The translations under genes and the position numbers were made by a program. The notes beneath the pieces were generated by a model. That model was given only the letters and a program-made list of their open reading frames with translations. It did no database searches and had not been told where the DNA came from. Below, in pieces: positions 1-64,000 of a stretch of DNA of 64,000 nucleotides. Origin of the DNA: Dasypus novemcinctus (Eukaryota; Chordata; Mammalia; Cingulata; Dasypodidae). Each line of letters begins with the position of its first letter. Positions within the stretch are counted from its first letter, which is position 1. The stretch spans positions 162,746,216 through 162,810,215 of the forward strand of contig NC_080673.1 in NCBI RefSeq assembly GCF_030445035.2, written 5' to 3'.

Positions 1-284
1 GCACATTTTACAAAAACATATTTCAATTATTTGAAAGAGTCATGTACAAACATTTTTATACATGGCTTATTTATTTCATATATTTAACAAATATTTATTG
101 AATGCTAGGCTTTAGGATAAATGCTGGATAAATGATAATTCAGTTCTCATTGTGTTTATAGTGAAATGAGAGTGGCAAACATTTATTAAGTCAAACTTGA
201 AAAATTCTAACTGTGAATGATGTTAAAAAGGAGAAAACCATGGTGTTTTGGTATCTGTGATGGGAGCCTTAATCTGAACATCAC
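1..284. other. AT-rich non-coding DNA
   Basis: No gene is visible. Around 85-150 there is a weak match to the 3' end of an L2-type LINE (a stretch reading 'atttattgaatgctaggc'). Nothing else is supported. Confidence 0.4.
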
Positions 285-790
285 CATTCCAGAATCCTCA
301 GGATTGGGGAATGAAAGACAGACTAGATAAACTTTCAGAGTAGTTATTTTACTATGGACTTATTGTTATTCTAGTAATGGAAGAACTTTTATCATTGATG
401 TGGAGGTAGTGGTCACCAGAGTTTCTGAGGGGAGGAAGAGGGGGACAAGAAGTATGAAAGAGGGGAACATTTTGGGAACATTGGAATTGTCCTGAATGAT
501 GTTGCAATGACAGATACTGGTCATTATATATTTTGTCATAACTTACAAAATTGTGTGGGGGAGAGTTTAAACTACAATGTAAACCATAATCCACACTTAT
601 TGGCAATGCTTCAATATGTGTTCATCAATTGGAACAAATGTACCGATCTAATGAAGGATGTTGTTAATGTGGGAAAAGGTGAGAGGGGTAAAGAGTGGGG
701 CTTATGGGAATTCCCTACATTTTTAAGGTATCATTTATGTAATCGACATATCTTTAAAAAATAAATAAATAATAAATAAGTAAATTTTTT
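285..790 (+). mobile_element. 3'-end fragment of a LINE-type retrotransposon
   Basis: The block ends in an A-rich tail (about 755-790). It is the reverse complement of the block at about 13045-13560, with shared stretches such as the segment at 292-312, which matches the opposite strand near 13535. Two inverted copies that differ in extent, one with an A-rich tail, point to an interspersed non-LTR element with truncated 5' ends. The short open frames inside it show no recognisable protein. The exact LINE family is not certain; a xenarthran LINE-1 3'UTR is my best guess. Confidence 0.5.
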
Positions 791-1385
791 AAAAGTCAGG
801 GAAGCCTTAAGCTGGTACTACAAAAGGAACAGAATTAATTGGGCAAAGAAGGAAAGTAAACGCATCATAAAAACAGCAACTATCAGTGTAAAGACGCTGT
901 TGTGGGAGGGCATATGGCAAGCACGAATAACTAATGGAATGCCAGATCAGAGGCAAGGATCATCTAGATGATAAAGCTGGAGAGATGGTTAGAGTTTAGA
1001 TGGTTCATTTATTTTGTAACTTTCTTAAGGAGTTCCATCTTGATCCTTAGGAGAACTAGTAGTCATGGTAGGAGGGTGACATGATTATATGAAGGTTTGA
1101 AAAGATCATTCTGGCTATATTTGGAAAAGGGACAAAAGAGTTCCATTGTTAGGAAATCACTATGGTAGTCCAGGTGAGAGCTAAAGGAGATAATACAAGC
1201 CTGGACTATATTGTATGTGCATGTGTGTATACACAACACATATTTATACCCCTGGTCTACACTGAAAATTGATTCTCTCCTAAGAACAGCCCTCAATATA
1301 GACAAATGCCAAAGTCACATAAGATATAGCCTTCATGAATTGCCCACTGAAATTAGGTCAGGAAGATATGCACATTCTAAAGGTT
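791..1385. other. Unique non-coding DNA
   Basis: No recognisable gene or repeat. AT-rich and full of stops in all frames. Confidence 0.4.
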
Positions 1386-1394
1386 AGAAATTAC
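1386..1394. repeat. Left target-site duplication of LINE-1
   Basis: The sequence agaaattac here matches agaaactac at 9481-9489 with one mismatch. The two copies bracket the minus-strand LINE-1, and the T-run (poly-A tail on the minus strand) starts directly after the left copy. Confidence 0.75.
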
Positions 1395-2332
1395 TTTTTT
1401 TTTATTGAAGTATATCATTCATACATGAACACACATAAACAATAAGTGCATAGTAAAGATTGCAAACTTACAAAATAAAAATATGTAACATCACACAGGG
1501 GTCCCAAACATCACCCCTCCAAGAACTCTTTGCATTGGTGTGAAATATTTGTTACAAACTATGCAAGAGCATTGTCAAAATATTACCACCAACTATATTC
1601 CTTCTCTTATGTTTGGTGTATTTTTCCCCAACCCATATTATTTTTAATGCATTTTTGTTATAGATATTGTGAACTTGCAAAACAATCAGACAGATGTGTA
1701 GATTTCCCATACAACTCCACACCCTGGTGTAACATTTGTTACAGATTATGAGATAATATCATCAGACTCTTACCACCAATCATGGTCCATAGCATAGATT
1801 TGGCACTTTTTCCATATACTTCCATTATCAACACAGTATAGCTTGGCATTAATGCAAGAATATTGTAGTGCTGCTGTTAACCACAGTCTATAGGTCACAC
1901 CAATTGTAGTTTTCCCATGTTTCTCCATATTCCCATCACCCTGCAATAGTGATGTACATCTGCTCTAGCTAACAGAAGGATTCTCGTTCATTTGTGCCCT
2001 TAACTGCAATTCTCAACTGCCTCTGGGTTCACTGTGTTATTCAGCCCCTAGATTATTCACTGTGTTATTCAGTCCCTAGATTATTCTTCAGCTTTCTTTC
2101 TATTGACATTTACTTCCCCAGACTCTTTTTCAGTCACAATTCCATTTACAAACCAGTTGTTACTCACCATAATGTGTTACTATCAACTCTATCCATCTCC
2201 ACACTTTTACAGCCAAGTTAATTAAAACTTCTTCTTACATTAAGTATCCACAGTTCTTCACAACCCTCCTCTTATCTCCTTATAACCTATACTCTAGGTT
2301 TTAATTCTATGTGTTAATTATTTATATTTAAT

Positions 2333-5300
2333 TCATATTGAGACCATGCAATATTTGTCCTTTTGTGTCTGGCTTACTTCGCTTAGTATAATGTCTTCAA
2401 GACTCATCCAGGTTATCACATATGTCTCAATTTCATTTCTTCTTATTGCAGCATAGTATTCCATCATATGTATATACCACATTTTGTTTATCTGTTCATT
2501 GGTGGATGGACACTTGGGTTGTTTCCATCTTTTGGCAATTGTGAACAACGCCACTATGAACATTGGTGTGCAGATGTCTGTGTCATAGTTTTTAGTTCTT
2601 CTGGATCTATTCTTAGTAGAGGAATTGATAGATCATATGGCAGTTCTAAATTTAGCTTCCTGTGGAACTGCCAAAATGTTTTCCACAGAGGCTGTACCAT
2701 TTTTACACTCCCATCAACAGTGAAGGAGTGCTCCTATTTCTCCACATCCTCTCCAGCAATTATTGTTGTCTGTTTTTTAAATAATGGCCATTCTATGTGG
2801 TGTTAGATGATATCTCATTGTTATTTTAATTTGCATTTCCCTAATAGCTGGTGATATGGAACATTTTTTCATGTGCTTTTTGGCCATCTGTTTTTCCTCT
2901 TTGGAGAAATGTCTATTTAAATCTTTTGTCCATTTTTTAATTGGATTTCTTGTTCTTTTAGTGTTGAGTTGTATGATCTCTTTATATAGAATGGAAATCA
3001 AACCCTTATTGGATAAGTGCTTTCCAAATATTTTCTCCCATCAACTGGGCTACCTTTTCACCTTCTTGATGAAGTCCTTTGAATCACAGAAATGTTTATG
3101 TTTGAGGAGGTCCCATTTATCCATGTTTTCCTTTGTTGCTCGTGCTTTTGGTATAAGGTTTAAGAATCCACCACCTACCACCAGGTCTTGAAGATGTTTC
3201 CCTACATTTTCTTCTAGGAGCTTTATTGTACTTCCTTTTTTGTTTTGGTCTTTGATCCATTTTGAGTTAATTTTTGTATAAGGTATAAGGTAGGCGTCTT
3301 CTTTCTTTCTTTTGTCTATAGATATCCAGTTCTCCCAAGACCATTTGTTGAATAAACTGTTCTGCCCCAACTGGGAGAGCTTAACAGGCTTGTCAAAAAT
3401 CACTTGGCCGTAAATGTGAAGGTCTGTTTCTGAACCATCAGTTTGCTTCCATTGGTCTATGTGTCTATCTTTATGCCAATGCTGTGCTGTTTTAACCACT
3501 GTAGGTAGGTAATATGATTTAAAGCCTGGAGGTGAGAGTCCTCCCACTTTACTTTTCCTTTTTAAGATGTTTCTGGCTATTTGGGGCCTCTTACCCTTCC
3601 AGATAAATTTGATAATTGTGTTTTCCATTTGCTTAAAAAATGCTGGTGGAATTTTTATTGGGATTGCATTGAATCTGTATATCAATTTGGGTAGAACTGA
3701 CATCTTAATGACAGTCTTCCAATCCATGAGCGTGGAATGTTCTTCTAATTATTTAGGTCTTTTTTAATTTCTTTTAGGAATGCATTATAGTTTTCTAAAT
3801 ACAAGTGCTTTGCATCCTTGGTTAAGTTTATTCCTAAATATTTAATTATTTTAGTTGCTATTGTAAATGCAATTTTTTCCTGAATTCCTCCTTAGATTGT
3901 GCATTATTAGTGTATAGAAACATCACTGATTTTTGTGTATTGATCTTGTATCCTGACACTCTACTGAAATCATTTATTAGCTCTATAAATTTTGTTGTAG
4001 ATTTTTCAGGATTTTCTAGATATATAATCATATCATCTGTGAATAGTGAACATTTCAATTCTTCCTTTGGATCATTTGGATGCCTTTTATTTATTTTTCT
4101 TGCCTATAGCAAACAACAGTGGTGGCAGTGTCTCATCCCTGATCTCAATCGAAAAGCTTTTAGTTTTTCACTATTGAATATAATGTCAGCCAGGGGTTTT
4201 TCATATATGGCCTTTATAATGTTGAGAAAATTTCCTTCAATTTGTATTTTCTGTAGTATTTTTATCAAGAAAGGATGCCATATTTTGTCAAATGCCTTTT
4301 CTGTATTAGTTGATAAGATGATGTGATTTTTCTTCTTTGGTTTATTAATGTGGTGTATTATGTTGATTGATTTTCTTGTGTTGAACCAGCCTTGCAAGCC
4401 TGGTATAAAACCCACTTGATCATGATGGATAATTCTTGTAATGTGTCCTTGGATTTGATTAGCAAGTATTTTATTGAGGATGTTTGCATTTGTATTCATT
4501 AGAGAAATGACTCTGTAATTTTCTTTTATTGTAATATCTTTATCTGGCTTTGGTATTAGGGTGATATTGGCTTCATAGAATGTGTTTGGTAGTGTTAATT
4601 CTTGTTGAATTTTTTGGAAGAGCTTGAGTAAGATTGGTATTAAATCTTCTTTGAATGCTTGGTAGAACTCACCTGTGAACCTGTCTGGTCCTGGGTTTTT
4701 CATTTTGGATAGCTGTTTGATGACCATTTCAATTTCTTTACTTTTGATAGGATTGTTGAGGTCTTCTATTTCTTCTAGTGTCAGTATAGGTTGTTTGTAC
4801 ATTCTAGGAATTTTTCCATTTCATCTACATTGTCTAGTTTTTTAGCATAAAGTTGTTCATAGTATCCCCTTATGTTCTCCCTTATTTCTGTGGGGTCCGT
4901 AGTAAGGTTCCATTTTTCATTTTTTATTTCATTTATTTGCATCTTCTCTCTTTTTTTCTTAGTCAGTCTAGGTAAGGGTTTGTCGATTTTGTTAATCTTC
5001 TTGAAGAGCCAACTTTTGGTTTTGATAATTTTCTCTATTGTTTTATTTGTTCTCAATTTCATTTATTTCTGCTCTGATCTTTGTTATTTCATTTCTTCTA
5101 CTTGCTTTAGGATTAGTTTGTTGTTCTTTTTCTAGTTCCTCCAGCTGTGTAGTTAGGTCATTGATTTTACCTCCTTCTTCTTTTTCAGTATAAGCATTGA
5201 GGGCTATAAATTTTCCTCTCAACACTGCCTTCACAGCATACCTTAGGTTCTGATATGTTGTATTCTCATTGTCATTTATCTCGAGATATTTATTGATTTC

Positions 5301-6060
5301 TCTTGAAATTTCTTCTTTGACCCACTGATTATTTAAGAGTGTGTTGTTTAATCTCCATATATATGTGAATCTTCCATTTATTTGCTGCTTGTTGATTTCT
5401 AGCTTTACTCCATTATGATCAGAGAAATTGCTTTGTATAATTTCAATTTTGTTGAATTTATTGAGATCTGCTTTGTGTCCCAACATATGGACTATCCTGG
5501 AGAAAGATCCATGAGCACTTGAAAAGAATGTATATCCTGCTGTTTTGGGGTGCATTGTTCTGTATACGTCTATTAGGTTTAGTCCATTTATCATATTATT
5601 CAAGCTCTCTGTTTTTTTTAAATTGATCTTCTGCCCAGATGTTCTATCCAATGCTGAGAGTGGTGTATTGAAGACTCCAACTATTATTGTAAAGATGTCT
5701 ATTTCTCCCTTCAGTTTTGCCAATATTTACCTCGTATATCTTGGGACATTCTGGTTAGATGCATATATATTTATGATTGTTATTTCTTCCTGGTGAATCA
5801 TCCCTTTTATTAATATGTAATGTCCTTCCTTGTCTCTAATAACAATTTTGCTTTTAAAGTCTGTATCATCTGATCTAATATAGCTACCCCAGCTTTTTTT
5901 GGTTACTGCATGCATGGAACATTTTTTTTCCAACCTTTCATTTTCAATTTATTGGTATGCTTAGGTCTCTGGCAGACAATATATAGATGGCTTATATTTT
6001 CTTATCCATTCTGCCAGTCTAGTTTAATCCATTAACATTCAATGTTATTACTGTAAAGGT
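2333..6060 (-). pseudogene. LINE-1 ORF2 (endonuclease-reverse transcriptase), broken
   Basis: ORF2 protein nicks target DNA and copies LINE-1 RNA there. The frame is split into at least seven open pieces in shifting frames. The endonuclease part lies at about 5933-5400. The reverse transcriptase lies at about 4800-3860, with the fingers/palm segment LIPKPDKD at the front and FTDDMIIY in the position of the catalytic FADD motif, so the residue before the two aspartates is T rather than the usual A. The C-terminal region, including the conserved MEYYAAI stretch, ends near 2333. No frame spans two domains intact. Frameshifts fall near 5050, 4790 and 4060-4100. Assignment to LINE-1 is secure from these motifs and their order. 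Confidence 0.9.
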
Positions 6061-6099
6061 AGTTCTTATTTCACCTATTTTGATCTTTGTGTTTTGTCT

Positions 6100-7072
6100 G
6101 TCATTTTATATTTGGCACTTCTAGTTACTATTACTGATACAGTTGTCATTTCTAGACTCTCTTCCAGGCCTCTCTCTCCTGTCTTTCTTTTTTCAGGTTG
6201 TAAAACTCCCTTTGGTATTTTTTGCAAAGCTGGCCTTTTTGTTATATATTCTCTCAGTTTCTGTTTATCTGTAAATAATCTAATCTTACCATCATTTTTA
6301 AAAGATAATCTTGCTTTTATAAAATCCTTGGCTGGCAGTTTTTCTTCTGCAGTATCTTAAACATATCATACAACTTGCCTCCATGGTTTCTCATGAGAAA
6401 TTGGCATTTAATCTTATTGGGTATCTCTTATATGTTATGCATTGCTTTTCTCTTGCTGCTCTCAGAATTCTCTCTTTTTCTCTGGCATTTGACATTCTGA
6501 TTAGTATTTGTCTTGGAGTTGGTCTATTTAGATTTATTCAGATGGGAGTATATTGTGCTTCTTGGACATGGATATCTATGTCCTTCAATAGGGTTGGGAA
6601 ATTTTCCACCATTATTTCTTCAAATATTTTTTCTGCTCCTTTTCCCTTCTCTTCTCCTTCTGGGACACCCATGACACATATGTTTGCATGTCTCTTGCTG
6701 TCATTTAGTTCCTTAAGACCCTGTTCAATTTTTTTCCATTCTTTTCTTCATCTGTTCTTTCATTTGTTCACTTTCAGAGGCCATGTCTTTGAGCTCACTG
6801 ATCCTTTCTTTTGCTTCCTTAAATCTGCTGTTATATGCCTCCAGTGTATTTTTAATTTCATTTATTGCACCTTTCATTCCCATAAGATCTGCTATTTCTC
6901 TATGTATGCTTTCACATTCTTCATTGTGCTCATCCAATGTCTTCTTAATATTCTTAATCTCTTCAGCCATCTCATTGAATTTATTAAGGAGATTTGTTTA
7001 AACATCTAAAATTAGTTGACTCAACTCCTTTATGTCATCTGCAGTCTTATCTTGTTCCTTTAATTGGGCCAT
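6100..7072 (-). pseudogene. LINE-1 ORF1 (RNA-binding chaperone), broken
   Basis: ORF1 protein coats LINE-1 RNA as a coiled-coil trimer. The segment at 6970-6725 encodes a charged heptad-like stretch starting MAEEIKNIKKTLDEHNEE, typical of the coiled coil. Further on, around 6600-6390, the minus strand encodes the conserved C-terminal region (motif ILRAARER). The likely start is the ATG at 7070-7072. A stop near 7005 and others downstream interrupt it. It lies upstream of ORF2 in element order, as expected. Confidence 0.75.
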
Positions 7073-7299
7073 CTCTTCCTCTTTCTTGGTATAGATGGTA
7101 ATTTTTTGTTGGTGTTTCTGCATCTGGCTTGCTAGATGTATTTATTCTGGGTCCAGTTTCTCCCTTTAGTTTAGAGATTTCATATCTTTTCTCTCTTGCT
7201 GGTTGTGTAGTAGGAGCCAAGGATGTAGTTGGTGCTGTAAGCTATGGAAGCTGAAGTTTCCCTCGTTCCCCCAGGAATTGATGAAGTTTCTCCCACCTT

Positions 7300-8510
7300 T
7301 CTCCTCTGTCAGGGGTAGGGACAGAGCTGTAGTCATGTATAATGATCCAAGTTGGGCACAAGACTGTCTGTAGTCACCTGGAGACACTGATGAAGCTTCA
7401 CACCCTTACCTCCCCTACCTTAGGCAGGGATGGAGCTATAGTTTTGGTCAGCAATCTATGCTGTGTGGGTCCAAAATGACCACAGTTGCTCAGGTAAACT
7501 GATGTATCACCAGATCCTCTCCCTACTGGGAGTGGGAATGGGCCCTCTGAAGTGCCCAACAATCTAATCTTTGTGGACCAAATATGCCTGCATTTGCCCT
7601 TAGAGGCTTAGGGAGTACTGCCCCTTCTGCCTTTTAGGGGTGGGAATAGAGCCACAAATGCTCAACAGTTCAGTCCTGTAGGCTGAAAATACCCTCCATT
7701 GCCCAGAGAGGCTGAGGAGCCACCAGCTCCCTCCTATCCTATTGGGTGGTGGGGGTAGTTCTATGGGTGCTCAATGGTTCAGTCCCTTTAGGCCAAGAAT
7801 ACCTGCCATTGCCTGGAGAGGTTGAGGAAACACCAACCCCCTTCTATCCTCTTAAGGCATGGGGTTGGATCCACAGGCACCTGATATTTCAGTTTCTGTT
7901 GGCTGAAAGTACCCAGCATTGTCCAGAGAGGTTGTGGAGACACCAAAACCCTCCTATCCTATTGGGAGTGGGGTGGATTCATAGGCAACCCATGTTCCTG
8001 TCCATGCAGGCTGAAGGTCTGCTATTGCCCAAAAAGGCTGTGGGAAGACCAGCACCTTTCTTTCCTATTGGGGTGTGAGGGTGCATCTAGAAGTACCCAC
8101 CAGACCAGAGTGTGTGGGCCAAAAACACCTGCAATTACCCAAAGAGGCTGGGCAAACACAGTCCATCTCTTGTCCTAATGGGGATGGAGGTGGAGCCACA
8201 GGTGCCCAACAGTCAGACTTGTGCAGCCCAAAACTGTTGCCCTGAGAGGTTGAGGCAACACCAGCCCCCTCCTATCCTGTGGGGGGACAGAGGTGGAAAT
8301 GGACTCAAAGGCATTCAACGAATATGTGTGGGCTAAATAAAAACTCCTGCCATTGCCTGGAAAGGCTGAAGATATCCAGCTCCTCTTCTATTCTCTTGAG
8401 GTGAAAGGATGCAGTCCCAGGTGTCTGACTATTCAGCCTCTGCCAGCAGAGAGCACTTGCACTTCCCCGGAGAGCATAGTGCGGGTCCCACCACCTACCT
8501 CTCTGCTGAA
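7300..8510 (-). repeat. About ten tandem ~105-115-bp monomers in the LINE-1 5' region
   Basis: On the plus strand each unit runs roughly 'ggggtgg..g.agccacaggtgcccaacagttcag', then 'ccattgcccagagaggctga', then 'ccccctcctatcct'. Unit starts fall near 7420, 7530, 7635, 7745, 7855, 7965, 8070, 8180, 8280 and 8395, so the period is near 110 bp. Units differ by many substitutions, so the array is old. In rodent LINE-1 the 5' monomers act as promoters; the same role here is an inference. Antisense open frames through the array are by-products of the periodicity. Confidence 0.75.
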
Positions 8511-8514
8511 GGTG

Positions 8515-9265
8515 GGGCTGGAGCCTAGGTTAGGGCTACAGTCTGATCGTGGTGGAAAGAAACCCGTCCCTACTTCACTGGATTTCAGTCATCCAGGCTC
8601 CCCCTCATGCCAGGGGTGGAGTCAAGAAAGCAGCTACCAGACTTTCCCACTTGGACAGGTTCAGACCCTAGCTGGCTCTAGGATTATACTTTAGCCAGCC
8701 GAGTCCACTAATCAGTAGGTGAGGTCAGTAGACATCTGCCTCTTCCTCCACTGTTTATGGGAAATGGAGCTTCTAACTCCAGCCACAGAAGAGCTCCTGA
8801 GGCAGCTCGCACCCCTAGAGTAGGATGGGTACCAGCCTCTGCGGTGTGGCTTGCAGTTTTGCAGAGAGGTGGTGCAGGTCCCCCTAGCTTCCTCCCTGCT
8901 GGATGTGGAACTGGGGTTTAGGCTAGACCTGCAATCCAACCTGGGTGGAAAGAAGCTGGTCCTTACAAGCACTGTGATTTTCGGTCAGCACTTTTTCCCC
9001 TTCTGCCTAGGGCAGAGTCAGAATGGCGGCCACCAGCTTCCCTCTGACCTGGACAGGCTCAAAGTTTAGTTGTTCCTAGGATTCTACTTCCTAGGAAGTA
9101 GAAGTTTAGTTGTTCCTAAGGCTACTTCCTAGTTTGCCGAATCCACTAATCAATAGCTGAAGTCAGTGCCACACCATTTTCCTCCCGTTTTTATTGGGGG
9201 AGATGGAACTTCAACCACAGAATAGCTCCCAAGGCAGCTTGCACACCACGGGGCACCGACCTGTG
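8515..9265 (-). repeat. Two ~390-bp direct repeat units at the LINE-1 5' end
   Basis: The stretch starting at about 8517 (ggagcctaggttagggct...) recurs from about 8908 (ggggtttaggctagacct...). Each contains a 'ggtggaaagaa' block followed about 220 bp later by a 'ccactaatca.tag.tgaggtcagt'-type block. The second unit also contains an internal small duplication ('gtttagttgttccta' at about 9064 and 9104). They probably belong to the promoter region. Confidence 0.65.
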
Positions 9266-9439
9266 TGGCATGGAGTGCTCTACTCACGATTCCTCAGTGC
9301 AGACGGTAGTCTTCTCCATCCACACTGTCAATGATGTTGCAGGATACCCCTCTGGTCTCTTGGTCCTCCAAAAGTTGCTTTAGGTAGCTATGTGTGACCA
9401 CCAACCACCCTGTTTCAGGAGCTGACCCCAGGAGCTCCT

Positions 9440-9480
9440 TATTCTGATGCCATTTTGGCCCCACCCCCCACCCTGCCCCC
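9440..9480 (-). promoter_or_regulatory. LINE-1 5' terminus with YY1-like site
   Basis: Read on the minus strand, the element begins with a G-rich run followed by GGGGCCAAAATGGCATC. An ATGG-centred site within the first 30 bases resembles the YY1 site that sets the transcription start of human LINE-1. A second ATGGCGGCC-type site lies near 9024. Function is inferred from position only. Confidence 0.45.
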
Positions 9481-9489
9481 AGAAACTAC
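9481..9489. repeat. Right target-site duplication of LINE-1
   Basis: agaaactac, paired with agaaattac at 1386-1394. Confidence 0.75.
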
Positions 9490-9759
9490 TTTTATGATTT
9501 TAAGTATTTTGATTTTAAATAATTTGAATTTTGAAACCATTTCAGACTAGCAAAAAACAAAAATAGAACAGAGTATTCCTAAATACTCTTTCATGCAGAA
9601 AATAGAGTTCCATACAACCCCAGCCCCTCTATTATTAGCACCTGGCATTAATAGGGTAAATTTGTTATAATTGATGAAAGAACATTTTAATAGTTGCACT
9701 ATTAACAATAGCATATAGTGTTAAAGTTCACTGTTCATGTCATAAAGTCCTGTTGTTTT

Positions 9760-10300
9760 ATAAATTTTTTGGTAACATATATACAATCTAAAAGTTCCCC
9801 TTATTACCACACTCAAATATATGTCAGTGCTATTAATTGTGCTACCATCACCACAATTACCAAAACTTTTGCCAGCATCTCAAAATAAAATCTGTAATTT
9901 AAGTATTAACTAAACATTCCATACCTCTGCTCTGGCCTCTGGTAACCTGTATTCTTGTTTCTGACTCAGTGAATTTGCTTATTCTAAGTATTTCATTTCA
10001 GTGGAATGATACAATATTTGTCTTTTTGTGTCTGGCTTATTTCACTCAACATGATGTCTTCAAAATTCATCTATGTTGTCACAAGTATAAGAAATTCATT
10101 CCTTTTTACAGCTCAATAATAGTCCATTGTATTATATACCACATTTTGTTTACTCATTCATTGGTTGATGGACATTTAGGTTGCTCCCAACTTTTGGCAC
10201 TTGTTAATAACACTGTGAACATGGGTATGCAAATATCTGTTCTATTCGAGTCCCTCCTTTCAGTTTTTTTGGATATATACCTGGAAGAAACAATACTCTC
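9760..10300 (-). mobile_element. LINE-1 3'-region fragment
   Basis: Matches the usual antisense LINE-1 3' sequence: 'gtgctaccatcaccacaatt', then 'tggaatgatacaatatttgt', then 'ttggttgatggacatttagg' in the expected order. The same order occurs at 55040-55450. It is 5'-truncated. The 270 bases before it (9490-9759) show nothing clear. Confidence 0.75.
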
Positions 10301-13044
10301 AACAAATCTACATATCTTATTCATATCTGATCAATTGTTCCACGCATCACATTTTGTTGACATGTCTCCTTCCTTTCCGGAAGTTTCTCTTTCTTTGTCT
10401 TTCATGACCTTGGCACTTTTTTAGATTACTGGCTTCTGGTTTGTTTTTGAAGAATGTCCCTCAGTTGTTTTTGTTTGTTCATTGGTTGGTTGGTTTTAAA
10501 TGTTTCTTCCTGATTAAATTCAGGCTGTACAATTTTTTGGCAAGAATACACAGAAGTGTTTTTGTGCCCTTTCAGTGTATCATGTCAGGAGGCACACAGT
10601 GTCCATTGTTCCAATGCTGGTCATACTAACTTTGACCATGTTTCTCCACTGTAAAGTTACTCTTTTCCCCTTTATAACTAATAGTTATCTTAAGGGAATA
10701 TGCTTTGAGACAATGTAAATATTCCATTTCTCATCAGAACTTTACCCACTAATTTTTATCATCTATTGATGATTCTTTTGAAATAATTATTAGTGTGGCA
10801 TTTACCAAAAGGTAAGATTTCTATTTCTATCATTTATTCTCTATTTATTAATTATAATTTTATAATAATGAAGGACTTTCCCTTTCCCCTCTTAATTTTT
10901 TCAATTATTTATTTGTATCAGTATAAATTCATGGATGTTTGGCTTATTCTATGAGTTATATCCCATTAATATTATTATTTATTTTCTTCCTTAAATTGTC
11001 TAATATTTGACCATGGGAAATCCCTTCAAAATGTTTCCTATATCTTTTTGACCTGTCCCAATCATTAAAAAAAAAAAAAAACGTACCACAAGATGGTCCA
11101 TGTTTATCTTGTATTTTCCCTGTCTTAGCCCTATAATTAGCCATTTCTCCAAGGAGTGCAGTAAAGAATTTCCAATATGATGATTTCTAAAGGTGTTGTC
11201 AGTACAAGGTAATCTTAAAGTTCCCATATTATTCATGGACTGACCTAAACATAGGAGTCACACATAAAAATCAGACAATACAAGGTTAGCTACAGAAAAA
11301 CAGAACTTTAAACCCAAATCTAAAAGTAATGCCTATACTATAATAAAGAACTAATTAAAATTCAAACCAATGCATTTCTAAGAGTAGGGGTGAGGTGGGA
11401 AACTAAATAGATGATGTTTCAGGGCAGCTTATTCCTAAGTCTAGTGCCCCAAACACAAACGTTTATGCATTTAGAGATTAATATCACTATTTCCCCATAG
11501 GTTAAATACAGAATGCTCTTCCCTAGACTATTGGGTCTTTCTAAAGGGAATGTCAGGTCAGGGAATTAGATGCGAAGCATCACAAAGCAGGACAACTCGA
11601 GGGGTGAATAAAAACCCAACTCTCTGAACCTAGGGCTGAGGGTTATGGAGTGTTTGTTGACTTATCATTCCACTGAGGTTTGTAATGTTAGAACAAATCA
11701 AATGTTTGGTTTACTGCACATTAGAAGGTCCCTGTAATACTGCAATTTCTCTGTGGAACTCGGGAAACAGTGAAGCACTTAAGCCAGTAGGGACTATGAG
11801 AAAAATTGTTGAAATGTACAGCAAACATAGCAGGATGCAAACAGGGCTGCAGGGTTTCAGGATAACAGATATAGACAGATACAGACATACACATAAGTAT
11901 ATATGCATATAGAGAGATAGCAATTAATTTTCAACTAACATGCATTTATCACTGAACAAGTGTTAGTAATTTCGATATGGGTAAAAAGTGGGTCATCCCC
12001 ACTTCAAAGAATTTATAAAAGAGGGTAACCAAGCAAACAGCTATAAATTTTAATAGAGTTACAGTGAGAGATACCTCAAAGGGAAATTGTGGAGCCATAA
12101 ATGAGGCAATATTCAATTTGAGGAGGGGATGAGTCAGGAAAGGATTAGGGAAGTAATACATAAGCTAAACTCGTTATCATATAAATTTAAAAGAAGGCAT
12201 TCATGATTTTGGTGATCTTTTTTTCCAAAGAATGTGTTATTTTAAGCTATGATTTATTTGTACAGAATTTGATTTTTAAAAGGAGAAAGGGCTGTGATAT
12301 AGCAGGTAGTTCCTGTTCTCTTCAGTGTCATAAGCTCACCACTTCCTCTTGACATACTAGTATATAGACTTAATAACTAAATATGATTGTGAATGTGAAG
12401 GCTCCAGGTTCCTGAGCAAGAGTTGGCCCTTAGGTGCTCAGAAACAGTGTATCATGAATTTGTTCAGTCAATAGTATATTAATCTTACTTCAAGACACAT
12501 ATAATTCTCTATATATTCAATATATTACTTCAGATCTTAGAGATATTCAACTGAATCCACAATAGCAGATATATTTGTTAAAACAGAGAAAGAAATCATT
12601 GCAACTACTTTTGAATCATTTATAGAAGACTACCAGAGGACAGAGAACAAGTTTTGCCACTGTTAACAACATTTAAATGATAAAAGAACTATTTATATAT
12701 ATCAGGAGTTCATTATAAAATGATAATACAAGTCATCTTAGTTTATGTTAAAAACGTTAAAGAAAGGAATATGTTTTATTTTGCCATTAGTTATACTTAA
12801 GTGTCTAGTTATAATCAAGTCTATTATCAATGTGCTAGTTATAAAAACTGATCTCTTTTATAACTGCCATTTTCTTTCAGTGTCTACCTTATTATGTAGT
12901 TAATGAATGATCTAGGGATAAAAGATACTTTTAAAATGATTTCAAGTAAAATATAACAATGACCCCAAAAACCATCAAAATTATATATAAAACAGATCCA
13001 AAAAGACCAGAGGGGTTTTCTTTTATTCTGCATGATTCTCACCT
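10301..13044. other. Unique non-coding DNA
   Basis: No gene recognised. An A-run lies at about 11067-11082. Short open frames (for example 11685-11912) have no recognisable motif and sit in low-complexity or AT-rich sequence. Confidence 0.4.
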
Positions 13045-13560
13045 TTGCTTTTTTTTATTGTTGCTTTTTTAAAAAATTAAATAATTAACTTTAAAGAAAC
13101 TTTAGTTTACATAAACGTTATATTAAAAATATAAAGGATTCCTATATGCTCCACTCCCTCCCCCTCCCACACTTTCCCACATTAACAACATCTTTCATTA
13201 TTGTGGTACATTTGTTAAAATTGGTGAACACATATTAAAGCATTGTCACTAATTGTGTATTATAATTTACATTCTGGCCTGTGCAATTTTGTAAGTTATG
13301 ACAAAATATATAATGGCCTCTATCCATCATTGCAATGTCATGTAGGACAATTTCAATGTCCTGAAAATGCCCCATATTATACCTACTCTTTTGCTTTCCC
13401 TCCCCTCTGAGCCTCTGGTGGCCTCTGTGTTTATATCAGTGATACAAGTTCTTCTATTGCTAGAATAACATAAGTCTACTTTAGTAAGTTTACTGTAATA
13501 GTAGAATAATAGTAAGTCTACTTTAGTCCATCATTCATTCCCCAATCCTGAGGATTTTGA
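13045..13560 (-). mobile_element. 3'-end fragment of a LINE-type retrotransposon
   Basis: Reverse-complement partner of 285-790, diverged but collinear over about 500 bp. The T-rich left edge (13049-13075) corresponds to the A-tail on the minus strand. The intervening 13561-14124 holds nothing I can identify. Confidence 0.5.
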
Positions 13561-14124
13561 GAGAGTGAAAATCCTCTAGTTGAGAAGGGACTTAAATTCC
13601 ATGGGGCAGATGGATGAAACTATCTTGCTTGCAGTTGCAGACTCTCTGTGTTCCTTGGGATGGTCATTGTCAATCATCATCACCTTGTTAGTAGTCTTGG
13701 GTGGGGCCAATGAACTGGAAGATTAGGTGTTGCAACTCTGCTGAGAGTCAGGATCCACAGGCACATGGACAAATCAAAGATTTAAGTCTCTTGAACATAT
13801 ATACCTATCAAGTATAATACTAATTATAGGGTCAAATAGAAGGTGCAGAAGAGCCACGTATAGGGAAACCACAAATGTGTCCAATTCTGTCACACTGGAA
13901 AGCATAAATTCCATAATAAGGCTCACTGCAGGTTGCCAAACTCCTGAACTGTCTGCCCTACCTATTGTGTCTGGATGTCTCTAGAGCCTGTAGGAGCCCT
14001 GCTATTTGAGACAGTATTTACTGTTGACAGTCAATGAGATCCTGCTGAGAGTTGCATGAACATAACCACTGGATTGACCTCCCTACTCACTTCGAAATCT
14101 CTTAGCCATAAAAACTCATTTGTT

Positions 14125-14545
14125 GGGAAGCGGATGTGGCTCAACTGATAGAGCATCTGCCTATCATATAGGAGGCCCAGGGTTCAAACCCAGAGTCTCC
14201 TGGCCTGTGTGGTGAGCTGGCCCACGTGCAGTGCTCCTACGTGCAAGGAGTGCCGTACCATGCAGGGGCACCCCCCACATAGGGGAGGCCCATGAACAAG
14301 CAGTGTGCCCTGTGAGGAGAGCTACCCTGCATGAAAAAAGCGCAGCCCACCTAGAAGTGGCACGGCACACATGGAGAGCTAACACAGCAAGATGACACAA
14401 CAAAAAGAGACACAGATTCCGGGTGCCACTGAGAATACAGGTGGACACAGAAGAGCACACAGAAAATGGACAGAAGAGAGCAGACAGTGGGACAGGGGGG
14501 AGGAAGGGGAGAGAAATACAAAACAAAACCAAAAAAACCACAACT
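14125..14545 (+). mobile_element. Armadillo-type tRNA-derived SINE, full length
   Basis: Starts gggaagcggatgtggctc. It has an RNA polymerase III A-box-like segment (tggctcaactgatagagc) and a B box (gggttcaaacc) about 40 bp later, a GC-rich body of about 350 bp and an A-rich tail at about 14515-14545. The long non-tRNA body is typical of the dasypodid SINE family. The long antisense open frames through it are accidental. Confidence 0.9.
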
Positions 14546-16639
14546 CTTTCATTTTTTGATCGTATCTCCCTATAGTCACCTTTACTTTTGATCACAAATG
14601 TTTTGATGGAAACTATAAGCTACAATACAATATTATAAATTGATTATAAGCCATGACAATCTTCTTTACTTTCATAACATTTTAAAACTTTAATTATATT
14701 AATGTTAGCATCAAATCTTTGAGGTAATAGCTGTGATAATTGTACAATAGAATAAAAGAGGAAATGCTTTTTAGAAGCTGGAAATGCCTAGGGGGTACAA
14801 ACTCATAAAAGATCTACTCTATTTCACCCATTCTTATTTTCTCTTTTACCTTTTTTCTCCCTTATTCAAATTATGACCCACGTTTAGAAGAAATAATACT
14901 AATAATTCATTTTGAATTAGGCAGAAGTCACATCAATTTCTTATTTGAGGACTTTGGAATGGCATATGTATTTCAAGAGCCTGAGCATTTAAATTGATTC
15001 TGCAATGTAATTTCTGAAAAATCACAAATGAAGAAAATGGTTTCTCTGTGTGTGTGCAGTTGTTTTCCAGCCCATGTCCATTGCTTTAATGAGATGAAAC
15101 ATGAAAAATTGGCATCTGTAGACCAATCATAAAAAAAGAATGGCCCTTTTCCACTGTATATGTCCTAAGAGTCTTTGGTAGGCATTTTTTGTCTTGTATC
15201 CCATCTTATGATAATATAGGGAGATAGAGCTTTCCTGATCACTTTTATCACAGGGATAATAGAGAGATATTAATACATAATCACAAATCAGATTGACTAA
15301 AAATTCCCACTACAAACATTAATATTAAAGTCCTCAGAAAATAAACCTTCTTCCTATAAATTCATTAATTTGTTTCTGATATAAAAACCAGTATTTGCTA
15401 CTTGTGTTGTCAGGAGTCTGTCCTCTGTATGAACTCTCTAAATCAGGTTTGCAGATATGAAAATTGAAGCCCAACTTGGGATGATAATTTCCCTTGGTGA
15501 CATCTCAATCTTCTTAGTCCATTAACTGCAACATCTGGAAGGAGTGTGTAGATAATACTTCTATTCATCACTAAAGAAAAATGCTAATAGAAATATAAAG
15601 TATCAGGAAGCTAGGGAATTCAGGTAATGAACTAGAAGACAGCAAGAAAATGTAGATCCTTTTAACTCAACTGAATTCAGATGCTTATTTTCAATTGTTT
15701 CAATGTATCCTTGAGAAATTCTCAAGAGATTGCTACTTGGTAAAAACAGATTGTTTAAGCATTGGTTGTTGACCTGGAATAATTTTGTGGTCTCAAATCA
15801 TTAAGAGCTACCAAAAAAATTACTATTTTTGCAGCTGCAGAAAAAAACATACACGTGAATGTGCATGAGACACCTTCTTGGGGCTCCTGGAACCAAGTAC
15901 TGTGATATGTGGTTGAGGGTTAAAGTCCAGAGTAATGCAGAGTCCTAGGAAAACAGGTTACATGTAACAAATAAATTTACACCAGATTTAAAACTGCCAT
16001 TCAATTTAAGCCCTATCCCCTGTATGTCTGCTTCCTCTGAACATTTCCCTTACTGTGATTTGGAGCTGAAGGAGGATTTTTGCCCAGTTTTGTGTCTTTC
16101 TTCTTAATACCCACCCTGCCTTTATTAAGGTTCTGTACTTAGTGAGAATTATTCTTTTGGGATTGAACCTTTTCCATAATTTTAGAAAGTAAATACTATA
16201 AAATATAATCGAATTAATGACAGAATGATGCATGTCAAAGAACAATGTGTAGCATCTGAGGATGTGTGACAATTCCTGGCATCTCTGTACCAGAAATGCC
16301 TTTTGGCCACAGGCACTACTGTCTCCTGAAGATCTCCTAACAAGTGTTGCTTTTTACCCCAGAAAATACATGAATGAGAACCTTCTGCTTTCCTCTGCGC
16401 AGATATTTCCCTGTCAGTTGTGGGTGAAAGTGGGGGGGAAACACGTCAATCTATTAATAGATTTGATGAAAACATGATTCAAGTAACTTTGTTGCTAGGA
16501 CTATTTACAATTTATAGTCGCCATTTATTGGGTTACTTTTCTAGTTTTCAAATTAACAGAAGATGTTTATTGAAGAATATTCATATTGTGGAAAATTGAA
16601 AAAAGCACTACTCTGAATGGTCAAGGACCTGGTTGATAT
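14546..16639. other. Unique non-coding DNA
   Basis: AT-rich, no recognisable gene or repeat. Confidence 0.35.
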
Positions 16640-16850
16640 CCCATGTAGCCCTGTGACATTCCATTGTGATTTGATTTTAGCCCTAAGATAATTGAAAGAT
16701 CAGTAAACCTCTTGAACCTTCATTTCCTTACCTGTAAAATGGGAATAATAACTTCTACTTCACTGTTGTCAGAGAAAATGTGATGTCCCATGTGACTATG
16801 CTGTATATGGTATTGCTCAGTAATATTAATCATTAGCTATTATACTAAGT
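16640..16850 (+). mobile_element. MIR SINE remnant
   Basis: Contains the MIR-typical order 'cctcttgaaccttcatttcc', 'ttacctgtaaaatgggaata', then a run ending '...gctcagtaatattaatca'. Diverged, as expected for this ancient family. Confidence 0.7.
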
Positions 16851-19800
16851 AACCTCTGGCACAAGTTCAGAAAAAAAATTAACTAGTAGCCAGGTATCTC
16901 AAACTGAGTTTATTCTTTGTTCTAAAGAAAGTAAAGTACAGATTTTTTCCACTTCTAAAAGATTTACATGGGGCTACAAGATGTGCCATTTCACAAAGAG
17001 AATAAAAGCTTAGAAGAATTAATACACAGTGTAAAATAGCCTTTGATGTAAATTATATCATGCTCATGCCTTAAAGTGATATGCTAATTGTCATTAAATA
17101 TTGCCCAAGGCTGAGTTTCTTAAAAAAAAGAGCTTAAAATCCATCTCCCAATGATTGAAAAAATGAAAGCATATAGGAAAAGTGTATCAAATGTATTTGT
17201 TTCATAAATAATTATTTTTGGATTTATATTGTGATTTAGGAAAATATGCATATAGTTATGGTTTACCTAGGGAGAAAATACAGTAAAATATTTCATATTT
17301 CTATTTTTCAAAGTTACAAAAATAGTTGGAGAACATTATAGTCATATACCACCAATTTTCAGAATATTAGCATTGAAGTGAAAATATTCTGATCTTATTA
17401 AAATATTACAATTTTAAGACCAAATCTCTTATATGAAAATTCTTTTTTTTTTTTTTTACCATCCATTCATTCCACATGAGTATTTATTGGGTGCCTGAAC
17501 TTTTTACTATACATAAAAAATGAGTTTCCAAGTTTACAGTTGTTATGAATGTATACTCCAAATTATCTTCCTACTGAAAACAGAATTTCAGGCTTGGCAG
17601 AAATAGAGTCTAGACAGGGAGGATATTTAAGTGGCAGCATGACATGAGGCCCTGCATGATGTGGTCCTGTCCAACTTTCCAACTTTATCTTGGGCCACTT
17701 TACCCTTGTCCTCAGATATAGCATCTCTTCAATATAGCACTATTTCTCTATTGAAATCTTATTATAACTCCCTAGTTATCTACACAGTCACTCCTTCCTT
17801 CCCCAAGACCTTTATATGGTCTTTTAATGAGCATTTTATGGCTGACTTTCTGCATTTATGAGAATTCTTATATCATGAATTCCACCTGCCCTACATACCC
17901 ATCATAATTCAAAATCCCAGGTTCCCTTGCAACTAGCCTGCAGAGAGATAACCAGACAGGTTCCGCTGATCAGATGTATTCACAATAACCTTCTCAAAGC
18001 TCTGAGAGGCTTTTTACTGTTTTACTGAAGGCAAAAGAGGTCTCTTGCCTTTGGTAACAAGAGTGGCAGTGGTGGTAGTTTTCCACTGTTTGAAAACTCA
18101 AGTTCTTTATAACAAAGTGACTTGATGGGCATCAGAAATTATTTAATCTTGCCCTGGTAGGCTGGAAGTAACACCAGCAGTTGTTTCCTCATCAGGGTAG
18201 TTCTATTGTATGGATTTAAATTTTAGAAAGCTCCTGGAAGTTTTGCCTCAGAGCCTACTATTCCAATCCTCTTAACAATGTTGTAAGCTACCTGATAAAC
18301 TTATCGTATTTTCTGATAACTAGAGAGAGTCAGCCTCTGTTGTTTTCAAATCAAAATACTGACCTTTAAACATTTGTAAAATAGCCGGATATTTTTTTAA
18401 GTCTCCTTTTGCTGTTATCTCTCTGAGAATGCTGTTTCCTTCCTTCTTAGCACTTGTGGCAAATTCTAATTATTTTATTTATTGACTTGAAATATATATC
18501 TCTCCAAAGGAACTGCAAAGATGGTATAGCTCTTGACATTCAATAATCACTCAAAAAATGTTTTTGAGGCAAAATGTGAAGTATGTAAAAGTTTCAGTTT
18601 CTTCATCTTCTCAGCTTCTATTTTTTTACTCAATTAATGAATCAATTAATGAAAGAACCCTATCTCTTTTTTGGACTTATCTGGATTTCCTCTAACTAAA
18701 CAAAGCCTGAGGCAAAGGCTTTAAGTCTTTACTTAATCAAGGAGTATGATCCCAGGGAGCAAAAATGAGGGAGGTGGAGAGTTAAGTAAGTCTAGAGGGA
18801 GAATCAATGTGAGGTTGTGCTATTGAGCCAACGTCATTTAATGTGGCATCGTTTAATGAGAAGCCATATACAGGTATCTCAGGACAGCTCACTGGGTAGT
18901 CAAAGAGGTGAGAGTTTATCCACTAAGTCCTTTCTCCCTGTAGACAAATAAGCACTTTATAGAGGGTTAAATTCACCTCCCATCTGGGCTTCTCCGTGGG
19001 CATTGGGAAGAGGCTATGACATCCCAAGACCTGTCAACGCGGACCACCCAGGCAGGAGACGAGGGGAATATAGCACAGCTCAGGACAAAAGTATGCTTAG
19101 GCTACGCCTGAATGAAGGGATCATAGCTCACAAAGTGTTCCCAGTTACCATGGCAGCTCAAATGAGGGTGAGGTAAAGCTGGACGTGCTAATACACTTCG
19201 TGTTTCTCAAAGTGTAAATTGGGGAAATGGTCGGATTGAAACTTTGCTCTGAGCGTGTGAGCAGAATATTCATTATGCTTCAATGTGTGCTTTTTGTGAG
19301 AATTGACTCCCCAGCCAAATGGCCACAGAAATGACTTGTGGCAATTTGTCCAATAGAAAAAGACCCCAGTAACCTTTGATTAGTTCAGGAGTGAGCACCT
19401 GATTGTCTAAGCTTGAGCAATCAGAATCCTTTTCTTACTGATTTGAAATTGGCAGTGGTGGAGAAAGGATTCTGTCTACTCCTAAGCCACACACTTGTAA
19501 CATTTAAAATATAACCTTTTAGCTAAATCATGCTTATTAAATAAAATATAGACGAGAGCATATTTTCCTGCCAGTTAAAATTACAGGCAGTTGAGTGGGA
19601 GTGACTGTGACTATATAAGTGGGAAAAAATACAGTGTGATCAAATAATATATAGTAACATTCCATTAAGTTATTATTCTTGTCCCTTTCTTCCTTGGAGA
19701 CTTAAAGCTTCAGGGCTTAAATGGTTTTTATGTCCTCTTTCTTATTCTCTTTCCTTCAGTACTTAATTTGTCTTTAGAGTTGTTCTCCTCCTAAGTGCTC

Positions 19801-20687
19801 ATCTTTTCATTCAGTATCATTCATATTATGCAGTACATTTTTGTTGATCTGGGCCAAGGCTTACAGAATGCTTTCACCAACCTTCTTGCTGGTAATTAAT
19901 ATTGCTGGTACTTGAGTATTTTCTCTTATGGATGAGGGTGTATTATGGTATTTAAGGGGCACAGGAAAAGCATGCATAGAGCTATCATTTCACCAGGTTC
20001 ACAGGTTTCCTATATTCACAAACTTTTCCTTAAACCGTGCATGCTAAATAAAATTTGTGGATAGTGATACTTTTGTCCTCCAAATCTAAAATCGTATGCA
20101 GTATAGTGGAAGTACCTATGACTATAGAAGTTAAAAAATAAAGTGTAAGCAACAAGCAATATAGTAGCAATCCATTAAGTTGATATTCTTTCAGTTTTTG
20201 TTTTATAATTTTTTATTTTACTTCCACTATTGACTGCTAAATCCATAGATGAGGCAGATTGTTAAGGCACGATAGTATTTTCCTGCATTAATTTCTTCCT
20301 TGCTGTAGGAGTATGAAAAAGTATCCACCCTGGGTTCAGAAATATGTAATCTTACTTTCTGCACTGTAAATTATCCCATTATGCTTTCAAACTGAATTTA
20401 TTAAGCTAGAGTTCAACTATTCAAATCAGTTTTAGAGAATATAGTTCAACATCCTTGAAACTTTCCTAAAGAGGTCTCTAAGTGCTTGCAAAGATTCCTT
20501 CTCTGGTAGAATAGAAAATATGCATTATAATGAAGGTAATAATTATACCTACTGATTCCAAGCTATTTTAGGGTAATACTTGTTTTAAGGAAGATAACCA
20601 CAGAATAAAAACAATGCTTTTTATGCCAGGCAGAATAAAAATTCTACATAAGACTTGCAGATTAAATGCATGATTTTGGAGTCAGAT
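16851..20687. other. Unique non-coding DNA
   Basis: No exon-like signal or recognised repeat. A T-run sits at about 17442-17457. The stretch at 18700-19200 is more GC-rich than its surroundings and could be a decayed LTR, but I cannot support that. Confidence 0.3.
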
Positions 20688-21123
20688 TGTTGTGGTTTGG
20701 AGCTCTATATACCCCAGAAAAAAACATGTTTTTAAACTTAATCCATTCCTGTGGATGTAAACCCATGGTAAGCAGAGCGTTAAGGTGTGGCCTACCTCAG
20801 TCAGGATAGGTCTTAATCCTATTACTGGAGTCCTATAAAAGTGGAATGATAATCAGACAGAGAGAAAGCCACAGGAAGCAAGAAGCTGAAATTTGAAGTA
20901 ACCTGGAAGATGAGGGAGAGGCCAGGAGAGGTTGCCATGTGACTTGCCTTGTGACAAGCTGGTCAGCTGCCAGACCCAGAATGCCAGTCTTCTAGGAGAA
21001 AGCATAGCCTTAATGATGACCTGATTTGAACTTTTCCTAATCTCCAAACCATGATCAAATAAGTTCCCATTGTGTAAACCCACAAATTACATAGTATTTG
21101 CATGAGAAGCCAAGGAAGTTTGT
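20688..21123 (+). mobile_element. MaLR-like LTR, left part (interrupted by an ERV)
   Basis: Starts tgttgtggtttggagct, has a poly-A-type end region (gttcccattgtgtaaaccc) and the closing text 'tttgcatgagaagccaagga'. It resembles ERVL-MaLR LTRs, and other copies in this window share the layout. The last dozen bases are missing here and appear as gacactaaaaca at 33294-33305, beyond the inserted retrovirus. AGAT lies on the outer side of both halves, which fits a short target duplication. Confidence 0.7.
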
Positions 21124-21312
21124 TGTGGGAAACTGGCTTACCTGTTCCCTATTTGTTTCACTTGTCCCCAATTATTATAAATATTGCCATACTGATGAGG
21201 AACAGGTTGGTTCCATCCTTGGTTTCTCTCTCGTGTTTCTCTTTGTCCATTATTTCTTTAAGTTCTGCATTACCTTCCCTTCGAGCAAACCTATTGTGAG
21301 CTGATTGCAGCA
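21124..21312 (+). repeat. 5' LTR of the outer ERV, with internal deletion
   Basis: 189 bp, begins tgtgggaaactggc and ends near gattgcagca. It matches the right LTR at 33034-33293 but lacks about 70 bp after 'gatgaggaaca', a segment that in the right LTR includes the poly-A signal aataaa. Confidence 0.8.
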
Positions 21313-21314
21313 AC

Positions 21315-21332
21315 TGGCGCCCAACATGGGGC
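21315..21332 (+). other. Primer-binding site (tRNA-Lys type)
   Basis: tggcgcccaacatggggc lies 2 bases after the LTR end. It differs at one base from the primer-binding site of the inner provirus. A lysine-tRNA primer is typical of class II (betaretrovirus-like) elements. Confidence 0.85.
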
Positions 21333-21399
21333 ACAAAGGGAAGAAGGCTTGCAGCAGCAGGCACCAAAAAGGGACTTGAAGGGAAGAAAGATCGCCTCG

Positions 21400-21649
21400 A
21401 GCAAAACTAAAGTTGTTGTGACAGTGCAGAGCCCCAAGTGGTTTGGAAAGCCTCCAAAGTCCTGGAAGGTTTGCTTGTATTTCCCCAGGAGATGGAGAGC
21501 ACCCTGTGTGGGTACCAGCTCATTGGATAAAGCCATACCATGAACACCAAGAGATGATGAAAGTTCCTGTGGAACCCAGAACCTCTGGTCATGCAGATGG
21601 AGAGATGGACACTGGAAATTGCATGGCTGAGTCTCATTCAGGAGACTAG
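21400..21649 (+). pseudogene. Integrase C-terminal remnant of the outer ERV
   Basis: The frame running 21443-21649 contains FACISPGDGEHPVWVPAHW, which has the layout of the C-terminal domain of betaretroviral integrase (an 'x-VWVP-x-x-x-IK' element). It comes directly after the leader, so about 6 kb of gag-pro-pol has been deleted. Further frames downstream are scattered with stops. Confidence rests on this single motif. Confidence 0.5.
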
Positions 21650-23888
21650 AATGGCTTCACATCAAAGTATCTAAACTACAGAGCTTGTTCAAGTATGGCA
21701 TCATAAAGCAAGTATGGCTTAGGGACAGAAAGAGATTAAGAAAGCAATTGAGAGCAGGAAAACTGGAAAAGAAATGTTGAATTATAAAAGGAAGCAATAA
21801 AGAAATTCTAGATTAATAGATTTGGAACTGCTTTTGTGTTTGTCTGTTCAATGTCAGTGTGTATGTTGTAATTGCTTCAGTGTATGTTGTAACTGTTTTT
21901 GTGATTGTTCATTGTCAGTGTATATTCTGATAACTCCAGATGGTGATTTAATTTGATTAAAAAAAAAACTGAAAGAGCTCTATAAAAATGGCCAAAAATT
22001 AAATAAGCATTTATTATCTAAGTTTAAAATGTTAATGAGATCTCTATAATAATGAAAAGTGTAAGTCTTGATTAATAGAATTACCATGTCTCTTCATAAA
22101 AAATAGTTCTTGCTTAAATTGAAAGGAATAATTTATTTTTCTTCATAAAATAAAATGAAAGATATAAAAGTGAATATTGAAAAAAGTAAAAAGTTTATGG
22201 GAATGCTAACTGAAATGTTATAATGTGTATTTTGTCCTAATATAAAATGGAATGTAAAAGTTAAGTGAATATTGAAAAAGGTAAAAGGTTTGTGGGAATG
22301 CAAACTGAAATTTAAGGTGTATTTTGACGTAAAATAAAATGGTTAGTTTTATAAAATTGGAAAATGGAGATAAGCGGGATAGAACTAGTATGCATATAGC
22401 AAGTTGTAAAAGTATTGTGATAGTATTCAGTGAGTTAATGTGTTTTATAAAAGTAAAACGAACCTGAATGTATACAAAAAGTACAAAAACTGTGTGAAAA
22501 CATCAGCAATGGACTTTTGCAGTTCTTCCTCAAGGCTTTCTGCCCTGGCCTGATGGCAATGAATCTGGCTGCACAGAAGAAACCTGTGGCAGTGACTCTG
22601 CTAAAAAATATTGGAGACAATGGTATTTTAAGGGCCTGGAACAGACAAACAATTGGGACAAGCTCTAAGGTCCCTGCTACTCTATCAAATTCTTAACTGT
22701 TGTTTGGTTGGGTAAGACAAAACTATACCATCTACTGTATTTGATAAAGTACAATGTTTTCTCACGTTAATAGAATTGGTAATATTGTTGGAGCACTAAA
22801 AATCTTTTATCCCTCACTAGGATGTGTTGATTAGGAAAGGTCCTTCATGGGAGTAGGAGGACCTCCAGCAGGATGCTTTAAAAAACTAGAAAAGAGGGGA
22901 AGGTGGGTATTGACTTAGCCTGTGAATTGGCTGTGGCCAGCACCATATTGGCTTTGGGTGGGGTTTGTGGCAAAGGCAATATTCTAACTGAGTACTCCTT
23001 GGGTTTTAGTCACAAATGTGGGAAAAGGCCAAAAGTGCAATATAAAAAAAGCAATTGTGTACAGCATAGCAAGTCCTGCTGAAAGTGCAAGATCTAACCC
23101 ACTAGTATCTGAAGACTGCTGTCCCTATCCAGAAGTGGATTGCAAATACTAAAAGCAAGACAGAAACAATGGACAGTTGTGAATTGCCCACTATGGGGGA
23201 GAGATCTGTAGAAGAACATCTGGGATGCCTGCCAGCAATGACAGGTAAATGACTGTCATATCCCTGCCCACTCCTCTAACATCCCTCTCATAACTGTTGA
23301 GGCAGATGTCTCATGAAGATCCAGAGCTATACAACTGACACCTGAGAATGAAGCAGAGTGGCCCCACTGGAAAAGTGAACATCATGAATACCAGCCCTTG
23401 TGGTGCCTAGCGCAGCAGTTCCCGCTACCTGCTATTCACCAACAGCTTGTGGCCTTACTGCTCACTTCAATGACTGTGACATCAGCACCCTCCTGCTCTT
23501 GGAAGGGGCAAGATATGCTTTCACTACTACAGACACAGCAACTGGACTCTTACAACGGGTCAGCTATTATTTTCTGTCTGGAAAAGGAGTCCTCACAGTG
23601 ATGGACTAAGTCTAAATTCAGCAATGAGTTGTGGCCCCAGGTCCAGTGAAGATGCTAAGAGCAGGACCAAGGAAGGCATTGAAATTATGTGATAAACTTC
23701 CAGCTGACCCACAGGCCAAAATGGGGAAGTAACAATAAGTCATCATTGCCTATGTCTCAAACTATACAAATTGGGGGAAATGAGGTCATTTTTGATCAAG
23801 TACTGGCGTATATAGCCTTGCTGGCAGGAAATCTTAAACCCAAAAGAAATAAATCATCGCTAGTTGGAAATTTGTATAATCTGCTGTA
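21650..23888 (+). pseudogene. Decayed internal region of the outer ERV
   Basis: No intact frame. A near-duplicate of about 75-80 bp occurs at 22171-22250 and 22267-22343. Around 23400-23610 one frame reads GARYAFTTTDTATGLLQ, which looks like the first-aspartate region of a retroviral integrase, and a frame near 23195-23250 encodes a possible CxxC. If real, this order (integrase-like text after the integrase C-terminus) would mean a second element is mixed in. I cannot identify an env surface domain here. Confidence 0.35.
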
Positions 23889-23894
23889 GTTACG
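23889..23894. repeat. Target-site duplication of the inner provirus (left)
   Basis: gttacg, paired with gttatg at 32765-32770. Six bases fit a betaretroviral integrase. The one difference is C to T in a CpG. Confidence 0.8.
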
Positions 23895-24352
23895 TGCCCC
23901 AATCCGCCAGCAGGTTGAGGCAACATGTGGACCTGAAACAAAGCAAATAACGCAGAGACAGGGACAAGAGACATGAAGAATGGAGACAAGACAGGATTCT
24001 GATCAAGTCTCGTTTATTGAGGGTCAATCAGGGTTATATATAGCCAGGAATGGAGGAGGTGGTACACACTGATGACAGCGCATGTGTCGGTACATGATTG
24101 GGTAACTAGGTTTTCGATTTTCGTGCCACACGCATGCGCAGATGGTTGTTTGGCAACATCCGCGGAAAGACTTTCGCACGCTTTAGGGAGTGCCCAATCG
24201 GGGCCCGGGGGAGTGGCATGAGGATGGAGAAATAGAAACTTAACTACTTCAGCAAGGGTGGGGAAATAGAAACTTAACTGGGTTAGTATCTGAGATGGAG
24301 TTCGATAACAAAATGGCCGATAAAATACCAGTGCCAGAGGCAGCTTCCCACA
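23895..24352 (-). repeat. 3' LTR of the inner provirus
   Basis: 458 bp, TG...CA ends. On the minus strand it carries a TATA box (24034-24042) and a poly-A signal AATAAA (tttatt at 24013-24018) only about 20 bp later, so R is very short, as in type D retroviruses. It differs from the 5' LTR at about 31 positions plus a 4-bp indel by my hand alignment. Confidence 0.9.
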
Positions 24353-24372
24353 GGTCCCCCTTTTCTTTAATA
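24353..24372 (-). other. Polypurine tract
   Basis: On the minus strand an A/G-rich run (AAAGAAAAGGGGGACC) ends directly at the 3' LTR. It primes plus-strand DNA synthesis in retroviruses. Confidence 0.85.
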
Positions 24373-24603
24373 TTTTTAGCAGAAAAGGAAGACTGATGAG
24401 ACGGCCCATTCTGGGGGGACTGTGCCTGTCTTAGGTCAGGGCTGGCAAAAAGACGACCGCATTAAACCTTACCCATCATTGAGAATCGTGGCAGCGAAAG
24501 GCCACGTCTCTGTCTTAGGTGGTTGCTATCGTGAGAATGCCTTGCCCAGTTGCCCGTCATTGACTAACCAGTCCAGCGCCTCAGAAGATACTGACGAGAT
24601 ATT

Positions 24604-24848
24604 CATGGTCTGGGATCAGGCCTACCGGCTGGATCCATTTGCAAGTAGTGGTTAGACCCCTCGTCGTGGTTGGCCATGTCCAGTCTATGATAATGGACCT
24701 GGATGGGCTGCATTTTTATGGCATTCAGTTGTTGCTTTAAAAAGGCCATAATCTTGTTAAAGAGAATAGGTCCTAGCGATAGAGGTATTAGTAAACCAAG
24801 CAGGGGTCCCAAGAGGGGGAACAGCAGGGCTGGAGAGAAGTATAAACA
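24604..24848 (-). pseudogene. Second env-like membrane anchor and cytoplasmic tail
   Basis: Directly after the env stop, in a different frame, the minus strand encodes a long hydrophobic stretch (around 24840-24765, including LLGLLIPLSLGP) followed by FNKIMAFLKQQLNAIKM and a tail with HYHRLDM. This hydrophobic-then-amphipathic layout parallels the end of the intact env just upstream (APCLLKFLQKLMEAI...), but the two are different sequences. It has no start codon of its own (the open run begins without ATG). I read it as the 3' relic of an earlier gamma-type env, left when the present env was acquired. An unrelated hydrophobic frame is the alternative. Confidence 0.55.
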
Positions 24849-24856
24849 TGCTATTT

Positions 24857-26656
24857 CTAGGTGATGTCTTCCTGTTGTTCAAGCAGCCGATACTGCCTCA
24901 GCTGGGCGACGTATACTGCATAAGCTGATATGGCTTCCATAAGTTTCTGTAAGAACTTAAGAAGACAGGGTGCAAAAGCACAGATCATAATGATTATGAT
25001 AAAGGGGCTGATTAAAGGCACAAGCCAGGTCATGACGGGAGAGGTGAACCAAGCTGAAAAGGGGTGAGAGGGAGTAGGGGGCAAAAGTCCGTTTCGTAGA
25101 TCTTTTAGTTTCTTGACGTTTTGTTCTACAATGCCGGACTCATTTACATAATAGCAACATTCCTCTTGTAGAAACAGGCAGGTTCCTCCCTTATCAGCCA
25201 TTAAAAGGTCTATGGCACGCTGGTTCTGGAGTACAACTTGGGCCAGTGAAGTTAGTTGTGTCTGTAGGAACTCTAACGATTCTGCTGTGGATTGCAGATT
25301 AACCTGCCTTAGGTTTTCAAAATGTTGTCCTTGAAGGACAGAATGAGTGAGAGCACCCACACTGAGTCCTATAGCGGTGGCGGTGCCTGCAAGGGCTGTT
25401 CCTATTAGGACGGGTAGTAGGACCGCTCTCCGCCGGCGATGGTTAAAGAATTGTTCAAATTCACCAAGGGAGTAGTAGGAAAGCTGAGGTATTAAGAGGA
25501 CAGGAATGCAGGGGGAAGGTGTAGATGCACTGATGCACTGGTAGGTGGTATGATTGCACCAGTACAGGTAGGGTTCTTGGGAACAGCTCTGATTAGTGGT
25601 TATGTTGAGGGTACAGGCTATTGGAGAAGTATTGTTAATAGCATTAAATATGTGGATACAGGTGACGTTTGTTTTGGAGGGTGCCAAAGGGATTGTTTTA
25701 CCAGTGTTTGAGGTCACTAGTGATTGGTTATATGAAGGAGTGTCATTAAGCCACAAGGGGGTAGCCGCTAATAGTGGGCAGCTTACGGCTGCGCATCGAA
25801 AACAACTTGTGAGATTTAGCCGAGATGCGTCCTTAAGGATGTAAAGTGTATTTTGAATGATATCAACCCAGGTTAGGAGGGGGTGAACTGTGGACTGGGA
25901 ATCAAACATTTGTGTTAATTTTTGTTCCTGATCATGTATTTCCTTAGCCACTTTCGATAGGTCCCAGGTGACATTATAAAGAGCATATGTTCTAAAAATG
26001 GACACTCTCGCAAAGGGCCGGGAGTATCTATCATCAGGATAGAATGCTCTGTGAACTCCTTTTTGCCACCTATCATCCCATGGGTCCGATATGCGGATCC
26101 ACATGGTGCCATTAGTATGAGAATGATAGAAAACACACTTTAGATTGGAGGGTGGATGCAACGAAACATAACATGTGTGTTCATCATTCAAGAAGCAGGA
26201 CCAGTATGGGCACCTTCCGTAAGTCTTTCCATAATCATACTGGTTGCAATAGTCTTTGGTTTGTAAATGAGGAAAACACATGTAAGCATCATAGACAGTA
26301 CCCACCGAGGTATCTAGGGTTAAAGCTGTTTCTTTAAAAGACATAGTGACTGCAGTTTGACATCCTGAAGGGCTACAATAACCAGTGGCTAAAGTGGTAT
26401 CTTTGTCGTGTCCACCTTTGTTTTTAAAGAAGGTGCGCACTGTAAAGGTTTGGAGGTATAATTCCTTCTGGTATTTCTTGTTTGTGGTGGAAGTGGAGGT
26501 TTGAGTGCAGGTGAAGGTGAATAGTAGGAGAATGGTCCCTACCAAATAGGATGCATAGTGACAACGCCAAGTTACCAAAAACAGGACACTGCAACAAGAA
26601 AGGATGTATACATTACGAAGAGGATAATAAGCAGAAGTTTCTCTAGCGTGGTCCAA
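24857..26656 (-). CDS. env: Retroviral envelope glycoprotein, intact frame (gamma / type D architecture)
   Basis: 599 codons without interruption. Env binds the host receptor and fuses membranes. Visible parts: a hydrophobic leader (about residues 15-50, with the main hydrophobic core at 38-50); a surface subunit with CXXC (CFRC, 285-288) and about ten N-glycosylation sites; a basic cleavage site RRRR (407-410); a glycine/alanine-rich fusion peptide (411-435); a leucine-rich coil; an immunosuppressive-type segment LQNQRAIDLL (476-485); CX6CC (493-501); a single anchor (about 541-563) and a tail of about 35 residues. CXXC plus CX6CC is the gammaretroviral pairing, which predicts a disulfide link between subunits. 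Its start is the first ATG of the frame and overlaps no pol codon (pol stops at 26789). Length is usual for the group. The nearest functional relatives should be RD114-type envs that use ASCT2, but receptor use is inferred. Gag and pol of the same provirus are broken while this frame is open. Confidence 0.93.
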   Translation of the reverse strand: MDHARETSAYYPLRNVYILSCCSVLFLVTWRCHYASYLVGTILLLFTFTCTQTSTSTTNKKYQKELYLQTFTVRTFFKNKGGHDKDTTLATGYCSPSGCQTAVTMSFKETALTLDTSVGTVYDAYMCFPHLQTKDYCNQYDYGKTYGRCPYWSCFLNDEHTCYVSLHPPSNLKCVFYHSHTNGTMWIRISDPWDDRWQKGVHRAFYPDDRYSRPFARVSIFRTYALYNVTWDLSKVAKEIHDQEQKLTQMFDSQSTVHPLLTWVDIIQNTLYILKDASRLNLTSCFRCAAVSCPLLAATPLWLNDTPSYNQSLVTSNTGKTIPLAPSKTNVTCIHIFNAINNTSPIACTLNITTNQSCSQEPYLYWCNHTTYQCISASTPSPCIPVLLIPQLSYYSLGEFEQFFNHRRRRAVLLPVLIGTALAGTATAIGLSVGALTHSVLQGQHFENLRQVNLQSTAESLEFLQTQLTSLAQVVLQNQRAIDLLMADKGGTCLFLQEECCYYVNESGIVEQNVKKLKDLRNGLLPPTPSHPFSAWFTSPVMTWLVPLISPFIIIIMICAFAPCLLKFLQKLMEAISAYAVYVAQLRQYRLLEQQEDIT

Positions 26657-26788
26657 TCCTTAGGTGTTCCGGCGTAGAGCAGGAGGGCTCCTGTGATGAT
26701 GGCTCCACAACAAAGGAGGATTTCGGGGATGCCGCACAGCTGCATGAAGGCAGGTAAATATACCTGTAAGTGAAAAGGAGTGCTAATC

Positions 26789-27813
26789 TCAGGGAGAGTT
26801 CTCTGCCCTGGATGGATTATTGTTATCTATTTGTTTGACCAGACGTTCAGGCAACCATCTGGCTGCATCTAGTTCTTTTGAATATACACAGATGGATCCT
26901 CAGCCCCATATCAGAACTGGGTCAGGTCCGTGCCAGGTGTTATCCATTGTGTCTTTCCATAAGACTGTGGCATTTTTGTGTCAGTGTTAGGATGCCAGAA
27001 GCGTTCGGCTGCTGAATGTCCTTTCTGGTCCAAGTTTAGAAAATTTAATATGAAGAGAGAATGAGATATTAGATTTTTTGGTGTTCCTCTTGTGGGATAC
27101 CATTCCCCCTTTTTTATCTTTTGAATGGTATTTTTTAAAGACAGATTTGCTCTCTTGCCTATATCTTGTCTTTGGGGGTTGTATGGAATTCCCGTGGTGT
27201 GTTTAACACTTAACTGTTGGCAAAAGGTGGAGAAAACATGGCCAGTATATCCAGGGCCATTGTCAGTTTTTATGTGTTGTGGGGTTCCTAACACTGACAT
27301 AGCAGCTAACACGTGAGCGATAACGTTTTTTCCTGCTTTCCCTGTTTGTGGGATGGCGTAAATAAAACCGCTAAAGGTGTCAACTATGACATGCACATAT
27401 TTTAGGTTTCTGAATTCAGGAATATGGGTTACATCCATTTGCCAGAGGGCATTAGGTATCAGACCACCGGGGTTTACTCCTAGATGAGGTGTAGGTGAAA
27501 GGGTTACACAGGAAGGGCATCCTTTAACAATCTGACGAGCTTGTTCTCTGGTAATTCTGAACATAAGCTTTAAAGTATGTGCATTAATATGATGTAACTG
27601 GTGGGCTTTAACAGCTTTGTTAAGGTTATTCAAGTTGTTATGCATGCCCTGGTTAACATAGTAGCCAAGTGGCTTGATTAGCCAAATGGTTTCCTTGGGT
27701 AAGGGGACCCGGAAGATTGGAATGAGCTTTAAGGTGACCAATATAAAAGGAGTGGTTTCTTTTATGAATAAGAGATTGCAGTTGAGTGAATAATACAGCT
27801 GCTTCTGAGACAT
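26789..27813 (-). pseudogene. pol: Integrase domain of pol, catalytically altered
   Basis: Integrase joins viral DNA to the host genome. The frame from 27813 contains the HHCC zinc site (H75, H79, C99, C102 counting from the first codon of this frame), the first catalytic aspartate in WQMD (residue 127) and the second in KTDN (184). Exactly 35 residues on, where the catalytic glutamate belongs, there is lysine (residue 220, codon 27154-27156). A frameshift near 26985 moves the C-terminal domain into another frame, where a WLPERLVKQ motif is readable near 26850 before a stop at 26789; an in-frame stop near 26895 also interrupts that part. The frame is joined to RNase H only through a frameshift near 27665. 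Confidence 0.88.
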
Positions 27814-28348
27814 TCCTTATCTGAGCGGCCGTTTCAAGTAAAGGGACTGACTGGGCTATATAAGCACTGTCTGTGAAGAGGTTGAAGGGGGTACTTTGGA
27901 ATGCTGAGAACACAGCCACAAAAGCTTGTAGCTCTGTAAGCTGTGCAGATTTTGAACGAGTTTGAAAACAGACAGTTTCGTTGTTAAAGACATATGCAGG
28001 CATTCCCGAGGAGGACTCGTCAGTGAATATAGACAGGGCTTCAGTAATGGGTTGGAGAGAAGTGGTTAAGGGGAAAATGAAGTCATGGGTACTCAAAAAT
28101 TGTAATAGCTTATCATTGGGGTAATGATTGTCTATTTTCCCAGCATAAGATGCACAAGCAATAGGCCAGCTGTTAGTTGTTTGCAACAGCCAACTAATTT
28201 GTTCTCTAGTATATGGCTGAATAATGGCGTCAGGTTCTTTACCAAAATAACGTTTGCCTTGTTCTCTCCCTAGGCAGACAATATCTGCGACAGCTTGGTA
28301 GTAGGGATAAATTACCTTAGGGGGTGACACGGGTAAGTGTACCCACAA
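27653..28348 (-). pseudogene. pol: RNase H domain of pol, fragment
   Basis: RNase H removes the RNA strand during reverse transcription. The frame contains the ordered motifs IFTDESSSG, TELQAF and LFTDSAYI, which supply the first three acidic residues, and then HLKAHSNLPGPLTQGN. In the last motif (GNHLANQAT) the position that is normally aspartate is asparagine. A frameshift near 28350 separates it from the reverse transcriptase and another near 27665 from integrase. The first part of the frame is the RT connection region. Confidence 0.85.
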
Positions 28349-29580
28349 TAGGGGGCTGATTGCCAGAAAACTGCTGTGGGTGTAAGAGAAGTCTTACATA
28401 TGACAAAGAGCAAAGGTTGGTTATAGTCCATGGTAGTGACAAATTGTGATTGTATAGTTTGTTTAACCGTTATAAGGGCTTGGCGTCCCTCCTGAGTGAT
28501 ATCCCTAGGTGAGTTAGGGTTAGAATCTCCTTGTAATATGTCAAATAGGGGTTTTAAATCTCCCATAGTCAGTTTTAGGTAAGGGCGGAGCCAATTTATA
28601 TCACCTAAGAGTTTTTGGAAGTCATTTAGGGTTTTTAGTTTATCTAGTCTGATGTTGGCTTTTTGAGTGGTTATTTTATTTCCCGTCATATGAAAGCCTA
28701 GGTAAGAATAAGGGTCTTGTAATTGTACTTTATCTGGGGCAATTCGAGGCCCATGTGCCTTTAAGGCCTTTTCCATATCATGGTAGCATTTTAGGACTTC
28801 TTGCCCATTTTTTCCTGCTATTAAGATATCGTCCATATAATGGATAACATAAAGGTTCTTCCATACTGTTCTCACTTCAGTTATAGCAGTAGCCACGAGT
28901 TTTTGACACAAGATGGGGCTGTCTGTCATGCCTTGGGGTAGGACTTTCCATTGATATCTCTTCATAGGTTCTTTAAAGTTTACGGAGGGGAGACTAAATG
29001 CAAAACGCTTTTGGTCTGTTGGATGCAATGGGATGGAAAAGAAACAGTTCTGTAGATCTATAATGATTTTATAGTACCCAAGGGGAATGGCTACAGGGAA
29101 AGGGAGTTCAGGTTGCAGGGCCCCCATGGGGACCATGGTTTTATTAACAGCTTTCAGATCTTGGAGCAATCGCCATTTTCCAGGTTTTTTCTTAATGACA
29201 AAAATAGGTGTGTTTTAGGGCGAATTGCTTTCTGTAACATGTCTGGCTGCCAACTGTTCCTGTACTAACTGTTGAGCAGCCTGCAGTTCGTCTGTTGATA
29301 AAGGCCATTGATTGACCCACACAGGTTCCTCGGAATACCGAGAGATAGGGTCTGCATGGGGTACAGGAGAATCAATGACCTCTAGGCTAAATTTCCTAAG
29401 CCTTTCCTATCATATTGTCCCTTTATTGATAAAGGCTGGGGGATGCCTGATTCAAATTTTCCTAACCCCTTTCCTGGCTTGAAACCTTGTGAGAGCATTT
29501 GAGCTGTAATCATGCTGTTGGGACTGCACATAATAAGTTGCATCTGGGAAAGTATGTCTTGTCCCCAAAGGTTGATAGGG
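28312..29580 (-). pseudogene. pol: Reverse transcriptase domain of pol, broken
   Basis: The polymerase core is open from 29169 to 28312 and shows the first catalytic aspartate in IIIDLQNCFFSIPL and the YMDD motif (HYMDDILIAG), the form used by betaretroviruses and lentiviruses. The N-terminal fingers continue upstream with IKKKPGKWRLLQDLKAVNKT but are cut by a stop (TAA, 29215-29217) at a position that is normally a conserved tryptophan. Upstream to about 29580 the frame is poorly preserved. There is no open link to protease. Confidence 0.88.
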
Positions 29581-29583
29581 AGG

Positions 29584-29830
29584 TTAGCTATGACTGTAAG
29601 GCTGCACTGAACCTTGATTGCCCTCGTTGTTTCTCCAGGTAAGCAGTTTTGAGCTTTTTTCGAGATTTTCAGTTTGTCCTATACCTGTTAGGTGAGTAAG
29701 GGTTGGGATGAGGGGCCAGGATTGGGGCCATTTGTTCTTTTTTATAATAGTTACATCTGCCCCTGTGTCTATGCGTCTGGAAAATTTTTTGCCGTCTAAG
29801 AGTAAAGATAACATTGGTTTACCGGGTGAA
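29584..29830 (-). pseudogene. pro: Retroviral aspartic protease remnant
   Basis: The frame begins inside the protease and shows RRIDTGADVTII, the catalytic DTGA loop. The flap and second half decay into another frame after about 29650, so the enzyme cannot be made. It follows dUTPase coding text directly, as in betaretroviruses where dUTPase and protease share the pro frame. Confidence 0.8.
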
Positions 29831-29884
29831 ATGGCTTGGGCCCAGAAGACATCAGAAGAACCAAATCCTCTATCCTGTCACTGC

Positions 29885-30140
29885 CTTTTACGGTATTGTT
29901 AGTTTACACTAGTGGGAGGATTAATAATTGGGCGATCCGTTGCCCTGCAGGAAAAGAGATAATACTTTGTGGGGCAGAAGCCATTACCTTTATCTCACCG
30001 GTGAAGTCATTATTAATGACTCAAGGGGAAATATGGAGGCCACTGATAAGGGAACTTCCTTGCCCGATTATTAGGCCAAAGGTGTTTCTTGGCATGGGGC
30101 CAAACACACTGGTAGGTAGGGCCTGTATTCCCATCTGAGG
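29885..30140 (-). pseudogene. dUTPase domain remnant
   Basis: The minus strand encodes text with dUTPase features: PRNTFGLIIGQGSS near 30075, GEIKVMA near 29995 and [13 protein letters not shown] near 29925, in the family order. A stop (TGA, 30021-30023) interrupts it. dUTPase keeps uracil out of viral DNA. A domain at this place, ahead of protease, is a hallmark of betaretroviruses and not of gammaretroviruses. Confidence 0.8.
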
Positions 30141-30301
30141 TGTTAATACTGTGTGGGAGGAGGCACAGCGGTCCAATCCTGTGCTCTCAGGTATGGCTCT
30201 ACAGAGTTGCGAAAGGGATTGGCGTTCCCCAGAACAAAGTTGATTGTCCTATAAGCTTGTTTGGGTTTTGGGGCCTGGGGCTGGCCCTGCCTCCCGTTTC
30301 C

Positions 30302-30976
30302 CTAATGGGGAGGGAGAAGTTGGCCTTTTAAGTCGGTTTGGGACCTGCATTCATTGGCCCAGTGTTTGCTGCAGAGGCAATGAGGGCAAACTCTGGGGGC
30401 ACTATTAATTTTGTGGGTAGTACCAAGGGTGGCACAGTTTTGGGCAAAATGGCCGGGATCACCGCACTTAAAACAGGCTTTTCCCTGTTGAGGCTGCAAA
30501 ACATCTTTCAGGGCGGCAGCCATAGCAAGGCCTTGTTGATAGGCAGGGCCTATCTCAGAGCAGAGCCTAATGTAACCAGACAAGTCCTCCTTTTTTCTAT
30601 AGGGTCTAATTGCGGCCTGACAAGCTGCATTGGCATTTTCGAAAGCGATCTGCTTTACATAATCAGCCTTTGTATCAGCATCGCCAAACATTCTTTCAGC
30701 AGCTGTACATAGTCTGCCCACAAAATCTAAAAAGGGTTCTTCTGGTTTTTGCTTAACGTTAGTGAGGGAAGAGGTGGCATTCTCTTTGGTTGGCAACCTT
30801 TTCCAAGCCTTAAGGGCAGCGGTTTGAATTTGGGCAAACAGGTCAGGGTCATACTTCATTTGGTTTACATTATCTCTATAATCATTTGATCCTGTAAGCA
30901 TATCTATATCCAACCCACTGCCGGCCTGAGCATTATGCCTGGCTGTATCGGCACAGAACTCGGCAGACTCGGATTT
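30302..30976 (-). pseudogene. gag: Gag: capsid C-terminal part and nucleocapsid
   Basis: Open from 30976 on. It contains the major homology region ([18 protein letters not shown]) of the capsid and two CCHC zinc knuckles, [14 protein letters not shown] and [14 protein letters not shown], that bind genomic RNA. Two knuckles fit a betaretrovirus. The stop TAG at 30977-30979 cuts it from the capsid N-terminal half, which is still readable at about 31190-30980 in the same frame. The first in-frame methionine is at 30911-30913, well inside the capsid. Confidence 0.9.
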
Positions 30977-30979
30977 CTA

Positions 30980-32126
30980 TAATAGGTAATCTCCCGCACT
31001 GAGAGCAGAGCGAGCAAGAGTACACCAATTATGAGGCGTAAGCCAGCCATCGGCAATGTGCTCCAAGATGGTAATAGTATACAGAGCAGTGGGCCTATAA
31101 GCAGAGGCAGCGGACTTAAGCTCTTTTAAAGTTTTAAATGGAAAGGTAGAGTGCATCCGAACTTCCTCATCATCATCATTTCTTTTTTTGGTAACTGGGT
31201 ACGAGGGGTAATTATAGGGGGGTGGAATGGAGAAGAGTTAGGAGGGTATTTAGGTGACAGTTTAAGCATGGGTGGCCCTGACGGGAAACTACAGCTGGGC
31301 AGGAAGTCGATAAAAGGATTGTGGTTAGCTGCCTTCCTGTTTTATGTTTTTCTAATGCTTTTAGCTGCTCTAGCTCCTTTATGAGTTGTAAATGTTCCCT
31401 CTGTAAACGAATTTGCTCTTTTGTTTTTTCTATTTTTGCTATGATTTCTTGGTTATCCTCCCTTTCAACAATGCCCGCACCGGTAGGGTGAACGGGCGGC
31501 GGTGCGGAAGGGAGAGTTGTATACGGTGGCGGGAAGGTAATGCAGGTATACTTTATCGGTTTGTTCGCGACATGATCTGTTTCAGAACCGGAGGATTCAG
31601 TATCTGAGTTTGTTTTAGTCTTTTTTCCCGCGCCGGTATTTTTTATTCTCTGTTTTCTAGTTTTGGGTATGGCACCTCTCGAATCGCCCGAAAGTATTTC
31701 TCCCTCGCTTTCTAGCGAGAGCAAATCTACTTCATCTCTATGCCTCTCATGGATGCCAGGGGAATTTGATCCAGGAGGGTCTGCTCGGCCCTGTGACAAG
31801 ATTTCTTCACCCTTTTTAATCACATTTGCTACGACTGCATCTCTATGGTGGACACAAACTATATCATTGATAAGGTTCCAATAGGAGAAGGCAGTTACGG
31901 GGATTTTTTCAGGACCAAAGGTTTTATAGAAGTCCTGTAGAGCGTCTCTTACTCTCCTCCACCATTGCTCATCTATGCTCCCTTCTTGTGGAAACCAAGG
32001 ACAGACTTCTTTTTGGAAATCAAAGAATTGTAGGAGTTGCTTAACTTTAACCTTTACTCCTCGTGCCTTTAGTGCTTCACATAAGCCTTCAACGAACGCC
32101 TCATGTTCACTCATTGCTTGTCCCAT
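30980..32126 (-). pseudogene. gag: Gag: matrix and capsid N-terminal part, frameshifted
   Basis: Starts MGQAMSEHEAF, a glycine-2 context for myristoylation, and continues with a betaretroviral-type matrix domain (VCPWFPQEGSID around residues 56-67). It then runs into an acidic/serine-rich and a proline-rich linker with a P/T-rich PPPYTTL stretch that includes a PPPY late-domain motif (about residue 210). The frame runs to 31212, but a frameshift near 31330-31345 has moved the remaining proline-rich text and capsid N-terminus to another frame. Matrix would direct Gag to the membrane. Confidence 0.9.
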
Positions 32127-32290
32127 TTCGCTGTTTACTTACTGAGGTCCTGACCGTGCAGCAGGTTCCTGTGTGGTGTCCTCTTCAGCTACTGAGGTCT
32201 TGACCGCATGGCCGAATCCACACAGTGTCCTCTCAGGATTCAGGGTCGACCCTTTAACTGGCGCTCCCTACATCATTGTTTCGGGTTCAG

Positions 32291-32308
32291 GCCCCACGTT
32301 GGGCGCCA
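32291..32308 (-). other. Primer-binding site of the inner provirus (tRNA-Lys type)
   Basis: On the minus strand TGGCGCCCAACGTGGGGC, two bases after the 5' LTR end. It fits the lysine tRNA used by betaretroviruses. Confidence 0.9.
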
Positions 32309-32310
32309 CT

Positions 32311-32764
32311 TGCCCCAATCCACCAGCAGGTTGAGGCAAGACGTGTACCTGAAACAAAGCAAATAACGCAGAGACAGGGACAAGAGATACGAAGAATGGA
32401 GACAAGACAAGATTCTGATCAAGTCTCGTTTATTGAGGGTCATTCAGGGGTATATATAGCCAGGAATGGAGGAGGTGGTATGTACTGACCACAGCGCATG
32501 TGTTGGTACATGATTGGGTAACTAGGTTTTCGATTTTCACACCATACGCATGCGCAGATGGTTGTTTGGCAATGCCTGCGGAAAGACTTTTGCACACTTT
32601 AGGGAGTGCCCAATCGGGACCCGGGGGAGTGGTGTGAGGATGGAGAAATAGAAACTTAACTACTTCAGCGAGGGTGGGGAAATACTTAACTGGGTTAGTA
32701 TCTGAGATGGCGTTCGGTAACAAAATGGCCGATAAAATACCAGTGCCAGAGGCAGCTTCCCACA
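32311..32764 (-). repeat. 5' LTR of the inner provirus
   Basis: 454 bp. On the minus strand: TATA box (32451-32458) and AATAAA (tttatt at 32429-32434) in the same short spacing as in the 3' LTR. It would drive transcription leftward through gag, pol and env. Confidence 0.9.
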
Positions 32765-32770
32765 GTTATG
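32765..32770. repeat. Target-site duplication of the inner provirus (right)
   Basis: gttatg, partner of gttacg at 23889-23894. After it, the internal sequence of the outer ERV resumes. Confidence 0.8.
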
Positions 32771-33030
32771 GATTATGTATAAAATGCTGTTCTAAACTTG
32801 GAAGAAAAATAACAAAATGTAATGATGGCTGGAATTGTCAATGGACTACAGTCACTAAACCCTACGACTTGGGGAAATGTTGGGGAGGAGGTATTCTGGG
32901 AGAAATGTTATTTGTCTGTCCTTGTTACTTTTGAACTTAGTCCTCAGAAGCACGCAACAAACCTTTCGGGATATGAAGCAACAAGAAATCACCGAATCTG
33001 CCTTTGTTGCTTTACAAAAACAAAAGGGGG
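32771..33030 (+). pseudogene. Envelope C-terminal remnant of the outer ERV
   Basis: One frame reads CIKCCSKLGRK then ILGEMLFV; after a frameshift the neighbouring frame gives a hydrophobic CLSLLLLNLVL followed by EITESAFVALQKQKG. A membrane anchor followed by a short tail ending just before the polypurine tract is the layout of a class II env C-terminus. The purine tract (aaaacaaaagggggaaa) at about 33017-33033 leads into the right LTR. Confidence 0.5.
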
Positions 33031-33033
33031 AAA

Positions 33034-33293
33034 TGTGGGAAACTGGCTTACCTGTTCCCTGTTTTTTACACTTGTCCCCAATTATTGTAAACGTTGCCAT
33101 ACTGATGAGGAACAGCTGCTTTGGAGTTCTTAATAAATATGATGAGGAAACTAGGTTCAAGGCTCTCAGTTCCAGAAGCCGCGAGTCCCCTGGTTGCATC
33201 CTTGGTTCCTCTCTCATGTTTCTTTGTCAGTTATTTCTGTAAGTTCTGCATTGCCTTCCCTTGGAACAAACCTATTGTGAGCTGATTGCAACA
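33034..33293 (+). repeat. 3' LTR of the outer ERV
   Basis: 260 bp, tgtgggaaactggc...gattgcaaca. It carries the poly-A signal aataaa at 33132-33137. It matches the shorter left LTR. Confidence 0.85.
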
Positions 33294-33305
33294 GACACTA
33301 AAACA
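33294..33305 (+). mobile_element. Right end of the interrupted MaLR-like LTR
   Basis: gacactaaaaca matches the closing sequence of the same LTR family elsewhere (gaaactaaaaca at about 61678-61689). It continues the copy begun at 20688. Confidence 0.6.
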
Positions 33306-33915
33306 AGATAAACCTAAAGTTAGATCTTTGCCCTGCTATTAATACACTTAATTTACTAACTTTGTAAACTTTGGCCCTATTTTCCTATCTTTAAACTGGT
33401 AGATACATACCCTCCAAATAGCTGTTTACAGATTAAATGAGATATTGTAGTGTTTGGCATGTACTAAGTAAACAACATAAAGCTGCCATCAAAAAGCATT
33501 ATAGCTTATTGGTTAAGAACATGGACTTTGGATCTAAATAGACCAATAGGCCTGCTCTACTATTCATTTGACCTTGGATAAGTTAAAGAACCAAATTTAA
33601 GAGAGTTAATTAACTGTGAAATGATGGCCATGCTATCTAATTCATAGGATTTTTATTTCTTGAGGAAAATATATATGATATATTTAACACATATCATGGT
33701 GACTGACACATTGAAAGTACTTAAATGGTTACTGTAAGAGACTCAACTTCATCAGAAAAGATGTCACCAGTTACACTGAGGCTTAATGAAAAATGTATCA
33801 GGATACTAATAAGATATTATAATATAATTCAATTTTATTATTTAAATGTAACTAAGAGACATTTTGAATGTATACCACCAGAAATAATTGATAAACAATG
33901 CTTTCAGAAATAGTA
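33306..33915 (+). mobile_element. MIR-like SINE remnants
   Basis: 33320-33480 and 33490-33720 each follow the MIR layout weakly: a 'gttaagaacatggactttgg'-type head in the second, and a '...ttaaatgagatattgtagtgtttggcat' tail in the first. Both are old. No gene. Confidence 0.5.
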
Positions 33916-34361
33916 TGTCTTAGTTCCCTTGGCTGCTCAAGCAAATACTATGCAATGGGCTGGGTAAAATAATGGGGACTTACTGGTTTGCAGCTGAGGA
34001 AGTCCAAATAAGGCACTATCAAGGTCGTGCTTTCTTGCCAAAGACTGATACTCTGGGGCTGACTGCCTGCAGTCCTTGGTCACTGGCTCCTCTGTCACGT
34101 GGGAACCTCTCCTTGCCTTTCCCTTCTCTTCCACTTTCCATTGAATTTCAGCTTCTTGTTTCCCCTGGCTTTCTCTCTGTCTGAATTTCATTCCACTTAT
34201 AAAGGACTCCCGTAATAGGATTAAGACCCATCCTGACTAAGGTGGGCCGCACGTTAAATGAAGCAGCCCATCATAGGATCCTACTTACAATAGGTCCATA
34301 CCCAGTGGAATGGATTAAGGTTAAGAACGTGTTTCTGAGTACATAGCTCCAAACCACAACA
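33916..34361 (-). mobile_element. MaLR-like solo LTR
   Basis: 446 bp. Its plus-strand start tgtcttagttcccttggctgc and end agctccaaaccacaaca are the reverse complement of the LTR type at 20688. It belongs to the same family, inserted in the opposite direction. Confidence 0.75.
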
Positions 34362-36290
34362 GTAAAAAAAAATTTTATTTACTGTTATTTGAGATAATAT
34401 TATCAATAACAATAGTATTTTATATTCCTTTCCACTGGACTGTTTATACCTGGACATTATGGTATAGAATTCTTTGTGTGAAGTACTTTTTAAAAACAGA
34501 AAAGCTAAAGCAAAACAAAGAAAAAGCATATTTCTTTTATAAAACATTAATTTTGTTATATAATATGTAATTATTATATAACAATTATGACAGCACAGTC
34601 ATAATAATAGCATTTTTCCACTTTAGGTCTTCATCTCATCTTTCACTCATTTATCTGGTGTGGTGTTTATTAGTTCTGCTGAAGGAAAACCAATAATAAG
34701 TGTACTTTGAATAACAAAAGTGGGAATCAAAAAATAATATTAATATTGAATAGTAAGATATTTTGAAAAATGCAATCAATATCTTTCAAAAGTTTATTTG
34801 CTTTTTCTGGATGATATATTCTTGTAACTCTTTTCTTTTATACATGTGGAAGCAATTTTTGGGGAAAAAAAGGTTGCATGATTGTAGCTCCTAACTGTAG
34901 ACAAGTCCACTTATTTTGTGGTTCTCGGGACTTAGGATAGCATATATTCATTTCCTAATTAGGAAAGACCTATTTTCACACTAGGACAGAATGTGTGGAG
35001 TTCATTAAAGATATGTGTACTTCTTGAATGGTCCTACACAGGCCATGATATTACTTTTGTTTAGAATCTGAGGTTTAAATTCCATAAACCTAGGAAATAC
35101 TAAACCTATAAATAACTCTTCTTATGTAAAATGACTAGCTAAGTCAAAGGTGTATTTTTAACTTGATTTCCCTAGACTCAAGCACAGGGTAGGGTTCAGG
35201 AAATATTTGTTTCTTGAATAAATGAACAACTATCTGAGTTTGTATATTGAGGGAAAGTTTTTACTGTTATTGAATATTTGTCTTACAGGATGACCTCATT
35301 CCTTTATTGTTTTTATAAATGTTTTAATTAAAAGTTATGAAATTCTCTATTTCTATTAAACAGTTTAACTATTTCACATGAAAAAGTTTATGTATGTGTG
35401 TGTGTATTTGTGTTGTATATATGTATTTTGGAGGACCTATTATTCTGGTCCAGTAACTCTGATAAAAATCTTTAAGAGTATTTTCTCTTCTAATGTGTAC
35501 AATATTTCTCTAAGATGTTTGCTATTCTTCTCTCCATTTTATGAATAAAGAAACCATGAGATCAAGAGATTAAGTAATTTAATCAGTCACACAACTCAGA
35601 AGTGGAAGAGTTAATATTTTAATTCTGTCAGTTTGACTAAGAACTCTTGTTCTTAATAACATTGCCTGAGGCTCCAGAAATGTGATTTTTGAAACGGTGC
35701 AAGTTCAGACCTATGAGTAGTATACCTAGTTGACTGATAAGATAAACAGTCCTTGCTCTCAGAAGTGATGCCTCCTGGGCTGGGAAGACACAGTGAATGG
35801 TATTTATTACATTTAACTTTCATCCCATAAGCTGGTTTTAGTTTCAATTAATTATTTTGTTGTCTTTACAATGTACATGCAATAAACAGAAGGAAATTAT
35901 AGGTTTAGAAATTAGAGACTCAATAAAACAGCAAATAAATATGTTATTCAACATTCTGGCATCTTAAGTGAGCTGAATCCTTTAAGGTATTCTAGGTTAA
36001 TATACCTTTTTCCATTATATTGTCCATCAGTTTAAAACAATAGTAAGATAATGCTTATATCCCTATTATGACCAAATAAAATAATTTAGTTTTTCTTTTT
36101 TCAATAACTATTTGGACTAGAGATGGTTGGTTGACTCTTTAATCTTAAATCCTTGCCAAGAATTTCATGCTAATTATGACTGATTTTAGAATATAGTTGT
36201 TTCAAAGATAAAAAAACATTTTGCAAATTGGCAAAATAATTCTTTATAAATAGACTTGATGCTTACGTGAAACAAAGAAATTTTATTAAA
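34362..36290. other. Mostly unique non-coding DNA
   Basis: AT-rich. A reverse MIR core is visible at about 35525-35620 ('ccattttatgaataaagaaac' then 'aatcagtcacacaactcaga'). No gene. Confidence 0.4.
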
Positions 36291-36292
36291 TA

Positions 36293-36387
36293 AAAGAGGA
36301 CAAAGAAGACACAACAAGTAGACACAGAGAACAGACAACCGGGCTGGGGGGTAAGGGGAGAGAAATAAATAAATAAATAAATCTTTT
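36293..36387 (+). mobile_element. 5'-truncated armadillo-type SINE
   Basis: Only the tail end of the SINE is present (gacacaacaagtagacacag... then ggggagagaaataaataaat). It compares with the last 100 bases of the copy at 14125. Confidence 0.7.
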
Positions 36388-37961
36388 AAAAAAATTAAAT
36401 GCTTAAATATTAAAATGATTTCATGTTGTGCCAACAACTTCCTCAGTTCCCAAATGCTAGGTTCCATGAAATAAAAATATCATGCCCAAAACTCGTATGT
36501 TTATGAAAATTATTTAGGTGCCTTGTGGTCCTAAAAAAGTGTGTATATATGTGCGTGTGCAAACACACTATTTTAATCAAGCATTTGATGTCTGATCCAT
36601 ATAGATATAGCCTCTTTGTTATTACCTGGCATCATTAACATGGCTTACATTAGTAAATAACATTTTGATTGACCCCTTCACTTTTCTGAAAGATATCCTG
36701 TTATGCTTGGTAACTGTTTTCTAGTTCTTGGAAAGAATGATAAAGTCTCTATGATAGACTTATTCTCATGAAGAATGTTTCCTAAAATATTCTGCCAAAC
36801 ACCATCCCATCAATATGTAATATGCTCTGGGGAAAATGTTTCTGTGCAAACTTTCTCATGCTTAGGAAATTCTATATACTTTTTCTCTCTGTTATTCACA
36901 ATGCATTAAAAATATATTGAAATTCTGTGGGAAAGGGATCAGTTTGACTCTACTTAACTTGGCATTTCAAAACTTTGATACTCATGGGACCCTTTTCTTG
37001 TGAGCTATCATTTCTTGGCAAATATATGAAAAAACGGTTTTTGGAGCAAAATTTGTTCATTATTTGTGGATTTGACTTTTCTTCGAAGAGTCACAGAATT
37101 ACTTATATGAGAGTAGATAATGTCTACACTCAAATTTGAACTAGGAAATTAAGATGATTAATGAGGTAATGCACAAAACATTTTTTTTTTACTTTCAGTT
37201 CCATTTTCTGTAAACATATCTAATTGGGATATTTTTCTGACTAAAGTCTTAGAGGCCCTTCCTATTTCAGTCCAGGAAAAAACTCAATTCAGTAACATTT
37301 ATTGATTGCCTACTTTGGGAAATGCATTGTTCTAAGTACTGTTACGATTAGAAAGATAATCAGGCATCAATCTTTGTCAAACAGAATTTCACCATATAGC
37401 AGGAACACACACTTTCCCTTTCTCTCTCTCTCTCAACATACATACACATTACACAGATAAATTGTAAAAAATGCTAGGAATGAGTTATGGACAATTTTTT
37501 TTTTCCAGAAATTAGATAGCATAGGGAAGAAGAGATGCAGTTTTCCTGGAAGGGGATATAAAGAAGCTTAACAGATTGGAGATTGAACTGTATCTAGAAC
37601 AATGGGGATTCAACTTAAGAGGCTAGACATTTTGAACAAAAAAGAACAGCCTGATCATGGTCAAAAGAAAAGAAAGTTTGTCTTCCAGAGAATGACGACT
37701 CTGGCTTGAACAATATTTGAGGGATTTGATATTGTATGCTATGCAACTGGGGAAGTAGTTATGAAAACATTGTAGAGGATCTGTAATTTTTGGCAAGAGA
37801 CTCTCACATGGACTTTATAAGCAATTGAAAGTCATTAAATATTTGGAACAAAGAATTAATGTTTGCATTTAAAAAATGACTGATTTTTTAGGAAGGTAAA
37901 CTCAACTGCGTAAAAATTAAATGAATTAAGGAGATGTAACCTGGAGACAGCAAGACCCATT
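36388..37961. other. Mostly unique non-coding DNA
   Basis: An L2-like 3' end lies at about 37290-37410 ('aacatttattgattgcctac'). A TC microsatellite sits at 37420-37433. No gene. Confidence 0.4.
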
Positions 37962-37974
37962 TAAAGGTTATTTC
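37962..37974. repeat. Target-site duplication of SINE (left)
   Basis: taaaggttatttc, identical to 38387-38399. Confidence 0.9.
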
Positions 37975-38386
37975 TTTTTTTTTTTTTAAAGATTTATTTA
38001 TTTCTCTCCCCTTTCCCCCCACCCTGGTTGTCTGTTCTCTGTGTCTATTTGCTGCGTCTTCTTTGTCTGCTCTGTTGTTGTCAGTGGCATGGGAATCTGT
38101 GTTTCTTCTTGCTGCGTCATCTTGTTGTGTCATTTCTCCGTGTGGGTGGTGCCATTCTTAGGCAGGCTGCACTTTCTTTCACGCTGGGCGGCTTTTCTTA
38201 TGGGGTGCACTCCTTGTGCGTGGGGCTCCCCTACACGGGGAACACGCCTGTGTGGCAGGGCACTCCTTGCGCGCATCAGCACTGCGCATGGGCCAGCTCC
38301 ACATGGGTCAAGGAGGCCCAGAGTTTGAACCACGGACCTCCCATGTGGTAGACGGACACCCTAACCACTGGGCCAAGTCCGCCGCC
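37975..38386 (-). mobile_element. Armadillo-type SINE, full length, with perfect duplication
   Basis: On the minus strand it begins ggcggacttggcccagtggt, has a B box of the form GGTTCAAACT, and ends in a poly-A tract (T-run at 37975-37987). Perfect 13-bp target duplications on both sides suggest it is among the youngest insertions in the window. Confidence 0.93.
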
Positions 38387-38399
38387 TAAAGGTTATTTC
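38387..38399. repeat. Target-site duplication of SINE (right)
   Basis: taaaggttatttc, identical to 37962-37974. Confidence 0.9.
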
Positions 38400-39639
38400 A
38401 ATAACTCGGAAGGGAGTTGATGAAGGCCTGACTTTGCAGTGAAAGAGAACTAAGTACATGAGATGTTTCAGGGATGGAACAGTGGAAATGACTGAGTGGC
38501 AGTTGTGGGAGAGTGAAAGGATGTAAGAACAGTCCAAGATAATTCTGAAACCCTAGATCATCAGGTGGATGTAGTGGATCTGGTTTGCTGGGCAAGTGAC
38601 ATTTCTTCTCCCACTCCTAAATCAGTGCTGTTAATAAAACCTCCTTGAGATAGATGAGGAATGTCTTCACCCTGAGTTCCCAAACAATCCACACTTACTT
38701 TTGGAAACTCTGAAGTTTTGAGTCTAAATGACTAGAGGGATGAGAATGTTTCAACTAAAATACACAGGCAGGAGAGACAGAATGGATTGGTATTAATCTT
38801 CAACTGAATTCATTGTGAACAAGAAATTATAACAAGACAAAGAAAACAAAGAGATATAAGATATATCCCTTAGCACTGAGACTTCTGCAGTCTAATTGGA
38901 GAAAGGAAATAGCTTAAAGAATTAATAATATAAGGCACCATATATTCTGTCCAAAACTAGTATCATAGATAATAAACCATCTAACAGTTCAAAGAACATA
39001 TGTAGTAAAGAAATTCAGGATGTTAAGAATTATTTGATGAGCCGAAATTTGGGATTCCAAAGAAGGGCAGAACTCATCCAAGCACAGATATTCTATGCAT
39101 GTATTTAAAGGACCCTTATGGATAGCTAAGTTCATTTATTTATCTATCCATCCATTCATTCATTTAATAAATTTTAAATACCTACCATACAGGCCAGGCA
39201 ACATCTATATAGAATGTTCAGGAATAATACAAAATCATATAAATTTAATTGAAATCCTGATTTGCACACAATGAATATCTGGCTGGACCCTGTGGGAGGT
39301 AATACTAGTTGCTTTATTGATTTAATCTTCATAGCATCCCTGTACAGATAAACTTATAGTTTAGAGAGATTGAGGAACTGGTCCAATGTTAAAAATAATG
39401 TCTTTTCAGGACACAATAATATATCTTCTGATTCTAAACATTTCTCCTATAACTTTACATGGCCTCCATGTAGTCACCTTTATGTTTCGGTGCCCACTTG
39501 CTGTTAAATTTAAAGAGTAAAAATGAAAAGATTGTGAAGGATACAGAAGTTAATTAAGTAGCCTGTTTTAATTTGAGGCAGACAGCAAGCACTCTGGTTC
39601 TATAGCTATTAGTCCCAGACAGAGCCACACATGACATTT
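38400..39639. other. Mostly unique non-coding DNA
   Basis: Weak L2-like text at about 39140-39220 and a reverse MIR-like core at about 39300-39410. No gene. Confidence 0.35.
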
Positions 39640-40230
39640 GTGGGCCCTAGGCAATTTTGCCTTTGTGGATCCCTTCCTCTATAAAAATATTAAAAATTAT
39701 ATTTTATGAATAGGTTGGTATTAAGACAAATGTATGTGCTGTAAGACCTAAAATTAAGGTTGAATATTATATACTACTTTGATATCTGGTGAAATCAGAA
39801 GGACGTAAATGACCTAATAACAAGTTTCCCTCCCTATTTGCTCCCTCAGAGAAGGTCTCCTAAACAAAAACCTTCCTTATCAAAGGGATCAGGCACAGTT
39901 TCTCCTCACCCCTGAGCAATGGGTTTAAATACCCTGCCAACCGATGGAATTATTCAAACAAATAAATCACATTCTGCACCCCACCCTTTTGATACTGCAA
40001 TGCCTGCCTCCCACAACCACTGGTGTTCACTCTGTTCCCACATGCAGTTCCCATGTGACCCTGTCTTGTGTGCACTCTCTTCCTCGCTGTGAGTATGTGT
40101 GACTAATAAACTGTCTTCCATCTTATCTGTCCAGTGCCAGGTGCCATGTGTTTGGCCATGTACATAATCCTTGGGTAAGAATCCCTTCCTCACCAAAGAG
40201 AGAATAGGAAGTGATAAAAACAATATATCA
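39640..40230 (+). other. Possible solitary LTR remnant
   Basis: A stretch more GC-rich than its neighbours with an aataaa at about 40106 followed by a 'ctgtcttccatctta' segment, which is reminiscent of a retroviral U3-R-U5. No matching second copy in the window and no clear TG...CA ends, so this is weak. 40231-40949 shows nothing further. Confidence 0.25.
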
Positions 40231-40949
40231 ATATTGTATTTTAAACCATGTTTTTTTTTACCTTAGTTCATTATTAAAAATTTTGAGCTTAATAGAAATT
40301 TAAATATTTTCATTGCCCACCAAAACTGTTGTGGGTCCTAGAAACTGAGCATACTATATCCAATGGAGATAACAGACTAGGACCTAAGATCAGACTCAAT
40401 TATAGTGGAATTTTCTAATATACTTTTATTCAATATAAATTTTTTAAAAGTGATGGAAATAAGAATCTTGCCATATTTTTAAATAAAGAAAAAAATCCAT
40501 TCTAACTGAAACTATTTTTTATTTCTTTATTATAACTAATACAAATAGACTTACAGTCACTCTGAAAAAGTAATTACTGGTGCTTTTAAATGATATGCTT
40601 AAATAGAATATGAATGCTGAGGCAAGGAGGTCAGCGACAATTTACTTTATATCATTTCGTGAACTGTAAAACACTACAAGAGTGCAATCTCCCATTATTT
40701 TCTAGGCCTGTGATTTTTAAAATATGCTTCAAATGCCATCAGGGTTCTTGCAGGTTGTCTCAGGGTCAGTGGGAAGGGCAGATATTGAGGGCAGGTGTGT
40801 GTGGGGGCAAAAATATTCTGCAACACCCTCTTCCCCTTTCTTTCCTCTTATTCCCAAGTCAACCAGGGAAGCTCTGTATGTCTATATTAGCCAGTCACAA
40901 ATATTTTATTAGAGGAAAAAATCAGCAAACTAGAAGTCAGTTAAATCAT

Positions 40950-43900
40950 TCAATGTGAAGAACAGATAGAGAAAAGAATAGGGAAAAAAAATCAGCCATG
41001 TCTCAGGGATTTTAGTGAAAACATGAAACACACAAATATATACATTGTGTGTGTATATAATGGAGAAGGAGAAGAAAAGGGAAAAGGGGTAGATAGAATA
41101 TTTGACCCAAAACTTTCCAACCCTTATGAAAGACATAAATACACATGACCAAGAAGCACAACATACTCCAAACAGAATAAATTATAAAATATCTACTCCA
41201 AGACACATGCTAATCAGAATGTCAAATGCCAAAGATAAAGAGAGAATTCTGAAAGCAGCAAGAGAAAAATGATTTATCACATACAAGGTATTCTCAATAA
41301 GATTATGTGGTGATTTCTCAACAGAAACCATGGAGGCAGGAAGGCATTGGTATCATATATTAAGGCACTAAAAGAGAAAAACTGCCAGCCAAAATTCTTT
41401 CAAATTGTCACTCAAAAATGAGGGGGCATTTAAATACTCACAGATAAATAGAAACTGGGAGAGTTCATCAACAAGAGATCTCCCTATAAGAATTAGTAAA
41501 GGGAATTCTGCATGTGGAAAGGAAAGGACAGGAGAGAGTGGCTTAGAGTAGTGTGAAGAAATAAAATCATCAGTAAAGGAAATAAAAGAGTAAATGCAAA
41601 ACCCAATAGTACTGTCTGCTCAACATACCACTCTCTACTCTTTAATTCATATAAGAATCAGAATACAATTGAACAACAAGAAGGCATATTTCCTGGTAAT
41701 GGACATGTAAAATATAAAGTGTTAAAGTCAGACAAAAACAGCATACAGAAGGGAAACAGAGATATGGGAACATGTATGCTAATGAAGCTAAATTGGTATT
41801 TTTTCAAATTAGGAGGTTATAGATGTCAGCTCTGTAATATAAACCCAAGGGTAACCACAAAGTAAGTATATGAAAAATATCCAGAAACAGAAATGACAAA
41901 GGGATCATCCAGATACATCACAAAGGATCAAACTACACAAAAAAGGAGGTAGCAATAAAGGAAAAGAGAAACAACAACAACAAAAATATGACATATAAAA
42001 ACCAAAGGACAAAATGGCTGAAGTAACTACTGCTTTTACAGTAATAACACTGACACTGAGTGTTAATGGAATAAACTCCCAAATCAAAAGACACAGGATG
42101 GTAGAATAAATAAAACAAGCATGACCCAACATTTTATTGTTTACACAAACTCACCTTAGGGAAATTTATAGCCCTAAACACTTAAATTTACCGTGAATAG
42201 ATAGCTAAATTTAAAAACCTGATTGAACACCTAGGGGAATGAGAACAAGAACAGCAAACTAATCCCAAAGCAACAAGATGGAAAGAAATACAAAGATTAG
42301 AGCGGGAATCAATGAAATTGAAAATTAAAAAACAATAGAGAGAATTAACAAAAATCAAAAGTCAGTTCTTTGAAAAGGACAATAATGTTAACAAAACTTA
42401 GACTGACAAAGTAAAAAAACAGAAGATGCAAATAAATAAAATCAGAAATGAGAGGGGGTACATTACTTCTGACCCCATAGAAATAAAAGGATCACAAGAG
42501 GATACTATGAAAAACTGTATGCCAACAAAATAGACACTCTAGATGAAATGGACAAATTCTTAAATGGACACAATCAACCTACAGTGATGCTTCAAGATAT
42601 TGAAGACCTTGGCAGACCAATTACACAAAAAGAGATGGAATCCATTATCAAAAACCTCCCTCCCCAAAAACCTGGGACCACATAGCTTCCCAGGGGAATT
42701 TATTCCAAGAAGATTTAATACCACTGCTGCTCAAAATCTTCCAAGAAATTGAAGAGGAGGGAACACTACCAAATTCATTCTATGAGACCAATATCACCCT
42801 ATTAACAAACTGGACAATACAACAATAATAGAAAATTAAAGACTAATTTTTCTTATGAATATGGATGCAAAATTCCTCAACAAAGTACTTGCATCTCGAA
42901 TCTAACAGCACAGCAAAAGAATTATACACCATGATCAAGTGGATTTTTTATCACAGGTATTAAGGTGGTTCAACATGAGCTAATCAATTAATAAAATACA
43001 TTACATCAACAAAATGAAGGGAAAAAATTACAATGATACATAAAAGACATTTGACAAAATTCAGCCTCCTTTCTTGATAGAAACACTTTGAAAATTAGGA
43101 ATAGGACATTTCCTCAACATGATAAAGGGAATATATGAAAAATCCACAGCTAATATCATATTCAATGATGAAAGCCTGGAAGCTTTCACTCTAAGATCAG
43201 GAACAAACAAAGATGATCATGGTTAACACTGTTATTGTATACTGTGCTGGAAGTTGTAGCTAGAGTATATAAGCAAGAAAAAGAAATAAAAAGCATCCAA
43301 ATTTGAAAGGAAGAAACAAAACTTTCACTATTTGCAGAAAACATGATCCTTTATATAGAAAGTCCAAAAAATCTACAAAAAGCTACTACAGTGAATAAAC
43401 ACATTTAGCAAAATGGTGGGGTACAAGATCAACATGCAAAAATCTGTAGTGTTTCTCTACACTAGTTATGAGCAAGCTGAGAAGGAAATCAAGAAAAAAT
43501 TTCATTTAAAAAAGCAACTGAAAAATCAAATTATCTTGGAATTAATATAATCAAGGATGTAAAAGACTTGTACACAGAACAGGACAACAAAACATTGCTA
43601 AAAGAAATCAAAGATTTCCTAAATAAAGGAAAGGGCATTCCGTGTTCATTAACTGGAAGTCTAAATATCATTAAGAAGTCAGTTCTTCCCAAAATGATTT
43701 ACAGATTCAATGCAACCTCAACTAAAATTCTAATAGTTTACTGTGCAGAAATGGAAAACACAATTATCAAATTTATTTGGTAAGGTAGGGGGCCCCGAAT
43801 AGCCATAAACATCTTGAAAAGGAAGAACAAATTTGGAAGACCCAGACTTCCTCACTTTAAAGAATATTAAAAAATTACAGTGGTCAAAACAGGATGGTTC

Positions 43901-44870
43901 TGGCACCAGGATAGATTAACATAAAGGAATCGAATTGAAAATTCAGAAATAGATCCTCACAGCTAGGGCCAATTGATTTTTGACATGGTAACCTAATATT
44001 TTCAACTGGGAAAGAATAGTCTCTTCAACTACTGATGTTGGGAGAACTTAATATCAGTATGCAAAAGAATGAAAGAGGATCCCTATGTCATACTTCATAC
44101 AAAAAAGTAACCCAAAATTGGTCAAAGAACTAAATAAAAGAGCCAATACCATAACACTCCCAGAAGAAAACACAGTGATGCATCTTTAGGTTCTTATTTT
44201 AATAGTTTCTTAGACTTTACACTCACAACACAAGCAACAAAAGAAAAAATAGAGAAATGGGACCTCATCAAAATTAAGAATTTTTGTGCATCAAAGGACT
44301 TTGTCAGGAAAGTGAAAAGACATCCTATTCAATGGGGAGAAATATTTGGAAATTACATATCTTATAAGGGTTTAATATCCAGAATACATAAAGAAATCCT
44401 ACAACTCTACAATAGAAAGACAAACAAATTAAAAAATGGGCAAAACACTGGAACAGATATTTATGCAAAGATGACATAAAATTAGCTAAAAAGCATATGA
44501 AAAGATGCTCAACAACTCCAGCTATTAGGGAAATGCAAACTATTTTAAAAAATAGTAAATTAATAGTAACATTATGCTAAGCTAAAGAAACCAGACACAA
44601 AGTACTGCATACTATATTACTCCATTCACATAAAATGTAAATATAAATAAATTTACAGGGAGAAATAGATTAGTGGTTCTTTAGGGCTGGAGAATGATAG
44701 AGGAATTTTGAAGTGCTCTGCTAAGAGATATGGGGTTTTTCTTCTTGGAGTAATGAAAATGTTCTAAAATAGATTGTGGTGATGAATGCACATCTCAATG
44801 AATATACTAAAAACCATTGTTTGTACACTTTGATGGTATGGCATGTGAATATATCTCAGTAAAACTATGT
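40950..44870 (+). mobile_element. Old LINE-1 (5'-truncated, decayed)
   Basis: Plus-strand LINE-1 of an old subfamily. Untranslated and ORF1-side text at about 41220-41640 ('gaattctgaaagcagcaaga') is followed by ORF2 text from about 42300 ('gaggatactatgaaaaactg', 'attcaatgcaacctcaacta'). The 3'UTR at about 44580-44870 ends 'tgtgaatatatctcagtaaa'. The longest surviving coding piece is 43568-43783 (LLKEIKDFLNKGKG... YRFNATSTKI), part of the ORF2 C-terminal half. The rest is full of stops. Confidence 0.85.
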
Positions 44871-47810
44871 TTTCAAAGAAGCAATTAATATCACCTTGGC
44901 AATATTTGTATACTACTAAGACAAAAAGATCAGGTGAAGGTGTCATTTCTTGTTCTGCCTGTTTGGAGATAAAAAATAAGGATATTGAGAATCCTTTGGG
45001 TAACTTTTTGAATTTTAAATTTTACAACCTATTTTTATTATTAAAAACACACAGGTATAAGTGCGAAAATTTCCCTCAGTAATGCGTTTCAGAGTTACCA
45101 TCCCTCGTTACCAGTAAATCCTTTCTAATAGCTAGCCTAATTCCTCTCTGCTCTCCTTTTAATTCTTTCCTCTTACTTGTTCTCAGTGGAGATGGAAAAT
45201 AAGCAGTCATCATCCTCCTCATAACAGCCTTTCTTATTATAAAAGGATTATTCCACTTACAGTTGTCTCTTTTCTAAAATTAAATCCCAATATTCTCAGT
45301 GTTTTCATGTAGATCTATATTTCAATTCTTTAAGCATCTTTTTGACTTCTTCAAACCCTCTCCATGGTATCTATGTGCCTCTTAAGAAGTAGACTAAAAG
45401 GTCCTCTCCCAAAAACTTTGGTAAATCAATTTTCAAAGGAAAAATGCACCATACAAAGTGATATTTTCCCTTGTTACAGCTATCAAGAATAATTTGTTTT
45501 ATATATTTAAGGGTATAATATTATGGATATCTTAATTTCCTAAACTTTCTGAATGTTGGAATCACTTGCTAAATAAAGATATTAACCAAAACCATTCCAT
45601 GATTATATATTATAATCAAGGCCATACAAAGTCTGAAAAAAGACACAATGACAAGAAGCTCTAAGCCAAGAGAAGAACAAAACTAAACAAACTGAGCACA
45701 CCTATGTTTAGATGGATTTCTCATGGAATTACTGATCTTGCCAGACCTGTTAATATTTTGGAGTGGTTTGAGGTTTAAAATAACCCAGGAAAATTTGTGT
45801 AACTCCCATGACCTGACAGAGGTGCCTCTAAAAAACTATGAGCTAGTTCATCTTTGAAACATTTTAATTGTTTCCAATGCACTTGTAAGAATGCAATTAT
45901 AGTGCTTCCTGATGCTTATCTCGCTGTATCCTAAAATGTCTGCAAATACCACAAGGTTCAATACAACATTTAATATGCAAACTGGGTTTCTCAAGGCCTC
46001 ATAAACTGAGGGCCACAAGAATAGTTACAGATATTATTTCAATCTCTGACCCGCTCGTCCAATTGCATGAGCTGCATTATACCCTTTTCAAATATACCCC
46101 CAAGTTGTTTTATATGTTGATGAATCTTGTCTTATGTATGATCTGTAGGAAGATTCTATTCTACCTAGCAATATCTGACATTTTCTTTTTCCTCCACTTT
46201 TCTAATTTCCAGAAGTGATTTTTTGCCAGGCAGCTCCTGCTTCCAATAACTGCAGCGAGGCATCTACTTATGCTCAGGGTTGTGTATACTAATCTAGCTA
46301 TGAAGCCACTGCAAACTCACCCCTGTTGGTACTTGTCACTGCCAAAGCTTCATTGTCCCAAGCACTTGGTGCCAATGGAACTATACTAGCCTTTTCTAAC
46401 TTTTTCCATCCCATGGAAGTCATTGCCCATTTGAGAGTTTAGGGAGATTAGCTTTGTTTATTTTTACTCACTCCTTTATTGCAAAATCCTTTTTTTAGGA
46501 CTGGGGAGAGTATCTGTGGAAATGGGATCAAGTGTTAATCTGATTGAGAGACACCTACCTGTTTTAAAGGTGAAGCATTATTGAACATCTTGACACCTTT
46601 CTTCTGGGTGAGGTCTACCCCAGGAAGTGAGCTCCTCATACGACTAGAGCCCAGTTGGGTTCATTCCTCTAGTTGTTGAGATTTTAATAGACAAGCCTCA
46701 ATTCTACAGTGAATACAACTTAAACTCAATGCAACATTCTCACTATATGCTTCCAATCATTAATGTTTTTAGCCCCTGTAATAGTTAACTCCAATTCCAA
46801 AGAATCCTCTCCTAAGTAGTATTGCAATACTTTTAGGCTTGACTTCCAGGGGAAATAGTGAACTAAAATCCCTAGCATCAACAGGACCTCATGAGTCAGG
46901 TTTGGCCTTAAATCATATTATTTTCCCTCTTCAAGGCAGAACTAATATTAACAACACCAATATTCGGTACACATATTCAGATCTTGCCCGTCTGTATCTG
47001 TGCTCACCAGCACAGTGCAGTGGGTCTCATGCCTTACATTCTTGGTCCACCTGAATTCACCTGGAGCTACCCTTCACAATTCCAAGCCCAATGATAACTT
47101 CCTACCTGAAGTATAGAAAGGGAAGCTTTCTCCACCACATGCATTTGCAACCCAGAAAAGGGAGGTGGATATGATTTAACATTCCCTTTCCCCAACTTTC
47201 AAACAATGGGAGGGATGGTGAAAGTTGGTATATAAATGTCCCAGACACTTAATGAGTGTCTGTAATGGATCAGTTTTGAGTCACATTCTGTATGGATCTC
47301 CAGAAGTCACCAGTGAGATTGAGCCCAGGTTACTCAAAGTAATCATCTCATTCATTAATGGATATTTTATTGGCTTTTTCTTCTGCCTTACTTGCCCAAT
47401 TTCCTCATTTGTGCTTTCTCCTAAATAATTATTCCCAGCCAAATCTATGCCTCGAGGTCTGCTTTTGCAGGCAAGAGAACTAAAGTGCTCCCTTCTAAGG
47501 ATTATGTACTCAGATGGTTGGTAATTATGTTATTAAATGTGTTCATTCTAAGGCAAGGCGCCACTAAAAACAAATTGAATCAAAATTACTTTCATTTCAA
47601 TTTAATTTAAGACTACATGTATTTTTTCAGCATTTTGTGGATAATTGGAAACCAAAGGATATGATGAAATGAATGACAGCTCTAAAATTTTATAATTTTG
47701 TGATAATGTAGTATATACTCATATCTATCAATTTTTATCTGTCCATATATCTACTATCTAATATCAATCTATCACATCTATTTATCTCCTCTCAATCTAG
47801 TCCATTAGTA
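44871..47810. other. Mostly unique non-coding DNA
   Basis: No gene recognised. 46600-47240 is less AT-rich and may hold a decayed ERVL-type LTR or internal region; the signal is too weak to assign. Confidence 0.3.
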
Positions 47811-47814
47811 TTTT

Positions 47815-48000
47815 TTTTAAACATCCATTCATGCCAAGCATTACTGCGGGCACTGAGAGTACCAAATGATGGTAATGGTTCCTGCCATCATGGATTTTAC
47901 AGTCTAATGGATGAGATGAACATTCCATGAATATTTAAACAAATAGTTGCTTATGATCATAAGAAGTACTGGGCTCTACTGAATTGTCATTACTGGGTTT
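47815..48000 (+). mobile_element. L2 LINE 3'-end remnant
   Basis: Text of the kind 'catccattcatgccaagcat', 'ctgccatcatggattttaca', 'gtctaatggatgagatgaac' follows the order of the L2 3' end. Confidence 0.55.
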
Positions 48001-50489
48001 TATCTGTGTGAGGAGTTCACTATGTTCCTGGGGTAGAGCTCACCCAGGAGAGAGTAGTCACAATGTTTAATAATGCTTCACCCTTAATACAATAATATGT
48101 ATATCATTCAGATTATTTGCTGGCCCAGTTTACATAGATGCTAAATCCTAGAAAAAAAATGAGTAGGTAATAAAGGAATGAATTAAAGTAAAAAAGGAGG
48201 AACATTACAGATCACACAAAAGTATAAATAGCAAGGCATCAAAATGTGTCTTCAGTGAGAGGGGATTAGGAACCTTTTCTTGAGAAGTGATGTTTAAGCT
48301 ACTCTCTGAAGGAAAAATGACTAAATCATGTCTCTGAAGCTTTCAGGAAGAAAGATCCTACTAGGATCTTGGATGGTACCTGAATCAGATTAAAAATACT
48401 GATTATCTCCTCTCCTTTGCTTAAAAATTATTTTAGATTTTTCTAGTGCAACATTAAATGGCCTAATTAAACCATGGTGCCAAGATAGTTTCAATTACAT
48501 TAGATTTAATTACTTACACTACATTTAAATTAGTACAGTCTGAAATTGAGTTACCTCTCTCGCTTACATTGTTTTTGTACAGTAGTTCCATGATGGGTTT
48601 CTATTTCTGTGTGCAAATGTTACAGTTCTTGCTTATTTCAGGTGTAATTGCATTTTCATTTCTTTTCAAGGCCAAAGAATTAAACTAATATTCTTTCTTC
48701 CTTTCCTGAAATTTCATCTCCTTATTAAAGTTAAAACATTTGCATAAAACATTTCAAATGGACATTACGTAATTTCTGAATTAGATGGGTCCAAAGGAAG
48801 GCCAATTCCCAAGAAAAAACAAAAGATAATTAGAGAGGTGAAAAGTAGCAATTAGCTCTTTATTTATGGTTATATTTTTCAAAAAGATATTCACTTATAA
48901 ACATATGTTGCAGTGCTAGTTTACTATTAAAAAATGGAAATATGGACTATCTGTTAAATGAGAATAGAGATTGCTTTGCTTTCTTAAAATATAACCAGTG
49001 AACACGTCAGATATAAAAATGAAAGCAATGACAGCTTTTGTATCTTATGATAATGAATTTAAAGGGTTTTATGTTTTAACTTCATTGTTTAGTTTTGCTT
49101 CCCAGATTGCCAGTTTTCCAAAACAACACAAAACAAAACAAAACCCCTAAGAACAAAAGTCAGTGAAGCCAATGAGAAAGTTAACTAAACTAATAGTCAA
49201 ATCAGTTAAGGATATAGATGTGGTATCAAGTCATGTAGGGAAGTCTATCAATCTTGTCTAAGACGGTTTAGAAAAAGTAGTCTTGACATCTCTTTCAGCA
49301 TTGTTGGGGGAAGTCTTATTTGTAGAGTAGACGGTAAGGACCTGGATATATCCATTGATCAAAGGTAAATAAATAGAATTAGTCTTAAGAGTCTGTCTTT
49401 TTGCTATCCTACATGTTTACCTTACTCAAGATACCTCTCCAAGCCTAAAAAGACCTTTCCATTTGATGCTCATTACAGGTAGTATAGGAAACTGGGATTT
49501 AGGAAAGAATGATGGATCACATGGACTGGTAATGAGATAATCTTATAAATAGTTACTTTTAGGGGGAACCAGAAGTTGAACATAACCAATTGCCAGGAAA
49601 GTAAAAAGAAAAAAAGAAAATAACAAAACAAAACAAAACAAAAAACCAAGGTTCAAAACTTATAATTAGTATTAAGGAAGCAATTTGAAACCTGCAGTTG
49701 ATAAGATACCAGAAGCGTCAGTTACTAGAAGAGCATAGTAATGGAGTAGGACATGAGGCATGAGGGTCCAGGATCAAGGAACCAGGGTGAATTGCCTATG
49801 CTTCTTATTTTTCTATGAGTGTGGATGGTTCCTCTGAGTAAATGGTACCACACTGGAAAGGCCACTTCCCACCCTAGGGACTTAACCAAACTTTACCCAT
49901 TCTCTTGTTTCTGCTCATTCCTAATTTTGCTTTTGACCTTTCCCTGAACAAATCACCAGAGGGTATCACTCCCTTCTTGGAATTTCAGTTGCTTTTTTGT
50001 CTTGCACTGTTCATTTGCCATCTTTTATGGTTAGTGTTTTTTTAACACAATTACATTTTAACTCTATGTTATACATATTTACATGTAACTCATACTGAAA
50101 ACTCCTGAATGATACAGAAAAAAACACCTTGTGTATTTTTGGATCCTCTACATTGGAGATCTTTATGTTTCTGGTTATGATCCATTAGTGGATGGAGAAA
50201 TTAATTTAAAAATATATAACGTAGCAAATAGAAAATAACAAGAAATTACATGTAAAAGGAAATATTTTCATGACACAGTACATGTGAGTGTGTGTATGTT
50301 TTTTGTGTGTTCTGGGTCATGATAAAGAAGTTTGAGTAATATTGCCCTTGAGAATTTAAGAGATGGCCCTTTCTATAACTAGGATCCAATAAATATATAT
50401 TTTTTATTTCTCTACTTACGAAAAACAGGTTTATGAGAAAGGTAAGATCCATAACGAAGAACCAAATATTGGGTGGAAATCTTTGATAA
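48001..50489. other. Unique non-coding DNA
   Basis: AT-rich, no gene and no repeat that I recognise, apart from short (aaaac)n runs near 49125-49145 and 49625-49645. Confidence 0.35.
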
Positions 50490-51010
50490 GTTTTGAGTTA
50501 GATGACACAGAGGTAGAGTTCTGACTTTTGAGATTGCAAATCTTTCTCAGTTTTAATTTTCTTTATAAAATAGGCTAAAAATACCTAACTCTTAGGAATG
50601 CTCTAAGGATTAAATTAAATAACGCCCACAAAATTTGTGGTAAAATAGGATATGAAATGCAAACATAGGCTACTTCTTTGTGCTTAGTATTATGCCAGAA
50701 ACGCTAATTCATATGAATGAAATGAATATTTATTCATAGATAGAGAGGAGTGTTTAGCTGTGTGGACTCCTGATCTGAGTGCTTAGGTTCAAGTCTTTCC
50801 TTTCCTATCAGAGTTAGTATGATGGTAGGAAAGTTAATTGACCTTTTGAATTCTTCACATGTTTAAATTATTAACCTAAAGTATTTCTCTCTGTATCTTT
50901 AAAATGAGGATAACAATTGCATGTAATTAAATGACATAATATATAAAATATGCTTAGTTTGGTGCCTGGCATATGGTAATCTCTCCATAAATGACAACAG
51001 TAATTATTAT
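50490..51010 (+). mobile_element. Two MIR SINE remnants
   Basis: 50490-50640 ('ctttataaaataggctaaaa', 'ttaggaatgctctaaggatt') and 50750-51005 ('tatctttaaaatgaggataa', 'tttggtgcctggcatatggt') both follow the MIR order. Highly diverged. Confidence 0.65.
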
Positions 51011-52731
51011 GTCATTTAAGTCATCTTTTTCTTTATTCTTTCTTTTCTTCCCCCTCCATTTACCTTTGAGTACTTTTGGGGTAAACACATGAGCATATAT
51101 GTGGTGAAACAATTGTTGAATATTGGTTGTACCTTGAGATCTATTACTGAATTCTTAATTAATAACTTCTTCCCTGACCAAAGACCAGACCACAAATCCC
51201 CTTCTGTCCATCACTCCCGGGTTTTTCCTATTCATTTACCCCAAACCATGTATTTGTACCTACTGTACGTCATCTGTAGTGCCTTTTGCCTATTTGACTT
51301 CTGCTTTTATTTGGGACTCTGAGTTTGTTCTTTTTTCTCATTCCCATGGTGTGCCAGTTTTCTCTATCTAGAATTCTAGCTCAGGTTAGAATCCCAGTCT
51401 GCTGCTTGCTTAGAAGGAAAGATTGAATAGTGCCTTAAAATTCAAACTACCCAGAATACTAGGGAAATCTTTTTCTATGCTGTGAGAAAGGCAAAGCCCT
51501 AAATAAATGCTGTGTGATAAAAATAATAATGTTGGAACAGCTCAGAAGCTGTGCTTTTATAATCAATGTCTGTGGAGGGGTCTTCACACAACTATTTATA
51601 CTAGCACAAAAGGTAATGAAGCTTGAAATTTCCTAGTGATTTGCTGGAATGAAGTAAACAGTTCTATACAGAATGTCCAAACAGCCTTGAATCTTTCCAT
51701 TCAATAATCTGACAATCAGTTCTAATTCTTTTTAGGTACTTTTAAATGTTATCCCCATGTACTTTCTTATTTTTGAGTCTGGTGAAAGAAATGGCCCTGG
51801 AACAGTCCTATTTACTTCCTTCCCCCCCTTGATTTTATTTGATTTTGAACACTTTTTCTCCAGGTAGTTATTAGCTCTATAAGCATTGGAAATTACACAT
51901 TGAAATTCAAGAAAGGATAACTGCTCATTTTATGGTTTGCTGTCTTTTAAGAGTAATTTTAATATTTGCTTCAAACATGTCTAAAACTGATAACTAAGAT
52001 TAGCCATTATTATTTTTCAACATTATAATGGATACTGAAAGAATCAATTAAAAATAAGAACTGTGCTACATAGTCCAACAATATAATGAACCTTCTTTAT
52101 TTAATGCTTGATAATAGATAAGAGTGATCGAATTTAAAGGACTAATGAGATAGCTGACTCTATTGAGCAACAGACAGAAACTTGAATCTATACAAAGAAA
52201 TGTGGAGCTCCAGAAACAGAAAAATAAAGACATATTTAAAAGACAATAGGTTTTAATTTCCATCTAACTTAAAAGATAATTGAATGTTTAAATAAAAAAA
52301 TAGTAGCAATATACCATATGATTTATAGCATATGTAAAAGTAAAATGTATGACTGATAATAGCACAAAGGATAGGAGGAGAGGATTGGAAGTTTACACTC
52401 TCAAAACTCTCTCCTATTAACTAGAACAGGCAGTACAGAATACAAACCAGAAACTGATGGTCCATAAGCAAAATATGCCCTACAACTGTGTTAGATTAAT
52501 CTGCCTGGTAGTATTTCAAAGTCTGACAATTTTGCATACGTTCCTGACTCTTGATTTTTCTTGAAAAAATCTGGGTCCAACTGGTCTGTATTCCTACATG
52601 GCAGCAATTAGATGGAGGTGAGTAGCTGCTACTTTGTTGGGCTAGGTCATGTCCTCTCCAGTTTTTCTTTACTTCCATCATTTCTTAGTTTATTTCTGAC
52701 ATTGAGAGTTAGCTCCCATTTATCATCTTAT
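51011..52731. other. Unique non-coding DNA
   Basis: No gene or clear repeat. Confidence 0.35.
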
Positions 52732-53157
52732 TCTTTTTTTTTTTAAAGATTTATATTTTTATTTATTTCTCTCCCCTTCCCCCTCCAACCCCAGTTGTCT
52801 GCTCTCTGTGTCCATTCGCTGTGTGTTCTTCTGTGACCACTTCTATCCTTATCAGCAGCACCAGGAATCTGTTTTTCTTTTTGTTGCATCATCTTGTTGT
52901 GTCAGCTCTCTGTGTGTGTGGTGCCTTCTTGGGCAGCCTGCACTTTCTTTCGCATTGGGCGGCTCTCCTTACGGGGCACACTTCTTGCATATGGGGCTCC
53001 ACTACGCAGGGGATACCCCTGCGTGGCATGGCACTCCTTGCACGCATCAGCACTGCACGTGGGTCAGCTCGACGCAGGTCAAGGAGGTCCGGGGTTTGAA
53101 CCGCGGACCTCCCATGTGGCAGGCGGACGTCCTAACCACTGGGCCAAGTCTGCCGCC
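52732..53157 (-). mobile_element. Armadillo-type SINE, full length
   Basis: Same layout as 37975-38386: minus-strand head at 53157, B box near 53095 (plus-strand 'ggtttgaacc'), T-run at 52734-52744. I see no clear target duplication. Confidence 0.88.
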
Positions 53158-54954
53158 TCTGGTAATTTTTGTTTGTTAGTCTGCTCAGTGTTTATTTTGT
53201 TCCCTCCTTTAGACCTGGCAATTGAATTTCTTTTGGGGAATTCTCTCCCCCACTTCCTCCACTCCTGCCTTACTCAGTTGCATGACTTCTTGGTCCAGCA
53301 ATTAATAAAATTGCCCTTTCCCCTAATAATTTGAAATTTTAGAGAAAGGAAAGGAGGAGAATCTTTGGTTCTTATTCATTCTGATTGCATGGCCTTAAAG
53401 AAATGCCATTTGTTCTCATCCTGTTTCCTGTCTTCCTTGATAGTAAGGCCTTTAGCTTTCATATATTTTATATGTTATTTAAACCATATTATTCTAATAA
53501 AATTTGATTTTCCTTAAATTTTCTACACTAGCATCAGTGTAGATTGTTTGGAAACAAAGATATCTAAGGCAGGATTTAATGAAATGTTAGACCAGGCACT
53601 GTCCCTACCTAAAACTCTGCCAGGAATGTGTATATGATGGACAGGAGCAGTGGTTGGGCAAAGTTTTCTGTTACAATTGATATCTTCAAACAATTTATGT
53701 TTTCAGTATTTTAAGGATTATTTTTCCTCTTGTATTGCTGTCCATTTCTCTTATTTTTGTTTACATCTTCCCCCCCCCCCAACTTACCTTGTGTTTTTAA
53801 TTATTCACGCTTTCCTTCTATCAATTTTTTTCCTTTTACTGATTTGGATGTTATAGATTCTACTTCTATTGTTTAACTTGACTACCCCAAAATTTGAATA
53901 TGATTTACTAGATTAAAACAGTTTAAAGTTCAAACATTTTAAAGATGAACAGTATCTTAACTCACTCCTAGAACAATACAAAGATCTTAGAATGCTTTAT
54001 CCTGTGTTACTAGCTTCAATCGTTTGTATTATAGTTGTTTAACAATTTAGTTCTACATTGTTTTTTATATACTTCAAATCAGAAACCACTATCATTATTT
54101 TGCGTCATTGCTATTGTTTAAAATTTGTATTCTTTAAAATCCTTCCTGCAATTTACTTCTTTCTTCAGGTTCAGGTTTCTTCTTCCAAATATTTACAGCC
54201 TTTATAATTTTATTAGCAGGAGGTGAAACAGGAAGCTATTAGTCATATACTCATTATTTGGTTATCGGAATTCATTTTGTTCCCACTACTAAATATGGAA
54301 TTCTAGGTTGCTTTTATATTTTCTCAACTCTTTAAAGACACCATTCCACTGTTGTGTGTTTGTGTGTGTTTTGGGGGGGGGCAGGGCTTCTTTCTTTGTA
54401 ATTTAGAAGCATGCTGGTTTATTGTTCCTTTGCAGTAATCTCTATTAATACTTTTAAAATTTTTTCCGTAATTTGGAATTCTATAGTTATATTATAATGT
54501 GTATAGATGAGGAATTAGTTTTATTTACACCCTCATTGGTTTTCCAGAATAAGTCTTTATGTATTCTAGAAAAATTTTAGTCATTATTTCTATGAATATT
54601 GTCTTTTCTCCATTCTTCCATTCTCTTTCCCTGTAATACCAATTAGATATATATTAGACCTACTTATTTTGTCTTTCATGTCCCTTAACTCCTCTTTCAT
54701 ATTTTCTGGCATTTTAATTTTGTGGGAGTAATAATAATTCTTTCCTTGGTGTGGCTTATCTATTATTTAATTTACTCAGTGAAGCTTTCCTTTATTATGT
54801 CAATATATTTTTTAATTTTTAGATATCCCACAATACTTATTTCACTCTGTTCATATTTTCTTTCACCCTAATTTTTACTTTCTACTTCTTCCTTGAATGT
54901 GAATAATAAAATGTTTAAATAAACAATACATTGATGTGTAGAATATAATTCTGG
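53158..54954. other. Unique non-coding DNA
   Basis: No gene. A C-run at about 53771-53780 and a G-run at about 54373-54381 are the only striking features. Confidence 0.35.
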
Positions 54955-56490
54955 GGGAAAAGGATTAAAATTTTTATTCTGGTAACAGGTACACAATCTG
55001 AAATTTCCCATTTTAACCACTTCCAAATCCACAATTCACTCATGTTAATTGCATTCACAATATGTGCTACCATCATCACCATCTGTTACACCAACACCCC
55101 AAATAGAAACTCTACCAATTAATTATTAACTCCCTATCTCTACTTCATCCCTGAACCAGATAACCTATATTTAAATTTCTGACTCTCTGAATTTTCAAAT
55201 TCTAGTTATTTCATATAGTAAGAGTATACAATACTTTCCTTTTTTGTGTCTGACTTGTTTCTTGCAACATGATGTTGTCAATGTTTATTCATGTTGTAGC
55301 ATATATCAGAATTCATTCCTTTTACAACTGAATAATATTTCATTATACACATTTTGTTTAAACATTCATCTGGGGTTGCTGTCATCTTTTGGCAATTCTT
55401 AATAATATTTCTATGAATATTATGTGTAAGCACCTGTTAGAGTTCCTTTAGAACTCTAGTGTAAGCTCTGTTAGAGCACCTGTTAGAGTTTTTCTTTGGG
55501 GGGGGCGGGTATACACCTAGAAACGATTTCATATGGTAATTCTATACAAAACTTTCTGAGAAACCATCAAACTTTTTTTCATTCTCACCAACAGTGTATG
55601 AGGGTTCTTATTTTTCCATATCCTCTTCAACACTTCTTACTTTCTGTTTTTAAGTAGTAGCCTATCTAGTGGGTGTGAAATAATATCTCATGTGGTTTTG
55701 ATTTACATTTTCCTAACGATTTAATGATGTTGAGCATCATATCATGTGCTTTTTAGACTATTTGTATACTTTCTTTGGAGAAATGTCTATTCAAGTTTTT
55801 TTCCCATTTTTAAAATAAAGTGTCTTCTTATTGTTGATTTGTAGCAGTTATTTATGTATTTTTTATATCAAACACTTATCAGACAAATAGTTTCCAAATA
55901 TATTCTCCAATTCTGGGGTATTCTCCCATTTTGAGTTGTTTTTCTTTCACCTATTTGTAGGTTGTCTTTTAACCTTCCTGGTAATGTCCTTTGTTGTACG
56001 CATTTTTTAAATTTTATTTTAATGAGTTTCATTTATTTATTTATTTATTTTATTTATTTATTTAATTCCCCTCCCCTCCCTCGGTTGTCTCTTTTCTGTG
56101 TCTTTTTGCTGCGTCTTGTTTCTTTGTCTGTTTCTTTGTCCGCTTCTGTTGTCATCAGCGGCACGGGAAGTCTGGGCGGCGCCATTCCTTGGCAGGCTGC
56201 TCCCTCTTTCGCGCTGGGCGGCTCTCCATATGGGTGCACTCCTTGCGCGTGGGGTTCCCCTACACGGGGGACACCCCTTTGTAGCACGGCACTCCTTGCG
56301 CGCATCAGCACTGCATGTGGGCCAGCTCCACACGGGTCAAGGAGGCCCGGGGCTTGAACCGCGGACCTCCCATGTGGTAGACGGACGCCCTAACCACTGG
56401 GCCAAAGTCCGTTTCCTCATTTATTTTTTTGTTGCTGTTGCTCGTGCTTTTGGTGTAAAGTCTAAGAAACTATTGCATAAAACAAGTGCA
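54955..56490 (-). mobile_element. LINE-1 3'-region fragment, split by a SINE
   Basis: Antisense LINE-1 text: 'gtgctaccatcatcaccatc' (55065), the 'tcatctggggttgctgtcat' stretch, 'ttggagaaatgtctattcaa' (about 55780), and 'gttgctcgtgcttttggtgt' on the far side of the SINE (about 56435). ORF2 C-terminal sequence is included but has no open frame. Confidence 0.8.
56039..56416 (-). mobile_element. Armadillo-type SINE inserted in LINE-1
   Basis: Minus-strand SINE with head near 56416 and A-tail (repeated TTTA on plus) at about 56039-56065. tcatttattt occurs at 56029-56038 and 56417-56426 and is the likely target duplication. It disrupts the LINE-1 and so is younger. Confidence 0.88.
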
Positions 56491-57184
56491 ATGCTATTTA
56501 AAATATATATATATTTGGTGCCTTGTCATCCTACCAGGCCTAGTCATATTTTTCCTTCTAAGCAACACACCAGTTAGCCCTACCCCAAGGATAACCACAA
56601 TTATCAAGGCCTGTGCCTCTATATGGTTTGGGGTGACAATGACCTCTGCCACTTCTACCCTTCTGTGCCATACAATTTACTAGTAAGGCAAATATTCCCA
56701 TGTGGTTTAGATGATAAGAAGCTGGCCTCAGCTTTTCCAAAGTACCCTTGCCACTTCTGTTTTTCAGGCTGTGTAGTTTATAAAAACAAGATTTTACTGT
56801 ATCCTACTCTGCAACTTGTTTTTTTTAACTTGATATTTTGTAATCATCTCTCATTTTAGTATATATAGACCTTCCATATTTTTAGTGACTACATGGATAT
56901 GATGTTCCATAATATTTAACCATCTTTTTATGATGGACATTTAGGCTAACTCTAATTTTTTACTTTAATTGGATATTCAATAAACCAAGAAAAGCTATCT
57001 ACCCAAAGAATTAAAACACAATAAAATTATCTGGATGGACTATCTACACCTCTCCCATTCTTTATGACTTCACTTTGTACTATCCAGATAAATCAAAAGG
57101 TATTCTGAAGACAGGCCCTTTAACGGTAACAATTCCTTCCAAGTCTCAGATAACCAACACAATCTCCACTTTGATTTATAATGG
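56491..57184. other. Non-coding DNA with possible old LINE text
   Basis: 56780-56990 resembles an antisense old LINE 3' region ('gatgttccataatatttaac', 'tttttatgatggacatttag'). Nothing else. Confidence 0.3.
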
Positions 57185-57680
57185 TGTAGAAGTTTGATAT
57201 CGTTATGAATTCCAAAAACATTGGATTATGTTTGTAATCTGGGCTGTATCTGGGCATGATTGAGTTATGATTAGGGCTTTGATTGGGCCATATCATTAGG
57301 GCATGACAGATGAAAGACATGGCAAAGGACAGAGTTGAGGGTTTTTGATGTTGGAGTTTTGATGTCAGAGTTTGATGCTGAAGCCTTAAACTGGAGCCCC
57401 AGGAAGTAAGTACACAGAGAAAAGAGAAGCAAGACCTGGGAAGAAAGGAACTCTGAACCCAGAGAGGAGCAAGACCCTGGAAGGGAGGAACTCAAGAAGC
57501 CTGAAACCTCACAGACATTGGCAGCCATCTTGCTCCAACACGTGAAAATAGACTTTGATGAAGGAAGTAACTCATGTTTTATGGACTGGTATCTGTAAGC
57601 TCCTACCCCAAATAAATACCCTTTATGAAAACCAACCAATTTCTGTTGTTTTTCATCAGCACCCCCTTGGCTGATAATAA
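57185..57680 (+). mobile_element. MaLR-like LTR
   Basis: Starts tgtagaagtttgatatc and carries aataaa (about 57611) before a closing 'ttcatcagcacccccttggc'. It is the reverse complement of the LTR at 58957-59434 over its length. No clear target duplication. Confidence 0.7.
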
Positions 57681-57722
57681 AAAGGGAAAATAGTATTTCT
57701 ATAGATTTTGAGTCTGATTGCT

Positions 57723-58344
57723 TGTGGCAGTTTCAAATTATCAATTCCCAAAAGAGAAAGAATATGCTCGTGAGCTAATTCATTCCTGTGAGTGTAAGAC
57801 CCTTTCAAATGGACAATGTCAATGAGGCATGACTCAGTTGAGTCTCTGCCCTCTTGCTGGGTCTGGCAAAAAACAAAGACACAGACTTAGGAAAAGAGAG
57901 CCACCATTTTTGGTCTTGCCATGTGAAAGAGACTAGAGGATCACTTAAGCATGAAGCCCCCAAGAAGCTGGGTCCATGGAGCAGCTCAGAGGAGACAAGT
58001 CCTGCTTCATGCCTGGTAGTTTACATCTGAACTCTGACAGAAAGCAGAGTAGCCAAGACTGCCAAACTGAGGTACCATAAGAGGTGCTTTCTCACCAAAG
58101 TCAACTATTGTTGATCCTGACAAAGCAAGATGGCTGCTGATCTCTGACAAGTTCTCAGCCTTCTGTCCGTGCTCACAGTCTCTCAAAGTTCAGCTCCGAG
58201 AGTCAGCTATAAGCAACCAGGTATAGAGATTATCTCTTTTTGGGCCTCCTCTATAACCATAAGCTCTTGCCCAATAAATTCCCTTTATCAAATCCAACCC
58301 ATTTCTGATACTTTACATCAGCAGCACTTTGGCAACTTAAAACA
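57723..58344 (+). mobile_element. MaLR-like LTR with perfect 5-bp duplication
   Basis: 622 bp, tgtggcagtttcaaatt...ggcaacttaaaaca, with poly-A signal aataaa near 58275. TTGCT flanks both ends (57718-57722 and 58345-58349). A 5-bp duplication fits ERVL/MaLR elements. Confidence 0.8.
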
Positions 58345-58889
58345 TTGCTAATAAGAATATGGCTGAAAAGTAGATATTAACAAAAAAAAGGAATCATTAA
58401 AATGGAGTTCTATGGCCTCAAAAATTAGTTCTATGTGCAGAGCCCAGCAATGTATTTTAAAGTCGCACTAAAATTAACTTGTTCAAATATCTTTGTTTGG
58501 TCTGGATAAATAGCCTATGGTTTGCAGAAAAGAGATGATATATTTATTCTGGTTTACAAAAAGCCATTTTAGAGGTACAAATTGGATATGGACCTTTAGA
58601 GTTATGGGACTTTCTAACTCATAAAATAAACATAGCTAGTTTCCATATATTTAAAGGAATCTGTCTACAGTGCCTTAAGTCTAGACTCTGAAGGGAGTAA
58701 AATCATTTCCTCTAATGTATATTTAATAAACAAAACTGTCTACACAGAATTACTAATAGAAATTGCTTGGCCTACCAAATATTCTCTGACCTTAAAAGGA
58801 GATCATTAGAGAATGATCTTGCAATATTTTGAGAGAAAAATCAGCGGTCTTTATTTTTTATTTATTGACAAACTACTGTTAGTGATGAG
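58345..58889. other. Non-coding DNA between LTRs
   Basis: No recognisable gene. It could be a decayed internal fragment of the neighbouring LTR elements but shows no supporting motif. Confidence 0.3.
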
Positions 58890-60002
58890 TGTATTAGTCA
58901 GCCAAAGGGGTACTGATGCAAAATACCAGAAATCTGTTGGCTTTTATAAAGGGTATTGTATTAGTCAGCAAAAGGGTTGCTGATGAAAAATACCAGAAAT
59001 TGGTTGGTTTTTATAAAGGGTATTTATTTGGGGTAGGAGCTTACAGATACCAGGCCATAAAGCATAAGTTACTTCCTTCACCAAAGTCTATTTGGAGCAA
59101 GATGGCTGCCAATATCTGCCAGGGTTCAGGCTTTCTGGGTTCTAACATTTCTGGGGCTTGTTTTACTCTGGCTTCGAGGTTCCTTCTTTCCTGGGGCTGG
59201 CTTCTCTTTCCCCTGCGTGCCGACTTCCCAGGGCTCCAGTCTTCAGCACCAAACTCCAAAATCAAAATTCCAACATTAAAAGCCCTCGACTCTGTTCTTT
59301 GCCATGCCTTTTATCTGTGAGTCCCCACCCCGTGGTGCCCTAATCATAACTCAATCATGCCCAGGTACAGATCAGATTACAAGCATAATCCAATATTTCT
59401 TTTTGAAATTCATCAATTCTATCAAACTGCTACAGATATTCACTTGGGGTAGAAGCTTACAGTTACCAAAACATAAGGCATAAGTTACTTCCCTCACCAA
59501 AGTCTTTTGCCACATGTTGGAGCAAGATGGCTGCCAATATTCAGCCTTCCTCTTACTCTTCAAGCTCCATGGTCCCAGCTTCTTCCAATAGTAGCGGTAG
59601 GCTGGGATAAGTCTTGTCTTTCTCCCCAGACTCATTTCTCTCCATGCTCAGTGGCTCTGCTCACTCCACAAGGCTAGTTATGTACCATCAGGTGAAAGCT
59701 CGTCTCTCTTCCCAGGGCCTCTGCTGTGTCTGTGGAGCTGTTTCTATTCCTCAGTGTTCTTCTCCCATTGTTTACTTCCCAGGCTCTAGCTCAAAACTCC
59801 AACTAACTCCTGTGCCTTGTTGTTTCCCTTGGTGGGTGGGGACTCAACATCCTACTGAGGTGACCCAATCAAAGCCTTAACCATTATTTAATCAACTAAA
59901 AGTGAAACATCTGAATACAATACAATCTAATGCACAAACAGGTCAGTTTACAAACATAATCCAAAATCTATTTTTTTGAATTCATAATACCAAATTACTA
60001 CA
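58890..60002 (-). mobile_element. MaLR-like LTR, interrupted by another copy of its family
   Basis: Outer halves are 58890-58956 and 59435-60002. atgag (58885-58889) and atggg (60003-60007) flank it, a 5-bp duplication with one mismatch. The first half (gtattagtcagccaaagggg...) and second half (acttggggtagaagcttaca...) are collinear with the inner copy. Confidence 0.75.
58957..59434 (-). mobile_element. Inner MaLR-like LTR
   Basis: 478 bp with TG...CA ends (tgtattagtcagc ... aaactgctaca). ggtat (58952-58956) and gatat (59435-59439) are the likely target duplication. Confidence 0.75.
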
Positions 60003-60009
60003 ATGGGTA

Positions 60010-61277
60010 TAATACAAAAAAAAAAATCTGTTTCCTTTTTTATCCCTATTGGAATTGCAAACTATTTCTATGCATCCTGAAATAATATGCCCATTTCCAA
60101 AAGAAGCAGATAATTTCATTTAATATGTTAGTGAGAAGAAAAAGTTCTTGAAATGCATTACCTACAATTGTTTCTCTCGTCCTACAAATGTGTTTACAAC
60201 TTTTACATCACCTTTCCCTAGAGTAAGGAGGAAGACATACATACCCTTTTCAGAAACAAATTCCTAACTCTGCCCTTGATTTTATGGTATAATTTCTTTG
60301 TGTGTTTTATATCTATTTTTTCTCATTAGTTGTAAGCTGCTAGAAGACAAAAGAAATGCCTTCCTTATATTTATTTCCTCAGCATCTGGCTGTTTAACTT
60401 ACACCTCAACCCTGACTTTTGAGGAGGTCAAAGCCAGATTTGATGCATAACAGAAACAAGCCATAAAAAGTTTCTTTCATAATTCTTTTTTGTTTCATAA
60501 GCCTTTTTTATTTTTAAAAATTTCCACTATTCTGTTTAGTAGTTCATTTTTGGAAGTCGGTTTGATATAAACTCTAATAAAATTAGTGATTACTAAATAT
60601 TGAAGATGTAATAAATCTTCCTGCTTTACATTTTGTACAATGAAAAATTAATTTCTACTGTTTTTAGCCCAGCAAAGTTTGATTAAATTGAAGTTCACTC
60701 CCCACCTCAAATACATTTCTACTTTCTTTTTTCATTACCTTATAATGTCTTTACTTTTAACATTAACAAGTCTTTATTAATATTGTATTTGTCATAAATA
60801 TTTGTAGCTATCAAAGCTGCTAGTGTACTGCTTCTAAAGGAAGAGACACTTGTACTGCATTTTCTTAGATTTATTTCTTAAGGAACAAAAAAATATCTTC
60901 TAAAACATCAAGAAGGCCAAACTACGTCCCATCTCTCTCTCTAGCTCCTGCAACACAAATGCCACCGCAAGATTAGTAGGCATAATTGATACAAGATTAT
61001 AATTGGGAAGGGTGCCAGGATTCAATTCCTAGGTCATGGCATGCTTTGGTATTATGTTCCTAAACCTCCCAAACCTCCCAAACCTCATGATAAGCCACTG
61101 ATGCTCAACCTGTGATGCAGCAGAAAGCTCTGAGATATAATAAAGTCTTCCAACCTCACTTAGACTTGTGATTAGCAAGATTTTCAGTGGTATTGTGGTG
61201 AGTTTTCACCAATGAAGAGAAAATAGAGGAAGTAAAAAATTCAGAGAGCCATGAAACTAAAATGTTCTACCACAACA
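60010..61277. other. Unique non-coding DNA
   Basis: No gene or repeat that I recognise. Confidence 0.35.
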
Positions 61278-61689
61278 TGATGATTTGGAACTGTATATAC
61301 CCCCAAAAATCATATTCTTTAAGCTAATTTTTCCTTGTGAGTGTAAAGTTATTGTACATAGGACATTTTGATGAGGTTACCTCAGTCAAGGTGTGACCCA
61401 GGGTGGACGTTAATCCACTACTGGAGTCATTTAAAACAGAAAGAAATTTAGACATAAAGAAAGAAACCCATAGGAGCAAGAAGTTGAACACAATGGGGCC
61501 CTGGAAGAGAAAGGAGAGATCAGAAGTTGCCTCCATGTGGCCGAGGAACCAGGGATCACTGGTATCTGGTCTTTGGGAAGAAAATATCACCTTGATTTAG
61601 ATATTCTCATATCTCAAACTTTAAGCTTATAAATTCCCATTGTTTAAAGCCAATGGTATCTACTTTAAGCAGCCTAAGAAACTAAAACA
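61278..61689 (+). mobile_element. MaLR-like LTR
   Basis: Begins tgatgatttggaactgtat and ends ttaagcagcctaagaaactaaaaca. The ending is the one expected for the copy at 20688 and shows what is missing there. Confidence 0.75.
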
Positions 61690-61739
61690 CATAATTACCT
61701 ATGCACCTTGATTAATAAATGCAAAAAATAATTGTTCAG

Positions 61740-62410
61740 TATCTGTTTTAGATGAAGAAAATTGCCAGAGAGAGTCATGGAGAAAGGAGAACCTTATAGG
61801 AGCCATTTGGCAAGCTGAAGATACAGAAGACACAGATACAATGAAGCACACAGCTACAGCCTCTTCAAAAAATAAAATAAAATAAAGGCCACCATCCTTT
61901 CAGTGATAGCCTTAGTGAAAGCAAACATAATGCCAAATATCTGGTCAGTTTTCGTAGGATTTGTAAGGTAGACATGCTGAAACAATAGGCTCAGTCTTTA
62001 ATGGTTCATCAGTGAAAACCACAAGCTAACTTTCGCAGAGAAACCACTACAGGAAAAAGGAGTATAAACATTCATTTAATAATACACTTAAAGGAATGTG
62101 TCAAGTAAAAATGGGGAAAATTGTAGCTGAGGGAGAAGCAGCAAAAGGCAAAGCACCTGAAAGCAGAGCAGTGTTGTTCCTGAGGAAGAGCAAACAGCTG
62201 ACCTCACTAAATTGAAGCAAGAAAATAGCACTGGAATTGATAGAGGAGGAACACCCTGCAGAAACTGCAGAAAGCCAAGGGAAGGTGAAAAACGAAGACT
62301 TATTTTGATGACAAGGAGGAGAGCAAGCAGGAAGGGGTCATCAGTTGGCAGAGGAAGGAATAGTGATAGGACATTTGATCAGAGAATAATAGTGCAATGG
62401 TGGTGAAGAC
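61740..62410 (+). other. Coding-like stretch of unknown origin
   Basis: Purine-rich sequence with several consecutive readable frames, for example 62212-62406 (MKQENSTGIDRGGTPCRNCRKPREG...) and a lysine/glutamate-rich frame near 62100-62310. No domain is recognisable. It may be a decayed retrocopy of a host mRNA or simply A/G-rich DNA. A (aaaat)n run lies at about 61868-61888. Confidence 0.2.
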
Positions 62411-62526
62411 ATTGCAACTCCCATACCAAAAGATTAGGCAAAATAATACATTTTGCCTTGTTCTGCATGTTCTGAATATATTACAAAACTTAAATTCTTT
62501 TTTTTTTTTTTTTTGAGAAAACAAAT

Positions 62527-62735
62527 AAAAGAAGACTTGCAGTAGTGCTGACCAATAGAACTTTCTGCAATGATGGAAATGTTTTATATCTGCACCATAC
62601 AAGATGGTCACCAGTAATCACATGTATCTCTTGAGGACTTGAAATGTTGGCTGGTATGACTAAGAAATTAAAAAATGTCTAGTATCATTTATTTCAATTA
62701 ATAACAATTTTAATTTAAATAGCCAAATAATAGAG
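62527..62735 (+). mobile_element. MER5A-like hAT DNA transposon
   Basis: 'ctgaccaatagaactttctg', 'gatggaaatgttttatatct', 'acttgaaatgttggctggta' and the closing 'taatttaaatagccaaataa' follow MER5A in order. It is non-autonomous and lacks a transposase. A T-run lies just before at about 62497-62513. Confidence 0.75.
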
Positions 62736-62744
62736 CACTATGAA

Positions 62745-62885
62745 ACTTTTTGGGGATAATCTAAGCATTCTTGATTGTGATGATGGATATAGGAGAGTGT
62801 ATATTTTTCATGAGTCATCAAAGTGCACACTTAGAATGGCTATATTTTATTACGATAACTCAATAAAGTTGATAAAAAATTTAAA
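62745..62885 (+). mobile_element. LINE-1 3'UTR tip
   Basis: 'attgtgatgatggatatagg' ... 'catcaaagtgcacacttaga' ... 'ttacgataactcaataaagt' is the usual end of old LINE-1 copies. Confidence 0.6.
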
Positions 62886-64000
62886 TAGGCACAAGCTTCT
62901 TGTAGCTTCCGTATTGAGCAGTGCAAATCTAGAGTGACTTGCTATGTCATCACAGAGGTGGGAGAATTCCTAACATCTGAGCAATCATTTACACTACACA
63001 ATATGCTTGCTTATGGAAATATTATCTCAATATTACAATATCATTTGGCGCTTTCATAAATCTTGACTCCCTGAGCATGCTTTTTTTGTTACACATGCAA
63101 AATTGACTCTTACAAAGAAGGAGTTTATTAAGTTTTGTTTGATAAATTGTTGCTGCTAACAAGGCATTTATTGATATAAATGAATTAGGGCTGGGGAAGT
63201 ACTGTTTCTCTCTATTCTTACCCAGACTTAGTCATTTTCGGAAAGACCAACTTAAAGAGCTGAGAAATGGAAATCTTGGTATTACTCCTTTTAAGTTATT
63301 TTCCCCTCTTTAAGTGGTTAAATCTATTCCATTAAAAGAAATGGGTTAGAATTTGGGGAGGAGGGAGAGAAGTTCAGGAATGGGAATATACACTGAAGCA
63401 TGACCTTGTCTAGAATGCAAAAGCCTACCAGAAGTATATGTGTCACACAAAACACAATTCATAAAATATTCATCTAAACCCCCTATTTTCCAAAAATCAC
63501 TTTTGTGTATCAATATCAGTTAAATCAATCAGTGCCAATTACCATCAATATCAATGAATACCTATTACTACAGTGAAAGGTTGAAATGAGTGGGTCACAA
63601 GGAGTTTTACCATGCATTAGAAATTTGAAATTATAGTGGGGGGATAACCTGAGTAACTGTGGTGAACTTTTATTTTACCTGTGTACCTTAAAAGCAATAC
63701 AAAATTAAAAAAGCAAAAAGCAAATCCCATATACTCTATATAATCTATTGATCTCACCATTGCCAAAAGAAAGGATATTTTAACTATGCCCTCCCAAGAG
63801 CAGAAAGAAACTGCTTTCAATAAAATGATAAAAAGGGAAAATTAAGTAAATTTAGTTCTATGAAAAATGTACTATTGTATCCTTATGTTACTTATTTCTC
63901 TACAGTTGATGAAAATTTTATAATGACCTGACAGATCTACAGAAAAGTATTTGGGAAGCTCTGTTCATACTGTGATGAGTCCAGAAGGGACAATCAGATC
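62886..64000. other. Unique non-coding DNA
   Basis: AT-rich; no gene or repeat recognised. Confidence 0.35.

What the first reader, a model, noticed from the sequence alone, without database searches (positions are those of the whole stretch)
23895..32764. Chimeric provirus: betaretroviral gag-pro-pol with gamma-type env
The sequence shows dUTPase before protease, two Gag zinc knuckles, a YMDD reverse transcriptase, a tRNA-Lys primer site and a 6-bp target duplication, all betaretroviral. The same provirus carries an env with CXXC, RRRR cleavage, CX6CC and an immunosuppressive-type segment, all gammaretroviral. This is the type D plan. From memory, an armadillo ERV of this kind (dasy-env1.1, ASCT2 user) is published; this copy may be that locus or an older relative.
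Basis: partly seen in the sequence, partly recalled or inferred. Interest (0 to 1): 0.85.

Follow-up and report, generated by a model that had tools for sequence, protein, structure and literature searches.

The report
Armadillo provirus with a borrowed envelope
This is the decayed remnant of an ancient retrovirus, very probably in an armadillo, that kept the core machinery of one virus genus but carried a surface protein of another; such mixtures are known, and this one looks like a different mixture from the armadillo virus already published.

Summary
A complete provirus lies on the minus strand at 23895-32764: paired LTRs, a 6-bp duplication (one mismatch), a Lys-type primer site, betaretroviral gag-pro-pol with dUTPase and G-patch, and a gammaretroviral-type env. 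I add a Mason-Pfizer monkey virus (M-PMV) packaging signal, a gag/pro frameshift site, and a candidate transport element (CTE) between env and the 3' LTR. Two points of interpretation change. First, the env aligns over SU and TM with ERV-Fc-named envelopes of whales, monkey and marmot and with armadillo loci, and lacks the SDGGGXXDXXR motif of the ASCT2-using RDR group. Second, papers seen here report an extra frame (orf-x) inside integrase of the published armadillo DnERV (Env1.1); here the two other frames hold 15 and 24 stops over the open integrase frame, so this is probably another betaretrovirus than dasy-env1.1. The copy is dead: gag, pro and pol are broken, env's start is out of frame, LTRs differ by 7%. 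One paper reports ERV-Fc from every eutherian superorder except Xenarthra, and ERV-Fc-like TM in two rodent betaretroviral genomes; this would be a xenarthran case. New member of a known kind.

The parts
23889..23894 (.). target-site duplication, left copy GTTACG
   Evidence: read directly
32765..32770 (.). target-site duplication, right copy GTTATG (one mismatch)
   Evidence: read directly
32311..32764 (-). 5' LTR
23895..24352 (-). 3' LTR, 92.4% identical to the 5' LTR
32291..32308 (-). primer binding site, tRNA-Lys1,2 type (tRNA assignment recalled)
   Evidence: start of the M-PMV packaging match
31997..32308 (-). Mason-Pfizer monkey virus packaging signal (RF00459)
   Evidence: 66.5 bits, gathering 54, E 6.5e-13; alignment
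31214..32126 (-). gag, 5' part: MGQ start, matrix (Gag_p10), PPPY and PSAP strings
   Evidence: Gag_p10 E 9.8e-24
30302..31237 (-). gag, 3' part in another frame: capsid and two zinc knuckles; in-frame stop at 30977-30979
30245..30302 (-). gag/pro ribosomal frameshift site (RF01097)
   Evidence: 44.1 bits, gathering 43
30021..30248 (-). dUTPase remnant
   Evidence: Pfam dUTPase E 2.6e-5
29584..29877 (-). protease (DTGA), another frame
   Evidence: RVP E 2.1e-14; 1nso 90 bits
29382..29678 (-). end of protease and G-patch, in another frame
   Evidence: G-patch E 3.2e-10
28312..29406 (-). reverse transcriptase (YMDD), one in-frame stop at 29215-29217
   Evidence: RVT_1 and RVT_thumb; 7sr6 284 bits, next chain 133; frames
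27653..28393 (-). RNase H, another frame
   Evidence: only solved match 7sr6, 153 bits
26911..27816 (-). integrase, another frame; no orf-x in the other two frames
   Evidence: 3jca 229 bits; stops
26554..26556 (-). ATG at the place where two armadillo relatives begin (MH...), out of frame with env here
   Evidence: read directly; alignment
24857..26659 (-). env frame, open stop to stop (600 aa) but without an ATG before residue 105; SU CFRC, RRRR site, CX6CC
24402..24590 (-). candidate constitutive transport element: two ACCTAAGACAG copies (24510-24520, 24426-24436) on opposite arms of one long predicted hairpin
24355..24368 (-). polypurine stretch next to the 3' LTR
   Evidence: read directly

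Best explanation
An extinct M-PMV-like (type D) betaretrovirus that carried an ERV-Fc-like gammaretroviral envelope integrated here and decayed. Shown: integration anatomy, betaretroviral gag-pro-pol, M-PMV-type packaging signal and a gag/pro frameshift site, an env homologous to ERV-Fc-named envelopes over SU and TM, no RDR motif, no orf-x. Inferred: the env was acquired by recombination (template switching) as a cassette between pol and the CTE; unspliced RNA was exported by NXF1 bound to the CTE; entry used a receptor set by the ERV-Fc-like SU, not named here; integration about 12-17 million years ago (LTR K2P 0.073 and a recalled rate of 2.2 to 3e-9 per site per year).
For: Gag, pro and pol nearest to betaretroviral chains (virus names of chains partly recalled); Pfam; Rfam; AAGACA repeats in a CTE-like hairpin (motif from passages of PMC4330393 and PMC4174252). 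SU-only BLASTP against two whale envelopes E 1e-38 and 2e-37; SU N-terminal part E 2e-19 and 3e-19; best of 200 shuffled rows E 6.6. TM tree: window, armadillo, whale, porpoise, monkey and marmot rows split from syncytin-1, M-PMV, syncytin-2 and P0010, SH-aLRT 97.6, UFBoot 99. Control: porpoise ERV-Fc-like TM with an MLV/XMRV-type pol stretch.
Against: The TM tree has 67 columns, 15 rows, no outgroup; by plain identity syncytin-1 (43 of 67) is as near the window TM as the whale and porpoise rows (41-44 of 67). 'FC1' and 'BabFc' are database names, not verified; no human HERV-Fc1 row was found. SU is only 26-31% identical to non-armadillo relatives, and its N-terminal part reaches only E 0.01 with Callithrix. 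RF01097 is just above cut-off. The CTE region folds no better than shuffles (z -1.5, 14 of 200 as good), the AAGACA bases are only partly unpaired in the prediction, and Rfam gave no CTE match. An exact direct repeat of 11 or more arises in 21 of 1000 shuffles of the env-LTR interval.
Confidence: 0.78

Rival explanations
1. The provirus is an old member of the published armadillo DnERV (dasy-env1.1) group, with an RDR-type, ASCT2-using envelope whose motif has decayed or diverged.
For: Same host by the 90% env hit; a review gives about 12 million years and ASCT2 for the armadillo group (PMC10536682 passage); syncytin-1 is the best solved env match (126 bits).
Against: DnERV (Env1.1) is reported with an orf-x inside integrase; here 15 and 24 stops fill the other two frames, no open run above 72 codons. 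No SDGGG nor DGG in the window env nor in P0001-P0010 (11 of 11; but P0001, P0006 and P0010 lack the N-terminal part, so their absence says less). The SU part (210 aa) matches no retroviral solved chain (no positive control run) while it matches ERV-Fc-named SU. M-PMV TM shares 34 of 67.
Confidence: 0.12
2. The env frame is kept by selection (a syncytin-like or antiviral host gene) while gag-pro-pol decayed.
For: About 1.69 kb of env is open, with at least 7 breaks in about 5.2 kb of gag-pro-pol.
Against: The start codon of the relatives is out of frame and no ATG precedes residue 105, so no signal peptide is encoded in frame. Scaling the breaks gives about 2.3 expected and 1 seen (Poisson P of 0 or 1 about 0.33, worked by hand), so the openness is not more than chance.
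Confidence: 0.05
3. Env and gag-pol come from two separate insertions or an assembly join, not from one chimeric virus.
For: None found.
Against: One pair of LTRs with a shared target duplication encloses everything; a CTE-like repeat and polypurine stretch follow env.
Confidence: 0.03

Closest known systems
Mason-Pfizer monkey virus / simian retroviruses (type D betaretroviruses)
   Same: gag-dUTPase-pro-pol plan, primer site, packaging signal, gag/pro frameshift, CTE-like repeat, gamma-type env in the same place
   Different: env aligns with ERV-Fc-named envelopes and lacks the SDGGGXXDXXR motif
Armadillo DnERV with dasy-env1.1 (Malicorne et al. 2016, J Virol; title and other papers' passages seen, paper not held)
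   Same: chimeric endogenous betaretrovirus in Dasypus; a review gives about 12 million years, near the age estimated here
   Different: reported with an orf-x inside integrase, an ASCT2-using env and an unfixed insertion; here no orf-x, no RDR motif, 7% LTR divergence and a broken env start
Mouse and rat betaretrovirus-like genomes with ERV-Fc-like TM (PMC4798954, passages seen)
   Same: ERV-Fc-like env on a betaretroviral genome
   Different: other hosts; the paper calls the two rodent genomes unrelated; no comparison with this backbone was possible
ERV-Fc (gammaretroviral ERV group)
   Same: env SU and TM homology
   Different: native ERV-Fc is gammaretroviral; here gag-pol is betaretroviral

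Membership tests
Type D betaretrovirus (M-PMV/SRV) | betaretroviral matrix, capsid, two zinc knuckles | tested here: met
   Gag_p10, Gag_p24, zf-CCHC, zf-CCHC_5; capsid chain 6hwi 195 bits, next 110
Type D betaretrovirus (M-PMV/SRV) | dUTPase ahead of protease, G-patch after it | tested here: met
   dUTPase match weak (24.4 bits, cut-off 22)
Type D betaretrovirus (M-PMV/SRV) | M-PMV packaging signal and Lys-type primer site | tested here: met
   RF00459 66.5 bits
Type D betaretrovirus (M-PMV/SRV) | CTE with two AAGACA internal loops between env and 3' LTR | tested here: inconclusive
   two ACCTAAGACAG copies on opposite arms of a predicted hairpin; fold energy not exceptional, z -1.5
Type D betaretrovirus (M-PMV/SRV) | gammaretroviral-type env | tested here: met
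   TLV_coat 131 bits, only Pfam match
RDR (ASCT2) interference group | SDGGGXXDXXR motif in SU | tested here: not met
   motif from a PMC10152393 passage
RDR (ASCT2) interference group | entry through ASCT1/ASCT2 | not testable with these tools
   needs an assay
ERV-Fc (env gene only) | env groups with ERV-Fc TM | tested here: inconclusive
   split 97.6/99 with ERV-Fc-named rows, but names unverified, 67 columns, and identity to syncytin-1 equal to that of whale rows
ERV-Fc (whole virus) | gammaretroviral gag-pol | tested here: not met
DnERV (dasy-env1.1) | orf-x inside integrase | tested here: not met
   feature from passages of PMC8278194 and PMC8877266
DnERV (dasy-env1.1) | identity of env sequence and insertion site | not testable with these tools
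   paper and sequence not held; genome search did not complete
Syncytin-like domesticated env | coding frame with start and signal peptide | tested here: not met

The most novel reading that the evidence does not exclude
Armadillos were entered by at least two separately built beta/gamma chimeras: the published DnERV (orf-x in pol, ASCT2-using env) and this one, an M-PMV-type betaretrovirus without orf-x carrying an ERV-Fc-like env. ERV-Fc-type envelopes thus reached Xenarthra, the one eutherian superorder where ERV-Fc was reported missing, as a cassette inside a betaretrovirus and not as an ERV-Fc virus.
Probability: 0.5. Interest if true: 0.6.

Novelty: new member of a known kind. Interest (0 to 1): 0.45.

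Why it matters
It adds a host superorder to the record of env exchange between gamma- and betaretroviruses, and suggests that the env, not the whole virus, was the unit that crossed into Xenarthra. With a second, differently built chimera in the same host it makes the question testable how often betaretroviruses swapped their envelopes and whether each swap changed the receptor.

Tried and rejected
A domesticated env was considered because its frame is open while gag-pro-pol is broken; the out-of-frame start and the expected number of breaks do not support it. Searches for relatives in viral contigs with env (two pattern matches, neither a relative) and RT (no match) gave none. The profile search A1 (7994 candidates scored) returned 11 proteins: the 10 and P0131, so no HERV-Fc1, HERV-W or RDR rows came for a fuller tree. 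The RT search listed 120 of 890 hits, nearly all unnamed; the few named ones are ERV-K-like or unspecific and none is called gammaretroviral; the unnamed were not classified, and no RT tree was built. The solved-chain lists for RT, capsid and protease show the best 60 of 207, 159 and 163 sequences and for integrase the best 60 of 129, so lower gammaretroviral matches there were not seen. A paper search for armadillo SINE names gave nothing of use; that the SINE is an armadillo one is recall only. Rfam's RSV_RNA match (18.8 bits, cut-off 105) was dropped as chance.

Full report
Observation. The provirus is on the minus strand and its ends are exactly 23895 and 32764. The LTRs (32311-32764 and 23895-24352) match at 92.4%; one search counted 31 mismatches, 25 of them transitions, in 453 ungapped columns, K2P 0.073. 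The flanks carry a 6-bp duplication with one mismatch, GTTACG and GTTATG. The primer site TGGCGCCCAACGTGGGGC follows the 5' LTR after two spacer bases.

Genes. Pfam on ten frames gave Gag_p10, Gag_p24 (both domains), two zinc knuckles, dUTPase, RVP, G-patch, RVT_1, RVT_thumb, RNase_H and integrase, and for the env frame TLV_coat alone. Among solved chains the best matches are: capsid 6hwi 195 bits (next 110); protease 1nso 90, with two near-equal chains that I take for the same virus, then 25; integrase 3jca 229, with three further chains down to 170, then 108; RT 7sr6 284, next 133; RNase H 7sr6 153 and no other. I recall 6hwi and 1nso as M-PMV, 3jca as MMTV and 7sr6 as HERV-K; the tables give only molecule names. 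All four are betaretroviral.

RNA elements. Rfam at gathering thresholds gave two matches in 64 kb, both here and both in sense: the M-PMV packaging signal (66.5 bits) and a gag/pro frameshift site (44.1 bits, cut-off 43). Between env and the 3' LTR there are two copies of ACCTAAGACAG, the only two in the window (0.03 expected, 0 of 100 shuffles with two). They lie on opposite arms of one predicted hairpin, 24402-24590. One paper's passage describes the CTE as internal loops in two-fold symmetry, each with a conserved AAGACA (PMC4330393); another names AAGACA as the NXF1-binding motif of the M-PMV CTE (PMC4174252). The layout fits a CTE. Against it: the fold energy does not stand out (14 of 200 shuffles as good), the AAGACA bases are only partly unpaired in the prediction, and 21 of 1000 shuffles of the interval hold an equally long repeat.

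State. From the frames (no reference alignment): gag has at least one change of frame and one in-frame stop, pro at least two changes of frame, pol at least two changes of frame and one in-frame stop, in all at least 7 breaks. By eye the end of integrase seems to run on in another frame; this is not counted. Env is open over about 1.69 kb, but the ATG that stands where two armadillo relatives begin (MH...) is out of frame and meets a stop after five codons; no in-frame ATG precedes residue 105. The closest database protein, P0001 from Dasypus novemcinctus, also begins at that later Met. As it stands this copy makes no working envelope and no virus.

Which env. The protein search (7995 candidates scored) returned 10 proteins: three of Dasypus (90, 50 and 47% identical), three of whales and porpoise, two of New World monkeys, one of marmot, one unnamed. 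Of the nine with a source name seven bear ERV-Fc-type names (FC1 or BabFc); two are called only 'Envelope protein' or 'Uncharacterized protein'. SU alone aligns with 9 of 10 SU rows at E 6e-12 or better and not with P0010, whose SU looks incomplete. The N-terminal part of SU alone gives E 2e-19 and 3e-19 for the two whale rows, 2e-13 porpoise, 5e-14 marmot, 2e-11 Plecturocebus, 0.01 Callithrix; 200 shuffled rows gave nothing better than E 6.6. The same SU part has no retroviral match among solved chains (no positive control was run). The RDR motif SDGGGXXDXXR, called important for ASCT1/ASCT2 binding (PMC10152393, passage), is absent from the window env and from all ten relatives, three of which lack the N-terminal part. 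In a TM tree of 15 rows and 67 columns, the window, armadillo, whale, porpoise, monkey and marmot rows are split from syncytin-1, M-PMV, syncytin-2 and P0010 at 97.6/99. Against this: plain identity over those columns does not separate syncytin-1 (43 of 67) from the whale and porpoise rows (41-44 of 67).

Control for chimerism. P0131 of the porpoise has an ERV-Fc-like TM and, in the same gene model, an RT/RNase H stretch whose solved matches are 'ribonuclease H p80' and XMRV chains (best 63 bits). The window's RNase H matches no such chain at E up to 0.01. So the same sort of env goes with a gamma pol in the porpoise and with a beta pol here.

Is it dasy-env1.1? Two papers' passages say that the armadillo DnERV (Env1.1) of Malicorne et al. 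has an orf-x inside the integrase region, like JSRV and a bat virus (PMC8278194; PMC8877266). Over 26911-27816, where the integrase frame is open, the two other frames hold 15 and 24 stops and no open run above 72 codons. That is too many to be the decay of an orf-x in a copy whose LTRs differ by 7% (inference). With the missing RDR motif this speaks for a separate lineage. The sequences themselves could not be compared.

Literature. The ERV-Fc paper (PMC4798954; passages) found ERV-Fc in 28 species of every eutherian superorder except Xenarthra, and mouse and rat TM with ERV-Fc identity inside two unrelated betaretrovirus-like genomes. A review (PMC10536682, passages) says of the armadillo group that it is about 12 million years old with a recombinant env that recognises ASCT2. 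The echidna paper (PMC10152393, passages) says that Malicorne et al. found 162 nearly full-length env frames in this armadillo, so this locus may have been counted. PMC8220723, PMC11536146 and PMC13315792 name the armadillo only in their reference lists; in PMC4724089 the armadillo passage concerns ERV-L. Searches by 'dasy-env' (0 papers), 'betaretrovirus' with 'ERV-Fc' and 'env' (2 papers), 'HERV-Fc' with 'armadillo' (1 paper) and the listings showed no title or opened passage describing an armadillo beta/ERV-Fc chimera; not all listed papers were opened, and subscription papers are mostly missing from the library.

Verdict. Real, correctly located, and correctly called a beta/gamma chimera of type D plan. 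The env is better called ERV-Fc-like than RDR-like, and the provirus is probably not of the dasy-env1.1 group, so the ASCT2 inference does not follow. New member of a known kind, and perhaps a second, separately built chimera in armadillos.

Noticed in passing
2827-5148 (-) and 42227-44542 (+): Two LINE-1-like stretches (ORF2-type frames) about 74% identical to each other.
   Followed up: no
14149-14528, 37992-38387, 52756-53158, 56170-56411: Four related copies of a SINE that looks tRNA-derived, with an A-rich tail (one read; matches); I recall it as an armadillo family but no call confirms it.
   Followed up: partly
20780-21309 and 33034-34257: Related repeat pieces on both sides of the provirus, partly direct and partly inverted, 77-93% identical; probably dispersed repeats.
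   Followed up: no
57185-57682 and 58956-59434: An inverted pair of about 500 bp, 79% identical.
   Followed up: no
7640-7973: About three copies of a 110-bp tandem unit, 69% matches.
   Followed up: no
54594-54634: A 42-column match (86%, minus relative to the query) to positions 64-105 of the 5' LTR taken in plus-strand order, far from the provirus.
   Followed up: no
proteins P0002 and P0003 (Dasypus novemcinctus, not in the window): Two further armadillo ERV-Fc-named envelopes with a start Met but no match to the cleavage pattern searched; both end soon after the CX6CC region.
   Followed up: no
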